64,000 nt of DNA from assembly GCF_027595985.1 (NCBI RefSeq), contig NC_073302.1, positions 219,315,854 through 219,379,853 on the forward strand. Direction: 5' to 3'. Shown one piece after another: positions 1-64,000 of the stretch. Position numbers and translations under genes: made by a program. This stretch comes from Sorex araneus (taxonomy: Eukaryota; Chordata; Mammalia; Eulipotyphla; Soricidae). Numbering within the stretch: position 1 is the first letter of the stretch; the number at the start of each line of letters is the position of its first letter. The notes below the pieces were generated by a model, which saw only the letters and a list, made by a program, of their open reading frames with translations, ran no database searches and was not told the DNA's origin.

Positions 1-1602
1 AACCATGATTGGGAAGCTATTGGAGAATAAAATTCTGTTGAGAAGTATTGAAGCTGCTAGGTGTAGACACTATAATTATTCATTTGCAAATACTTTGGGG
101 ATGCCTAGGAGGTATTCTCTTCTATTGGAGTCTTAATAGGTAGTTCCACTTGATGGGGTGGGGGCAGGGGTACCTGCAACTCTAGACTCTAGCTTCCTTG
201 TAGAAACAAACAGATCACTTCCCAATTAATTTTACCTGAGGTTACTATGGCTGCCTGTATTCATGCTGGGAAAATCTAGAAAAAGAAAAGGAAAGTAAAA
301 TCTAAAATTTTAATGGCCCTAAATATCCCAATTTCCCTAGATGCATCTGACTTTAAGTCCTAGCCTTGTAGTTTAATTTCTACCTCAGTCTTTTGCCTGC
401 CTATTACATTGATCATATTATCCCATTTATTTCAGGAAACAAGTTTTCTGTGTTTAAATCTCAGGTCAGAAATAATTTGAATGTTAATAATGAGTACTTT
501 TAACTAAGTTAATTTGAGATTTCTGGAGTGTGTGTGTGTGTGTTTGTGTGTGCGTGTGTGTTTTCTAAGGTATTTTGACCAGAGTGTGTATAGGAAGTGT
601 TAAAAGACTTAAGAACTGAAAAATAATCCTAGGTTTTTTTAAACTATAAATTTGTCCATTTATTAGATATATGAGATCATGAATATTGTTTCCCTTAATA
701 ACAAGTACAGAGAACTTTTAGCACGAAAATTTTTACCCTGGAGATCATCGGCACCAATACTGTTTCTTTTTCTGTTAGAATGTAAACTTTATTTTTTATA
801 AATGATCATCAGACAAGTCTATTTAAGCAAACAATATCGCATGTTACCTTCTAGGTGACTGAAAGGTAATGAATAACTAAGATATTGACCAAAAAAGAAA
901 ACCCTAAAAATATCTTCCCATCACTTCAATCAAGGCAGACTAAATTAAAAAAAAAATCCAAAGAGCTTGGGTTTATTGATTTCCTTAGGCTACTTAATAA
1001 TAAATGGGGACCTCTATTCTTTTTACCCTGAAACAAATATTGAACTTTGCCCTTCAGGCATGCTACCATACTTCAAATGCTGATCTTATCATTGCTTGCA
1101 ATTCAAACAGAGTTGGACTTTAAAAGGAAGAAAGGAAGCCCTCTCCCAACCCCCCTCAAGCCACCTGTAAGCATCAGAGGTGAGACTGTAGGTCTGGTTC
1201 TGCTCAGAATATTTCCAGGGTCACAATGCCTGAGTAAGGGCCCCTTGGCTTCCAGTAGATGTTTTTCAAAGAAAACACATGACCAGAATTTTAAATAGAC
1301 AATATAAAGGACCATCATTTGGAAAATTTCTTCACTTGGTGTCTTCCTCATTTGTTTTCCTTATAAACAAGAAACTAAGAAGAGTGTTTGTTCCTTTGCC
1401 ATGCAAATGTAATTCTGTTTGTAGAATTATACATTTATAAACCAATAAATTTATAAAATAATAATGAAAGAAAATAAACAATATAATATATAAATAAATA
1501 ATATAATAATATGTTTTTTAAATAAATAAAATAATAATGGGAGAATGAAAATTAGGGAAGATTGCAGAAATTGTATAGTTTCTCATGTGTTTAAATATTG
1601 AC
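1..1602. other. Upstream intergenic DNA, no gene recognised
   Basis: AT-rich non-coding DNA upstream of FREM2. I see only short chance ORFs. It holds a TG microsatellite near 528-562 and a very AT-rich stretch of TAAATAA-type sequence at about 1421-1545. No repeat family is recognisable by eye in the rest. Confidence 0.6.
528..562. repeat. (TG)n microsatellite, interrupted
   Basis: Alternating TG with single interruptions (TTTG, TGCG). Simple repeat; may be polymorphic. Confidence 0.9.
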
Positions 1603-1786
1603 CAGTTTTGGGGTGGGGGGAACACCCAGCAATGCTCAGGGGTTACTCCTGGCTCTATGCTAGTAATTATTTATTCCTGGTGGATCTTGGGGTTCATGGG
1701 GGTACTGGAGATCAAAATCAGCTGGGTTACATGCAAGGCAAATGACCTATCTGCTGTACTACCACTCGGGCCTCTTGCTCACATCT
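1603..1786 (-). mobile_element. Old, diverged shrew tRNA-derived SINE (SOR-like)
   Basis: Read on the minus strand it has the SOR order: tRNA-like head, then the body that in plus-strand display reads CTCAGGGGTTACTCCTGGCTC. The head end here is ACCACTCGGGCCTC. Many substitutions and no clear TSD, so an old copy. Confidence 0.65.
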
Positions 1787-2130
1787 TGATATTCATTTCA
1801 TACTAAATTATGAAAAGTTTTTTACTCTAAGTGGGATCTCAAAGCTTCCAAATAATTGCATAGTAGATAGAATAAGCTCAAGTAGTATTAAATAAATTTT
1901 TGGATTTTTATTGTTTTGCTTATTTATATTGGTATCTTTGTGAAGAATGGAGGAGTGGGCTCTCACAGTTCACTCTCAGTGATGCTTAGCTGACCAGAAA
2001 GGACGTTTTGATGCTAGAGCCCAAGTAACTAGAGCCAGGACCATGCTAGAAGGTACAGGGTAGGGGAGTGTCTCCAGCACTACACCCATGGGTGCTCAAG
2101 AGACCTTGTGGTTCAAATTTATTCCTGCTG

Positions 2131-2286
2131 TCAGCGGGTAGGGCGTTTGCCTTGCACGAGGCCGATCCGGGTTCAATTCCCAGCATCCCATATGGTCCCC
2201 TGAGCACCGCCAGGGGTGATTCCTGAGTGCAGAGCCAGGAATAACCTCTGTGCATTTCCGGGTGTGACCCAAAAAGAAAAAGAAAA
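2131..2286 (+). mobile_element. SOR-type SINE, 5'-truncated, perfect TSD
   Basis: Begins inside the tRNA-like head at CAGCGGGTAGGGCG, has B-box-like GGTTCAATTCC, then the SOR body ending GTGTGACCCAAAAAG and an A-rich tail. It is bracketed by a perfect 16-nt duplication, AAATTTATTCCTGCTG, at 2115-2130 and 2287-2302. This shows insertion by target-primed reverse transcription with loss of the first head bases. Confidence 0.93.
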
Positions 2287-2356
2287 AAATTTATTCCTGC
2301 TGCCTGTTAAAACCATGTACACTTGATGCCCAGCCCCTGTACTAATTGCCTTAAAT

Positions 2357-2466
2357 CTGTCTCTGTCTCTATCTCTGTCTCTCTCTCTCCCTCCTTCCCT
2401 CCCTCCCTCCTCTTTTCCTTCTTTCTGTTTCTCCCTTATTTCTCTTTCCCTCTTCCCACACTCTCC
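2357..2466. repeat. Pyrimidine-rich tract (CTGTCT / CCCT)
   Basis: Almost uninterrupted C/T sequence about 0.5 kb 5' of the CpG island. Low-complexity; any ORF through it is an artefact. Confidence 0.85.
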
Positions 2467-2933
2467 TTCCAGCTCCCCAGGTTTTTTGAGAAGCTTCTCA
2501 ATCTTTCATCTCTGGAGTCTCAGGTGCAGACTCGGCCCAGTTTCTGTGCTTCCTGGAGCAAAATCGAATGTCTCCTAGCAATATGTAGGCTCAGAGATTG
2601 TGCTGTAGCCTGGGAACCGCATCTTGTAGCTTGAGTCTTTAATTCAGGCTGAAATCTAAAAGGATATAACAACTCCTTATACTTCTCATCAACCTCCATC
2701 TCCAATTAAAAAAAAAAAAGAAAAGAAAAGCAGAGAAAAAAATGATAGGATGACCTTAATTTCCATTCAATATCCCAATCTTTGGATTTGTAATGCTCGA
2801 GAGAGAAAAATACATCAAATGAAAGATTTGACCCGGGATAAGCAAGACTCCTCAAGAACTGGGTCCGAAAATGGTTGCATTTGAACTGGAAGGTGTCTTG
2901 TTACTGTTTGCTGTTTGTTTTTCGCGCCTGGAC

Positions 2934-2959
2934 GGGCTGGGGGGGTCGGGGCTGGGGGG
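2934..2959 (+). promoter_or_regulatory. G-quadruplex motif at the upstream edge of the CpG island
   Basis: Four G-runs of 3, 7, 4 and 6 G separated by 2-nt loops (CT, TC, CT). This meets the canonical intramolecular G4 pattern with very short loops, which are usually stabilising. Function not shown. Confidence 0.75.
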
Positions 2960-3839
2960 CTGCGCTGCTAGGAAACCCTCCCTAAAGGGGGTGTTCGCGC
3001 TGTAGAAGCCCGACAGACGCAAGGGGGCAGGAGGCGTTCAGACTCTCCCCTGCGCCGCGCTGCCCGGAACGGAGCGAACCTCTTTCCCCTCGCCCTCCGG
3101 ATATTTATCAGTTCTCTTGGCAGGCACAGAAATGTGATGCTGACAAGTGGGTTTAGTTTGTACTCGGTCTAATTACCGCGGAGCGAACAGGAACGTCTCT
3201 AATGACAGCTCTCCTGCAGAGGCGGGAGGGGGGAGGGCAGAGCCCGGGGCCACATTCCCTGGAGTTGAGTCTCGGGTGCGAGTCGCGCCGTGCGCGCAGA
3301 CTGCATTTCTCACGCATTCCAAGGGTCCTTCCTCTCCCTCAGCTCGGGTCTTCGGTTGCAAAGGCGGGACGCGCTTTCAGGACTCGCCGGCGCAAGGGCT
3401 GAGGAAGGTCTGCGGGGCGGGGGGCTCGCAGCCTGCTCGGGACGTCACGTTTCCCTTCTAGTTGCTGTTCTTTTAGAATCACGGCCACCACCGCCAGCAC
3501 CACCGCACCCCGAGCCTCTCCCCAGCCTGCTCTGGATTTTACTCGAACTGCAAACCCAGGAGACTTTGCATCCAACTTTCCCCGCGGCTCTGCAGTTTTG
3601 TGAGTTTCTAAGGAACCCTCGCCCTCTCTTCAAGAAGCTCACGTGGGCCATTGGAGCCCGCGGGCAGCTGCAAAGGGGACTTCAGGCCAACCGCGGGGGC
3701 CCCCTGCCCGGGTGCCAACCGTGGCAGCCAGAGCTGCGAGAGTGCACTGGTGGGCAGCCCCGGGCCACCGGCGCCCGGGCCCGGAGACCACCTGTGGCTC
3801 CTTCTCTTGCTCCCCTCCCCACCGTTTCCCCGCCGCGCC

Positions 3840-4222
3840 CCCTAAGAGCTGATTGGCAGAGGTGACCACCCAACCTCCGGCTCGGAGCCTCCTCCCGGGG
3901 CCTACGATTGGCCTCCCGGGAGGCTAGGGGAAGGGGGTGCGAGGGGAGGGATTTCCCTCGGAGCTCAGAGTCCCGGGACGCGGGCTGGCGGAGTGGAGCG
4001 GCTCAGTCCCCCGCAGGAGCGCGCGGCGCGCGGCGGCCCCAGCACCCAGGAGAGCGTCGCCTTCCCCGCTCCGTCCCCAGCCCGGCCGCGCCGCCTGCCC
4101 ACCGTCTGGCAGTCCCCCCGTGAGGGCTCGCTGGCACTTCCCCAGCTCTCGGGCTCCCCGCGGGCAGCGGGGCTCCCCCGCGCGCGCTCGGACTGACCTG
4201 CCGCCGCGCCGACACCTGGACC
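3840..4222 (+). promoter_or_regulatory. FREM2: FREM2 proximal promoter and 5' UTR
   Basis: GC-rich segment directly upstream of the start codon. ATTGG (inverted CCAAT) occurs at 3852 and 3907, a spacing typical of NF-Y-bound TATA-less promoters. There is no ATG from 3841 to 4222, so no upstream ORF with a standard start. A TGA at 4121-4123 is in frame with the FREM2 ATG, so the protein cannot begin further upstream in this frame. The exact transcription start is not visible. Confidence 0.65.
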
Positions 4223-7200
4223 ATGCGCTCGGCCTGGACGCCCGCGATCGCGCCCCGCGCGCGGCCGGCCGCCACCCCCTCCTCCGGGTCCCCGCGGGCG
4301 CCGCCGCCCCGGCTGCCGCTGGCGCTGCCGCTTCTCCTGTCACTGGTAAGCCACCTCCGGGCGCAGCCCGCTGTCCCCGGACGGGCGCTGCTGTCCCCGG
4401 ATCTCGCTGGGGCTCCGGGGGTCCCCGCTGAGGACGTCATCGTGCAGGCCAACCGCGGGCTCCGGGTGCCCTTCGGCCGGGAGGTTTGGCTGGACCCGCT
4501 GCACGATCTGGTGCTGCAGGTGCAGCCGGGGGACCGCTGCGCGGTGACCGTGCTGGACAACGACGCCCTCGCCCAACGGCCCGGCCGCCTGAGTCCCCAG
4601 CGCTTCGCGTGCGACTTCGGCCCCGGAGAGGTGCGGTACTCGCACCTGGGCGCGCGCAGCCCGTCGCGGGATCGTGTCCGGCTGCAGCTGCGCTACGACG
4701 CGCCAGGGGGGGCCGCCGTGCTCCCCTTAGTGCTGGAGGTGGAGGTGGTGTTCACCCAGCTGGAGATCGTGACGCGGAACTTGCCCCTGGTCGTGGAGGA
4801 GCTGCTGGGCACCAGCAACGCCCTGGACGCGCGGAGCCTGGAGTTTGCCTACCAGCCCGAGACGGAGGAGTGTCGCGTGGGCATCCTGTCGGGCCTGGGC
4901 GCGCTCCCTCGCTATGGGGAGCTCCTGCACTATCCGCAGGCGCCCCCGGAGCAGGCCCTGGAGGGGCGCGGCCAGGAGCCTCTGCTGATGGACTGCCGGG
5001 CGTTCCTGGAGCTCGGTGTTCGCTACCGCCACACGGCGCCCAGCCGCTCGCCCAACCGGGACTGGGTGCCCATGGTGGTGGAGCTGAGGGCACGGGGCGC
5101 CCCGGTGGGCAGCCCCCCTTTGAAACGCGAGCACTTCCAGGTGCTGGTCAGGATCCGAGGCGGGGCCGAGAACACCGCGCCGAAGCCCAGCTTCGTGGCC
5201 ATGATGATGATGGAGGTGGACCAGTTCGTGCTGACCGCGCTGACCCCAGACATGCTGGCGGCTGAGGACACCGAGTCGCCCCCCGACCTGCTCGTCTTCA
5301 ACCTCACCTCGCCCTTCCTGCCGGGCCAGGGCTACCTGGTGAGCACGGACGACCGCAGCCTGCCCCTGTCCTCCTTCACCCAGCGGGACCTGCGCCTTCT
5401 CAAGATCGCCTACCAGCCCCCCACGGAGGACGCCGACCGCGAGCGCATCTTCGAGCTGGAGCTGGAGGTGGTGGACCCCGAGGGCGCCGCCTCCGATCCC
5501 TTCGCCTTCATGGTAGTGGTGAAGCCCATGAACACGCTGGCGCCGGTGGTGACCCGCAACACGGGCCTCATCCTCTACGAGGGCCAGGCGCGGCCCCTCA
5601 CAGGCCCTGCCGGCAGTGGACCTCAGAACTTGGTGGTGAGTGATGAGGATGACTTGGACGCTGTGCGGCTGGAGGTGGTGGCGGGGCTCCGACATGGTCA
5701 CCTGGTCCTGCTGGGAGCCTCCCCAGGCACCACTGCCGCCCCCAAGACCTTTTCGGTGGCCCAGCTAGCGGCCGGCCAGGTGGTCTACCAACACGACAGC
5801 CGTGACGGCGCTCTCAGTGACAACCTGGTACTGCGCATGGTGGACGGGGGAGGCAGGCACCAGGTGCAGTTCCTGTTCCCCATCACCCTGGTGCCTGTGG
5901 ACGACCAGCCCCCGGTCCTCAACGCCAACACGGGGCTAACCCTAGCCGAGGGGGAAACGGCGCCCATCCTGCCTCTCACGCTCAGCGCCACTGACATGGA
6001 CTCAGACGACTCGGAACTGCTCTTCGTGCTGGAGTCGCCCTCTTCGGGCATCGGGCACCTGCTTCTCCGCCAGCCTCACCCGCCCCCCAGGCAGGAGGAG
6101 GAGCTTCTCCAGGGACCCTGGAGGAAAAAGGGAGCGTTCTATGAGCAAACAGTGACCGAGTGGCGGCAGCGGGACATCACGGAAGGCCGGCTGTTCTACA
6201 GGCACACTGGACCCCACAGCCCCCGGCCAGTGATGGACCAGTTCACGTTTCGAGTCCAGGATAACCATGACCCCCCAAATCGGTCCGGGCCTCAGAGGTT
6301 TGTGATCCGCATTCATCCCGTGGATCGCCTGGCCCCGGAGCTGGGCAGTGGCTGTCCGCTCCGGATGGTGGTCCAGGAGGCCCAACTCACACCACTGAGG
6401 AAGAAGTGGCTGCGCTACACTGACGCCGACACAGATGACCGGGAGCTGCGCTACACAGTGACTCAGCCCCCCATGGACACAGATGAAAACCACTCGCCTG
6501 CCCCACTGGGCACCTTGGTCCTGACTGACAACCCCTCTGTGCTGGTGGCCCATTTTACCCAAGCTCAGATCAACCATCACAAAATTGCCTACCAGCCCCC
6601 AGACCAGGAACTGGGAGTAGCTGCCCGGGAGGCCCAGTTCCAGTTCCAGGTGGAGGACCGAGCAGGGAATGTGGCTGCAGGTACCTTCACCCTCTACTTG
6701 CAGCCTGTGGACAACCAGCCACCTGAGATCCTTAACACGGGCTTCAGTCTGCAAGAGAAAGGCCACCACATCCTGAGTGAGAATGAGCTGCGTGTGAGTG
6801 ACGTGGACACAGATCTTGCCCACATCTCTTTCACTCTCACACAGGCACCCCGACATGGTCACCTCAGAGTGTCGGGACAAATGTTGCATGTTGGGGGGAG
6901 CTTCCATTTTGACGACATAAAGCAGGGTCGCGTTTCCTACACCCATAATGGGGACAAATCCCTGACTGATAGTTGCCTCTTGGAGGTCAGCGACAGACAC
7001 CATGTGGTGCCCATCACGCTCAGAGTGAATGTCCGGCCAGTGGATGAGGAAGGACCCATGCTGAGTCTCCCTGCAGGCACCCTGGGGTCCTACCTAGATG
7101 TCTTAGAAAATGGGGCTGCTGAAATCACAGCCAATATTATTAAGGGGACTGATGAAGACACCGATGATTTGATGTTAACTTTCCTCTTGGAGGATCCACC

Positions 7201-9407
7201 CTTATATGGAGAAATTTTGGTCAATGGTGTTCCAGCAGAGCAGTTTACCCAAAAGGACGTGTTGGAAGGCTCTGTGGTCTATGCGCACACTGGTGGGGAG
7301 ATTGGGCTCTTGCCTAAAGAGGACTCTTTCAACCTGAGTCTGTCAGACATGTCTCAAGAATGGAGGTGGGGGGGAAATACTATCCAGGGAGTGACTGTGT
7401 GGGTGACCATCCTCCCTGTTGACAACCAGGCTCCAGAAATCTCTGTAGGAGAAAGGTTTGTTGTAACAGAGGGTGACAAAAGTGTTATAACCTCATTGCA
7501 TATAAACGCTGCAGATATCGACTCCCTAAATGATGACATCCTGTGCACTATAGTTATTCAGCCTACCTCCGGTTATGTTGAGAACATTTCTCCAGCACCA
7601 GGCTCTGAAAAATCAAGAGCAGGAATTGCCATAAGTGCCTTCACGCTGAAAGATCTCAGGCAGGGTCATATTAACTATGTTCAGAGTGTCCACAAAGGAG
7701 TGGAACCTGTAGAAGACCGGTTTATATTTCGTTGTTCTGATGGCATTAACTTTTCAGAACGGCAATTTTTCCCCATTATAATTGCTCCCATTAATGATGA
7801 ACAGCCAGAAATATTTATGAGGGAATTTATGGTAATGGAAGGCATGAGTCTAGTGATTGATACACCCATCCTTAATGCTGCTGATGCCGACGTGCCCCCA
7901 GATGATTTGACATTCACAATTACCCAGTTTCCTACTCATGGTCACATCATGAGCCAGCTGATAAATGGTACAGTATTGGTCGAAAGCTTCACCTTAGACC
8001 AAATTATAGAGAGTTCCAGCATTATTTATGAGCATGATGACTCTGAGACACAGGAAGACAGTTTTGTGATTAAACTGACAGATGGTAAATTCTCTGTGGA
8101 AAAGACTGTTCTCATTATGGTCATTCCAGTTGATGATGAGACACCCAGAATGACCATCAATAATGGATTGGAGATAGAAATTGGGGAAACCAAAACTATC
8201 AACAACAAAATATTAATGGCAACTGATTTAGATTCTGAAGACAAATCCTTGGTTTATGTTATTCGTTATGGGCCAGGACATGGTTTATTACAGAGACAAA
8301 AATTTACAGGTGCCTTTGAAAATATTACTCTAGGCATGAACTTTACCCAAGATGAAGTAGATAGAAACTTAATTCAGTATGTCCACTTGGGACAAGAGGG
8401 CCTTCGGGATCTAATTAAATTTGATGTGACTGATGGAGTAAATGCCCTCATCGATCGATACTTTTATGTATCGGTTGGGAGCATTGATATTGTCTTCCCT
8501 AGTGTGATAAGTAAGGGAGTATCCTTGAAGGAAGGTGGAAAAGTCACTCTCACAACAGACCTACTAAGTACTAGTGATCTGAACAGTCCTGATGAAAACT
8601 TAGTTTTTACCATTACCAGGGCTCCCATGAGAGGTCACTTAGAGTCTACAGACCAGCCACAAGTACCCATCACATCTTTTACTCAACTCCAACTAGCAGG
8701 CAACAAGATATATTATATCCACACAGCTGATGATGAGGTGAAAATGGACAGTTTTGAGTTTCAAGTCACTGATGGACATAACCCCGTCTTCCGGACCTTC
8801 CGTATCTCCATTAGTGATGTGGACAACAAGAAGCCAGTGGTCACCATCCATAACCTGGTTGTCAGCGAAGGAGAAAACAAACTGATCACTCCTTTTGAAC
8901 TCACCGTTGAAGACAGAGATACTCCTGACCACCTCCTGAAATTCACTATTACCCAAGTTCCTGTTCATGGTCAACTGCTTTTCAACCACAGCAGACCTGT
9001 CATGGTTTTTACCAAACAAGACTTGAATGAAAACTTAATCAGTTACAGACATGATGGCACTGAATCAAGTGAAGACAGCTTCTCCTTCACAGTGACTGAC
9101 GGCTCCCACACAGAGTTCTATGTTTTTCCTGATACAATATTTGAAACAAGGAGACCCCAAGTGATGAAGATCCAGATCTTAGCTGTTGACAATAATGTCC
9201 CCCAAATTGTCATCAACAAAGGAGCCTCTACACTTCGTCATCTGGCTATTGGCCACTTGGGATTCATGATCACAAACAAAATATTGAAAGTGGAGGACAG
9301 AGACAGCTTCCATTTCTCCCTTCGATTTATTGTGACAGAGGCACCGCGACATGGATATCTCCTCAATCTGGGCAAAGGAAACAACAGTGTCACTCAGTTT
9401 ACACAAG
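4223..9407 (+). CDS. FREM2: FREM2 exon 1 coding part: signal peptide and CSPG repeats 1 to 12 (partial)
   Basis: Encodes the N-terminal ~1,728 residues of FREM2, an extracellular, membrane-anchored member of the FRAS1/FREM basement-membrane complex. In mammals FREM2 works with FRAS1 and FREM1 in epithelial-mesenchymal adhesion, and its loss causes Fraser syndrome/cryptophthalmos. The ATG has A at -3 and is the first after an in-frame stop at 4121. A basic, proline-rich n-region precedes a hydrophobic core ([17 protein letters not shown], residues ~33-49), a signal peptide. Twelve CSPG repeats start near residues 319, 440, 563, 704, 833, 944, 1070, 1194, 1307, 1425, 1537 and 1659, each with an acidic D-x-D-type turn (e.g. 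[16 protein letters not shown]) and a late TxFT(Q/L) motif. The reading frame is intact for 5.2 kb. The exon ends ACACAAG|GTATGG in phase 1; the open frame running on to 9463 is intron read-through. The recognition rests on near-identity with the mammalian FREM2 N-terminus as I know it. Confidence 0.97.
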
Positions 9408-11860
9408 GTATGGTTTGCTTTTCTCTTCTTACATCTAATGGTATTCTAGCTCCTGTCTCCTGAGAACATGACAGATCTTGATGAGCAGAGAAGGCAAATA
9501 AAGTTAGGAGAATTGAGGGTGTGCCTATCCTGGAGGTCTTCCCCTCTTGCCATATGCCTTGCTGCAGGAACCTTCATTATGGGGCGTATTGATGCACTTC
9601 TATAGCAATAAGATGTGCTGAGAAAGCCAAAGTCAGACTTGGGTGCCCTAATTGAACTTGGATTTCCTGCTTTCTGCTTCATTTGCCATGTCTGTTTTGT
9701 GAGCGCTACTATTTTATGTGCTTAATGTAGTTCTTGAATCACTTTAGCACCTTAGAGAAACATGTAATTTTTAAGTTTGATGTATTATTGTTTTTTTAAC
9801 CTACCATTCAAATAGCATCTTCAAACCTGTATCACTTTGATTATTTTTTGAAATTGCTCTTCTAATACTGTTTTTCTTATTATGAGCTTTGCAACTAAAG
9901 TTATAAGATCTACTTATATTTAATTTGTGGATCTTATATTTCTCTGATATCATTTTATGATTTAGGCAAACTCCTTTTCAAAACTGACAGAATTAAATCC
10001 CTATCTAAAATTATAACAAAGATATGCATAAAGCCTGTTGCACACCAAAATAAGATACATAAAAAATAGTATGCTTCATGATGTGTAAAAAGGCTTGATG
10101 TCCATCACCAAAATAAGCATTCACTTCATTATGAAAAAATTTGAAGTTATGCCAATAAGATAAACAGTAGGAGGAAACCATTTTCTCATCTCAAGACAAT
10201 ATCAAAAGTAATAAATAACAGCAAGTATCTCAAGCATTTGCTTTTTCCTTTGTGCATGAGACAAGCAAAGTGAGCTGTGCTGAGTTACTCAGTGAGTGAA
10301 GGGAAGAGCCTATTCAGTTTGCTGGCTTGGGAGTGGGAACTCTGTTTTCTAGAACATGCAACTTTGATTACAAAGGGCTTGGGGTTGCTTTCCTGAAAAT
10401 CTCACCTCGTCGCAATGGAAACTAAATCTGTCCTATGTGGCTTTGTGGGGAGAGATGGAGTTTGATTCTAGGGCGTCCCACTGGGGGTGTGCCTTTCCTG
10501 CCCAATGCTGTGTTCTTCGATAACTAATGCTGTAATCAACGTGGATGTTGCAATGCATGGTGTGAAAGTGAACTGCTTCTCTGTTTTAGATCCTGGCAAA
10601 AAGCCTCAGACTCCAACTTCCCGTTTCTTGGCTGAAAGCCTGGATGTATCCTAGGGCCTGTAGGGACAGGATAACCTCGGAGTGCCAACTGTCATGCCAA
10701 GTAGCAGGAAACTTTCGTGTGGAGGCTTTCTGAGGATAGAGATACCATGCAGTTGTAGATTGGTTTATTTTCATGGAAAGTGAAGAGGATAAAAGGAGTT
10801 TATTAGGGAGTAGAAAATGTTACTTCAAATAAGTATACTGACCTGAAAAAAAGTCTTTACTTTTTATAAAAAAAAAAATGGGGGATGAAGATAGGTAGGC
10901 AGCTTAATTAATTTAAACTTTATGAACCAAGTGTAACAGCTTAAAATATTTAAATAATATTTCTTATGTGCTGGAAAGTTTAGCTAATTGTATTGCACCT
11001 GATGCTGTACTCTCTCACTGCATTAACTCATTGTAATTACTTTTTATAGTCTTTTATAAATATAGAATAGCTCCAAGCTTAGTTTTTGCAGTGAAAAAGT
11101 AATTTTAAGTTTGTCCTTTTTAGGGAGCTTGTACATTCCAGTAAGAGACCAAGTATTGACTGGCGGAAATGTTGGCATTTTATCACATGTCACTCATTTA
11201 AACAAGTTGAGGCTGGAATTCGGCTCATAGCAGTTATTTCTAGTGATTAGATAAGTGAGTACAAATGGAGAAATCTTCATCGTTAGTTCTTGTGGCTGCT
11301 CATTCAGAAGGAAAATACAGCAGTGTACAGATTAAGGATTTCTCTGCTTTTTTTTTTTTTTCTTTGGCTAAGCAGTGAGTGAAACTAGATTTGGGGGTTG
11401 GTTGGTTTTGATTACTGTTTTTGTATGTGAAGCCAGGTAATTTTTATTGAAACTTATTTAGAAAGACTTGAGAAGGGAGAGAAGTATGTGTTTAAGAGAG
11501 AACACAGGCTTCCTAGAATGGAAATAGGGAAGCAAAGGATTTTAGGGACAAGCAAGTGATCTATGTGTTCAAGGGAGAACATGGGCTTGAAGAGTAAGCC
11601 TTGGTGGATTTTTTAAAGGAAGTCAAATTAGCACATATGGCCTGTGAAGTTTATTCACAGATTGATTTAGTTGTTCCTAGGAGATGCACAATAATTAGTC
11701 TCTATACTTTGATATTAGGGTAAGTTAATATGATAGAATTGGATATGTGAGGAAAATTTGTATTTATTTTGAACTTTATCTCTCTACCAAGGTGCACCAC
11801 ATTTCCTTGTCCTACCCTACATTACTTAAATCATTTGTCTCAAGGCTCTGGATTTTTCTT

Positions 11861-12050
11861 TTTCTTTTTTTTTTTTTTTTGGTTTTTGGTTTTTGGGTCA
11901 CACCTGGCGATGCACAGGGGTTACTCCTGGCTCTGCACTCAGGAATTACTCCTGGCGGTGCTCAGGGGACCATATGGGATGCTGGGATTTGAACCCGGGC
12001 CGGCCGCATGCAAGGCAAACGCCCTACCCGCTGTGCTATCGCTCCAGCCC
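11861..12050 (-). mobile_element. SOR SINE, full length, perfect TSD
   Basis: On the plus strand: T-rich tail, GGGTCACACCTGGCGATGC, the SOR body and the inverted tRNA head ending ATCGCTCCAGCCC. Flanked by a perfect 13-nt duplication CTGGATTTTTCTT (11848-11860 and 12051-12063). Low divergence suggests a recent insertion. Confidence 0.95.
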
Positions 12051-12860
12051 CTGGATTTTTCTTAATGATAAGGACATACTAATATCTCAGGGAAATAACT
12101 TATAAATCACTTTTAGAAATCTTCCCAGAGATTTTGGTTACCAGGCATATTAAGTTAAATTTTAATGGAATAATTATGTTGCTAAATTGCATTAAATCTG
12201 TTTCACATTTGACAACTAGAAGAAAATATAGTTACTTACTAGATATCCAGTTTAAGAAGACAACATTTGTCTACTAGATTTTATATCATCCCAGTGCTCC
12301 TATGCATTGAGATATATGCATGTATTTTTTAGAGTTACATGTGAAGTAACAATGTTTTGATCAAAAACTTTACTCATTTGTGATTTTAAAAAGAGCCTGT
12401 CTGTTTTACAAACCATAAATAATTAACAACATTTTAAATAAAATGAAAAGGGTTTTAGTGTGTTCCAACTAATCAATTTTGCATGCCCTAACTTGGAGGG
12501 AAAATTTGACACTTTAGTCTCATAAAGTTGCATTCCCTTTCTTAAATGTTCATAAAAATAAGTTTTGAAATGGTGGTTTATTTTAATGAAACTCATCTAA
12601 ATGCTGAATACGATAGTTCTCATTAAGAAAACATTGCTATTGAGATTGGGAATCATGAATAAGTTCTTTTTTTTTTCCTTCATACTAGAGCCTTTAGATT
12701 TTCTCATGATTGAAGAGGGAATAGTTTCCCATTTCCAGTAAGAATGGGAAATGACTTTGTGTATTACAACTTGAGAATGGATCCCTTAAGCTAATAATAA
12801 GGATGTGAAGTCAAAGCATCATCCACTTTATTTCTTTCTGATCAACTAAAGGTTCGAAAA

Positions 12861-12995
12861 ATTGGGCCAGAGCAATGTTTAGGTAGTTGCCTTGCATGAA
12901 GCATCCCTGGTTCTATCCCCATCATATATATATGGTCCTCTGAACACTGCCTGAAGTAAACTCTGAGCACTACCAGATGTGGCCTAGATAAAATA
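12861..12995 (+). mobile_element. Diverged SOR-like SINE
   Basis: Degenerate head (GGGCCAGAGCAATG ... TTGCCTTGCATG), a B-box-like GGTTCTATCCC and body remnants (ATATGGTCCTCTGAACACTGCC). Old copy without clear TSD. Confidence 0.75.
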
Positions 12996-13566
12996 AGAAA
13001 ATGTTGCTTCCGAATAACTAGCGAGAGGGCTATGTTTCTGCTTAACCCTACAGGTTTATCACATTTGGCAAGGAGGTATGAGAGAGAAGTCCCCAGTTCT
13101 CTGCACGTTTTCTTTATAAATTAAGAAAGATTTCAGCTTTTATTGAGTAGTAGAATAAGCAAGGGACTATGGGAATTGAAGGTGAAAAGCAAAATACTTC
13201 AAGTTCTCAATTTTCTAGGGAAGTTACCTATGCAGGAAAGTAAATATGCCACTTGGCAGGAATTGAGAAAATTTTAAAAAGGAAAGATTAAAGGGAGAAA
13301 AAGTTCGACATGAAAGTTCAAAATGAAAGACTTAAGGGGGAACAAGACATATCAAACTCACTTTATTTGCTCCAGTATCTCTATTAGCAAGAAAGTGTCA
13401 AAAATTGTAAAATCATCTTTCCCTTCTTCAGATGTATGGATGTGAGCAAATCCTCTTTCAAGGTGCATGGGTTAAGGCAGAGCATACAATGCACTCTGTA
13501 CCGTGTAATTCTATAGTAATTCATTGAGATATCTGTTCACTCTAATGCTTTGCATCACTTGATATT

Positions 13567-13712
13567 AGCACTGTAGCACTGTTAATGGTTTTCATCGATT
13601 TGCTCGAGCGGGCACCAGTAACTTTTCCATTGTGAGACTTGTTGCTGTTTTGGGCATATCGAATATGCCATGGGTAGCTTGCCAGGCTGTGCCGTGTAGG
13701 CAGGACGCTTTC
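13567..13712 (-). mobile_element. RTE-tailed SINE, 3' part (split by an L1 end)
   Basis: Inverted copy of the SINE whose 3' end derives from an RTE LINE: (AGCACTGT)-type tail, then TCGATTTGCTCGAGCGGGC, ACCAGTAAC, GGCATATCGAATATGCC and CTTGCCAGGCT. It stops at about 13712, where an L1 3' end begins; the continuation GATACTCTAGGTAGCTTGC appears at about 14131. Confidence 0.85.
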
Positions 13713-14027
13713 TCTCTCTCTCTCTTTTTATTTTTTTTTGTATTTTTTTCTTTTTTAATTTTTTCGGAAGTTTTTGTTTTTTGTTTTTTTTATTAGTGGT
13801 GAATCACTGTGGGGGTACCATTACAGACTTATAAATTTTCGTGCTTGCATTTCAGTCATACAATGATTGAGTACCCATCCCTCCACCAGTGCCCATTTTC
13901 CAACACCAGTCGTCCCAGTATCCCTCCCACAACCCCCATCCCATTCCCCCCCACCCTGCCTCTGTGGCAAGGTATTCCCTTTTGCACTCTCTCCCTCCCT
14001 CCCTCTCTTTCTCTCTCTCTCTCTTTA

Positions 14028-14064
<37 letters not shown>

Positions 14065-14115
14065 TTGGTTGTTGTGGTTTGCAGTAGAGGTATTAAGTGG
14101 CCATCAGGTTGGGTC
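13713..14115 (-). mobile_element. L1 3' end (antisense), inserted in an RTE-tailed SINE
   Basis: T-rich tail, then the inverted L1 3' UTR hallmark: GAATCACTGTGG, CATACAATGATTGAGTACCC, CCATCCCTCCACCAGTGCCC. This is followed by a long CT microsatellite, the inverted form of the purine-rich tract of this L1 3' UTR. SINE sequence on both sides shows it landed in an existing SINE. No clean TSD seen. Confidence 0.8.
13982..14063. repeat. (CT)n / (CTTT) microsatellite inside L1 3' UTR
   Basis: About 80 nt of CT dinucleotides with TTT interruptions, an expanded polypurine tract of the antisense L1 end. The ORFs crossing it are artefacts. Confidence 0.9.
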
Positions 14116-14156
14116 TATAGCAAGTGGGATACTCTAGGTAGCTTGCTGGGCACTTG
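14116..14156 (-). mobile_element. RTE-tailed SINE, remaining 5' part after the L1 insertion
   Basis: GGATACTCTAGGTAGCTTGC continues the inverted SINE body interrupted at 13712. The tRNA head is not recognisable, so the copy was 5'-truncated or has been lost. Confidence 0.6.
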
Positions 14157-14554
14157 AGAGTATTCTTGCATAAATTAATTCTTAGTTACAGTGCTCTTAA
14201 ATTCCATATGTGAAGTGATTAGAGTTCTAGGTAATGGAATAACCCAAAATAACTGAATCCACTTTTAGCTATGATCTTGATTTTTACATAACCTTGCAAT
14301 CACTAACTAATGATTGGCCCTGATCAAATACCAGTGTACTGTATCACAGAACAGAGTATTTTTATGTTATACTGTCTATGTGTCATTATCAAGGAGAGGA
14401 ATTGGTAAAATTAATTTAAACATTTAAAACCTGAATGCCTATTTCCATTAGAAAAATATCAGTAAATTTGATGGCTGGAGAATGAAGCATCAGAAATATT
14501 ATTTGTGAGATGGAAAAACTTTCTACTATGAAGAAACTTTTCAATGCTTTCTTA

Positions 14555-14680
14555 TGTTTGTTTTCAGTGATTTGGGGGAAAAGGAAGGGTTGGGGTGTTC
14601 CAGGGATATAATCCAGGACCTCATACATGAAAAGCAAATACTCTACCACCATGATATATCCCTAACCACCAAAGCTTTCC
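14555..14680 (-). mobile_element. Old tRNA-derived SINE remnant
   Basis: The inverted tRNA-like head is legible: CCAGGACCTCATACATG, AAAGCAAATACTCTACCACC, ATATCCC. It resembles general tRNA-derived SINE heads and differs from the SOR consensus enough that subfamily assignment is not safe. Confidence 0.5.
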
Positions 14681-15260
14681 ATTTTTATTTTCTGTTCTCA
14701 TTTCTTTACGCCATTGGATCATGTTAATTTTTAATCTGTGGAACTTCAAAAGTTTCCTCGTCCTTGCCTTGTCCTTTTATTTCAAAACTTGGGGGCTCAA
14801 AAACTTCCTGAATCCCATGAGACAAGAAAAGTCAGCTAAAGGGAGAACAAGGGCAGCTCTTTCCTTTTAGGCCCTGCTGGGGAGGCAAAGGTTGTGGTTT
14901 CAGTTGTGCCAGTAAATCTGTGGTGCCTCAAAATATCTCCTTTTCCACCTGTCATGAAGCCTCAATTCCATAGTTAGATGGTCACTTCTTTGGTTATGCA
15001 GTGCAGATTCCATTGGGAGGGGCAACACCTTGCGATTATTATAGTCTAACTCTTGTATCTTTTTCTGAGCAAAGGATCAGATTTCCCTGGAACAGCTGAA
15101 ATCAGTGATCAGAAATAAGATAGGTCTCGTAGGGTTTCCCAAAGGATAGGAAACCTAAATATAGTTACACAAGAATACTTGTCAATAGAACTTATCAGAT
15201 GTAGGAGTCATCAATTTTTCTCTCATAATTAATCGTCTTATTTTTTTAATTCTTTTTTAG

Positions 15261-15350
15261 CTGACATTGATGATATGAAAATATGCTATGTTCTAAGAGA
15301 TGGGGCTAATGCCACAAGTGACATTTTCCATTTTACTGTTGAAGATGGTG
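15261..15350 (+). CDS. FREM2: FREM2 exon 2: end of CSPG repeat 12
   Basis: A 90-nt exon between TTCTTTTTTAG and a strong donor G|GTAAGT. Joining exon 1 (last base G, phase 1) to CT at 15261 gives an alanine codon, and the frame then runs on to ...FHFTVEDG. This includes the expected end of a CSPG repeat, with the NATSD sequon (N-glycosylation) conserved in mammalian FREM2. The exon is symmetric (phase 1-1), so skipping it would remove 30 residues without a frameshift. It is shorter than the 60-codon limit of many ORF lists and is recognised from protein similarity plus both splice sites. Confidence 0.93.
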
Positions 15351-16295
15351 GTAAGTATTCTACTTTGCTATTTTAATTTTTTTAAGGAAGAGTAATATTT
15401 ATTGGCTAGTGTTTAATTTCATTATAAAAATGTATATCAAAAATTATTGTATGCCTACCTAAATTTTTGCTGAATTAAATTGATATTTGACGTACCTCCT
15501 TAAGCTAACATAATCATATTCTGCAGTGATTGAAGATAAAATTCTAGTTATCACGTCTATCTTGTGATTTGTAAGCCTCTAAAGAGGAAGGTCTTTATAA
15601 ATAGGAGCCCAGTTGTCCAGTTGTTCAGGCTGTGATCTGCATGAGTATACCTACTTGATGTGATAAAAAGATACTGGAATCCAGCCCCCGTGGCAAGCCC
15701 TGTGCCTACCCGCCTGCCTGTAAGCATATGTCTGCGCATGTGCAAACAAGGTACAGGATACCTTGTATATGGGTTTATCTGGGTAAATTCTAGTAGATAA
15801 AATGTTGTATTCACCAAGAAATTAGCTCTTTATAAACTTAGGCTTTATTTCACCCATCTCGGCTTGTCTTATGATTTTTTCTCATGTCGGGGATTTTGTG
15901 ATTTGGCTTAGCGAAAATTTTGTCTAGTGAAGTCTGAGAATTGACACAGCAGGATGTGGCTGTGATCTGAGTCTTCTTAGCGATATTCTTATCCTCACTC
16001 CCCAGAGTTCTGACTGTCATTCATACTCTTCTTTATTCCTGATCAAGTCTTTTCCTTAATCCTGTGGGAAGGTGGCACCGTTGGCTACTTGTAAATTTTT
16101 CATAAAAATGACTTTATTCCTTCGTGCTCTCAAGAGAAACGGAAACCCTGAAGTGCAGGCATTCTATGAACAAGACAAAGTCAGAGGGGAGATGTGGGGG
16201 TGGGGGAAGAAGACAGGGAGAAAGTAAATAATTCAAATCAGATGTCACTTTTCTTATCAAGTTTTACATTTTTTAGCTAAATTGAAAATTTTTAA

Positions 16296-16436
16296 TTTGG
16301 GCTGGGGGATGGATATTGGGTGACACTGGCTGGGCTCAGCAGCTGTCCTGATTTGTGCTCAGGGGGACCATAAGCAGTATTTGATTAAGCCAGGATCCCG
16401 CACATTCATGGCAAGTGCCTTGCTCCTGTGCTAGGT
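16296..16436 (-). mobile_element. Old SINE remnant, target of a younger SINE
   Basis: Inverted degenerate SOR-like body (GTGCTCAGGGGGACCATAAG) and head (GGCAAGTGCCTTGCTCCTGTGCTAG). The RTE-tailed SINE that follows inserted at its 5' edge, duplicating CTCCATTCCCT. Confidence 0.6.
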
Positions 16437-16447
16437 CTCCATTCCCT

Positions 16448-16700
16448 GTCCCTGTCCCTGTCACTGTCATCCCATTGCTCATCGATTTGTTCGAGCGGGC
16501 ACCAGTAACGTCTCTCATTGAGAGACTTATTGTTACTGTTTTTGGCATATCCAGTACGCACGGGTAGCTTGCAAAGCTCTGCCGCACGGGCTCGATACTC
16601 TCGGTAGCTTGCTGGGCTCTCCAAGAGGGGTGGAGGAATCAAACTCGGGTCAGCCGCGTGAAAGGCGAACGCCCAACCGCTGTGCTATTGCTCTAGCCCC
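16448..16700 (-). mobile_element. RTE-tailed SINE, full length with tRNA head and perfect TSD
   Basis: Plus-strand display: microsatellite tail (CCCTGT)n CACTGTCATCCCATTG, RTE-derived 3' end and body (ACCAGTAACGTCTC, TACTGTTTTTGGCATATCC, CTCTCGGTAGCTTGC), then an inverted tRNA head (CGCTGTGCTATTGCTCTAGCCC, split by one line here). Flanked by a perfect 11-nt TSD CTCCATTCCCT (16437-16447, 16701-16711). There is no poly(A). Confidence 0.93.
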
Positions 16701-16724
16701 CTCCATTCCCTAAAATTATTTTTT

Positions 16725-17253
16725 TTTACTAATTACATATTATTGTCATTTTTATCTATATAACATTAATTTATACGATTCAGAGGTTTTGAGTACAGTT
16801 TCCTGTCTCTGAAATACTTATCACCATACCTCAGCCACCACCACAGTTTTAATATTGTCAATGACACTGTGTTGAATTTCCTCCCCCATCTCCCCCCTCC
16901 CCCCCAGCCCATCTTCCCTCCACACTGAAAACTACAGGTTCCCTATGTGAATTTTGAGGGTTCTTTTCATTTAATATCATTTCTTCCCTTGCTTTGCTTC
17001 TGTATCCCACATACAAATGAGAATACCTGATATTTTATTTTTTTCTTTTGTTGTATTTCACTTAGCATGACCCCTTCTAGTTCCATATAATTGTTACAAA
17101 AGGCATGATTTTATTTTTTCTTATGACAGAGTAGTCCTTTATGTATAAAGTAAACCACATTTTCTTTATCCATTTGTCTGTCATTAGGAATTTACTTGGG
17201 TTGTTCCCATATCACAACACTTGTAAATAATACTCCAGAAATAGGCATATATA
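16725..17253 (-). mobile_element. Older L1 3' end (antisense), part 1
   Basis: Inverted L1 3' UTR and ORF2 C-terminal remnants, including the region that in L1 carries the last ORF2 residues (plus strand: TATTTCACTTAGCATGACCCC, ATCCATTTGTCTGTCATTAGG; each shown for location only). More diverged than the 26 kb and 54 kb copies. Interrupted at 17254 by an RTE-derived element and resumes at about 17534. Confidence 0.8.
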
Positions 17254-17533
17254 TCACTGTATCACTGTCATTCTGTTGATCTTTGTTTTGCTCGAGTTGG
17301 CCCAGAAACATCTCTATTCCTCATAGTAAATTTTCGCAGCCTCTCTTTACTCGTACTTCCCAATGGTGCCACATTAGAGGCTCTTCAGAGTCAAGGGAAT
17401 GACACCCATCATTGTTACTGTATTTGGCATATGAATACGCCATGGGGAGCTTGCCAGGCTCTTCCCCTACTAGCAGTAAACTCTCCATAGCTTGCCAGGT
17501 TCTCCAAAAGGGACAACCTCTCTCTCTATATAT
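17254..17533 (-). mobile_element. tRNA-less non-autonomous RTE derivative inserted in L1
   Basis: Plus-strand display: ATCACTGTATCACTGTC tail, TTTGCTCGAG, the middle segment TAGAGGCTCTTCAGAGTC and ACACCCATCATTGTTACTG, then CATATGAATACGCCATGG and AGCTTGCCAGG, ending CTCCAAAAGGGA. It contains the RTE 5' segment and 3' end joined directly and has no tRNA head. Similar AGGCAT sequence on both sides hints at a TSD. Confidence 0.8.
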
Positions 17534-17955
17534 AGAGGCATGTGTCTATTTTTTTAAATTAGTGCTTTTGTGTACCGGGGATAGATACCTAAGAGTGGAA
17601 TTATTGGATCATGTGGAAATGAATTTTGAAAAAACTTCATGCTATATGTCATAGACTTTGAACTAATTTACATTCCTACTAAGAGTGAATAAGGCCTGAT
17701 CAACACTTGCTGTCTGGCTTTTTTAATGTACGCCATTCTTACAGGTATCTCATTGCCACTTTTTATTTGATTTTTCCTGGCAGTAAGTGATAGTGAACAT
17801 TTCATGTGTCTGTAGGATATCTGGAAATCTTTGGTGAAGAATCTGTTCATTTCTCTCTCCACTTTTTTATGGAGTTGCTTGCTTTCTTATTGAATTTTGT
17901 GAGTTCCTTATATAGTTAAGACATTAAAACTTTGTCAGATGTGTTATGTGCATGC
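17534..17955 (-). mobile_element. Older L1 (antisense), part 2: ORF2 C-terminal remnant
   Basis: Continues the L1 broken at 17253. Minus-strand translation of 17668-17862 shows L1 ORF2 C-terminal-type sequence, including MNRFFTKDFQ in the segment before the cysteine-rich end. Decayed, non-functional. Confidence 0.8.
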
Positions 17956-18666
17956 TTTTTAAAATGGCACACAGTATGTCATCTATCTAAAAAATATTAT
18001 ATGCTTACCCTCTATATTTGAAGCTATTGCACATGTTTAAAATAACATTGGACAAAAAGTGATCCCATCTCCAAAAATTGACATCTGATGGATGGATGTG
18101 TGCCAGAATAATTAAAAAATGTTAACTTTTATGCAAATATTAAATGCCTTCTTTTTTATAGGAATCAAGTCATACTTTAGGTTAGGATTCTCACTTGAGA
18201 GAAATCTTCTCTATTTAAATTGAGTTATTGCTTAACATGTTCACACACACACATACACATTATTTTCAAATTCTCTTAATTAAATCAAAAACTTATATAT
18301 GACATTTTTGTTTATGTAATTCTGCCCTCATAATGTTTCTGAGTTTTTTTAAGTATTACTTCACAAATGAAGAAGCTGAGTTTCCTGTTTCTTATAGGAA
18401 ATTACAAATGTCAAATTATAATGGTCGACAGTTCAAGGCTTCTTTGAATTCCTGATTCTTTACTATCTCCAGACAATAATTTCCATACTTGTTCAGGATA
18501 GTGGTAAGAGGAATGAAAATCAAAACTTGTCTAGGCTCTCTGTCCAAGTTTTTAGGAATGACTAACAGATAAGTGTGGACAGATAAAAGTAAAATCTGAT
18601 AGAATGTTCTGCCAACTATGGTATCAATTTTAATTTTATATTTTTATTGTGTTTTAAACTGATAGT

Positions 18667-18988
18667 TTTTAAAAAATTTTTATTAGTGAATCACCGTGAG
18701 GTACAGTTACAAACTTACGAACTTTCGTGTTTGCATTTCAGTCATACAATGATCATTTACCCATCCCTTCACCAGTTCCCATTCTCCTCCACCAATGTTC
18801 CCAATAGCCCTCCCACCACCACCACCCCATTGTTTTCACCATTTATATCTGATCCCACCAACCCACCCCACCTCTGCGGCAGAGCATTCCCTTTTGTTCT
18901 CTCTCCTTTTGGGTGTTATAGTTTGCAATAGAGGTATTGAGTGGCCATTGTGTTTGGTCTGTAGTCTACTTTTGGCACGCATCTTTAT
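18667..18988 (-). mobile_element. L1 3' UTR fragment (antisense) with TSD
   Basis: T-rich start, GTGAATCACCGTGAGGTAC, CATACAATGATCATTTACCC, ACCAGTTCCCATTCTCC and the GTCTGTAGTCTACTTTTGGC end. Flanked by a 10-nt duplication AACTGATAGT (18657-18666, 18989-18998), so this is a complete, severely 5'-truncated insertion. Confidence 0.9.
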
Positions 18989-19032
18989 AACTGATAGTAT
19001 TATTTTCTGGCATTGTGGTATAATTCTTTATT

Positions 19033-19167
19033 TCTTGAAGTACACCCAACAGTGCTCAGGCCTCTCTCATAGCTCTGCTCTCTGGACAGTGCTTTTAGAG
19101 AACTATATGTGATGCCAGGAATCTGCGAGACAAGAGTCTTAAGCCTTGTACTATCTCTCCTGGCCTT
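19033..19167 (-). mobile_element. Old SOR-like SINE
   Basis: Inverted body (ACCCAACAGTGCTCAGGCC) and head (GTACTATCTCTCCTGGCC). High divergence. Confidence 0.6.
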
Positions 19168-19249
19168 GTGATTCCTTTTTTAGGCATGTAGAAAACATTT
19201 ATTCTAACTAAGGTTCAAATTAATACAAAATAAAATAAATAAAATAACA

Positions 19250-19412
19250 GAATGGAAATAGTGGATTAAGTCACTTGCCTCATATGCAGCCAACCCAGAT
19301 TCAAGTTCTGGTACCACATGTGGCCCCCCTAGCATCACTAGGGTCATCCCGGAACACAGTCAGAAATAGGCCATGAGCACTCTGGGCATGGCCCAAGCCT
19401 TCTTGAATTAAA
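19250..19412 (+). mobile_element. Old SOR-like SINE
   Basis: Degenerate head (AGTCACTTGCCTCATATGCAG, CCAGATTCAAGTTCTGG) and a body with GGCCCCCCTAGCATCACTAGG. A-rich end. Confidence 0.6.
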
Positions 19413-20901
19413 AATAAACATATATAAGTCAAATCATCTCACGAAGACCATTTTATGCCACTTCTATTAATTACAATACAAGAAATTTAATACAGGCTTA
19501 CAGAAGAATTCAGCACATCACTTAATGCAGATTTTATTACAAAACAGGTTATGCTCACATACTATTTATAAAGTTATAAACCGAGAAATAAATTTGAAAA
19601 ATATCTGAAAATGTAATTGGAGCTCTGATGGCTCTATTATCCTACTGGAACATGACTTAACAAAAGGAAAAACATACAGTGATCTACATGTCAAAATATA
19701 AAAAGTGAACATGTGAAAATTGCTCTAAGCTCAAACAGAAGAGCTTTTTAATTATGGTATCTACATAACAAAATATTAGACGTTTAAATTTAAATATAAA
19801 GTGCATCACAGGGTAATTCTTAAAATGATCATTTAGAACTATGTTTATTGGAATACTAGTTAAGAATATAAAAAAGTTGTATGCATAGAACACACATACA
19901 TATATACGTTGTAATGTGCATATTATAATATATAAACAATCATTTATCAATTTAGCTAAACACATTTGTTTTCACCATTTATATCTGATCCCAGAAATGT
20001 ACTCTTTAAACCTTTTGTAAATGAACACATTTATCCTCACATTCGATTCTCTGTAGCTTTTCTATAAGCTACTCTAACATAAAAATGCTCCTCTCCTTTT
20101 TTTAAGTTGTCTAAGTTGTTCCAAGGAACTTGTCTAGCTCTCTATTGTGCTGTGAAAGCTTATCTCACATAACTATTCCAGATATGCCCAACCCTCAACC
20201 CTAATGACTGCTAATCACTCTTCAACACAGAGCTCAAATGTCATTTCCTCTCCAGCATTGCTCCCAACACGATGATGACAAAGTGAGTCACGCCCTTCTT
20301 TGTATTTCTACCAGACTTGATTTACAGAAGGAATGTTGCTTTCTGATCATTTGCTGGTGTGAATAATTCCATTAGTTGAAAAGCAACAGAAAAGATAGCA
20401 CAGATATCCATATCACAGTGCCTATTTAGGGCAGAACATATAAAAAATGTTCCACATTATTAAAATAAATGAACAGATAAATAGGAGAAATAAGATCTCT
20501 TTTTTATATATGAATTAACTCAACAATATTCTATGAAAAACTCCCATAAACAATTCCTAGTGGACCCTTTGCATTCCTTTGGAACTTCCTCTTATCCGAG
20601 TATTAATTTTAATCCCTATGGCACCAAGAAAGAATTTTTAGTAATTCTTTCACATTTTTAAACACTTGAAATCAACTTCTATGAAAATTCCTTTGAAATC
20701 TTCAATGAAATGTGTTTAAAATTGCAGAGACTTTCAGAAACTCTGTTTGGAGTTCATACATTACTCTTAATTTATGTTTTTTATTTTTAAAAAATTTAGT
20801 ATATTACAAAACTGATAAAGCTTTAAAATTTATGAAAAAATAAGGAATTTTTGTAAAATTACCAGGATTTAAAAATCAGCACCACTACCTTAAGTATTTT
20901 T

Positions 20902-21070
20902 TTTTCTTTTGGGGTCACACCTGGCAATGCACAGGGGTTACTCCTGGCTCATGCACTCAGGAATTACTCCTGGCAGTGCTCAGGGGACCATATGGGATGC
21001 TGGGAATCGAACCCAGGTCGGCCGCGTGCAAGGCAAATAAATGCCCTACCCCCTGTGCTATCTCTCCAGC
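20902..21070 (-). mobile_element. SOR SINE, young, 19-nt perfect TSD
   Basis: Near-consensus inverted SOR copy: GGGGTCACACCTGGCAATGC to TATCTCTCCAGCCC. It carries a small 4-nt internal duplication (AAATAAATG) in the head. Flanked by the perfect 19-nt duplication CACTACCTTAAGTATTTTT (20883-20901, 21071-21089). Confidence 0.95.
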
Positions 21071-21504
21071 CCCACTACCTTAAGTATTTTTAGTCACCCT
21101 ATTTCTTTTGCCTCATGTGATATGAGACATTATGACAGAGAAGTAGAATAAAATACTAGCAAACAGTATCTTCATGCCTCAGTAAAATGCTATTGTGCAC
21201 ATTTTTATTCTTTTGATTATTTGTACTAAGTCTTAAGGTCTCAGCAACTCATCTAAGATATTTTTCGAGAGGCAAAAGAGAGTTGTATGAGCCCCAATTA
21301 ATCTGTTATGGAAAATAGTTTGCTGCTTCTCCATTTGAACTTTGAATGGCATGCTTGTGCATGTGGTGACAGTTCTGTACCCTGGTTTTGACTGTGTTGA
21401 AAATTATAACATATACGGTCAGATTGGTTTTTTGGTGTCTTTGTTTGTTTGTTTGTTTTAGTGAAGCAAAATTATTTTATTGAAAGAAATTACTTTTTGT
21501 TTTG

Positions 21505-21682
21505 ATTTTTATTTTGGGGTCACACCCAGAGGTGCGCAGGTGTTACTCCTCTCTCTGCCTCTGCCCACAGTAACCTCTCCCCGCAGGCTTCGGAGACCAT
21601 ATGGGATGCCAGGAATGGAACTCATGTCGGAGACATGCAAAGCAAGTGACTCTCCCACCATATTATTTCTCCTACCCCCCAA
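21505..21682 (-). mobile_element. Diverged SOR-like SINE
   Basis: Inverted copy: GGGGTCACACCCAGAGGTGC, ACCATATGGGATGCCAGG, ATGCAAAGCAAGTGACTC. Body partly replaced by CTCTGCC-rich sequence. Confidence 0.75.
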
Positions 21683-21714
21683 ACTAAACTAAACATCTAT
21701 TTCTTTTTTTAAAA

Positions 21715-21882
21715 AAAATGCTTTTGGACTACACCCGGTTGTGATCAGGACTCATCCCTGGCTCTACTGCTATGCTCAGAAATCACTCTGGGCAGTTTCA
21801 GGGAACTGGGGTATTGAGGATCAAACCCCGATCCTTCGTGTGTGAGGCAGGCACACAACCCACACACTGTTGATCCAGTCTG
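21715..21882 (-). mobile_element. Old SOR-like SINE
   Basis: Inverted copy: GGACTACACCCGGTTGTG, CTATGCTCAGAAATCACTC, GGATCAAACCCCGATCC, then a degenerate head. Confidence 0.7.
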
Positions 21883-22949
21883 AAGGAAATTACTTAGAGA
21901 AGTTTGAGTGGAGAGAGACAAAGGGAAAGAGGAAGATATATTCAAGAAAAACCACAGGCTTCTCTAGAGTGAGAAAGGCAGAGAGTGGCTTTTGGGAGGT
22001 TATATGCAATTTCTCCAAATTGTCTTGGCCTACGCTTCCCTGCATGCATAGAAGTTCACCTGGGCTTTAAACTTTTTATGGTCTTTTCACATCAGTATCA
22101 GGACCTATAGGTGCTCCTCTAGCCTCTCATTTCCTGAGGGCCCACCCCTGCATGGTCCTTCAGTGTTGAATATAAGTAGGTACCTGGGTTTCTCCATCTC
22201 CAGAGCTCAGGATTTGCAGCTTAAGGGTATGTATTCCTCATTCCTTTTGAGCCCAAAGGCATGTTCTTCTTAAATTTTGCAATTTCCCCAAAATCTCATT
22301 ATTAAGGCCCCATATCTACCTATCTGCCACTTAGATTCTCAATGCAGATGCTGTTGAAATAGAAGAATAGAGACAGAGGCAGAACTGGAAAGTCCATTTT
22401 GCAGCTAAGATGTCAGTGATAGTGGAAACTTGGATTTCCTCCATAGTTGCAACTGATTTAGGCAGATCGGAAGTTCTTCATTCTAGTTAGAAGAAGCACA
22501 AGTGTTTGCTCGAAGGTGACCAGGAACTTCAGGACATAAGACAAAGTAATTCTTCATAATTAGCTTGAGTTGAAAACAAAGGCTGGAGAAAAAATGTAAA
22601 TAAGTTCAGTACATCAGAAAAAGGAGTCCTGAGAGCTAGCATTAAAAGATTAGACAGACATATTCAGCTCAGAGAAAAAAAACAGCATTCTTGGCAATAA
22701 AATTAATTACTAGTGACATGAGAACTAGAGGAACGACACTGGTGCCTCAGGGAGTTATAATAAGACTGTGAAGTAATGTTAGGCACCGGTACAAATATTT
22801 TTAATCTGCTAAGAAGGGAACAGAGGATCTTCTAAAAATACAGATCTTGGGAAGAAGCATTGGTTACTCTGGCTAAAAGTCTGTAAACTTTTTTTTTTAA
22901 TCGAACAGTTCAGAATAGTTATTGAACATACCTCTGTCTTTAAAAGGCA

Positions 22950-23112
22950 TTAGTTTGAGAGAGAGAGATAATGTTGCAGGTAAAGTGCTTGTCTTGCACA
23001 CAGCTGACTGGTTTTAACCCTGGCACTGCATATGTTCCCTCAAGTACTGCCAGAAGTTAGGCCCTGTGTACAGCCATGTGTGGTCAAAACCCACCTCCAA
23101 TAAATAAAAATG
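22950..23112 (+). mobile_element. Old SOR-like SINE
   Basis: Degenerate head (GTAAAGTGCTTGTCTTGCAC, GGTTTTAACCCTGGC), then body and an A-rich end (CCAATAAATAAAAATG). Confidence 0.65.
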
Positions 23113-23924
23113 AAAAGCATGCATTTAAGAAGCACTTAAACTGTGTCCATGAAATAAGTGATACCGTTTAAATGGGAAGTAATGAAAACTAAATTTAATC
23201 CATATTATTTAGTTTTCTTCTCAAATTATGTATCATATGAATATACTATTAGTTTAGTTTAGAAGAAACTTTTCTCAAATCCTTAAATGAATGAATTAGT
23301 AAGTACATTTTTAGAGGTTTGGCAAGATTCTGTATTTCCTGCTAAAATAAATTATAGTCACCTTTGAAAACGAAGCCAATATTTTATAACATTAAATATA
23401 ATCACATCAAATAAACTATTTGAGGTACATATGAATTATACTACCCCCACCCCAAAATTCCCATTCTGTTTTTCTAAATTGGCTCTGAGTGACTGGGAGG
23501 AGAGGGTGGTATTCAATGATCTTGTATAAAGGAAGTAATTGGCATGATACTCATTTGGCAGAACTTATGACAAGGCATCAGAGAACCAGAATACAGTGAA
23601 AGAGATAGTTCAGAGTTTCTATGGCAAAACTTGCTTGCTTAAAAGACAGTCCTCATCATTAGTTTATTAAATTCTTCAACAAGCCTTGATTTTTTTCAGT
23701 CCCATTGTGTTCCAGGCATCTGAGTCCTGAAAAAATATAAATGAACCTAATAGTCATGGCTTTTGATCTGAGATTCTGATAGATAGGGATGATAACACAG
23801 TAGATAAATAAAACACTTACTTATACTTTGCTTAAAGTATGATGGGAGTTATAATTAAACCCAAGAGAGTGATGCAGCTGTCAGAAAAAGGGCCCTGAAA
23901 GGTGCCATTTAGCTTAGATTTAGG

Positions 23925-24540
23925 ATGAGATGGAATCGCCCCCGGAAGGCGGGAGGAAGAACGTTCCCTGCCAAGGGTGAGTCAGGGCTTCCTGTGCTCA
24001 CTGAGCCAGAAGAGCATCCATTCGCACACCTGGAGCTCACCGCACATGCCATGCCAGAAATCAGCAATGAAGCTGCAGCCTGGAAGTGTAAGTTTCCTAC
24101 CGATGTGATGGGTGTGATTGCAGAGATTACACAGCCACATTTGGCTATGGTGCTCACATCTCTTGGCTGTGCGGGTTACACACGCACAGTGGCAGGACCT
24201 GCAAGTGTGCTCACTGGACTCACACTTGTTTTGTGGTGGTGCTCTGCACCCTCTGCTTCTGATGCATGCCCGGGGCACTGCACTGCTGCCGCACATCCTT
24301 GCAGGGGCTGGGTGGGAAAGCACGCACTGCTAGCCCCAGTGCTTGCACACTGCAGTTCTGGTACTCATACACAGCGGACCATGGCACAGGCAGAAATCAC
24401 TTGAATGGCTGGGGGTTCACAGGCAGAAGAGCTTCGAGGATCAAACAGAGGAGCCACCAGATTGCATTTGGAGCATGTGATGGCTCAGAGGATTGGGGGG
24501 AAGAAAGCAAGTGCTTTAGTCACAAAGTCATCTCCTAGCT
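23925..24540. other. GC-richer island of unknown nature in intron 2
   Basis: A 0.6-kb patch much richer in GC than the surrounding intron. It has a 159-codon plus-strand open frame at 23925-24404 and overlapping frames on both strands. No domain, signal peptide or recognisable repeat is visible. Overlapping open frames on both strands suggest composition rather than coding. It could be a conserved non-coding element or an old repeat; unresolved. Confidence 0.3.
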
Positions 24541-26006
24541 CCTGGATCTCCCAGACTATTTTCAAGCAGGAGAGTAATGTGTTTGAAATGACGTCTTAAG
24601 ATGACTCTTGTAGAGAATGAAGGAAATTTGGCAAGGGCAAGACAAGGAGATTAACATAAGGCTGTGGTAGGAAGACCAATGTGATGTAGAAAGGATGAAT
24701 TTGTATGATCTTGGGTCTCTATCTGCAGGCCTTAGGGGTCAGGTAGAACAAAAAGAGATTTCAAGCATGATTCTGGTTTCCTTGGGCAGCAGAGACTGGC
24801 AAGTCCCATTCTTCAATGGCAATGGGAAACACTAAAATGGGCATGAAAACTGTTTGGAGGAGGAAATAACAAGGCCATTGTGAGCACGTTCATTGTTAGA
24901 TGTCTTATTTCTTAGAAAGGTGCCTACAGCAAGACCGGTTTTCTGATTCTGCTTATCTTCTCTCCCATCATAGTTCGGAGCCTTTGGAGTTAGAACTGCA
25001 TAAATATTGGGTCTGCCTCTTGAAATAACTGGTGATGTGATCATGAGACAAATGACTGAACCTTTCTGAGCCTTGGGTTCATTTGCAGAAGGGATAATAA
25101 TACCTACCTAATTTACTATGAAGATTAAGTAAATTCATGGAAATAGGATCACTCATGCAGCAAGAGTTCTCTTGCATGGCTATACCTGCTATTAGGGCGA
25201 CTTTCTTTTTAAATTATTTTGGCATGTTCTTTCAATATAATGAAAGAACATTTTCATTATATCTTCTTATATATTTCAAGATATAACTTTTCCTTCTTTC
25301 TTCATTTTGTCCATTCTTTTCTTCCCCCTTCTGTCATTTTATTTCTTCTTCTTTGCTTTTTCCTCTCTTGTGGCAGCTAGCTATCTTTCAACTTAGACTG
25401 TCTGACTTTGAAATGTTGACTGATTTTGGTGAAGAGTTGGAATGTATAAGGAATAAAGCAGTAAAAAGGATGTAGCTTTTGGAAATGCTGGTTAAAGTAA
25501 AAAAAACCCTCTGTTATGATTATATCATAAGTTGGTACCTACACTAAGATGTTTCATAAACTTGGAATAATCGGTTTTCCCTATGGTTGGGTAAGAGAAA
25601 TGCTGCATGGTGTATCTGTCTAGAACTGGCATATTTTATTTCTCTTTTCAATGACTGAAGCAGATGTGCATGTTAAATAGAGTCACATGATATTATCAAA
25701 ATGTAGCACTCCAAAACAACTAGGTGTAACAAATATGAGAGTCAAATGGTAACTCTAATTTGCAACTCTAATACAGCGGTCACCTCTGATGGAAGATTGG
25801 TAAAATCCCACATTTATTCTGTACTTGAAACAACTTAAATATAGATATAGTAGCCTCGACTGACAGATGTTTCAGGTAGTTCAACCACAAATCAATTTAG
25901 TATTATACGTTGGAGAAAATTAGCAAATTTAGATACTAAAAAAGAACATATACTTTGAAATTCTCTACTGAAGTCATTTAGAAAATAAGTACCATAGGTA
26001 ATGATT

Positions 26007-26250
26007 AGGACTGGAGCTATAGCACAGAGGGTAGGGCTTTTGCCTTGCACACAGTCGATCTGGGTTCGATTCCTCCGCCCCTCTCAGGAAGCCTGGCAAG
26101 CTACCAAGAGTATCCCGCCCACATGGCAGAGCCTTGCAAGCTACCTATGGCATATTCAATATGCCAAAAACAGTAACAAGTCTCACAAGGAGACATTACT
26201 GGTGCCCGCTTGAGCAAATCAATGAGCAATGGGAAGACAGTGACAGTGAC
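26007..26250 (+). mobile_element. RTE-tailed SINE, full length, perfect TSD
   Basis: tRNA head (GGACTGGAGCTATAGCAC, AGAGGGTAGGG as A-box region, GGTTCGATTCC as B box). Then the body shared with the RTE 5' region: 26147-26178 is identical over 32 nt to 38834-38865. Next the RTE 3' end: 26189-26232 matches 40017-40060 at 36 of 44 positions. The tail is GACAGTGACAGTGAC. Flanked by an 11-nt TSD AGGTAATGATT (25996-26006, 26251-26261). Confidence 0.95.
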
Positions 26251-26297
26251 AGGTAATGATTGTCTCTCCTAATACATTTATCAAAAACTGAAGGTTG

Positions 26298-26395
26298 CAT
26301 TTGCAAATGATGATGATCATCATCATCATCCCGTTGATTGTCGATTTTTTTGAACGGTCTCGGTAACATCTCCATTCATCCTAGCCCTGAGATTT
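26298..26395 (-). mobile_element. tRNA-less RTE derivative, 3' part (split by a 2.5-kb L1)
   Basis: Microsatellite tail TGATGATGATCATCATC, then CCCGTTGATTGTCGATTTTT, CGGTAACATCTCCATTCATC and CTAGCCCTGAGATTTTAGAA. It matches the element at 44.03-44.26 kb up to the point where L1 sequence begins, and resumes at 28872. Confidence 0.88.
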
Positions 26396-26403
26396 TAGAA
26401 GCC

Positions 26404-28863
26404 ACTTTTTAAAAAAAATTATTTATTTTTAATTAGAGAATCACCGTGAGGGTACAGTTACAGATTTATACACTTTTGTGCTCATGCTTCCCTCATACAA
26501 AGTTCGGGAACCCATCCCTTCACCAGTGCCCATTCTCCACCACCAGTAAACCCAGCATCCCTCCCACCCTCCCCAATCCCATCTCCCCCCACCCCACCCT
26601 GCCACTGTGGCAGGGCATTCCCTTCTGTTCTCTCTCTCTAATTAGCTGTTTTGGTTTGCAATAAAGGTGTTGAGAGGCCTCTGTGCTCAGTCTCTAGCCC
26701 TCATTCAGCCCGCAACTCCCTTCCCCCGCATGGCCTTCTACTACAATGTAGTTGGTGATCCCTTCTCTGAGTTGCCCTTTCCCCAGAATGTGAGGCCAGC
26801 CTCCAAACCATGGAGTCAACCTCCTGGTACTTAATTCTACAACTCTTGGGTGTTAGTCTCCCACTCTGTTATTCTATACACCACAGATGAGTGCAATCTT
26901 TCTATGTCTGTCTCTCTCTTTCTGACTCATTTCACTCAGCATGAAACTTTCCATGCTGATCCACTTACATGCAGATTTCATGACTTCCTTTTTTCTAACA
27001 GCTGCATAGTATTCCATTGTATAGATGTACCAAAGTTTCCTCAACCAGTCATCCGTTCTAGGGCATTCAGGTTTTTTCCAGATTCTGGCTATTGTAAACA
27101 GTGCTGTGATGAACATATAAGTGCAGATGTCGTTTCGACTATACTTTTTTGCCTCTCTGGGATATATTCCCAGCAGTGGTATTGCTGGGTCAAATGGGAG
27201 CTCAACCTCTAGTTTTTTGAGAATCGTCCATATTGTTTTCCAAAAGGGCTGAACCAGTCGGCATTCCCACCAGCAGCGTAGAAGGGTCCCTTTCTCCCCA
27301 CATCCTCTCCAACAGCGGTTGCTTTTGTTCTTTTGGATGTGTGCTAGTCTCTGTGGTGTGAGGTGGTATCTCGTGGTTGTTTTGATCCTCATCTCTCTGA
27401 TGATTAGTGATGCAGAGCACTTTTTTTTTCTTTTTGGGTCACACCCGGCAATGCACAGGGGTCATTCCTGGCTCATGCACTCAGGAATTACCCCTGGCAG
27501 TGCTCAGGGGACCATATGGGATGCTGGGATTCGAACCCGGGTTGGCCGCGTGCAAGGCAAATGCCCTACCCACTGTGCTATCGCTCCAGCCCCGATGTAG
27601 AGCAGTTTTTCATGTGCCTTTTGGCCATTCGTATTTCTTCCTTGGTAAAGTTTCTGTTCATTTCTTTGCCCCACTTTTTGATGGGGTTGGATGTTTTCTT
27701 CTTGTAGAGTTCAACCATTGCTTTATATACCATTGATATCAACCCATTATCTGATGGGTATTGTGTAAATATCCTTTCTCATTCTGTGGATAGTCTTTGT
27801 ATTCTGGTCACTGTATCTTTTGCGGTGCAGAAGCTTTTTAGTTTAATGTAGTCCCATTTGTTGATCTCTGTTTTTACTAGATTGCTTAGTTTCGTGTCAC
27901 CATTGAAGATACCTTTATCTTCAATATCGTGGAGGGTTTTGCCGACCTTGTTTTCAATGTACCTTATGGTTTGTGGTCTAATGTTGAGGTCTTTAATCCA
28001 TTTTGATCTGACTTTTGTGCATGGTGTCAGGTCAAGGTCTAAGCCCAATTTTTTGCATGTGGTTGTCCAGTTGTGCCAGCACCATTTGTTAAAGAGGCTT
28101 TCCTTGCTCCACTTCACATCTCTTGCTCCCTTATCAAAGATTAGATGATCATACATTTGGGGTTGTGTGTAGGGATATTTCACCCTGTTCCATTGGTCTA
28201 CGGCTCTGCCTTTGTTCCAGTACCATGCTGTTTTAATTGTTACTGCTTTGTAGTAAAGTTTGAGGTTGGGGAGGGTGATGCCTCCCACCGTCTTTTTCCC
28301 AAGAATTGTTTTAGCTATCTGTGGACGTTTGTTGTTCCATATGAATTTTAGGATTGCTTGATTCGTTTCTTTGAAGAATGTCATGGGTATCCTTATAGGG
28401 ATCGCGTTGAATCTGTATAATGCTTTGGGGAGTATTGCCATTTTGACAACATTGATTCTCCCTATCCATGAGCAGGGTATATGTTTCCATTTCCTCATGT
28501 CCTCTTTTATTTCATGGAGTAACGTTTTATAGTTTTCTTTGTAGAGGTCTTTTACTTCCTTGGTTAAGCTGATTCTGAGGTACTTGATTTTCTGGGGCAC
28601 GATTGTGAATGGGATTGCTTTTTTCATGTCCCTTTCCTCTGCCTCATTGTTTGTGTATAGGAAGGCCATGGGTTTTTGGGTATTGATTTTGTAGCCTGCA
28701 ACTTTACTGTATAAGTCTATTGTTTCTAAAAGTTTCTTAATAAAGGCTTTAGGCTTCTCTAGATATAGTATCATATCGTCTGCAAATAGTGAGAGTTTGA
28801 TTTCTTCCTTTCCTATCTGGATGCCCTTAATCTGTTTTTCTTGTCTAATATCTATCACAAGTA
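26404..28863 (-). mobile_element. 5'-truncated L1 (antisense): 3' UTR and C-terminal third of ORF2
   Basis: Runs on the minus strand from within the reverse transcriptase domain to the poly(A). The minus-strand frame 27779-28858 (359 codons) starts just upstream of the catalytic FADD motif ([12 protein letters not shown] near 28790) and continues through the thumb region. The frame 26874-27392 carries the cysteine-rich C-terminal motif (C-x3-C, then H and C) and ends before the 3' UTR. A SOR SINE at 27421-27593 and a frame change separate them. Flanked by TAGAAGCC (26396-26403, 28864-28871), a likely TSD within the RTE derivative. It lacks the 5' UTR, ORF1, endonuclease and first part of RT, so it is dead. 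Confidence 0.95.
27421..27593 (-). mobile_element. SOR SINE nested inside the L1
   Basis: Inverted near-consensus SOR copy from GGGTCACACCCGGCAATGC to TATCGCTCCAGCCCC. It is bracketed by GATGCAGAGCAC (27409-27420) and GATGTAGAGCAG (27594-27605), an imperfect 12-nt TSD of L1 sequence. It interrupts the ORF2 remnant, so it is younger than the L1. Confidence 0.93.
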
Positions 28864-28871
28864 TAGAAGCC

Positions 28872-29046
28872 TTTTTTTACTCATCCGTCCTTCTCATTCT
28901 GCATTGGAGGCTCTTTCAGGGTCAGGGGAATGAGACCCATCATTGTTACTGTTTTGGCTTATGAATATGTATGGAGAGCTTGCCAGGCTCTCCCATGTGG
29001 GCAGGAAACTCTCGGTAGCTTGCCAGGTTCTCCAAGAGGGAGAACT
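28872..29046 (-). mobile_element. tRNA-less RTE derivative, 5' part after the L1
   Basis: ACTCATCCGTCCTTCTC, then TTGGAGGCTCTTTCAGGG, AATGAGACCCATCATTG, GAGCTTGCCAGGCTCTCC and CTCGGTAGCTTGCCAGG, ending CTCCAAGAGGGAGA. It resumes exactly where the 26298-26395 piece stopped, so the two are one element split by L1. Confidence 0.88.
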
Positions 29047-29395
29047 AGGCTATAAGATGTCCAAGTTTCCAGGAGCTTGGTTTTATAGTCTCTGGATGTT
29101 GGCTGTTGATGGGATTACATGATGCCAGAGGCAGTTTCTGGGTGTGACTGCCCAGCTACTGGAAAATGGGGGATCTGGGTGGAAGAAGCCCAGACTTGAT
29201 CTGAGCAGGCTTGGAGATCTCAGTCTTGAGTTCCGCACACCTGGGGTCCTCTGCCGGTTCCTTCATGCATGAGGCTCGTCCGAACTTATCAGACTCTCTT
29301 GCCCTCAAGCCTGGCTGTCTTCACCAGGGCCCCTCAGAGTGGGTGGGTTGAGTTTCCCTCCCCACCTGGAGCAGAGCCTCAGCAGCCAAGCAATG
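29047..29395 (-). other. GC-richer segment next to the RTE derivative, possible RTE 5' UTR
   Basis: Directly continues from the 5' end of the RTE derivative with no visible boundary. It is richer in GC than the flanks and contains runs such as GGGGTCCTCTGCCGGTTCC. It may be further 5' UTR of a longer RTE copy, or host DNA. I saw no clear match to the segment upstream of the 38.8-kb RTE. Confidence 0.3.
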
Positions 29396-29427
29396 GCAGA
29401 TGAAGCAATGTCAAATATTACAGCAAA

Positions 29428-29489
29428 AACATGCGGATTGGCTGCGTGCAAAGCAAACGCCCTACTCGCTGTGCTATCGTTCCAGTCCC
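29428..29489 (-). mobile_element. tRNA-head fragment of a shrew SINE
   Basis: Only the inverted head is present: GGCTGCGTGCAAAGCAAACG, CCCTACTCGCTGTGCTATCG, TTCCAGTCCC. The body is missing. Confidence 0.75.
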
Positions 29490-29544
29490 AACTTTATGCT
29501 TTTTAAAGTCTTGTGTATTAGAACCAGGGTTATGGCTGTAAGTG

Positions 29545-29655
29545 TGGACCACATGCCTCCCATACAGAGGCCCCAAATTGAATCCCTGGTAACACATGGT
29601 CCCCTGAATTCTGCCGAATAGCTGTGGTACCTCCCAGCACTGCTGGGTGTGACTG
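29545..29655 (+). mobile_element. Old SOR-like SINE remnant
   Basis: Weak match: CCAAATTGAATCCCTGG, ACATGGTCCCCTGAATTCTG, AGCACTGCTGGGTGTGAC. Probably a degraded SOR copy. Confidence 0.5.
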
Positions 29656-29744
29656 TCATAGAATCACCAGCCAACTCTGAATCATTATTGGTTAGGCCTG
29701 GGCAGTCAGCCTGAGTATCACCGAAAGTGACACCCAGCCCCATT

Positions 29745-30312
29745 AAGAATAGCTCAGGATGGACTTGGAGAGAATCATGCTGAGAGACATGAATCAAAAG
29801 GACAGTGATAGACATAGAATGATTGCCTTTATCTGTGGAGTATTAAAAATAAGGTGTAATATGAGACTAATACCCATGGACAATAGAAAACATGAAACAA
29901 GAAACAATAGAAAATTGGTGCCCAGGTAGAAGCTTGCTACAGGTGAAAGGATGGGGAGAGGGCAGTTAGGATAGAGAAGAGACCCATAAGATAATGATAG
30001 TTGGAAGGATCATTCTGGGCAAGAACTGAGTGCACAAAGGAGGTAAAGGTATTTACATGATAAACTTTCCTATATTGCAAACCATAATGCCCAAAAGAAA
30101 AGGAAGAGAGAGAGACAGAGAGACAGAGACAGAGACAGAGAGACAGAGAGAAGAGATGGGGTTGGAGCTGGGGCAGGTAGAGAGGATGACAGGAGGGAAA
30201 CTGGGGACATTGGTGGTGGGAAATGTAATACTGGCGAAGGGATATATACTATAATATTGTATGACTGAAATCCAATCATGAAAAACCCTGTTAAAAACAA
30301 AGCAAAGCAAAA
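29745..30312 (+). mobile_element. L1 3' end in sense orientation (ORF2 tail and 3' UTR)
   Basis: Begins in the last ORF2 codons (GGAGAGAATCATGCTGAGAG, GACATAGAATGATTGCC), then the 3' UTR with a purine-rich GAGACAGAGAGAC tract (30103-30153) and CAAACCATAATGCCCAAAAG. The end, GACTGAAATCCAATCATG, is followed by an A-rich tail. It is the same 3' UTR seen inverted elsewhere. One of few sense-oriented L1 ends in this intron. Confidence 0.85.
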
Positions 30313-30333
30313 AACATCTCAGGAAGCCCTACC

Positions 30334-30393
<60 letters not shown>
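30334..30393. repeat. (AC)n microsatellite
   Basis: About 30 uninterrupted AC units just after the L1 tail. A strong candidate polymorphic marker. Confidence 0.95.
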
Positions 30394-30395
<2 letters not shown>

Positions 30396-30484
30396 GCAAA
30401 GACCTTGTATATCCAATGACTTTATAAATAAATAATGCTTGAGTCATAATGGATTTTATTTATGAGCTATAATAAGCTTTCTAA

Positions 30485-30628
30485 GCATGCACAGGGGTTA
30501 CTCCTGGCTCATGCACTCAGTAATTACTCCTGGCGGTTCTCGGGGGACTATATGGGATGCTGGGAATCAACCCAGGTCGGCCGTGTGCAAGGCAAATGCC
30601 CTACCTGCTGTGCTATTGCTCCAGCCTT
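30485..30628 (-). mobile_element. SOR SINE, 3'-end truncated
   Basis: Inverted SOR copy beginning within the body at GCATGCACAGGGGTTACTCC and complete through the head (TGTGCTATTGCTCCAGCC). The 3'-most GGGTCACACC segment and T tail are missing, which is unusual for a SINE and suggests a later deletion. Confidence 0.88.
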
Positions 30629-31059
30629 AGAAATGTCATAATTAATTTCATTTAAAGTTAGGAAAATAAGAATTAATGAAGCGTAAGTTCTTGATAAAGT
30701 GATAAATGGATGAAACAGGCATATAAATAGAGGTATTTTTATTTTCATTTCACTAATGTAGATTCATTTTATAATGTGCATTTCTTATGAGCAAAAATGT
30801 TTGTGTAAGGTAAAAAAAATACTTTCCCCAATATTCCGCTTTGGATGTTAGTATAAACTTAAGGAAAATTAATTTATTAGTTTGGATTTGCTTCTAAAAC
30901 CTAATAAATGTATTTTTACATATATCTTCTATATAAAAATTTATATAACAGTTTTATATAATATAATTTTAAATAATAAATTTAAACAATTTTGTATAAT
31001 AAATTTTTATTGAGGCAATAATAAATACCATGTGCTTCCAGTTAACATCTACAATTCTT

Positions 31060-31208
31060 TTTGGATTTGCTCAGGGATCAATCCTGAATCTGTGCTCAAG
31101 ACTAACTCCTGATGGGTTCAGGAGACCATTTTGGGTGCTGGGGATTGAACTGAGGTCAGTCACATGCAAAGCAAGTGTCTTACCTGCTGAACTATCTCCC
31201 CAGCCTTT
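31060..31208 (-). mobile_element. Older SOR-like SINE with preserved 15-nt TSD
   Basis: Inverted diverged copy: TTTGCTCAGGGATCAATCC, GGGGATTGAACTGAGG, CATGCAAAGCAAGTGTC, CTATCTCCCCAGCC. The TSD ACATCTACAATTCTT (31045-31059, 31209-31223) is still perfect despite element divergence. Confidence 0.9.
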
Positions 31209-31223
31209 ACATCTACAATTCTT

Positions 31224-32362
31224 ACCTTGTTGTTAGAGTTGAGGTTCTTCCAGAAAGAACAAATCAACCATAGCTTTGTTTCATTTAGAGATTCACTTTC
31301 TCCAACAAGTATTAGTATAGCTTATACTAAAAAATTCAAACAAAAGGATTAAAGAGAATGTGTGTTTCTTTTTCTGTTTAGAACTACTTTTGTTCCTCAT
31401 GTTAATTTTGAACTAAGCTTTGAAGGTAGCATCCTTCTTTTACCTTTTGATGGAGGAAGTCAGCTCACAATTTTCTTTTTGTTTCAAGAAAACCCTGACT
31501 TTATGCTTCCAGACTGAGAAAGCAGACATGTTTGTTCTCAGTTTCTTTGCTGACTTCCTCAGAGCAGAAAAGTTTAATTATTTCATCTTGGTAATGCCCG
31601 ACCTGCTACTTTTAACTATACTTATATGGCTGTTAGAGGCATGAGTTGAGAACACAGAAAACAGTGTTTTCTGGCATAGTTCAAGAGAGCCACTTTAGAA
31701 TTGAAAATAAAGTGGTAAAACTGGTCAGTAGACTTCAGAAATTCAGGGACAGAAAAAGAAAACATTTCTCTTGCCCTAATTCTTCTCTTCTCTTATTCTA
31801 TGTGCAAAATAGTTCAAAATTAAGCATGTAACATTATTCCTATGGAATTAAGAGAAGTAAAGTACATTTAACCATTTGAGAAATTTTAACCATTTAATAA
31901 AAAGCAATTCCTGCTATCCAAACCTTAGGTATACTTTTATTTCACCATATATGTCTGCCCAATGACTAAATACAAACAATTTTACTGGTTTCCTGGATTT
32001 CTATAAAATCAGATTTTTTTTCACTAGCTCTATGGCTATGGATTCTGGTAAAACCAGATTGCGTTTTATTTTTAATAACTTAATATCTTAAGCTGTATAA
32101 AATAATAAACAGCACAGAGTAAGTTCTAGATGACTGCTAGCAATGAACCCCTCTATAATGCATATAATATGCATGAGAACCAGAATGTTTATTGGTTGTT
32201 TGCTGATATACCCTCAGTACCTGGCACTTAGTGGTGTGCAGAGGGACTTACTGAGCAAATGATTAACACTTTTTCTAAAACAACTCTCCCAAAGGATCTC
32301 AGTGTCTCTTGCTGGTTTCTCCTCATCTACCTATACCCTGTCTAGGGTAAAACATGATGTGT
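31224..32362. other. Intron 2 stretch without recognisable features
   Basis: AT-rich intronic DNA with only chance short ORFs. I recognise no repeats. Confidence 0.5.
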
Positions 32363-32530
32363 TGGGCTGGAGAAATAGTCCAACGGCAGGGTGCTTGCTT
32401 TGCATCAGTGGATACTGGTTTGATCCCTGGCATCTCCTATGGTGCCTTGAGCCCTTCCAGGGTGATCCCTGAGCACCAATGGGTGTCCTTCCCCTCTCCA
32501 AATTAAAAAAAAAAGAAAAAAAGAAGAAAA
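32363..32530 (+). mobile_element. Diverged SOR-like SINE
   Basis: GGGCTGGAGAAATAGTCCAA head, GGTTTGATCCCTGGC B-box region, GCCTTGAGCCCTTCCAGGG body and a poly(A)-rich tail. Confidence 0.8.
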
Positions 32531-32995
32531 ATACAACCATAATTTTAAAAATATTTTTTAATCCCTCATCTCATTTCTGCTGCCGTGTTAATTTTCTAAA
32601 GTGCAATTCTGCTCTCATCTTTACTTTCCATCTTTCAGCATCTCTTACTAGGCACAGAAGCCAAGCAAGCCTTTTCTTTTACACCCATTAGCCACTGCCC
32701 ACGTGTCCAGCCACCAGCCTATGTAGGATTCCTGACTCTGTCAGCCTTTCACATGTGTCCTGACTCTCCCATTTTCCCCAAATATATTTCACATTGTCTC
32801 TGCATGAAATATGTTCAAAACAGTGCATTTTTCTTCCTAACTTTCATCCTTGTTGGTAAAGCCAGGCATCACCTAGTCTATTTTCCCATAGCCTCTCATT
32901 TGTAGCAAGTGTTAAAAATTATCTAATTATATAGTTATAAACTGATTCATATAATAATTCGGATCATTATGCCAACATTAAAATAGCATATGCAG

Positions 32996-33179
32996 GGCTG
33001 GAGTGATAGCACAGCAGGTAGTCGTTTGTCTTACATGCGGCCTACCCAGGTTCGGTTCCCAGCATCCCATATGGTTCCCCAAGCACCGCCAGGAGTAATT
33101 CCTGAGTGCAGAGCCAGGAGTAACCCCTGTGTATCTCCAGGTGTGACCCAAAAAGCAAATAAATAAATAAATAAATAAA
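32996..33179 (+). mobile_element. SOR SINE, full length
   Basis: GGGCTGGAGTGATAGCACAG head, GGTTCGGTTCCC, body to AGGTGTGACCCAAAAAGC, then a (TAAA)n tail. Little diverged. Confidence 0.93.
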
Positions 33180-33319
33180 ATAACATGCATATATGTGAAT
33201 AATATGTAAATTGTTTACCAACAGATATAAGCGAGTACAAGTAATTGTCATCAAATAATAGTATAAGGTATTAATAAAAACTGTTGTTGGTGTGTTTTTT
33301 GAATAAGTGCTTACAATAT

Positions 33320-33527
33320 GGCGCTGGAGCAGTACAGTGGGTAGGGTGTTTGCCTAGCATGCAGCCAAGCCAGGTTCGAGTCCTCCATCCCTCTCAGAGA
33401 GCCCTGCAGGCTACTGAGAGTATCCTGCCCACATGGCAGAGCCTGGCAAGCTACCCATGCCGTATTTGATATGCCAAAACCAGTAACAACAAGTCTCACA
33501 ATGGAGACGTTACTGGTGCCCACTCAA
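33320..33527 (+). mobile_element. RTE-tailed SINE, lacking its terminal tail
   Basis: tRNA head (GGTTCGAGTCCTCC as B-box region), body with CTACTGAGAGTATCCTGCCC and GCCTGGCAAGCTACCCATG, and RTE 3' end up to GGTGCCCACTCAAGCAAATAA. The last ~30 nt and the GACAGT tail are absent. Confidence 0.9.
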
Positions 33528-33702
33528 GCAAATAATTCCCAATTTCAAATATCTCCTGAACCAGAGGACTCAGAAAAGCAAGTCCAACTGAGATTTGCTT
33601 TCTTTTAACTTAGTGACATTAGACAAGTCCCTCAACCATTGTTTTATGCCTTAGGCTCCTTAGTTTGTCTTTTTTCAAATGTAAAATCAAGAATATAATT
33701 CT

Positions 33703-33812
33703 CTTTTTTTTTAATTTTATTGAATCATCGTGAGAGAGTTACAAGCTTTCATGTTTGGGTTACAATCACACAATGATCAAACACCCATCCCTCCACCAGT
33801 GCACATTCTAAT
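33703..33812 (-). mobile_element. Short L1 3' UTR fragment (antisense)
   Basis: T-run, then TTTATTGAATCATCGTGAG, CACAATGATCAAACACCC and CCATCCCTCCACCAGTGCAC. Only the last ~110 nt of an L1, same subfamily as the 49.4-kb copy. Confidence 0.85.
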
Positions 33813-36659
33813 GTAGCAATCTCTCAGGGCTCTTACAAGGACAACACAACTAAAAGTGATTGCCCTACAATATGATAAATCTGTAAAGGTTTGAAATCAG
33901 ACAGTATATTCAAACAAATTCTGAAATAGGTGAGACTTGGTTAAATATTAATTCTGTTTCTATAACTCAAGCTTTACTTAAGAAATTGACCTTTATAAGA
34001 AATATGTTTAATTCCTATCTTGATCATTAGACTGGAGATTAAGAGATTTTTCCTGGTTTTCACATTTTATAGCATGCTTTAAACATCTCTCTACAACAAC
34101 ATAGACCTACAATTGTTCTCAGTAATTGCTTTCTATTTCATTCTCTGATTTAGTTCTATAATTTACCTGAACAATTGCAGCACTGTGTTTTAATAAATTA
34201 TAAATGACTTCCATGTAATTAACATTAATAATTATGGTATTCTAGTCCATGGTAAAAAATAATTTTTCATCCATCAATATTCTCTCTTCCATTAGTAACA
34301 GGTACAATCAAGCCTCATTTTGCTGCTTTGAAGAATTGATATGACTAAGACCCCCATTAACATTCCTTTATCCTTTTAGTATTAATCACAGAAAGTATGG
34401 TTTATAGTGATCTTTTGAACTTTGAATTCCTGACATGCTTATTTAGAGTACCTACTAGCTCAGAAATCATTTTACATTCTTCAGTGATAAACTATACATA
34501 AACAGAATTTCTTTAATATAAGCTAATGGCTCTTGTTCTATCAGTTTCTCTCTTTTCTTCACTTTATACAATTACTCTAAACTTTGGAGAGATAATTTTA
34601 TAAAATATATTAGAGAGTTATACTATCTGTTTAAATGTAGGTGTCCTTTCAAGATTTATGGTATAACATTGGTATAGCAAGCCAGCAAATAAAGAGAAAA
34701 GATTGGACATGATATTCCTCAGGTGATCAGCAATTTACCCAACTCAATTCATTGGGCTATTCTAAGAGCAGTCAGACTTTATTTTAACCTTATTTATTTA
34801 GAAAGAATGTGAGATTTAAAGAAGAATTAAAATAAATTATCTGAGACATGATATTAATTTCCTATTATCATTCTAATAAAATACCACAACCATTTTGTGG
34901 TGGTTCAAAACATCCCATTTTTTATCATTCAATCTGAAAGTTGATATTCTAAAATTACATCAAATTACGCTAAAATCAAGGTGTGCAAAAGGATGTGTTC
35001 TTCTGAAAATTTATAAAAAGAATCTGTTTTCCTGACTTTTTTTTGAGATTTTTATAATCTTTGTCTTGGGACCCCTTCCTTCTCTCTCAAGGCCACTGGT
35101 GTAGCAGTTTCAAGGCTTTCTTCCTAACGTATATGATTTGCTTCACTATTTCTCTTAAAAGTATCCCAGTGACTATATTGGGCTCATCCAGGTGATCCAG
35201 AATGTTATTCCATCTCTTAGTTCATTAGGAACATTGACTTTCCACTCTTAAATCAACATTCTCTTAAATCAACTCTACAACCTTAGATCTGCAATCATAG
35301 TCCCCCATGCCAAATAAACTAACATATTCATCAAGTCCAATGAATATGGACATCTTTGGGAAACCATCATTTATCCAATTCTATCAGCTTATCTATAGGA
35401 AATAAGCCAAGCAATCAATCAAGTCAATGTTTCTCGACATACTGATGTATTTCAAGGGGCAATGGATAAAGCCTCCTGTGAAAAAGCGCCAACTTTGATG
35501 CTTTCAGTAATACTTGAAAATCCATCATTATAATTGGTTTCTTTGAAGCTCACATGCAAAAAGGTCTTACAAATCCCCAAGTGAAATTCAGATATTATAC
35601 GTTCTCAGAAATTTTATAAATGACTTATTAAGAACACAAGAACCATTTTAGGGACTGGAAATAAGAGGAAGGATAGTAGAGAAGGTCACTAAGGGAGAAG
35701 TACAATAATGCCAGTTTTCTTTCTGCACTTCTGCATCACTTGGCTGAGAGCTAGTGTTAGTGGCAGGTTTTCCAACCCTTACATAGAGGTGCAGGCATGT
35801 ACAAACAGTATTGTAACTTTCCTTTGATGTGTTTTCTGCCATACTAATCCTTATTTACTACCATCTTGTTGGTACTTGACAGTTTAACTCCAAAGAAAAT
35901 CAATTGGCCCACTATCAACCAGAATAGAGATAGAGATTTGGCTACTAAGATTGACACTATATGTACTCAATTCAACTGAACAAATTTTTATGGAAATCTT
36001 AGTATGTGAAAACCATATTACTTAAAGCTATAGGGTTTATGCATGCTTTAGCAGATACTGCTTGGATCTCTTACTCTGGGTCTATACTGATACATAAAAG
36101 CTTAGGTTTAAAATTCAGACCAAAGTGATCTAAATAAATTAAAGAGAAAGTTCTTTGAATCATATATCCTAAAATGTATCCTGTAAAATTTGATATGTAT
36201 GATGTCCCATAAAACCAGGAAGGATGTCTGCACCTAAACTGTACTAGACTAAGGGTAGGTTTCAACCCCACAACCTAAATTTCTTATTTAAATAGTGAAG
36301 CAATGGCATATGCTACAGATACTGGACAGTCATCACTGAGGGAGAAAGATTGATCTAATCATTTTATCATCCCAGGGATAAGGAGGGGGAATTTAAGGTG
36401 CCAGAGGGTCTGAGGTCCAAAAGTAGTCACATTGGTATGTGTGTATGTGTGTGTATGCATGTATGTAAGTATATATATATAATATATGCATATGTATCCA
36501 GTACCATTCGCAATATGAATCTTATTACCTTTACTGCATCTGAAAATGTGGAAACAGGCATTTCTGAGTATGATTTTTGATGAAAAGAGGTTCTTATGAA
36601 GACTAGCTCCATCACGAGTTTGCCAAAGAAGATAAACAGAAAAACCTTGTTGGCTGGCA
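33813..36659. other. Long repeat-poor stretch of intron 2
   Basis: Nearly 2.9 kb in which I recognise neither SINE nor L1, in an intron otherwise dense with them. Only chance ORFs; TG/TA-rich at 36430-36490. Confidence 0.5.
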
Positions 36660-36706
36660 GACATTGAGAATAAGTCTAAACAGGGTCAGCAAGATAGTAG
36701 AGGGGT
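36660..36706 (+). mobile_element. Head of an old SINE, split by a young SOR
   Basis: AGGGTCAGCAAGATAGTAGA aligns to the SINE head and A-box region. The rest of this old SINE (TTCAGATACTTACTTTGCATG) resumes after the young insertion, at about 36899. Confidence 0.6.
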
Positions 36707-36884
36707 GGGGCTGGAGCGATAGCACAGTGGGTAGGGCGTTTGCCATGCATTCGGCCAACTGCGTTCGATTTCTAGGTTTGATTCCCAGATGGTCCCCTGA
36801 GCACCACCAGGGGTAATTCCTGAGTGCAGAGCCAGGATGACCCCTGTGCATCACCGGGTGTGACCCAAAAAGCAAAAAAAAAAA
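36707..36884 (+). mobile_element. Young SOR SINE inserted in the head of an older SINE
   Basis: Near-consensus copy (GGGGCTGGAGCGATAGCAC to GGGTGTGACCCAAAAAGC plus A tail). A small tandem duplication sits at the B box (GTTCGATTTCTAGGTTTGAT). The TSD, AAGATAGTAGAGGGGT versus AAGATAGTATAGGGGT (36691-36706, 36885-36900), has one mismatch. Confidence 0.92.
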
Positions 36885-36898
36885 AAGATAGTATAGGG

Positions 36899-37060
36899 GT
36901 TCAGATACTTACTTTGCATGAATCCAAGTCCCCAGTTTAAATCCCAGCATTACTCATAGTCTCCTGAGACCTGTTGGGAGTAATCCCTGAGCACAGAGTT
37001 GGGAGGAAGATCTGAGCACGTCCATATTTGGCCCAACTCACCCCCTTCAAAAAATAGAGA
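36899..37060 (+). mobile_element. Remainder of the old SINE
   Basis: TTTGCATGAATCCAAGTCCC, GAGTAATCCCTGAGCACAGAG and an A-rich end follow the SOR body order at high divergence. Confidence 0.65.
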
Positions 37061-37725
37061 AAAATAGATACCCAAATGTCCCTAGAGGCTGAGGGTAGTG
37101 AGAAGAACTGACAAAACATCTGAAGGGAGAGCAGTAGAGCATGTAACAATGCCCATACAAATCTCTTGGATGAAGAAAGTAACAGATCAGGGATCACATA
37201 GAGGAAAAAGGAAGAAGCAAGCTAGCTTCACTGTCTGTGTACATGTGTCATGTAACAGCAGCAAGCTAATATTTAATGCAGAAATGTTCCAGAGTTTATA
37301 CCAGAGCAAAGATGGGTATGTCAAAAATGACATCTGTTGATACCAATCCAGAAGGAGCTTAATAACATGTTTTATGAGGAGAGGTAGTTGGCCAGTCTCT
37401 GCATAAAAAGGTAATAAATTATTAACAAATTTTGAAGTTTCAGGGGGGAAATATATGAACTCTTTCATAGCTCTCTTTCTGAAACTATTCTAGATTTTGG
37501 ATATTTTAACACAAATAAATCTAACAACATTATGAAGTCTGCTAATCTCATTCTAGGCTATAGTCAATTAAGTAATACCTTTGTTTTTTAGAGGAATGTA
37601 TACAGGCTCATAAATTATCTCCTATGCCACTAAAGACTACTTGTGCCAGAAAATAAATGCCTGGTAATGCAAAATTGGAGAATGATGAAGTTTCATCCTT
37701 TTGTATATTATCTACATCTCAGATG

Positions 37726-37902
37726 GACTAGTTCTCAATCGTGATCAGGTATAGGACCACTTAAGAGAGTCTTTAAAATCCCCCAATCCAAGCCAGTTTA
37801 AGAAAAATACAACTCAGGAGCTGGCACTCAAATATGGCTATCTATTTTTTTAACCACATAAGTAATTTGATTATCTAGCCAAGTTTAAGGAACACTGGTT
37901 TA
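37726..37902. mobile_element. MER5A-like hAT-Charlie DNA transposon remnant
   Basis: Starts TAGTTCTCAATCGTGATC and ends AGTTTAAGGAACACTGG, resembling the CAGTGGTTCTCAA inverted termini of MER5-type elements. The spacing of ~177 nt also fits. Ancient (pre-shrew) repeat; assignment from memory of the consensus. Confidence 0.5.
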
Positions 37903-37975
37903 AAGAAAGTAAGCTCTAAATCCTGTCTGGATCTCTGGTCTCTTTTTGAAATGCTGATTAAACTGACTAAGCTAA

Positions 37976-38180
37976 GTCAGTGTTGCTCAAGCAGTGGTTT
38001 TCAAATATTAGCAGACATCAAAATAATTAGAGCTTTTAAGTACAGATTGAGAAGTACCACACCCAAATTGTGAGGTATCACCCCCAGATTGATGGTGCCA
38101 GAGGTACTACACTCTGGTCTAATGTGGGGTTCATCCAATGCCACTATTACTGATATTTGGAAGTGCACTCTGAGAACCTA
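37976..38180. mobile_element. Second MER5A-like remnant
   Basis: CAGTGGTTTTCAAATATTAG with ACATCAAAATAATTAGAGC and the end CACTCTGAGAACC follow the MER5A layout. It lies 75 bp after the first copy. Confidence 0.5.
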
Positions 38181-38319
38181 TAAAGACAATCAAGCAGAGT
38201 ATATTATCTAGTAAAAGCAAAATTTATATCTGGTAGTATTTTTCCTTCCCACTGCTTTTCCTCTTGACCTTAGAGATTTAATCTATGATTCAGAGTTAAT
38301 ATCAAACATAAGGTTTCAA

Positions 38320-38642
38320 ATAAATACCTCATAGGCCAACCTGCACTACCTCCACTACCCAGCCACTGCCACGCTCCAGGCCAACTTTCCGGATACTCGG
38401 GCTGAACCTCACACATGAGTGAAGCCCCTCAGAACCAGGTAAAGCAGAACATTGTGACCTTGGACTCCAGGCTCAACGAGACCCAGAAACAAGATCCTCT
38501 GTCTGCCTGCTCCAATCTCTGGTGCCCCAGAGATCAAACCCAGACAACCCATCCTTCCCACACCAGATAAATACTTCATCGGCTAACTTCCAGTACCTCC
38601 ACTACCCAGCCACCGACAGGCTCGAGGCCACATTCTGGACAC
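38320..38642 (+). repeat. 77-nt direct repeat upstream of the RTE
   Basis: Unit A (38320-38396) and unit B (38567-38642) share ATAAATAC.TCAT.GGC.AAC, then CTACCTCCACTACCCAGCCA and a CTC.AGGCCA end. They are 247 nt apart. Possibly a duplicated piece of the RTE 5' UTR; otherwise an unrelated tandem duplication. Confidence 0.7.
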
Positions 38643-38977
38643 ACCATAAGACACTTAACACCCATTTTCCATAATTTCCGTACCATATTTTGTGGGGCTT
38701 AAATATGGTGTGAACCATGGGAACACCTGTAAGGGCAATTAGAGGCTGCCCTAAAAGCCTCCATCCCTCTTGGAGAGCCCAGCAAGCTACTGAGAGTTAC
38801 CCCGCCCACACGGGAGAGTCTGGCAAGCTACCCATGGCATATTCAATATGCCAAAAACAGTAACAGCAATGGGCTTCATTTGCCTGACACTGAAAGAGCC
38901 CCCAATACAGCAGTGTTGGATGAGCAAGGAGAGACCGATAAAATCTCAGGGATGAAATAGACTGCCAAAACGAAGAA

Positions 38978-39660
38978 GGACTAAAACGACTGTCTGTACT
39001 TTCAACGCATGTGCGCTTGCATCAGAAGCATCCATCGAGGACCTGATGATGCAAGCACAGAAATTCAAGTACTACGTCATTGGTCTGACCAAAATGAGAA
39101 GGCATTGATCACATCATGCCATTTTTGACATTGGAGAAAAACTGTTCTTTCGAACATGGGACAACAGAGGCATTGGTGGTATCAGTGTCCTTGTCAATGA
39201 ACTTGGCCATGAGCATTGATTCATTCGAATGCCTATCAACCTGAATCGGATGATTATGCTTGAATAGATGTGGCTTACTGCTTACTGCTGGCAGTTTCTA
39301 TCTTTGTCATCTATGCACCGACATCCAACTATGATGAAGAAGAAATTGAGAAGTTCTACATGGAGCTGGAGAAGTTCTATAAAGAAGACCACACCTTCTA
39401 CAAGATCATTGTCAGTGATTTTAATGCCAAGAAAAGACCGAGAAGGTCACCCAAAGAACTCCACATTGGGACCCATGGCCTAGAATGGACAAACAGGGTA
39501 AGAGACTGTCTGAGTTTATCATATCAACCAAGATCATCTGTGGTAACTCAAAGTTCCAGAAGGCCAAATCTAAACATTGGACATGGAAGTCTCCCGGTGG
39601 ACAGTTCCATAATGAAATTGACCACATCATATTCAATTGAAGGTTTTGCCTGACCGATGT
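38978..39660 (+). pseudogene. RTE endonuclease domain remnant
   Basis: Conceptual translation in three shifting frames gives an RTE-type endonuclease order: TVCTFNACALASEA at the N-terminus (frame of 39001, stopped at 39106-39108), then GIGGISVLVN (about 39168-39198), VIYAPTSNYDEEE (about 39307), VSDFNAK (about 39412-39429, the D-x-N catalytic region of the EEP nuclease fold), HIGTHGLEW, and in another frame WTWKSPGGQF followed by NEIDH (39575-39622), which includes the conserved IDH near the active site. In living elements the domain nicks target DNA. Here stops and frame changes make it inactive. The wording of these motifs resembles nematode (hookworm-type) RTE proteins more than BovB as I remember them. 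Confidence 0.85.
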
Positions 39661-39669
39661 TGCTATTCG

Positions 39670-40070
39670 GATAGCCCAAAAAAAAAATCAAAAGAACTAT
39701 GGAGTTTCACGTTTCACTCAAGTGAGAGAAGGAATCTGGAGTTCCGACATCTGTCAACAATCAAGAATCAGGGATGCTGTCTCGTTTGCCAAGGCATCAA
39801 AAATCAGATGGGCCAGCCACATAATTCGATTAGAGACAACCATTGGACTAGAGCTCTTACTGACTGGATTCCACGACGTCAAAAGACTGTGTGGCCACCC
39901 ACCTACGAGATGGTCAGACATCTTCGTCAAAACCCTGAATGAATGGTTTGAGGCTCTCCATGTTCCTGGAGTGAGCAAATACCATTGGGCTATACTAGCA
40001 CATGACAGGGACGAATGGAGACGTTATTGACGCCTGTTTGAGCAAATCAAAGATCAATGGATGAAAAGTG
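39670..40070 (+). pseudogene. RTE polyprotein C-terminal remnant
   Basis: Motifs IRDAVSFAKASKIRW (frame of 39722), NHWTRALTDWIPRR (frame of 39637) and PPTRWSDIFVKTLNE (back in frame of 39722), then HDRDEWRRY, a TGA at 40028-40030 in the position of a Trp codon, and LFEQIKDQW. This is the tail found after the RT domain in RTE proteins. Its last codons lie within the 3' sequence shared with the RTE-tailed SINEs, whose tails still translate as WCPLEQIDEQW. Confidence 0.85.
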
Positions 40071-40663
40071 ATACAAGTGATACAAGGTTTCAAGTTCTTT
40101 AAGTTACTCATTTCTGACAACCTATTGAAGAGGTTTACAGAAAAAGTTAGATGAGTGTTGAAAATTTAAGCTCTGAAGTATTTTAAACTTAGCTTGAGAT
40201 GCCTGTGAAGGTAAGCCAATTTGTCTGTTCATCTAAAATAGATTAATATCTATTTCTAGTACATAGTGAGCACTATGTGAAGATGAATTGTATAGTTTAC
40301 ATTTGCCAAATATGATAATAAATTTAAGTGGTGATTGAAATTATACTATTTTTATTTGTCTCCTGTTCTACATATATGAAGAAAAATTCCACTTAAACAC
40401 CTATTTAGTGAACTGCAGTGAGGTATGGAAATAGCTTTCAGTTAATAAATGTATAGAAGTTAGTTCCAAAATTTTCATTGTGTATGTTGTGATATAGTCT
40501 CTTAACTATTAACTATCATCTGCTTAATAAAAATAGCTGATACGAATTGAGTTCTTTCTATCTCTCTCTCTTCTCACATAAATTATTTCATCCATAATCC
40601 TGCAAACACCTGTTGTAGAAGACAAATGGATTTCTTTAGCATCTAAAATGATATCACTTTGGT

Positions 40664-40839
40664 ACTGGAGTGATAGCACAGTGGGTAGGGTATTTGCTTT
40701 GCATGCAGCCAACCCGGGTTCAATTCCCAGCATCCCATATGGTCCCCTGAGCACCACTAGGAGTAATTCCTCAGGCATGAATCGAGAATAACCCCTCTGC
40801 ATCGCTGGATGGGACCCAAAAAGCAAACAAATAAATAAA
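40664..40839 (+). mobile_element. SOR SINE
   Basis: GGTACTGGAGTGATAGCACAG head, GGGTTCAATTCCC, body to GGGACCCAAAAAGC and an A-rich tail with TAAA. It abuts the next SINE directly. Confidence 0.92.
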
Positions 40840-41078
40840 GTAGCACAGTGGTAGGGTGTTCGCCTTTCACATAGCCGACCCATGTTTGATTGCTCCACCC
40901 CTCTCGGAGAGCCTGGCAAGCTACCGAGAGTATTGAGCCTGCACAGCAGAGCCTGGCAAGCTACCCGTGGCATATTGGATATGCCAAAAACAGTAACAAT
41001 AAGTCTCAATGAGAGATGTTGCTGGTGCCCACTCGAACAAATTGATGAGCAATGGGATGACAGTGACAGTGATAAATA
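40840..41078 (+). mobile_element. RTE-tailed SINE abutting the SOR tail
   Basis: Head lacks its first bases (starts GTAGCACAGTGG). The body carries the family's internal 18-nt direct repeat AGAGCCTGGCAAGCTACC at 40908-40925 and 40948-40965. The 3' end TCGAACAAATTGATGAGC and tail GACAGTGACAGTGATA are intact. Insertion into the A tail of the preceding SOR is likely. Confidence 0.93.
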
Positions 41079-41096
41079 ATCTCAGTTCTACATTAT

Positions 41097-41117
41097 AATA
41101 ATAATAATAATAATAAT
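41097..41117. repeat. (AAT)n microsatellite
   Basis: About seven ATA/AAT units just after the SINE tail. Confidence 0.9.
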
Positions 41118-41519
41118 ATCACTTTAATATTATCTGGAAGAATTGGGAAAATGATCAGTTAACCCATTCCTTATAAATCCTGAGTCTAAACATTGTTCCC
41201 AGCTCTTTGTAGGTAACACACTTAATTCTCAGAACAATTCTACAGTTATCTATCCCTTTTTTTGTAGTTGAGGAGACTGACTTGCACACAGCTGTATAGT
41301 AAACGGTAGAAGCAGGATGCAAGTCAGTGGTGTCTGACTTTAGAACTGATATTTTTGTTTCATACTATACTAATTTCAGTATACTTCATGTCTCTGCAGT
41401 TATGCTATGCCTATCTTTCTTCTCTTAGTTTTTATTTTTGGAAGCCTGTGATGTGAGGCTGAGGGTGTCCAGGATGCTGCTTGAGTCCCACAGTGCTGGG
41501 GATGACCAGGGTCCTGCTC

Positions 41520-41690
41520 AGGATCTCCATAGTCACACTAGCAGTGCTCTGTGCTGCGGGGGGGAGGGGGAGCCTCTAGAGCTACATGTCATGATGCTCA
41601 GTGGACCGTGCAGTGCCAGTGATGAGACCTAGGTACAGCCAGGCAAGGCATTCACACACTGAACCTGGGCCATTTCCACAGCCCAGGCTG
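41520..41690 (-). mobile_element. Possible old SINE remnant
   Basis: Weak inverted SOR-like pieces (ATGATGCTCAGTGGACC, GGCAAGGCATTCACACAC, CACAGCCCAGG). Doubtful. Confidence 0.35.
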
Positions 41691-42852
41691 GAATTTCTTT
41701 TAGATTTATTCATTTACTGAGTTAGATGAGCCAATGTATTTGTCTCATACTGCTACCCCTTATGGCCTGTGTACTGTAAATCTGTAACTAGCTTGGGCAT
41801 GTAGTGGGAAATACAATAAAAAGGAGTGGCCAATGGGTGGTGCATCATCCCTGTTTATAGCAGGAAACTACCCTTGAGGCTAATAACTGGTCTGAGTCTT
41901 CTAGTCATATCGCTGAGAATATTCGAAAGCAAATTATGTAAAGATACAGACACTCAGAAGGACAAAATTCAATAACCATGATTCATGTTTAATACATGAT
42001 TGATAGAGTTGATACCAAGGAGAATATAAAGTAATGAATTACAGAATTCAAGATTTAGAGGTGTTTATTTAGATTATTTGTAAATTCATTTAAGCCTAAA
42101 AAATAAATGAATGATTAGTGTCATTAGACTTTAGGAGAGATCTACTTCAGAGGTAATTCAAACTGACATGGCAGGTGGGGACGGGGTATATTTCTCTCTT
42201 AGCTTGGCCCAGTTTACTGTTATTGACCTCATTATTTGCATCATGCTGTGGCATCAGGCAACACTCTGAACAAGTTATGTCCAGTGTAAAAAGAAAGCCT
42301 CTAGTTGCAATATTTTCCATTAAAATCTGAGATTTTCCAAAATGTACAAGCTAAGGTCACATGCCCGTCCGTGTATCAGAGAATGCTTTGACGGACAAGC
42401 TGAATGCTGGCTTCCAAACCTAGAGGTAGGGATGTTGTTGGGGAAAAACCTTTCCATTCCAAGTCCTGGAATGAAAAGGTTTTAAATTTAAGTCATACCT
42501 TTTTATTTTCTCTTTAGAGAAGGAAAGAAAGGGATTAGAGTTATGATCAGGACTCTGGGGAAAATTAAATATGATACTTAGCCAATAATTACATAGTCAA
42601 AGTCAATAAACTGGGTAAACAAATTGGAATTCACTCAAATTCTTTTATTCTAACATTAGTGTTTTATTACCTGACAATTTTATATTAGTACACTAGGTGC
42701 AAGATTAGAGAAATGATGGAAACATAAGGAATCCCTGACTTTAATGTGTGTGTATAAAATTGAAAAACCAATAGTGAACATGTAACATTTAAGCAGATAA
42801 CTTAGTTTTACAATGATTACATATCATAATGAGTGGTCTAAGACAAATTTTT

Positions 42853-43024
42853 TTTTTTTTTGCTTTTTGGGTCACACCCAGCGATGCTCAGGGGTTACTC
42901 CTGGCTTTGCACTCAGGAATTACTCCTGGCAGTGCTTGGGGGACCATATGGGATGCCGGGGATCGAACCCGGGTCGGCCGCGTGCAAGGCAAACGCCCTA
43001 CCCGCTGTGCTATCGCTCCGGCCC
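42853..43024 (-). mobile_element. SOR SINE, very young, 15-nt perfect TSD
   Basis: The copy closest to consensus in the window: CTTTTTGGGTCACACCCAGC, GGGTCGGCCGCGTGCAAGGC, CGCTGTGCTATCGCTCCGGC. TSD CTAAGACAAATTTTT at 42838-42852 and 43025-43039. Confidence 0.96.
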
Positions 43025-43389
43025 CTAAGACAAATTTTTGAAGGAAATGATTGATATGGGACATAATGAAAAAATGAATTAAGATATACTTATCCTTCCA
43101 AAAGCATGGTCAGAAAATGTTAAATTCAAAGCTGAACTCCAGCAGGTCCAAGGGAATTAGCCCTGGAAATATTTGGTGGAAAGTGAACCCCTCAAAAGAA
43201 AGAAGACAGGTTGTTTGTACAAAGGTCTAAGGAAGAAGAGAACTTTCCTATAAATAACTGAAGGAAGGTGCTGTGGCTGAAGCCAAGTGGACTCAAAAGT
43301 GGAAGGCTGAGGAGGACCCAGGTGTTCAGAGCTGTTATACCTGCCAAGGACAGTGGGGTGCATCTAAAATACAATGTTGAGGGTTTTTT

Positions 43390-43690
43390 TTTAACCATTT
43401 CCCCACCTACAAAAAAACTAGAAGCAGCCTGTGCTGTTGTCATTGGTGAGAGGTGACATCGTATTGTTGTCTTCATTTGAATATCCCTGGTAGTAAGTGA
43501 TGATGAGCACTTTTTCATGTGCCTACTTGACCTACTGATTTGTCTTCTGTAGAAAAGTGTTTATTCATTTCTTTCTCTATATATTTGGGCAGGGTTTTTG
43601 GATATTTTTGTTGTGGATCTTTGTGAGTACTTTACATGACTTATATATGAACCCTTTGAAATGTTGTATTCATTAGTGTATTTTTAATTG
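43390..43690 (-). mobile_element. L1 ORF2 C-terminal remnant (antisense)
   Basis: Inverted L1 sequence equivalent to the area just before the ORF2 cysteine motif: TAGTAAGTGATGATGAGCAC, TTTTTCATGTGCCTACTTG, TTTATTCATTTCTTTCTC. It aligns by eye with 17.7-17.9 kb and 27.6-27.7 kb. No 3' UTR, so a fragment. Confidence 0.7.
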
Positions 43691-43839
43691 TTTTAGTGTA
43701 AATTAGTTTTAATTTTGTATTTTTAGTTTTAACCAACAATTTTGTTGTTGTTGGATTTTGTGGCATTTCAGGAGTCGAGATTTAATCATCTATATATGTA
43801 TAGATATCACCATCTCCACTATAAATTTTTTAGAAATTT

Positions 43840-43990
43840 ATTGGACTGGAGAGATAGTATGTTGCTTTCCTTGTATGCAGCTAGTCCCTGTTCCATCCCC
43901 AGAACCATACTTAGTCTCTGAATATCAACAGGAGTCACCCCTGAGCACAGAGACAAGAGTAACCTTGGTATGGTATGCTGCATGGTATGC
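43840..43990 (+). mobile_element. Old SOR-like SINE
   Basis: GGACTGGAGAGATAGTATG head, CCCTGTTCCATCCCCAG, and body with AGGAGTCACCCCTGAGCAC. Confidence 0.7.
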
Positions 43991-44030
43991 TGAAAAGTGT
44001 AAACTAAATGTAAACTTAAAAAAATGTAAC

Positions 44031-44262
44031 CACTCTATCACTGTATCGCTGTCATCCAGTTGTTCATTGATTTGCTCGCACGGGCACCAGTAACGTCTCC
44101 ATTCATCCCAGCCCTGAAATTTTAGTAGCGTCTCCTTATTCGTCCTTCCCAATGAGTGTGTTGTATTGGGGGCTCTTTCAGGGTCAGGGAAATGAGACCC
44201 GTTATTGTTACTGTTTTTGGCATATCAAATATGCCATGGGGAGCATGCCAGTCTCTGCCGTG
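44031..44262 (-). mobile_element. tRNA-less non-autonomous RTE derivative (most complete copy)
   Basis: Read on the minus strand: RTE 5' segment (CATATTTGATATGCC, CAGTAACAATAACG, CCTGAAAGAGCCCCCAATAC), then AATTTCAGGGCTGGGATG joined directly to the RTE 3' end (AATGGAGACGTTACTGG) and a CAGCGATACAGTGATAGAG tail. It has neither tRNA head nor coding region. The minus-strand frame at 43925-44152 still reads DEWRRYWCPCEQINEQ, the RTE protein C-terminus. Flanks share TTAAAAAAA.TGTAA, a likely TSD (44016-44030, 44263-44280). Confidence 0.9.
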
Positions 44263-44483
44263 TTAAAAAAAGATGTAAACTAAAAATGATCATAATAAAA
44301 TCAAATGCAATTGTTTTCTGGGACTTTTTAAGCCACTGAAACATTAATCTAAATTACTTTCACAAATCCATGGATTAGGGCAGTTTCAGACTCAATTGAA
44401 TGAATAGTAACACTATTTAATAATATAGAGGCATCACTACTTCTACAACAAATTTTTAAAATAGAGAAGCAAAAGGAAAGTTA

Positions 44484-44680
44484 GTAGGGCTAGAGAGATA
44501 ATAAGTCACTTTCTCTGCACACAGCTGACCCCAGTTTCATCTCCGGCACCACATGTGATGCCTGAGAACCACCAGGAGTCACTTTTGAGCACAGAGTGAG
44601 CTTGTGCCACTGCACTGCCAGGTTTGTTCCAATACCCCATTTCTAATCCCTCCACCCTGCCAGCCCCCAAATAAAAGGTT
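44484..44680 (+). mobile_element. Old SOR-like SINE
   Basis: GGGCTAGAGAGATAATAAG head, AGTTTCATCTCCGGCACC, body with AACCACCAGGAGTCAC, and an extended C-rich 3' part. Confidence 0.65.
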
Positions 44681-46006
44681 GTTATCATTCTCTAAGGAAT
44701 GTGCATCTCATGCCTCATAGAGAAGCTCCAGAACAACTCGGACCAGTTAGAGGTCACAGCATGCCAGGGGAAGCAGGAGTAAGAGCCTGTATAATGGTTA
44801 TAAACTTGCTTCTCTTCCTTTGCCTACCAGCAAGACAAAGGAGGATGAGCACGTTTAGGATTCATTGGTTTGAACATTTTCAGTAGATCAAAGGACTGGG
44901 AAGTCTTTAGTTACAGGTGAATCTACGGGATGATGGAGTTGAGGGTTATCACCTCCTGCAGATAGGATTCAGAGGGTTTTCTGGATTAGTTACAGACCAG
45001 GGTTAGTTAGTTTGCATGTCAAAGACAGCTAGCTAGCAGGGCAGTATTTTGCTCTCAAGGAATTAGAGCAGGAGGTTGCGGGGGCGGGGGGGGGGGGCAT
45101 TTCCCCCGTTTTTTTCCCATTTAGCAAGGCCTCAAATGCCAGAACACCCAGAAAACAGAAAATTAGAGTACAGGGTTAGTGGTTTAAATTTGCAAATGAC
45201 ATCTATCATATGGAGTGAGACTAAAGAGAGGTAGATAAAGGATGAGAATCTTACATTCTCAGGTACTGTTGGTAAAACACTGAAGATTCTACTCAGAAGA
45301 ATGTTTAGAAAACATTCTATTTTTGTTTTGGTTTCTGCCCTCCACAGATGTATAGATTTCTATCGTGGGGAGCTCAGACAAAGAAATTACAGTTGCTGCC
45401 CCTGACTCATCCTGTATCCCAAACTGCTCATAGGTGATGTTTTAGCATAGATGTGTGATTGTGGGTGGAGGAAATAAAAATATTTACCCATTATACACAT
45501 AATGAACTTACAGCTGTTGTGACACCTTAATTTGGAATCTGGTAAATGTTTCTAAAAGAGTTAAGTGGTGGTTCACTTAATCAGTAAAACTTCTGCCAAG
45601 TTGCTGGGTGTTTTAATTAAAATATTTGAAATGAAAGGTGGTGATTGTCAGGTCTGACAAAATAAGGTTCTTTGCTGACTTTAATTAAGGAGCAAAGAAA
45701 GTATTGTTTTAATTTCCCAGAGCCTATGGGGTGTAGTTTTTATGCCTTAAGTACAACTTCAGCTGTACCCAACTATAAATTTTCATCTATTGCACCCCAA
45801 CATGCTAAATCATATGTATTCAGGTTTTAGAGTTGAGTCTAAGGCAAAGATACCATTATTCTATCACTGATAAGCAATCATGAAATAACCTTTCAGAACA
45901 GCAGAGTAATTCATTTATATAAAATTCTATAAGAGATACAGATCAACATTCTACTCTTTATGTGCAGTTGACATAAAGTTGACAAAAAATATTGACAAAT
46001 TATTTC

Positions 46007-46132
46007 AGAGTGATCTTGGTTTGATCCTGGCATCACATCTCTGAGCACTACCAGCAGTGATCCCTGAGCACAGAGCCAGGGCAAGCCCTGAGAAATGCAG
46101 GGGCGTCTCCAAAACCCAAAATATAAATACAA
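46007..46132 (+). mobile_element. SOR-like SINE, 5'-truncated
   Basis: Starts at the B box (GGTTTGATCCTGGCATC), body GATCCCTGAGCACAGAGCC, A-rich end. Confidence 0.7.
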
Positions 46133-46207
46133 ATGCAGAGAGATACAAATTACAGGCTGCTTGAAGATAGCAATATTTGTTCACTGTTTATATAGGTACT
46201 CACTCTA

Positions 46208-46310
46208 TATCTATCTGTCTGTCTGTCTGTCTCCCCCTCCCTCCCTCCCTCCCTTCCTCCTTTTCTCTCCCCCCTACCCCTCTCTCTCTCTCTCACACAC
46301 ACAGCATTTT
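46208..46310. repeat. (CTGT)n / (CCCT)n / (CT)n / (AC)n compound low-complexity
   Basis: Pyrimidine-rich compound microsatellite. ORFs through it are artefacts. Confidence 0.9.
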
Positions 46311-48084
46311 CAAGAGCCTGGTAACTAAGTGAATATGGACACCAAGAACAATTTCAGCAAAACTTATCTCCATGAGGGTGTTGTCATGTCTCCTGTCTCG
46401 TACCTTTGTCCTGCATAGACTCTCAATATCTTTCTTCACATCTGTTTTTCTTTGTGAATAACATTTCAGAATTTAATTACACAATTTTATGATGGAAAAA
46501 GTGAGCCAACTCATAACTGTAACATTAACTCTAGTCCTCTTTAATTACAATTAATAGTGATTCCAAGCTGCTTGTAAGAACACTGACAGGTTGCTGGTCT
46601 CACTATGGTAGCAACGCCAAACTTTCTGGAAAATAGCACTTTGCCTTCTCAATGCCTATGAGTATGTTGCAGGCACTCTTTGTGGTTACAGAGAGTAAGT
46701 CAAGTAGAGATTTAGGATATGCTCCCTGTAGATTAGGTTCTCATGGAGAGTTCATGTATATTCAGGATAAAGTCCCCTTTATCTCAAGCAGATGCTACTA
46801 TAAAGAATGCAGGCTGTTGTGTATTTTGTTTTCTACCCCATGGTTTTCTGAGACCCTTGAAAGAATCTTGGCAGTACTGCCCATGTTACCATTTTTCACC
46901 AGTGGGATAAATACTGCAGGAAAGAATATTTTCTGTATAGGAACTTTGGTGGGTTCCATATAAGTTATACAATAGGTCACACAATGAAACGAAGGCTTTA
47001 TGATTAAGCAGAAACATCTAATACTCCCTCACTTTCATTTTCATGAGAAATTATGTGAAAGAAGAGGTTTATAGTCAAATGTGTTTGGGATATGATTTAT
47101 ACTTTATCTGCTCCTAGAGAGAAACAAGAGAACCCTAAAGGAAAGAAAATCTTACCTAACTCAGCATTTCTCATACTTGTTCAGTTACATTTTCCTTTTT
47201 CAAGTAACACCAACTATTAGAGCCTAGAATTTTCATTTAAAAAACAGATCTAGTATGTCATAGATATACTTCTATGACATAGAATGAGTACTTATGCATA
47301 TCATATTTTTCTTCATAATTATTTATTATGTAATATTAAGGTAAGAGTTTGTCATTCTTGATATGTACTATTATATTACTGTCCAAATAAATGAAGTGAA
47401 TTTATCATCATTTCAAAAACACGTTAGCATATAATTCTTTTACTGTGTCATAGGAAAATCATAGCATTTTTTTTCATTTTAATTTTGATAATTTCACAAA
47501 GTTCTTTTCTTTTTCAAAGTAGGAAGCTGGTCTATTTTTATTCCTGGCAACTTTATTCTGCCAAAGAACTTATATTTGATTTTCTCTCTACTTTGTTTAC
47601 TAAGAAAAGCTTTTTAGAATACCCTGTGGTCATTTATAACTGACTCATTATACCAAATACATACATACCACTGAAACTTTGTTTAGTTTAACTAGTGGCC
47701 TTTGTCAAGCTTAAAATTTCAGAACTTTTGTGGTCAAACCATAACCAACACCTTCTTTTAATGGTGTACAATTATGAAGTGTTCAAAATTGTGTATTACT
47801 TCATGAGTTACTAATTCAAAGAGGAATGACCATCTTTTCTGAGATCTGGCAATAAATGAAGTATGTTATATTAAATGACTGCCATTTTATCCAGATTTAC
47901 AGAACTGCAAAACAGAGACAGCTGTCACAATGAAACTACCCATCTGAAATAGATAAATAGATAAATGCAGAGAGCTAAAAACAGACAGTTTATTTATTCT
48001 TATATTAGGAGAGTGGATGAGTAATAAAAGAAAGGAAACTTTTTAATGGTTAAAAAAAAAAAAGAAAAAGAAATAGAAGCAAAG

Positions 48085-48220
48085 CCAGGATTGGCTCAAG
48101 GGGTATAGCACACGCATTGCATGTTCAAGGTGCTGGGTTTCATTTCTGGCCCCAAATGTCCCTTTGAGCACCACCAGGTATAGCCCTGGTAGCCCCAGAA
48201 TGCACCTGTAGAATGCTCGC
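48085..48220 (+). mobile_element. Old SOR-like SINE remnant
   Basis: GGATTGGCTCAAGGGGTATAG, GGGTTTCATTTCTGGCCCC, GAGCACCACCAGGTATAGCC. Confidence 0.6.
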
Positions 48221-48569
48221 CTTCCCCAATAGAATGTAAGACAGCATTACAAGACGGCTTTTGCCTGATGCACAATGAACCCCCTTGTCACTGTCAGACA
48301 CATCTTATCTTTTAGTGGCCCTGAGTGCAGCACTGGGAGTCTCTACTATAGAAGGAATGTGCCTACCCTCCATCTCACTGTCCCAGCATGCTTGGGGGTC
48401 ATTTGTCTTTTTTTCATTTTAAGACCGAGAGTGGGCTTGCTACATATTTAACTTCTCTAGCAATATTTCTTTTTTTGTAATGAAGTAATTATCACTGTTA
48501 GCCATTATTCAGTGGTGAAAATACAAATGGGATCTATGAAGGTAATATATGGAATATGTACCGAGAATG

Positions 48570-48745
48570 CTGAACAAGAACCCTTGCAACTGAAAAAAGG
48601 TCCTTGAGCACTGGTGGAGGGTTGAGTACTTGGTCAGTGTATGACAGGAATGCAAGCATAAAAGTTTGTAAATCTGTAACTGTACCCCATGGTGATTCAC
48701 TAATAAAAATGTCTTTTAAATAAATAAGTAAAAAATAAAACAAGG
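48570..48745 (+). mobile_element. L1 3' UTR end in sense orientation
   Basis: GCACTGGTGGAGGGTTGAG, TATGACAGGAATGCAAGC, GTAAATCTGTAACTGTACCC, GGTGATTCACTAATAAAAATG and an A-rich tail: the complement of the antisense L1 ends elsewhere in the window. Confidence 0.88.
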
Positions 48746-49371
48746 CCGTTGCTGGCTTGATAGAGGGATTTCTTTGAGCTTTTGCTCTTCTATCAGCGTG
48801 ACTCAGTACCTCATTGTGGGAGAAAGGAATGCTGGATTGCTGGGGATTCTCATTAGGACTTGGCACTTTCTTGGAAAGAGTTGCAAGGAGAATGTACAAG
48901 AGTTATATTTGACCTGCTCCTCAGGCAGTTCACCTCTACTCCCTACCCTCCCCCAAACCTATTATTTGCACCTATGTGTTTTGAAATGTGTTTGTGGCTA
49001 ATTTTTACAAGACTAAAATGCTTCTACCAAACTGTGATTTGTCATCTAGACAAGACTCCTTGAATTCATTTTATAGATGCAGATAAAATGATAGTCAGAA
49101 ATGGCCATGTTTTCATTTTAAAAGGGAGTGTTCAGATATACTATTTTTCTTTAATTTTTTAAGGTGCAAAACTTTGCTCAACTACATTAAATTTGATAAT
49201 TTTCTTATGCAATTTAATTTTTCATAGGTTTTATATTTCTAATTTTCTTATCTCTATCTTTGATACAATAACATTAATTCTCCTATTATTATTATCTGAA
49301 CTAAACAATCCATATTTTTTATTTGAATTCAAATGTAAATTCTAAAACTCAGTGTCCCTCTATCTGCCTTT

Positions 49372-49835
49372 ATTTATTTATTTTTTAATTTTATTGAATC
49401 ACCATGAGATAGTTACAAGATGTGTGGGTTACAATCTCACAATGATCAAACACCCATCCCTCCACCAGTGCACATTCCCCAGCACCAATATCCCGGGTAT
49501 ACCCCCCCTTTCCACCCTCCCCCTGCCTCTAAGGCAGACAATATTCCCCATACTCTCTCTCTACTTTTGGGCATTATGGCTTGCAACGCAGACACTGAGA
49601 GGTCATCATGTTTGTTCCATTATCTACTTTTGGCATGCATCTCCCATCCCAACTGATTCCTCCAGCCATTATTTTCTTAGTGATCCCTTCTCTATTCCAT
49701 CTGCCTTCTCCCCTCCGCTCATGAAGCAGGCTTCCAGCTATGGGGCAATCCTCCTGGCCTTTGTATCTACTGTCCTTGGGTGTCAGCCTAATGTGATGTT
49801 TCTGCCTTTGTTTTTTGCATAACAGCTCTTAATTC
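49372..49835 (-). mobile_element. L1 3' UTR (antisense), 5'-truncated
   Basis: T-rich tail, TTGAATCACCATGAGATAG, CACAATGATCAAACACCC, ACCAGTGCACATTCCCC, TACTTTTGGGCATTATGGC, and on to the region just 3' of ORF2 (GGTGTCAGCCTAATGTGATG). Same subfamily as the 33.7-kb fragment. Confidence 0.88.
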
Positions 49836-49959
49836 AAAGTTTCATATCAAAGAATTTTCCATAAAGATAAAGGGGGAAAAATAAGAGGTCTATGTTGATT
49901 TCTAGAAAGTGGAACCACTAAATTTCTTTTTTTAATTATGCCTGATGGTAGCATGCTGG

Positions 49960-50160
49960 GCTTTCCGATTCCTCCATCCCTCTCGGAGAGCCCATCAAGC
50001 TACTGAGAGTATCCCACCCACATAGCAGAGCCTGGCAAGCTACCCCTGGCATATTCTATATGCCAAAAAACAGTAACAAGTCTCACAATGGAGACATTAC
50101 TGGTGCCTGCTCGACCAAATTGATGAACAACGGGACGACAGTGCTGCAGTGCTACAGTGC
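49960..50160 (+). mobile_element. RTE-tailed SINE, 5'-truncated (no tRNA head)
   Basis: Begins at the head-body junction (GATTCCTCCATCCCTCTCGG), contains both copies of the CAAGCTAC repeat and the GCATATTCTATATGCC palindrome. The RTE 3' end TTGATGAACAACGGGACG is followed by a GACAGTGCTGCAGTGCTACAG tail. Confidence 0.9.
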
Positions 50161-50167
50161 CTAATGC

Positions 50168-50342
50168 GAGTCCAGAGGGAGAGTACAACAGGTTAGTTGC
50201 TTGCCTTGCATACAGCCAACCTGGGTTCAATCCTCGGCATCCCATGTCGTCACATAAGTACTGCCAAGAGTAATTCCTAAGTTCAGAGCCAGGAGTAATC
50301 CCTGAGCATTGCCTGATATGGCCTTCAAACAAACAAAAATTA
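50168..50342 (+). mobile_element. SOR-like SINE, moderately diverged
   Basis: TTGCTTGCCTTGCATACAGCC, GGTTCAATCCTCGGCATCCC, GAGTAATTCCTAAGTTCAGAG, AAACAAACAAAAA tail. Confidence 0.85.
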
Positions 50343-50429
50343 TGTTTGATGGAACTTGGAAGAACTATTTAAGATCATAAGACACTAAAATTATAATGAC
50401 TAAAACAAAGTAAAAAAATAAATACTATT

Positions 50430-50605
50430 CTTAAAGGGTCAGTGAATGGTTGAAAGGGCTGCATATTCTTTGCCTGCAAGAACCCCAGCTTCCATCCCTG
50501 GGACTTCATGGTGCCCCCCACGCACCACCAGGAGGGACTACCAAGTACAAAGCCAGAGTATTCCTTGAGCACTGCTAGGTGTGGTCTAAAAGCAAGTAAA
50601 ATAAA
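50430..50605 (+). mobile_element. Old SOR-like SINE
   Basis: TTCTTTGCCTGCAAGAACCCC, CCATCCCTGGGACTTCATGG, GAGCACTGCTAGGTGTGGTC and an A-rich end. Confidence 0.7.
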
Positions 50606-51984
50606 ATGAAGCAAAAAAAAGCAACAAAGCAGATTATTCTTAAATTAACTTTAAAAATAGAAAATATATATTACTGGAGATCCCAGAAATTCTAAGTAGC
50701 CAGTGAAATATTACAAAGCAACAAGTCCTACTGGACATATTAGCATGATAAATGGGCCTTATATGTTTCTTTACAAGGATTTATATTGATGATATAATCT
50801 GGTCTCTTGTAAGAATACTTTTGAAAAAGGCAGAAAAACACTAACAGTGCTGGACACTGAGGTTACTGATATTAACCCCCAAAGTCCTAGACAAATAAGA
50901 AAAACTAGTTAACCCATGTATAATGGAATCTCACAGGGTTCAACAACTACATTTCACCATAATTTACTGAATTAAATAATGGTAGTCTGCACTAAACAGG
51001 CCTGCCTTCTTGAAACTAGAAGATAGTAGTTTATAAATAGATGACCTCAGTTGATCAATTACTGTTCATATCCATGAAAAAAGAAAAGGATAATAATATT
51101 TTCTAAGAAAAATAAATACAACTCTCAATGTACAGTAAATAAATTGTTACAGTGGAAGTGAAGAATTTCCATTAATAAACAGCACTGATACTTGGTAAAA
51201 CATAGGTAATTCTAAGTGTATATCTTTAGATATGTTGTATAAAGATTTGAAATATTGAAGGAATTCAAATGGTTATTAAATTCAGTTAAACTGCTGCTTA
51301 GATAAGAAATATATAAGTAGGCATTACTCCTTTTCATTTTGAGGATTGTTATATTAAAGGTACTTAAGCCCCATTAAAATCCTCTTAAAAGAGTATAGTT
51401 AAGTTGAACAAATTTTTGTCTTAGGAGACCTTTAAAATGGAATGTTAATCACTCTGAAATTTTAATGTTCAGATTATATCTAAATCACAGTTTATCAATT
51501 CATATTCCCTAACAAATCTTGCCAATTTCTTAACTGGGCTTTACTAATCCCTGGATGCTAGTTGAACAGAAATTGCTGCTAATGGTAAAATGTTAAAATG
51601 GTACATTTATTGAAATTGTGACTTATTTTCATTTAATAAAATACCTTATCAGATTCATCATTTTTAAAGTCAATTCAATAGTGTCTCTTGAATTCTTTGT
51701 CAATGCAATGCTCTTGCGTGATTCAAAAACCAGCAAGGCAAGCCCTGGGAAAGAAGTGGAGTTAAAAATGGGGAGAAAAATGACAGAATTAAGCAGACAT
51801 ATGAGAATTTCACAACTTATGTTCACTATTTTCCACTGTGTGTAGCCTTTCTGAACTGTTTCCAAAAGTATTTTCTGGAGTTCGCTCAAAGAATGGAGGA
51901 AGATGGAAATTCCAGAAGATGAAATTTTAACTAGAATAATTAGCAGGAAATTAATGAACAAATTGCCAAATCTGGGACAGGTCA

Positions 51985-52125
51985 AGAGCCCAAAAGGCTT
52001 GTTTGGATGCTGGTAGTCTTGGTTGAAACCTGGTACTCATTGTCCCCCAGGCACCAGCAAGATCATTCTCTGAGACCCAGGTCAGGAGTAGTCTCTGAGT
52101 GGATATAGGCCAAAAACAAAAAAAG
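51985..52125 (+). mobile_element. Old SINE remnant
   Basis: TGAAACCTGGTACTCATTG and CAGGAGTAGTCTCTGAGTG followed by AAAAACAAAAAAAG. Weak but ordered. Confidence 0.5.
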
Positions 52126-52199
52126 AATGGCCAAATTTTAATGATTATTTAGTACTGACTATTCCACTGCAGGAAACACTATTAAACATGATTTGAGGG

Positions 52200-52335
52200 T
52201 TTGGGGAACAGCTAAAATGGCTTGAACTACGATATGGATGTGGGGGGCCCAGTTTTGGTTCCTGGTACCACATGGACCCCCACCCCAGCACTGGAGGAAG
52301 CAGCTCCAGGCTGAGCTGGGATTAACCTTCAAGCA
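52200..52335 (+). mobile_element. Possible old SINE remnant
   Basis: GGTTCCTGGTACCACATGG and CACCCCAGCACTGGAGG resemble a SOR B-box/body region. Weak. Confidence 0.4.
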
Positions 52336-53081
52336 ACATAAATGTAATCCACAATTTTTTTTAAATTTTGGTTAAGAATTTTGAATAAGAAATAAAATCA
52401 AATAAATGGTTTGAGGAGCCTTCAGCTGATGTTAGGAGCCTACGGTGGACATAGAGATCAGGCAGGATTAGTAAATGGTGAGCATTATTGGATGATGGAC
52501 TGTAAAATTTGTCATGAGTAAAGGACTATTTCAAGGAAAAAAATGTTGCTAATAATCTTTAAGAATGACCATATGAAGGAGCTTCGTCTTGGAATTTGAG
52601 TTTCTTAGATCAAGGGTGACTGTAGCCAATAGAGAGAGGAGAATTAAAAGCTGGTTACTACACCCACCAAATGAACAGGAAGAGAATCTTCATGGAGAGG
52701 ACTATAATGTGGGATCCACTGTTTCCAGTAGATACCAGAGATCAAATCATCAGTTTCTTAAGACTCTGAGGACTAATGCCTAAGCCAGTAAATCTCCTGA
52801 CTTCATGGAAATTGGATGATAGAAACAGAGCAACTCCTGTTGGAGAAATGGGGGTGGGATGGGGACTCCAGTATTTTTTTCTATTTTTCTGAGAATGGGC
52901 AAATTCAATGAAAAGAAAGCAATGAAAAGAAAAGAAAGCTCAAGTATATGGAGCTTTTGTCCTATAATAGAACTAGGGAAATAAAGCACAACTTTCCTAA
53001 AATCATACTTGCCCCTACTATGTCCAGTAGATGTACATTTTCTATTCTGGTTATTATTAAAACCTTGGCTGCAACCCTGGA

Positions 53082-53268
53082 GAGAGGCGGGAGAGATAGT
53101 ATCAGAAGTATGGGACTTGCTTTATACCCCAGTTTGATCCGTGGGACCACATGGTCCCCTGAACACTGCCAGGGGTCACTCACTCCTGAACACAGAGCCA
53201 GGAGTATCCCCTGAGCACTGTCAGGTATAGCACCAATTTGTCCCTCTGCCAAATAAAATTAAAGTGAT
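53082..53268 (+). mobile_element. Diverged SOR SINE
   Basis: GAGAGGCGGGAGAGATAGTA head, CAGTTTGATCCGTGGGACC, GGTCCCCTGAACACTGCC, CAGAGCCAGGAGTATCCC and AAATAAAATT at the end. Confidence 0.85.
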
Positions 53269-53388
53269 GCTTTCCAGGGACATCATTGATGATCATTACA
53301 TCAGTGATGTAAAGGCGTGGTCTAACAGTATCCAAACCACAGAGTCAACACTGAAAATAAGAGATCCAAACTTCAACAAACAAACTTT

Positions 53389-54133
53389 TTTTTTTTTTTA
53401 ATTCTCTACCGAGTCACCATGTGGAAAGTTACAAAGTTCTCAGGTTTTTTTTTTTTCTGGGTATTTTTTTTTAATTTTTTTTTTTTTAACTTTACATTGA
53501 GTCACCATGTGGAAAGCCACAAAGTTCTCAGGCCCAAATCTCAGTTACACAACACTCAATACCCATCCCTTCACCAGCGCCCACACTCCACCACCAAGAA
53601 TCCCAGCACAGCTCCACCCCCCCCACACCCCCAACCCCCCCACGCCCCCAGCCCCCCCGCCCCAAGCCCCCCCCCACCTGTGCAACCAACAAACTTCACT
53701 CTACTTTCACTTTGACTGCATACAATATTTCAACAAAACTCACTATTATTGTTTGGAGAGTCTCTCCCCTAAAGTCAGACCTGCTGAAAAGGAAGCATTA
53801 GATAATTTGTTTTCCATTGCTGAGGATGAAGAGGTATGAGGTCGAGTGACCACACTTATCGGCCTCTCAGTTTTGGGTTTCTGTAATTTAGTATTTTAGT
53901 AACTAAGTCCAGAGAGATATCTGCCAGAAGTTGCATCATTGCCAACTTGTACTTCTCAGTTACATTATATTCCACATATGAGTGCAATCTTTCTATGTCT
54001 GTCTCTTTCTTTCTGACTCATTTCACTCAACATGATACTTTCCATGTTGATCCATTTATATGCAAATTTCATGACTTCATGTTTTCTGACAGCTACATAG
54101 TATTCCATTGTGTAGATGTACCAGAGTTTCTTT
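53389..54133 (-). mobile_element. Outer (older) L1, antisense, part 1: 3' UTR and ORF2 end
   Basis: T-tract, then two copies of ACCGAGTCACCATGTGGAAA-like 3' UTR sequence (about 53404 and 53498, separated by T-rich filler), a C-rich tract at 53600-53685, and the ORF2 C-terminus region (TTTCACTCAACATGATAC). Interrupted at 54134 by a younger L1. Outer TSD TCAACAAACAAACTTT at 53373-53388, and again at 55459-55474 beyond the inner element. Confidence 0.88.
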
Positions 54134-55370
54134 TTTTTTTTTTTTAATTTATTTATTTTTAATTAGAGAATTACCGTGAGGGTACAGTTACAGATTTATA
54201 CACTTTTGTGCTTATACTTCCCTCATACAAAGTTCGGGAACCCATCCCTTCACCAGTGCCCATTCTCCACCACCCGTAAACCCGGCGTCCCTCCCACCCT
54301 CCCCAATCCCATCTCCCCCCCACCCCACCCTGCCACTGTGGCAGGGCATTCCCTTCTGTTCTCTCTCTCTAATTAGCTGTTGTGGTTTGCAATAAAGGTG
54401 TTGAGTGGCCGCTGTGCTCAAACTCTAGCCCTCATTCAGCCCGCAACTCCCTTCCCCCACATGGCCTTCGACTACAATGTAGTTGGTGATCGCTTCTCTG
54501 AGTTGACCTTTCCCCGGAACGTGAGGCCAGCCTCGAAGCCATGGAGTCAACCTCCTGGTACTTATTTCTACAGTTCTTGGGTGTTAGTCTCCCACTCTGT
54601 TATTCTATATACCATAGATGAGTGCAATCTTTCTATGTCTGTCTCTCTCTTTCTGACTCATTTCACTCAGCATGAAACTTTTCATGCCCATCCACTTAAC
54701 TACAAAATTCTTGACCTCCTTTTTTCTAACAGCTGCATAGTATTCCATTGTATAGATGTACCAAAGTTTCCTCAACCAGTCATCCGTTCTGGGGCATTCG
54801 GGTTTTTTCCAGATTCTGGCTATTGTAAACAGTGCTGCGATGAACATACATGTGCAGATGTTGTTTCGATTGTACTTTTTTGCCTCTCTGGGATATATTC
54901 CCAGCAGTGGTATTGCTGGGTCAAATGGGAATTCAATATCTAATTTTTTGAGAATCGTCCAAATTGTTTTCCAGAAGGGCTGAACCAGTCGGCATTCCCA
55001 CCAGCAGTGAAGAAGGGTCCCTTTCTCCCCACATCCTCTCCAACAGCGGTTGCTTTTGTTCTTTTGGATGTGTGCTAGCCTCTGTGGTGTGAGGTGGTAT
55101 CTCATGGTTGTTTTGATCTGCATCTCTCTGATGATTAGTGATGCAGAGCACTTTTTCATGTGCCTTTTGGCCATTCGTATTTCTTCCTTGGTAAAGTTTC
55201 TGTTCATTTCTTCGCCCCATTTTTTGATGGGGTTGGATGTTTTCTTCTTGTAGAGTTCAACCAGTGCTTTATATACCATTGATATCAACCCCTTATCTGA
55301 TGGGTATTGTGTAAATATCCTTTCCCATTCTGTGGATAGTCTTTGGATTCTGGTCAATGTATCTCTTGCG
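54134..55370 (-). mobile_element. Inner (younger) L1, antisense, 1.24 kb, perfect TSD
   Basis: 3' UTR with TTAGAGAATTACCGTGAGGG, CATACAAAGTTCGGGAACCC, CATTCTCCACCACCCGTAAAC, then ORF2. It is flanked by a perfect duplication TGTACCAGAGTTTCTTT (54117-54133 and 55371-55387), which is itself outer-L1 sequence. It closely resembles the 26.4-kb L1, so both belong to a recently active subfamily. Confidence 0.95.
54605..55357 (-). pseudogene. L1 ORF2 C-terminal fragment, 250 codons still open
   Basis: Minus-strand frame without stops covering the post-RT region of L1 ORF2p. It includes the cysteine-rich motif [18 protein letters not shown] (C-x3-C-x8-H-x4-C form) and the natural ORF2 stop. Its equivalent in the 26.9-27.4 kb copy is broken by a SINE. 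It lacks endonuclease and RT and has no start, so it is a truncated fragment. The open frame over 250 codons signals youth, not function. Confidence 0.92.
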
Positions 55371-55458
55371 TGTACCAGAGTTTCTTTAACCAGTCATCTG
55401 TTTTGGGGCACTCTGGTTTTTTCCAGATTCTGGCTATTGTAAACAGTGCTGCAATGAA
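55371..55458 (-). mobile_element. Outer L1, antisense, part 2
   Basis: TGTACCAGAGTTTCTTTAAC continues the outer L1 ORF2 remnant for 88 nt to GCTGCAATGAA, then the outer TSD copy begins at 55459. It shows the outer element was itself short (under 0.9 kb) before the inner one arrived. Confidence 0.9.
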
Positions 55459-55479
55459 TCAACAAACAAACTTTAAAAA

Positions 55480-55645
55480 ATTCCCGTCAAGGTTTTAAGC
55501 TGGGAATGAGGGGGGAGCAGAATGATCTGAAAAGTCTGGTGGTATTACCAGTGCTGGGACATAGCATGTCTGAAACCCAACTATAAGTAACTTTGTAAAT
55601 CATGGTGCCTTAACACAATTTTTTAAAAGTTTCAAATAAAATAAC
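55480..55645 (+). mobile_element. Possible older L1 3' UTR in sense orientation (target of the outer L1)
   Basis: TGAAACCCAACTATAAGTAAC, TTTGTAAATCATGGTGCC and an A-rich end resemble old L1 3' UTR sequence. If correct, the two antisense L1s sit inside a third, oldest L1. Confidence 0.4.
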
Positions 55646-55859
55646 ATATTCCGTTAACCACTAACAGAATGTGTTAGGAAAACTTAGCTATAAATTTTAC
55701 TTATAATAAAAAATTTTAAGAATCTTTAATCCATATCTCAGAAAGTGGTATGATTCAGAGGCAATGTCAGTTCATCAGTTTAAAATTCTTTGTTTTATTC
55801 TTTTAAAATAATTAGACAAAAGAGCACTAATCCTTACTATAATTCATTTTGTTGGTTTT

Positions 55860-55985
55860 GATTTGGGCTTACAACTAGTGGTGCTCAATCTGCTGACTTT
55901 GTGCTGGCAATGGTTGGAAACCCATGTGGTGACAGAGATCTAATTCAGGCCCCTGCATGCAGAGCACGTGCTCCAGCCCTGTGAG
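55860..55985 (-). mobile_element. Old SOR-like SINE
   Basis: Inverted remnant: CTTACAACTAGTGGTGCTC, CATGCAGAGCACGTGCTCC, AGCCCT. Confidence 0.55.
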
Positions 55986-56055
55986 CCACTTCATCAAATG
56001 AATAAATTCTTATCTTATAGAAACAATAAGCTGCATACATTTGACAAAATTTCTT

Positions 56056-56223
56056 TTTTGGGGGGGTGGGTCATACCTATCGATGCTCAGGGTTTTTTCC
56101 TGGCTCTGCACTCAGGAATTACTCCTGGTGGTGCTCAGGGGATTATATGGGATGCTGGGAATTGAACCCGGTCGGCCACATGCAAGGCAAACGCCCTACC
56201 CGCTGTGCTATCGCTCCGTTCCC
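56056..56223 (-). mobile_element. SOR SINE, 14-nt perfect TSD
   Basis: Inverted copy: GGGTCATACCTATCGATGC, ATGGGATGCTGGGAATTG, CTGTGCTATCGCTCCGTTCC. TSD TGACAAAATTTCTT at 56042-56055 and 56224-56237. Confidence 0.95.
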
Positions 56224-56483
56224 TGACAAAATTTCTTAAACAGAACTATCTTTAATGCCCAGTAATTTTAAAAAATAACCATACATCTTCTTGTCTCAAA
56301 CCAGAAAAAAAAACAACAACTACCTAAACAGGCAGTTAGAAAGCTCAAACTGTGTTAGAAACATGAATAAAAGAAAGTCTTTACATTACAAACTAGACCA
56401 TCTTATGTTATCTCTTTTATGATCTCACAAATATTTTTAAGTGAACAAACTGAATACAATGAGCCAAATCCCAAGAGGTTTTA

Positions 56484-56696
56484 CTTCTGGAACAATAGCA
56501 CAGCAGTAGGGCATTTGCCTTGCATGCAGCCAACTTGGGTTTGATTCCTCCACCCCTCTCAGAGAGCCTGGCAAGCTACCCATGGAGTATTCAATATGCC
56601 AAAAACAGTAACAACAAGTCTCACAATGGAGACATTACTGGTGCCCGCTCGCGAAAATCAATGAGCAATGGGATGACAATGGCAGTGACAGTGATG
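56484..56696 (+). mobile_element. RTE-tailed SINE with a 40-bp internal deletion
   Basis: Head with CATTTGCCTTGCATGCAGCC, GGTTTGATTCCTCC, then a single GAGAGCCTGGCAAGCTACC followed directly by CATGGAGTATTCAATATGCC. Other copies have two GCCTGGCAAGCTACC units 40 nt apart, so one unit and the spacer are lost. RTE 3' end and GACAATGGCAGTGACAG tail are present. Confidence 0.92.
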
Positions 56697-56764
56697 TGCC
56701 TCTTTCTATTTGTTAAATAATCACTTATCAATCATGAGACATGGATGAGAAGGGAGAGGCTGAA

Positions 56765-56956
56765 ATAAATCTTGCTAATGGCTGGGAGAGATATGGCATT
56801 TATAAATTTTGGAATACTACTTAGCTATGAGAAATGATGAAATGATTCAACCTGTTCTAGAGAAAACTGAAGGACATCATGTTGAGTAGGGTCAATCAGG
56901 AGAGGAACACATCCAGAATGATCTCTCTTATGTGAGATATAAAGATGCATAATAAA
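56765..56956 (+). mobile_element. Older L1 in sense orientation, part 1: ORF2 C-terminal codons
   Basis: Translation in the plus strand gives the L1 ORF2 C-terminal pattern EYYLAMRN, and the usual downstream residues in order. Interrupted by a SINE at 56957. Confidence 0.75.
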
Positions 56957-57137
56957 TGTGCCCGAGCCATTGTACAGTAGGTAGGGAGCTTGCCTTGAAC
57001 ACGACTCACCTAGGTTCAATCCCTGATATTCCATATAGACCCCAGCCCACCAAGGAGTGATTTCTGAGTGCAGAGCCAGAAATAACACCTGATGCCACCA
57101 GGTGGGATTCCCCCTTGCTCCCCCCCCCCCGAAAAAA
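56957..57137 (+). mobile_element. SOR SINE inserted in the sense L1
   Basis: GTGCCCGAGCCATTGTACAG head, AGGTTCAATCCCTGATATTCC, TGATTTCTGAGTGCAGAGCC, then a C-run and A-rich end. Imperfect TSD AGATGCATAATAAA (56942-56955) versus AGATGCACAGTAAA (57138-57151). Confidence 0.88.
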
Positions 57138-57360
57138 TAGATGCACAGTAAAGGACTAACAAATGGCCAAAACAGCAGAACCTGAGAACTGGTCTACAGA
57201 ACCGGGCTTACCTGGGGGCAGGGGAGGGACATGGCTGGAAGGGGAGGGCCTGAGGCAGAGGGAAGCAGAAACTCCGGTGGAAGTTGTGGTATCAGAAAAC
57301 CACAGGAACCTAACATCAGCAGCATTGTAAACTAGGGTGCCACAATAAAAATGGAAATAT
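57138..57360 (+). mobile_element. Older L1 sense, part 2: 3' UTR
   Basis: Purine-rich 3' UTR (GGGGCAGGGGAGGGACATGG, GGAAGGGGAGGGCC), then GTAAACTAGGGTGCCACAAT and AAAAATGG. The L1 resumes after the SINE. Confidence 0.7.
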
Positions 57361-57407
57361 GAAGATATTATAGCATAGTATAATTTATATAATGCAGGCA
57401 CACACAG

Positions 57408-57490
57408 AATAACCCCTGAGCATCACCGGTTGTGAACCAAAAAGCCAAAAAAAAAAAAAACCAAAACCCAATAGCATATTAAATAAAATA
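57408..57490 (+). repeat. Partial SOR 3' end plus flank, duplicated from 58.0 kb
   Basis: AATAACCCCTGAGCATCACC, GGTTGTGAACCAAAAAGC, A-run, then ACCCAATAGCATATTAAATA. The same series, including the non-SINE flank, recurs at 57999-58087. The GGTTGTGAACC variant (usual GGGTGTGACCC) is shared by only these two. Confidence 0.85.
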
Positions 57491-57604
57491 TTTTTCTTAA
57501 CTCTAAAACTTTTGTGATTAAACTGTACATAATGAATATCAACCGTTCTCAAGCCATTTTTTACCTGAAACCTAGTTTTACTCTGAAAAAAAAATTATCA
57601 TGAG

Positions 57605-57737
57605 AAGAACCAGAGATATAGAACAGTGGGTAGGGCATGTGGCCAACCCAGGTTCAATCCCCAGCACCACATATAACCTCCTGAGCACAAAGCCAGGAAT
57701 AATCTCTGGGCATTGCCAGGTATGCCCAAAACATTCT
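57605..57737 (+). mobile_element. SOR-like SINE, diverged
   Basis: ACCAGAGATATAGAACAGTGG, GGTTCAATCCCCAGCACC, CCTCCTGAGCACAAAGCCAGG. Lacks part of the head. Confidence 0.8.
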
Positions 57738-57867
57738 TAAAATCTTGAGACCCACAAAGTGCTGTTGCTTGGGATTTATCTGCTGTTATAAATTAATGCT
57801 ATAAATAAAGCATTGAATATTTACTTATTTATTCAATTTAAAATAGCAACAAAAAAACAATAGCAGG

Positions 57868-58070
57868 GACTGGAGCGACAGCACAGCGGGTAGGGCGTTT
57901 GCCTTGCACCTTGCACACAGCCAACCCGGGTTCGATTCCCAGCATCCCATATGGTCCCCTGAGCACCGCCAGGAGTAATTCCTTAGTCCAGAGCCAGGAA
58001 TAACCCCTGAGCATCACCGGTTGTGAACCAAAAAGCAAAAAAAAAAAAAAACAAAAAAAAACCCAAAACC
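57868..58070 (+). mobile_element. SOR SINE, full length
   Basis: GGGACTGGAGCGACAGCAC head with a small duplication (TTGCACCTTGCACA), GGTTCGATTCCC, body and a long A-rich tail. AACAATAGCA before and CCAATAGCA after suggest a short TSD. Confidence 0.93.
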
Positions 58071-58089
58071 CAATAGCATATTAAATAAC

Positions 58090-58253
58090 ATTGGGGATAC
58101 CACAGCCAGGGGTGCCCAAGGCTCACCCCTGGTTCTGTCCTCAGGGATCATTCCTGGCAGAGGTCAGGAGGTCATATGTGGTGCTAGAAGGATTGAACCA
58201 GTTTCACCTATATGCAAGGCAAATGCTTTACCCTATACCATCTCTTGGCCCCT
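58090..58253 (-). mobile_element. Diverged SOR-like SINE
   Basis: Inverted: CACAGCCAGGGGTGCCC, AGGTCATATGTGGTGC, ATGCAAGGCAAATGC, CATCTCTTGGCCCC. Confidence 0.8.
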
Positions 58254-59026
58254 TCCATAACTTATTAAGTAAACTATATATTCCTAAATAAAGCTCTTAG
58301 TGGAAGGAACAAAGAGCTGCAGCATTATCATTTTTTAAAAAGTTTTTGATATTTGCCTTAATAGAAGCTGGATTGTCATGTCTGATTCTGCATTCAACCT
58401 GTGGTGAGAGTGTTATTTTGTTAGTCATACAGTAGAATAGCCTCACTGCTTTCCCTTTTATGAAGAACTTTATGTCACAGAGTATTTAGAACTATTAAAA
58501 CACATGCTAATTCGTAATATGTGTTATTCTTAGCAATTGAGCTTCACCTTTATGTGTAAGATGTTAAAATTTATCTTTTAATTTATAATAATCCTTATAA
58601 TCCAAATTATAAATGCATTCCTTGGCTTTGAAATGATGTGGTCAAAATAAGATGTATGACAGCAATGTGTACATTCAGTAATGGCTATGTTTGAAAGTGA
58701 AGTTCATTAAAGGAAGGAATTTTTGCTGCCTTTGATGGTTCTCTCTGATTATATCTGTGAGAAAGATAACCACTCCTTTGTCATTCCATGTTCAGGTCTT
58801 ATTCTTAGTGTTTTTTTTTTCAAATCCATTTATCAAAATAGTAATTAGTTGTCATCACAGCAGGAAATGATAGCTAGAGCTTAAAAAATGCTTACTCAGG
58901 AACTTCTTGGGACAACTTAAGTGGTTGTTGTGGAACAGCTTAACACGCTCTAGTGAGGAGTCCAGCAATGTTTTTGTTGGAGAATGAGTGGTTTTTAGAG
59001 CAGCCCCAGTGTTCTGTTATTAGAAC

Positions 59027-59368
59027 TTGGGCTGCAGGCAGCCTGAGGCGCTGTGGGCTTCCCTGCCGGTGCGTCCCTGGAGCTGTCTCCAGCCTTATTT
59101 CCAGCTGATGAAAACAGGAGAACGGGAAGTCAGATTCCCAACTCTGGAGGCTGCAGACCAGCTGTTGGTGTGTAAGTCAGAGCCTGTTTCCTCCAGGGAA
59201 CAGGGCCCCAGTCAGCCACGGGAACTGAGGGGACAGAACTTGGCTGTTTGGGTTCATTCCATGGAACCACTTCAGGGCATCCTGACTGCACCAGCCTCCG
59301 CTCTCAGCACTGGACCGGATTACACTGTTTGTTCAGTGGAGTTTTCTTTGCCTCAGAGGCTCACTTAA
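59027..59368 (+). other. GC-richer patch with a 113-codon frame, nature unknown
   Basis: A 0.34-kb patch that is richer in GC than its neighbourhood and free of recognised repeats. The plus-strand frame starts with ATG and has no identifiable domain or good Kozak/splice context. Candidate conserved non-coding element or unannotated exon; I cannot decide. Confidence 0.25.
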
Positions 59369-59829
59369 TGATACAAGATATCTCAAGCCTTGAAAGATAA
59401 TTTTTAACTAGAAAGTAACCTATTTGTAAGAATAGTTTTTAAGCAAGAGGTTCTAGCTGGCTTATGTTTTTAGCCCCAAGGCTGCTACAAAGTTGTTTGG
59501 GAAGAAAACAAGAGGACAGAAAAAAAAAAATGGCAGGAAATAGATTTGAGTCTGATGGTTGGAAGGAACATGTTTAGAAGTACCATTATTTTATTAACTA
59601 GTGTATCATCAAAACTACTCTTGCTGTATCCAAGAAGCAGTTTTTTTATTTGTTGGTGTTTCAATTTAAGCAAGAAAAAAATACATAAATATGCCATTTT
59701 TAAGCAAATTAACAAAAATATTTTTTCCCAGTTATACAAAAGCTACTTTCACTTTCCTGGATTGGTTCTCTGAGGAATGGTATCACCCATTTTGGGGAAT
59801 GTTGCTTAGACTTTAAAAATAAAAATTAC

Positions 59830-59945
59830 AGTTAGCAGAGAAGCCATACAGTGGATAAGGTGTTTAGTCCCATGGGCCCCACCAAGAGTGACCCTTGAGT
59901 GGCATCAGGAGCAAACCCTGAGTACCCCAAAATACAAATTAAAAT
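59830..59945 (+). mobile_element. Old SOR-like SINE, internally shortened
   Basis: CCATACAGTGGATAAGGTG head joined early to body CCCCACCAAGAGTGACCC. A-rich end. Confidence 0.6.
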
Positions 59946-59956
59946 AAATCCAACCA

Positions 59957-60135
59957 GGGGCCGGAGCAATAGCAGAGCAGGTAGGACGTTTGTCTGGCTC
60001 GACCCAAGTTCGAGCCCCTGTGTCCCATATGGTCCCCCTAAGAAACTTGAGAAGTAATTCCTGAGTGCAGAGCCAGGAGTAAACCCTGAGCATCACCAGG
60101 TGTGACCCAAAAAGCACCCTCCCAAAAAAAACTAA
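59957..60135 (+). mobile_element. SOR SINE
   Basis: GGGGCCGGAGCAATAGCAGAG, AGTTCGAGCCCCTG, ATATGGTCCCCCTAAG, AGGTGTGACCCAAAAAGC, A tail. It lacks some head bases after GTTTGTCTGGC. Confidence 0.92.
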
Positions 60136-60248
60136 AATAAAATTTTGTAATTCCAACCATTACAAAAAATAAACAAATGTTAAACCATTAATGGTATGCT
60201 GAAACTAATTAAATGTTATGTCAGTAATATCTCATTTATTTATTTTAG

Positions 60249-60410
60249 GATTTTGGGCTACTCCAGCATGCTCAGGTGTTACTCCTGGCTCTGCACTTAG
60301 GAATTACTGATGGCAATTCTCAGGGGAACTTATGGGATGCCAGGGATCCAACTTGGTTCAGCTACACATAAGGCATATGCCCTAACTGCTGTATAATTGT
60401 TCCAGCCCCA
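60249..60410 (-). mobile_element. Diverged SOR SINE
   Basis: Inverted: CATGCTCAGGTGTTACTCC, TTATGGGATGCCAGGG, TGTATAATTGTTCCAGCCCC. Confidence 0.85.
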
Positions 60411-62823
60411 AAGTTAAATCTCAGGTCTCAAGTTTTAAAAAAACACTGTCTAGGACAGCTCATAGTAAAAGTCTCCATATCCTCTAAAGACTTATAGCAT
60501 ATTTCTTTCAAAGATCTATAGCAAAGTTTCAGTGATCATTCAGCAATAAATAAAACTGCAGGGAAAATTTTGCTTTTTAATCAGTGGAGTAAAAACCAAT
60601 CTGAAGTTAGAAAGTTAGAACTTATGGTATATTAAAACAAAATGACCAAAAGTTTTCTAAGAAAATTGCATGCAGTATTGTGGGAAACAGCTTAAATCAG
60701 TGCATAGTGTACAACAGATGCTCTTAAAATATTCATTAGAACTCAATGCATCACGTTTCTGGAGCAGCAATTTGGTGTGGTTTAATTGAATGTTTGATGT
60801 GGATGGAAGTCTAGGGCCTATACTGCGACCATACGGAGATGACAAAGGATAAAGGTCTTGTGTTTCATTCTAATGTTTGACCTCAATCTTCAACTCAATA
60901 GGAAGCTAGAAATGGATTTTACATGGAAATAATATAATCTAGGCTAGCATTTTAGAAAGAGTATTAGGGAGCTCAATATTGGACAGATGGGTTCCTTAGA
61001 GAGGATGAAATATGAGACAGATACACCAAGAAGAAAGTCATCACAGAAAAATGATGTGGGGCTGACATGTGAAGTTGCTATGGCAAAAAAAAAGGGACGG
61101 GGGATGAATTCCAGAGATGTTTAGGACTCGGTGGCTGATTAGATATGGAGATGAATGAAGGCGAGAAACGTACCATTAATGACTCCCCATGCTCTGCTTC
61201 AGTACCTTCCAAAAATAAAACTATTTTCTACCATGGAGCACAAGGAACAGCAGTTTTGCAGGCAAAATTCAGACAGCTTGGACATACGTGAGTTCCAGGT
61301 AGCTGAGGGACAGTGAGTCACTGTTGCAAAGTGCAGTAGAAAACTGATATCATGGTACTGATGATGATGGCTTGGTTAAAGTGCAAGAAGGAGCAGAAGT
61401 CATACAAATGCATGAAAATCAGTACCAGGGTGTAAGGTCAACATATTGCTAAACTTAGAATCCTGATGAATGGAAACAGTTAAGGAGTAAAGAGATGCTC
61501 ACAAAAAAAAATTTTAGTTGAAATATTCCAGAGAGCTCAGAATAAAACCATAAAAAGGGTGACCTCAAGTCCCAGCAATACTAGCTATATCATACTCAAA
61601 ATATAACTAATCTCTCTCTACCTAGCTTCCTAGTTGGAAAATGAGTATGGTAATAGTTTATGCCTTATGGTATTTATAGTAAGGTTAATATCCGATATTA
61701 ATCTTATATGTAAGGTTCAAATATATTTTATATATAAGGTTGAATACATATAGAAGGTCATGGTATTTATAGGAAAATTTCTGGAGAGTATATAGGATAA
61801 TCTGACACAGTAAGAGCACAGTAATTGCTGTTGGTGGAAGGACTATTCATAGCAATCCAAATTATACAGTCGTTATAGTAAAAATGACTATTATTATTCC
61901 CTTATTATTCCTGTTTAATATTATTAATAGTGTATCCCAATAATTGAATGACTGTTTTCATTGACACACATCTAGAGGTGATTTTTTTAAAATAGACCTT
62001 GAAATCAGCTCAATGAATTTGACAATTTGCATGACCAAGTGACCTTACTAACTATTTACTGGGATCAGAAAACCTACTGAAATATAGACGTGGCATGGGC
62101 AGGAGGTGAAGGGCCTGCGGTTCTTGGAATAGAGCCCTCTCCACTTTCAGGGGAAGGAGAGAAGTAGGGGAATGGTTGGTATAGCACTCCTGGCCTGTTC
62201 CTACCTGTCTCTTTTGAAATCTTCCTGTTCTGCCACAGCTGCTGCCTTTTTTTTTACACTATTACCTAGAAAGCTCAAGCAAACTCTGTTCATTCCGATC
62301 TCTAAGACCCAACTTCCAGCTCTTCCAGAAGCCTCCACTCACCTCTCTCCTGCATTGGCTTTCCTGTGTTTGCCCTTTAGGGCACATCTCCTGCACAATC
62401 TTCTAGAAGCTTCCTATGGTTGCTCTAATAGTTAATATTATTCAGCTAATACCTACAGAAAGTATTTCCAGTGCCTCTCAAAGCAGAGATTCTGGAATTT
62501 TTTTTTCTTATATAATGCATAGCTGGGACTTATCCTAGTAACAATAATAAAATAATTGTAGATTAGGACATAGATTATGTTGCTTTTTTCCATTCATATG
62601 AAAATGCCCTATGTATATGGCAACATTACATCAACATCATAGTTAAGGTCTGAGAGCATTGAGAGATCGCCTCTGATGCCAGAATAATGTTATCCCTCAG
62701 ATGAGAGTAGTTTATGGTTGTCTGTTTAAAATAATAATTCTCAATGATTTCTCCCTCTCTTTGAATTTGACCATTTGATACTTTTAGGTTCAAACAAATA
62801 TAAATGCATTATTTTACAAAAAC
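60411..62823. other. Repeat-poor stretch of intron 2
   Basis: About 2.4 kb in which I recognise no SINE or L1. It includes a short palindromic AT-rich run at about 61680-61745 built of repeated TATAAGGTT(A/C)A-like units. No gene seen. Confidence 0.5.
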
Positions 62824-62987
62824 TTTGGGTGGGGGGCATGCCAACAGTGCTCAGGACTAACTCCTGGCTCTGTGCTGAGGCACGGGTCACTCCTGGCAGT
62901 GTTCAAGGGACCTTGAGATGCCGTGAGTCAAAGCCTGGTTGGCTGTATGCAAGACAAGTACCTTATCCCCTGTTTTATCTGCCCAGC
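62824..62987 (-). mobile_element. Diverged SOR-like SINE
   Basis: Inverted: CCAACAGTGCTCAGGAC, GTTGGCTGTATGCAAGAC, TTTTATCTGCCCAGCCC. ATTATTTTACAA before and TTATTTTATAA after suggest an imperfect TSD. Confidence 0.78.
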
Positions 62988-63782
62988 CCTTATTTTATAA
63001 TTTTTTTTCTGCTTTAGAAACTAAAGAAAACATTTTGTTGTGAGCTATAATAATCTATTTTGCTTATTATTGATTAATATTTTACATAAATAAAAGTAAT
63101 TAATTGAAATATGTTAGTTCTTCAAACATTTAGCCATAGAAATAAATTTTTCTAAATGACATTTTTATTATATTCTGCAGTTTCATGCCATATAAAGATG
63201 CCATTTTGATTTCGAAATATTGAAAATTGGTAGCAAAGTTTAAAAGCAAGAGAGCAAGAGTAAGCAGTGAACATTTTAAAATGTACAAGTTGAAATCAGA
63301 CTTTTTCAGCCTGCACACTAGCCAAACTGAAATTCTGCTCCTCAAGTGAACTTAAAAATTCATGACTCTGTTGAAGTGATTATTCGGATCCAATGAGTAA
63401 ATCTGATGATCATGTTACTCATTATGGCATGAACCAAAGAGACAAAGAAAATCATGGTATAATATTTGCAAGGAAAACAGAGCTCATGGATTTTTCTGTA
63501 TCCGACTCTCTGGTTTCATTACCATACTGTCATAGTAAAAAACGTAATAGTGTTACTAACCTTGGGAGTATCATCAATATTAAGGACAGTTGAAGTTGCC
63601 ATTGTAAATTGAAAAATTGCCTGCAATGACTTATATGTTAAGTTTTCAGAAATTCTCAGCATGGCTTTCCTTTGAAAGCTTGCCCAAGTGTTAGCGCTTG
63701 GTGTTAGAGGAAGGTAGAATTGCAATGCTTCACCTGATTTAGCAGTGCTGATGCAACAGTTTCTCTGGGGAATTAAAAAATA

Positions 63783-63945
63783 AGGGGTTTGGGCCACATC
63801 CAGAGATGGTCAGGGTTACTCCTGGCTCTGCACTCAGGAATTATCCCTGTGATGCTCAGGGGACCATATGGAATGCTGAGGGCCAAACCCACGTCCACTG
63901 CATGAAAGGCAAGTACTCAACCCCTTGTACAATCTCTCTCCAGCC
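63783..63945 (-). mobile_element. SOR SINE, moderately diverged
   Basis: Inverted: GGGCCACATCCAGAGATGG, GGGTTACTCCTGGCTCTGC, GGACCATATGGAATGCTGAG, ATCTCTCTCCAGCCC. TAAAAAATAAG and CTAAAAATTAG flank it. Confidence 0.88.
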
Positions 63946-64000
63946 CTAAAAATTAGATTGTATGGTTCAACAACGCAAAACTCTCTGTGCATAGATACAT

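Follow-up and report, generated by a model that had tools for sequence, protein, structure and literature searches.

A three-module SINE of the common shrew joins a pol III head to two pieces of an RTE-clade LINE

The element at 26007-26250 (+) of the window, the 64,000-nucleotide stretch of Sorex araneus DNA analysed here, is a three-module SINE, in which a pol III head precedes a body derived from RTE LINE 5′ UTR sequence and a tail derived from the 3′ end of such a LINE. We consider, with a probability of about 0.87, that this composite SINE was built for mobilisation by an RTE-clade LINE; within this reading, we infer the route through a headless, N-type deletion derivative and the template switch.

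Results

Modules and limits of the SINE

The SINE lies between two target-site duplications of the sequence AGGTAATGATT (25996-26006 and 26251-26261). Its head (26007-26071) is a pol III promoter with an A box and a B box, neither showing a mismatch in the family consensus. The body (26072-26178) comes from the RTE 5′ UTR (RTE 38758-38865). It is followed by a body-tail junction (26179-26188, family consensus AACAAGTCTCACAATGGAGAC), a tail that represents the last RTE codons (26189-26232, RTE 40017-40060) and a short tandem repeat, (GACAGT)n, without poly(A) (26233-26250). In the family, the tails terminate in (ACAGTG)n, (CTACAGTG)n or (ATACAGTG)n, and these ends are decayed in single copies.

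The first-pass annotation had reported two separate matches between this SINE and the RTE copy of the window, and BLASTN of 26007-26250 against that copy recovered both. The 32-nt identity described for the body sits inside a threefold longer match (SINE 66-172 to RTE 38758-38865, 91/108, E 8e-30), and the tail match of 36/44 was reproduced (SINE 183-226 to RTE 40017-40060, E 1e-8). Dinucleotide shuffles of the body or the tail piece equalled the observed score in 0/500 cases. The tail translation had been given as WCPLEQIDEQW, but the 26007-26250 copy encodes WCPLEQINEQW, the D belonging to the family consensus.

The same annotation described a tRNA head joined to the 5′ and 3′ ends of the RTE. 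A pol III head with RTE 5′-region and 3′-end pieces holds genome-wide, with several amendments. The body does derive from the RTE 5′ region, but from inside the 5′ UTR, close to the ORF, and the RTE extends at least 440 nt further upstream. The head is tRNA-like and carries both boxes, but its direct match is the head of another SINE, not a tRNA gene. The placement of SINE and LINE in the same intron is consistent with the sequence, as judged only from a FREM-type first exon at 4124-9460.

The head is shared with a poly(A) SINE

At the consensus level, the head is identical to that of a sister poly(A) SINE at 65/66 positions, after which the local alignment ends; the switch from the shared head to the RTE body falls right after the B box. 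ARAGORN called tRNA-Ala(TGC) in three window copies of the poly(A) SINE, including the one at 40664-40810 (+), which also scored 29.0 bits against the Rfam tRNA model, while it returned no tRNA call for the RTE-tailed SINE's own head. The poly(A) SINE is very likely Sor. The Sor SINE of shrews reportedly goes back to Borodulina and Kramerov (2001). In Sor, a body of its own and an A-rich tail follow the head, whereas in the RTE-tailed SINE the same head joins RTE pieces. The name stands for a shrew SINE in PMC8466645 and PMC11240701.

Body and tail align to the RTE consensus

The SINE can be aligned to the consensus sequences of the RTE ends: the body (about 107 nt) is identical at 94/99 positions and the tail, the last ~18 RTE codons, at 53/58. 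A chimera of a SINE with an unrelated RTE at 38.8 kb had been named as a possible source of error. However, the body is present in the 5′ UTR of 21/21 aligned RTE copies (the window copy plus 20 drawn from the best 40 of 18,000 candidates, with a query that included the UTR, so that UTR-less copies were invisible), and the 38.8-kb copy is therefore no SINE/LINE chimera.

Checking the ORF-linked RTE 3′ ends, we found the SINE-type GATGARCAA in 0/14 and an ACAAGTG repeat in 13/14, the remaining one being unreadable. Thus, the direct parent subfamily of the SINE was not found among these 14 ends, and we see mosaic copies only. Among three copies picked for their tail states from 40 matches, L117 has the SINE-type codons, L119 has the SINE-type repeat and L118 is ordinary.

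The partner LINE

The window RTE, a copy with stop codons, occupies 38315-40085 (+), where 38315 is the furthest 5′ point seen and not a proven end; the start proposed earlier, 38756, must be moved to 38315 or before. About 1.75 kb of the middle, the reverse-transcriptase region, is missing near 39660, and 38317-38396 recurs at 38564-38642 as 5′ UTR monomers with a period of ~247. This copy (38.3-40.1 kb), once presented as the parent LINE, is a dead, internally deleted relative. One of four RTE ORF pieces exceeded the cut-off for RVT_1 (L067, E 2.3e-14), and a second stayed under it at 2e-4. The AP-like endonuclease model PF14529 gave 16.2 and 16.9 bits in 2/5 RTE pieces, against a curated cut-off of 27.4. 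The partner LINE has a reverse transcriptase domain and is taken here as a probable member of the RTE clade. Among IMG/VR relatives of one RTE protein piece, none was confirmed.

The LINE is probably RTE1_Sar, which we identify by host and abundance, both fitting PMC6542046, rather than by sequence comparison. That paper presents RTE1_Sar as an abundant RTE LINE of the shrew and reports that it moved horizontally between the common shrew and strongylid nematodes; the words 'sine' and 'non-autonomous' occur 0 times in its main text.

Copy numbers and target-site duplications

We counted patterns in the genome at zero mismatch, permitting Y/R at CpG sites, and used the reversed patterns as controls, each of which gave 0. 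The body-tail junction of the SINE occurred 18,741 times, the head-body junction 8,496 times and the N junction 2,575 times; the SINE/N-type tail was found 25,889 times and the RTE-type tail 2,032 times. The zero-mismatch junctions were split nearly equally between the strands. Target-site duplications (score >=8), ~8-16 nt long, flanked 29/40 distinct full-length SINE copies, compared with 2.8% of mismatched flank pairs.

Six more copies of the same plan had been noticed in the window. Body and tail are present in 6/6, but the head in only 4/6, there being none at 49966 and 13592. The copy at 16453-16699 (−) is full-length and of an older type, with the target-site duplication AGGGAATGGAG. 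Another of the older type, with a AACAATAAGTCTC junction, lies at 40841-41072 (+), has lost 12 nt from the start of the head and lies next to a poly(A) SINE, at its A-rich tail. One copy ends inside the tail (33323-33533, +) and one has an internal deletion in the body (56487-56690, +). The headless copies are at 49966-50159 (+) and 13570-13712 (−), the latter with body and part of the tail.

A headless family beside the SINE

Beside the SINE, the genome holds a headless family in which the RTE 5′ UTR is joined to the RTE 3′ end. The window has one such deletion derivative, N, at 44036-44263 (−), a second that extends further 5′ at 17252-17513 (−), and an N-type or RTE 5′ UTR fragment that lacks the 3′ portion at 28870-29041 (−). 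Forty of the 41 rows found for N at E<=0.001, including the window copy, span both the 5′ UTR and the 3′ end. A different deletion derivative, N2, is present in L093 and L107, both found by a pattern that demanded SINE-type tail states. Since N and N2 both exist, such RTE deletions recur. The headless elements are possible intermediates of the SINE's birth.

A ten-nt microhomology, CAGGGACGAA, lies at the N junction. The sequence of N is CTCA-GGGCT-GGGACGAATGG, and GGGCTACACTAG..GGGACGAATGG is likewise present in RTE 3′ ends. A two-step deletion would explain the junction equally, so we do not claim the microhomology as the deletion mechanism.

The SINE RNA hairpin

The consensus SINE RNA forms a 12-bp hairpin, CAGUAAC..GUCUC/GAGACGUUACUG, closed by the body-tail junction. 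The entire body-tail piece gave a z of -2.67, with 2/200 shuffles equally stable. The stem is longer in the older copy 16454 and weaker in copy 40841. Two N arms reached down to -10.0 kcal/mol, whereas two RTE arms stopped at -4.9 kcal/mol; folded by itself, the RTE 3′ end was no more stable than shuffles (z 0.91). Long-range pairing of UTR and tail as an RTE property was rejected: the UTR zone was never the best tail partner in 13/13 RTE copies, ranking 20 to 509 among 397-780 windows.

Discussion

The modules suggest the following route for a composite SINE mobilised by an RTE-clade LINE. An RTE RNA would first have lost its interior, leaving the 5′ UTR joined to the 3′ end, the structure of the headless N-type family. 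A template switch during reverse transcription may then have placed this body-tail unit immediately downstream of the poly(A) SINE's B box. Pol III would make the new SINE RNA from the borrowed promoter, and the RTE reverse transcriptase would recognise the RTE-derived tail with its repeat end and prime on it. With a borrowed promoter and RTE priming, the SINE promoter would have changed its helper, from presumed L1/poly(A) dependence to RTE dependence.

Could the matches be an artefact, by chance or through an assembly or insertion chimera at one locus? The initial observation did come from a single locus, and nothing else speaks for it. We reject this reading and regard its probability as negligible: junctions number in the thousands at zero mismatch on both strands while the reversed controls are zero, target-site duplications are present, and the shuffles gave 0/500. 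A loan in the opposite direction, where the RTE 5′ UTR captured an existing SINE body, appears quite improbable. The match of body and UTR by itself gives no direction, but the SINE tail encodes the RTE C-terminus, the contiguous UTR stretch common to N and the RTE is longer than that common to the SINE and the RTE, and no head-like sequence stands at the body border in the consensus of the RTE UTR. Deletions alone suffice when a SINE is made from subsets of the RTE.

The order of events is harder to judge, and the sequence RTE, then N, then SINE is not proved. The SINE may instead have come straight from full-length RNA of a minority RTE subfamily, with N as a side branch and not an ancestor; we give this account a serious chance, though somewhat short of even. 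It is favoured by the SINE body, which is nearer to the RTE (94/99) than to N (91/99), and by the existence of two distinct deletion derivatives. Against it, SINE and N have in common the tail states GGTGCC, GATGARCAA and the CAGTG repeat, plus GTCTC, and the older window SINE copies carry AACAATAAGTCTC, which resembles the AACAATAACGGGTCTC of N. By character states, SINE and RTE agree against N at 6 body and 2 tail positions, and SINE and N agree against RTE at 3 body and 4 tail positions. The tail states common to SINE and N may be a trait of an RTE subfamily; N2 also has them. A direct origin concerns the order only and is compatible with the rest of our proposal, a composite SINE mobilised by the RTE.

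The birth of a SINE is usually pieced together from end products. Here, the head donor (or its sister), the LINE, two kinds of headless derivative and the finished SINE are found in one genome, which makes order, junctions and age workable. At about even odds, RTE1_Sar, exchanged between an ancestor of the shrew and a parasitic nematode, was parasitised in the mammal: two of its parts and the promoter of an L1-dependent SINE would have given an undescribed SINE whose copies, on the order of 100,000, exceed those of its foreign helper. This SINE would independently repeat the BovB/Bov-tA case, with intermediate-like deletion derivatives still present. The matches listed from the open-licence PMC literature included no account of a shrew SINE/RTE pair, an absence that weighs little. 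If the LINE is RTE1_Sar, horizontally moved LINEs (BovB and RTE1_Sar) have at least twice gained a tRNA-headed SINE in a mammal, suggesting that new RTE arrivals are readily exploited. With one head but different bodies and tails, the two SINEs are also a natural experiment on the SINE part that sets the helper LINE.

Bov-tA, a tRNA head with the BovB-derived Bov-A unit, had been proposed as the equivalent architecture. The analogy is apt by Table 1 of PMC3747384, which lists Bov-tA with a tRNA-Glu head and Bov-B, and Bov-A2 as '5'-end of BovB' with Bov-B. Both systems combine a tRNA-type head with an RTE-clade LINE tail and are accompanied by a headless family made of LINE ends, and BovB, too, has a horizontal history (PMC6542046). 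The two probably differ in their LINE, the shrew body and tail matching an RTE of their own genome and those of Bov-tA coming from BovB. The shrew body, unlike that of Bov-tA, is an internal 5′ UTR piece. Against the tRNA-Glu of Bov-tA, the three sister-head copies read tRNA-Ala(TGC), the head of the SINE itself being uncalled; this speaks against Bov-tA itself.

In the same table, springhare Ped-2 has a 'tRNA (ID SINE)' head, likewise the head of an existing SINE on a BovB tail, although host, head and LINE are others and the table gives no 5′-end piece. RTE1-N1_LA, RTESINE1, MAR4 and Bov-A2 combine an RTE 5′ part with the 3′ end, as the shrew N family does (PMC3747384 Table 1); they involve other LINEs and hosts and are likened by architecture, not sequence. 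The shrew SINE shows sequence features of its class, the tRNA-headed SINEs with an RTE tail, namely A and B boxes, a 3′ tail from an RTE of the same genome, a short-repeat end, target-site duplications and many copies. The SINE is a fresh example of a known evolution of parasite on parasite, like Bov-tA and Ped-2.

Results

A tRNA-related head is joined to 5' UTR and 3'-end pieces of an RTE LINE

Comparing consensus sequences, we find that the body of the SINE (window copy at 26007-26250(+)), a piece of RTE 5' UTR, is identical to the RTE LINE at 94 of 99 positions, and the tail, made of the last RTE codons and a short-repeat end, at 53 of 58. The two SINE-RTE matches reported in the first-pass annotation are both real and far above chance; the 5' match exists, and its length is 108 columns, not the 32 nt first described. 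Body and tail are common to all six further window copies, at 40841-41072(+), 16454-16699(-), 49966(+), 33324(+), 56487(+) and 13592(-). The tail peptide needed correction at one residue: the window copy codes WCPLEQINEQW, while the D originally read at this site is the family consensus residue.

The head is identical at 65 of 66 positions to the consensus of a resident poly(A) SINE, which we take to be Sor, and the identity ends directly after the B box. This sister consensus was built from 11 places in the window, at one of which the body is missing. ARAGORN called tRNA-Ala(TGC) in three sister copies, and the Rfam tRNA model gave 29.0 bits for one. Poly(A) SINEs of the Sor type are L1-dependent. 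In the portions of PMC8466645 and PMC11240701 consulted, Sor is named as a shrew SINE.

The SINE consensus was aligned from four other window copies and 28 loci nearest the window copy, a set biased by its selection for similarity to that copy, which is itself one of the 28. It runs from the head end GGTTCGATTCC into the body CCTCTCGGAGAGCC...AAAAACAGTAACA, through the junction AGTCTCACAATG to the tail GAGACGTTACTGG...GGGATGACAGTG, followed by the short repeat and then unique flank.

We counted patterns in the 2.406-Gb assembly (65 contigs; window at C1:219315854-219379853) with zero mismatch, permitting Y/R at CpG sites and using the reversed pattern as control. The body-tail junction occurred 18,741 times, the head-body junction 8,496, the SINE/N-type tail 25,889, the RTE-type tail 2,032 and the junction of N (headless elements joining RTE 5' UTR to RTE 3' end) 2,575, with 0 for every control; ratios between these counts are only rough, the patterns being unequal in length and allowed letters. 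Since the exact body-tail pattern occurs in just one of the window's seven SINEs, the family probably has on the order of 100,000 copies, as extrapolated from this single window.

Insertions carry duplications and short-repeat ends

From 53 sequences inspected, 41 were full-length by the set criterion and 40 were distinct, since L001 is the window copy. The duplication score was at least 8 in 29 of these 40 (30 of 41 in the output), compared with 2.8% of mismatched flank pairs. SINE copies terminate in variant forms of (ACAGTG)n, (CTACAGTG)n or (ATACAGTG)n, and no copy of the duplication-score listing has a poly(A) end; the sister SINE has A-rich tails. The duplications and short-repeat ends should be the trace expected from RTE-driven insertion.

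The RTE LINE

Searching with the window RTE copy (38315-40085(+)), we obtained 42 rows from the 40 best scored of 18,000 candidates. Of the 42 rows, 40 begin within query positions 1-21; window copy aside, 32 of these end at 893-913 and 7 at 738-868. Fetching 6 kb at each of 20 loci, we find that parts adjoining in the window copy lie 1,740-1,765 nt further apart in L060, L061, L067, L072, L073 and L077; the intervening part is deleted from the window copy. When four ORF pieces of this region were searched for RVT_1, one reached the cut-off (E 2.3e-14), one matched more weakly (2e-4) and two gave no match. An endonuclease-domain match, below cut-off, was present in two of five RTE pieces and absent in three.

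The 5' UTR of the window copy extends at least to 38315. It is built of tandem monomers of about 247 nt (window 38317-38396 and 38564-38642; L059-L078), within which RTE copies begin at differing places, a variability likewise found in monomer-promoter L1s. The SINE body is present in all 21 aligned RTE 5' UTRs, and one or two of these show small gaps along its upstream edge; the search query contained the UTR, so that UTR-less RTE copies would rank lower and could be missed. The 3' end was obtained from 14 of the 20 loci. GATGARCAA is absent from all 14 and from the window copy, and 13 of them have an ACAAGTG-type repeat, L064 being unreadable.

Headless relatives

Two window elements, 44036-44263(-) and 17252-17513(-), consist of about 150-185 nt of RTE 5' UTR and the last ~75 nt of RTE, without the head. 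A genome search with the former gave 41 rows, 40 of which span both parts, window copy included. Four of the 12 N copies fetched (L079, L082, L083 and L084) start at GGCAGAGCC within 3 nt, the 12 being best matches and so biased towards the query. Clear target-site duplications flank L079 and L082. GGCAGAGCC, at SINE consensus 115-122, is the exact or near start of many headless copies (L079, L082, L083, L084, L091, L095, L099, L108 and window 44263), a constant 5' end for which no promoter is known.

Common to five longer N elements (L080, L081, L085, L088 and L089) is a 5' stretch, ..AACATACTTG.TT.TATTCT.TTATA.ACATT.TC.., which the studied RTE UTR lacks and which may represent the 5' UTR of a different RTE subfamily; L089 also carries part of it inverted. 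L090 has a more-upstream piece of the studied UTR.

The SINE/N-type tail sample (the first 20 listed, which come from a single end of contig C1) comprised 10 SINEs that are full-length by the criterion used for the insertions, 8 copies cut off at the 5' side and 2 copies of N2 (L093 and L107), another deletion derivative with a different junction. One 5'-cut copy, L108, carries an additional 40 nt or so separating body from tail. A longer RTE ORF was attached to the tail in 0 of 20 within the fetched stretches. Just downstream of the window SINE, 26360-26392(-) holds another decayed N-type junction with 3 mismatches.

Order of events

The retained parts are nested, SINE within N and N within RTE, which fits nested deletions. 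Individual sites give a more mixed picture. In the tail, four sites join SINE and N and two join SINE and RTE, and the older-type window copies 16454 and 40841 carry AACAATAAGTCTC, as N does. In the body, three sites join SINE and N and six join SINE and RTE; some of the six look like CpG decay in N. An origin of the SINE via an N-like intermediate is somewhat more likely, and its serious rival is direct derivation from a minority RTE subfamily. Three ORF-linked RTE copies were chosen from 40 matches for a length that hinted at a SINE-like tail. L117 has SINE-type codons, L119 a SINE-type repeat and L118 the ordinary type. Therefore, SINE-type tail states do occur in RTE copies, but we found no RTE copy that combines them all.

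Non-CpG K2P divergence from consensus was 0.081 in the 10 full-length tail-sample SINEs and 0.057 in the 28 loci nearest the window copy; 12 N copies gave 0.046, and RTE gave 0.058 (21 UTRs) and 0.068 (15 3' ends). All sets but the tail-sample SINEs were picked by similarity, so these values provide no age ranking of the families.

At the body-tail junction (26164-26200), the consensus RNA folds into a 12-bp hairpin (CAGUAAC..GUCUC / GAGACGUUACUG). The older copy 16454 has a longer one, and pairing between the same arms of RTE is much weaker. The hairpin may serve for recognition or may record how the deletion came about.

Genomic setting

The 1779-codon open frame at 4124-9460(+) encodes a Frem N-terminal domain (Frem_N) and 12 Cadherin_3 stretches, and appears from these domains to be the first exon of a FREM-type gene. 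We take it to be the large first exon of FREM2, in which case the first FREM2 intron would contain the repeats beyond it. By eye only, long open frames at 26877-27461, 27782-28876 and 54608-55393 (-) resemble L1 ORF2 remnants.

Discussion

The element is a genuine composite SINE of tRNA and RTE parts, and its relatives are found alongside it. According to Dunemann and Wasmuth 2019 (PMC6542046), RTE1_Sar, which is abundant in Sorex araneus, probably passed between strongylid nematodes and the shrew; the authors found it in no other mammal and were unable to confirm the direction of transfer from copy ages. Searching the main text of that paper by term gave no mention of SINEs. The portions consulted of PMC4476161, PMC3183009, PMC12026660 and PMC8384839 hold nothing on a shrew SINE/RTE pair.

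Mammalian SINEs with RTE-clade partners include Bov-tA, Bov-A2, Ped-1, Ped-2 and Afro SINEs, and further ones are SINE2-1_EC, SINE2-1_Pca, RTE1-N1_LA, RTESINE1, MAR4 and Mar-1; no shrew pair is among these rows, taken from PMC3747384 Table 1. The composite kind is already known, and its shrew member is new unless a repeat database already holds it. Three features lift this one above routine: its LINE probably has a nematode connection, its head is shared with a poly(A) SINE, and deletion derivatives survive.
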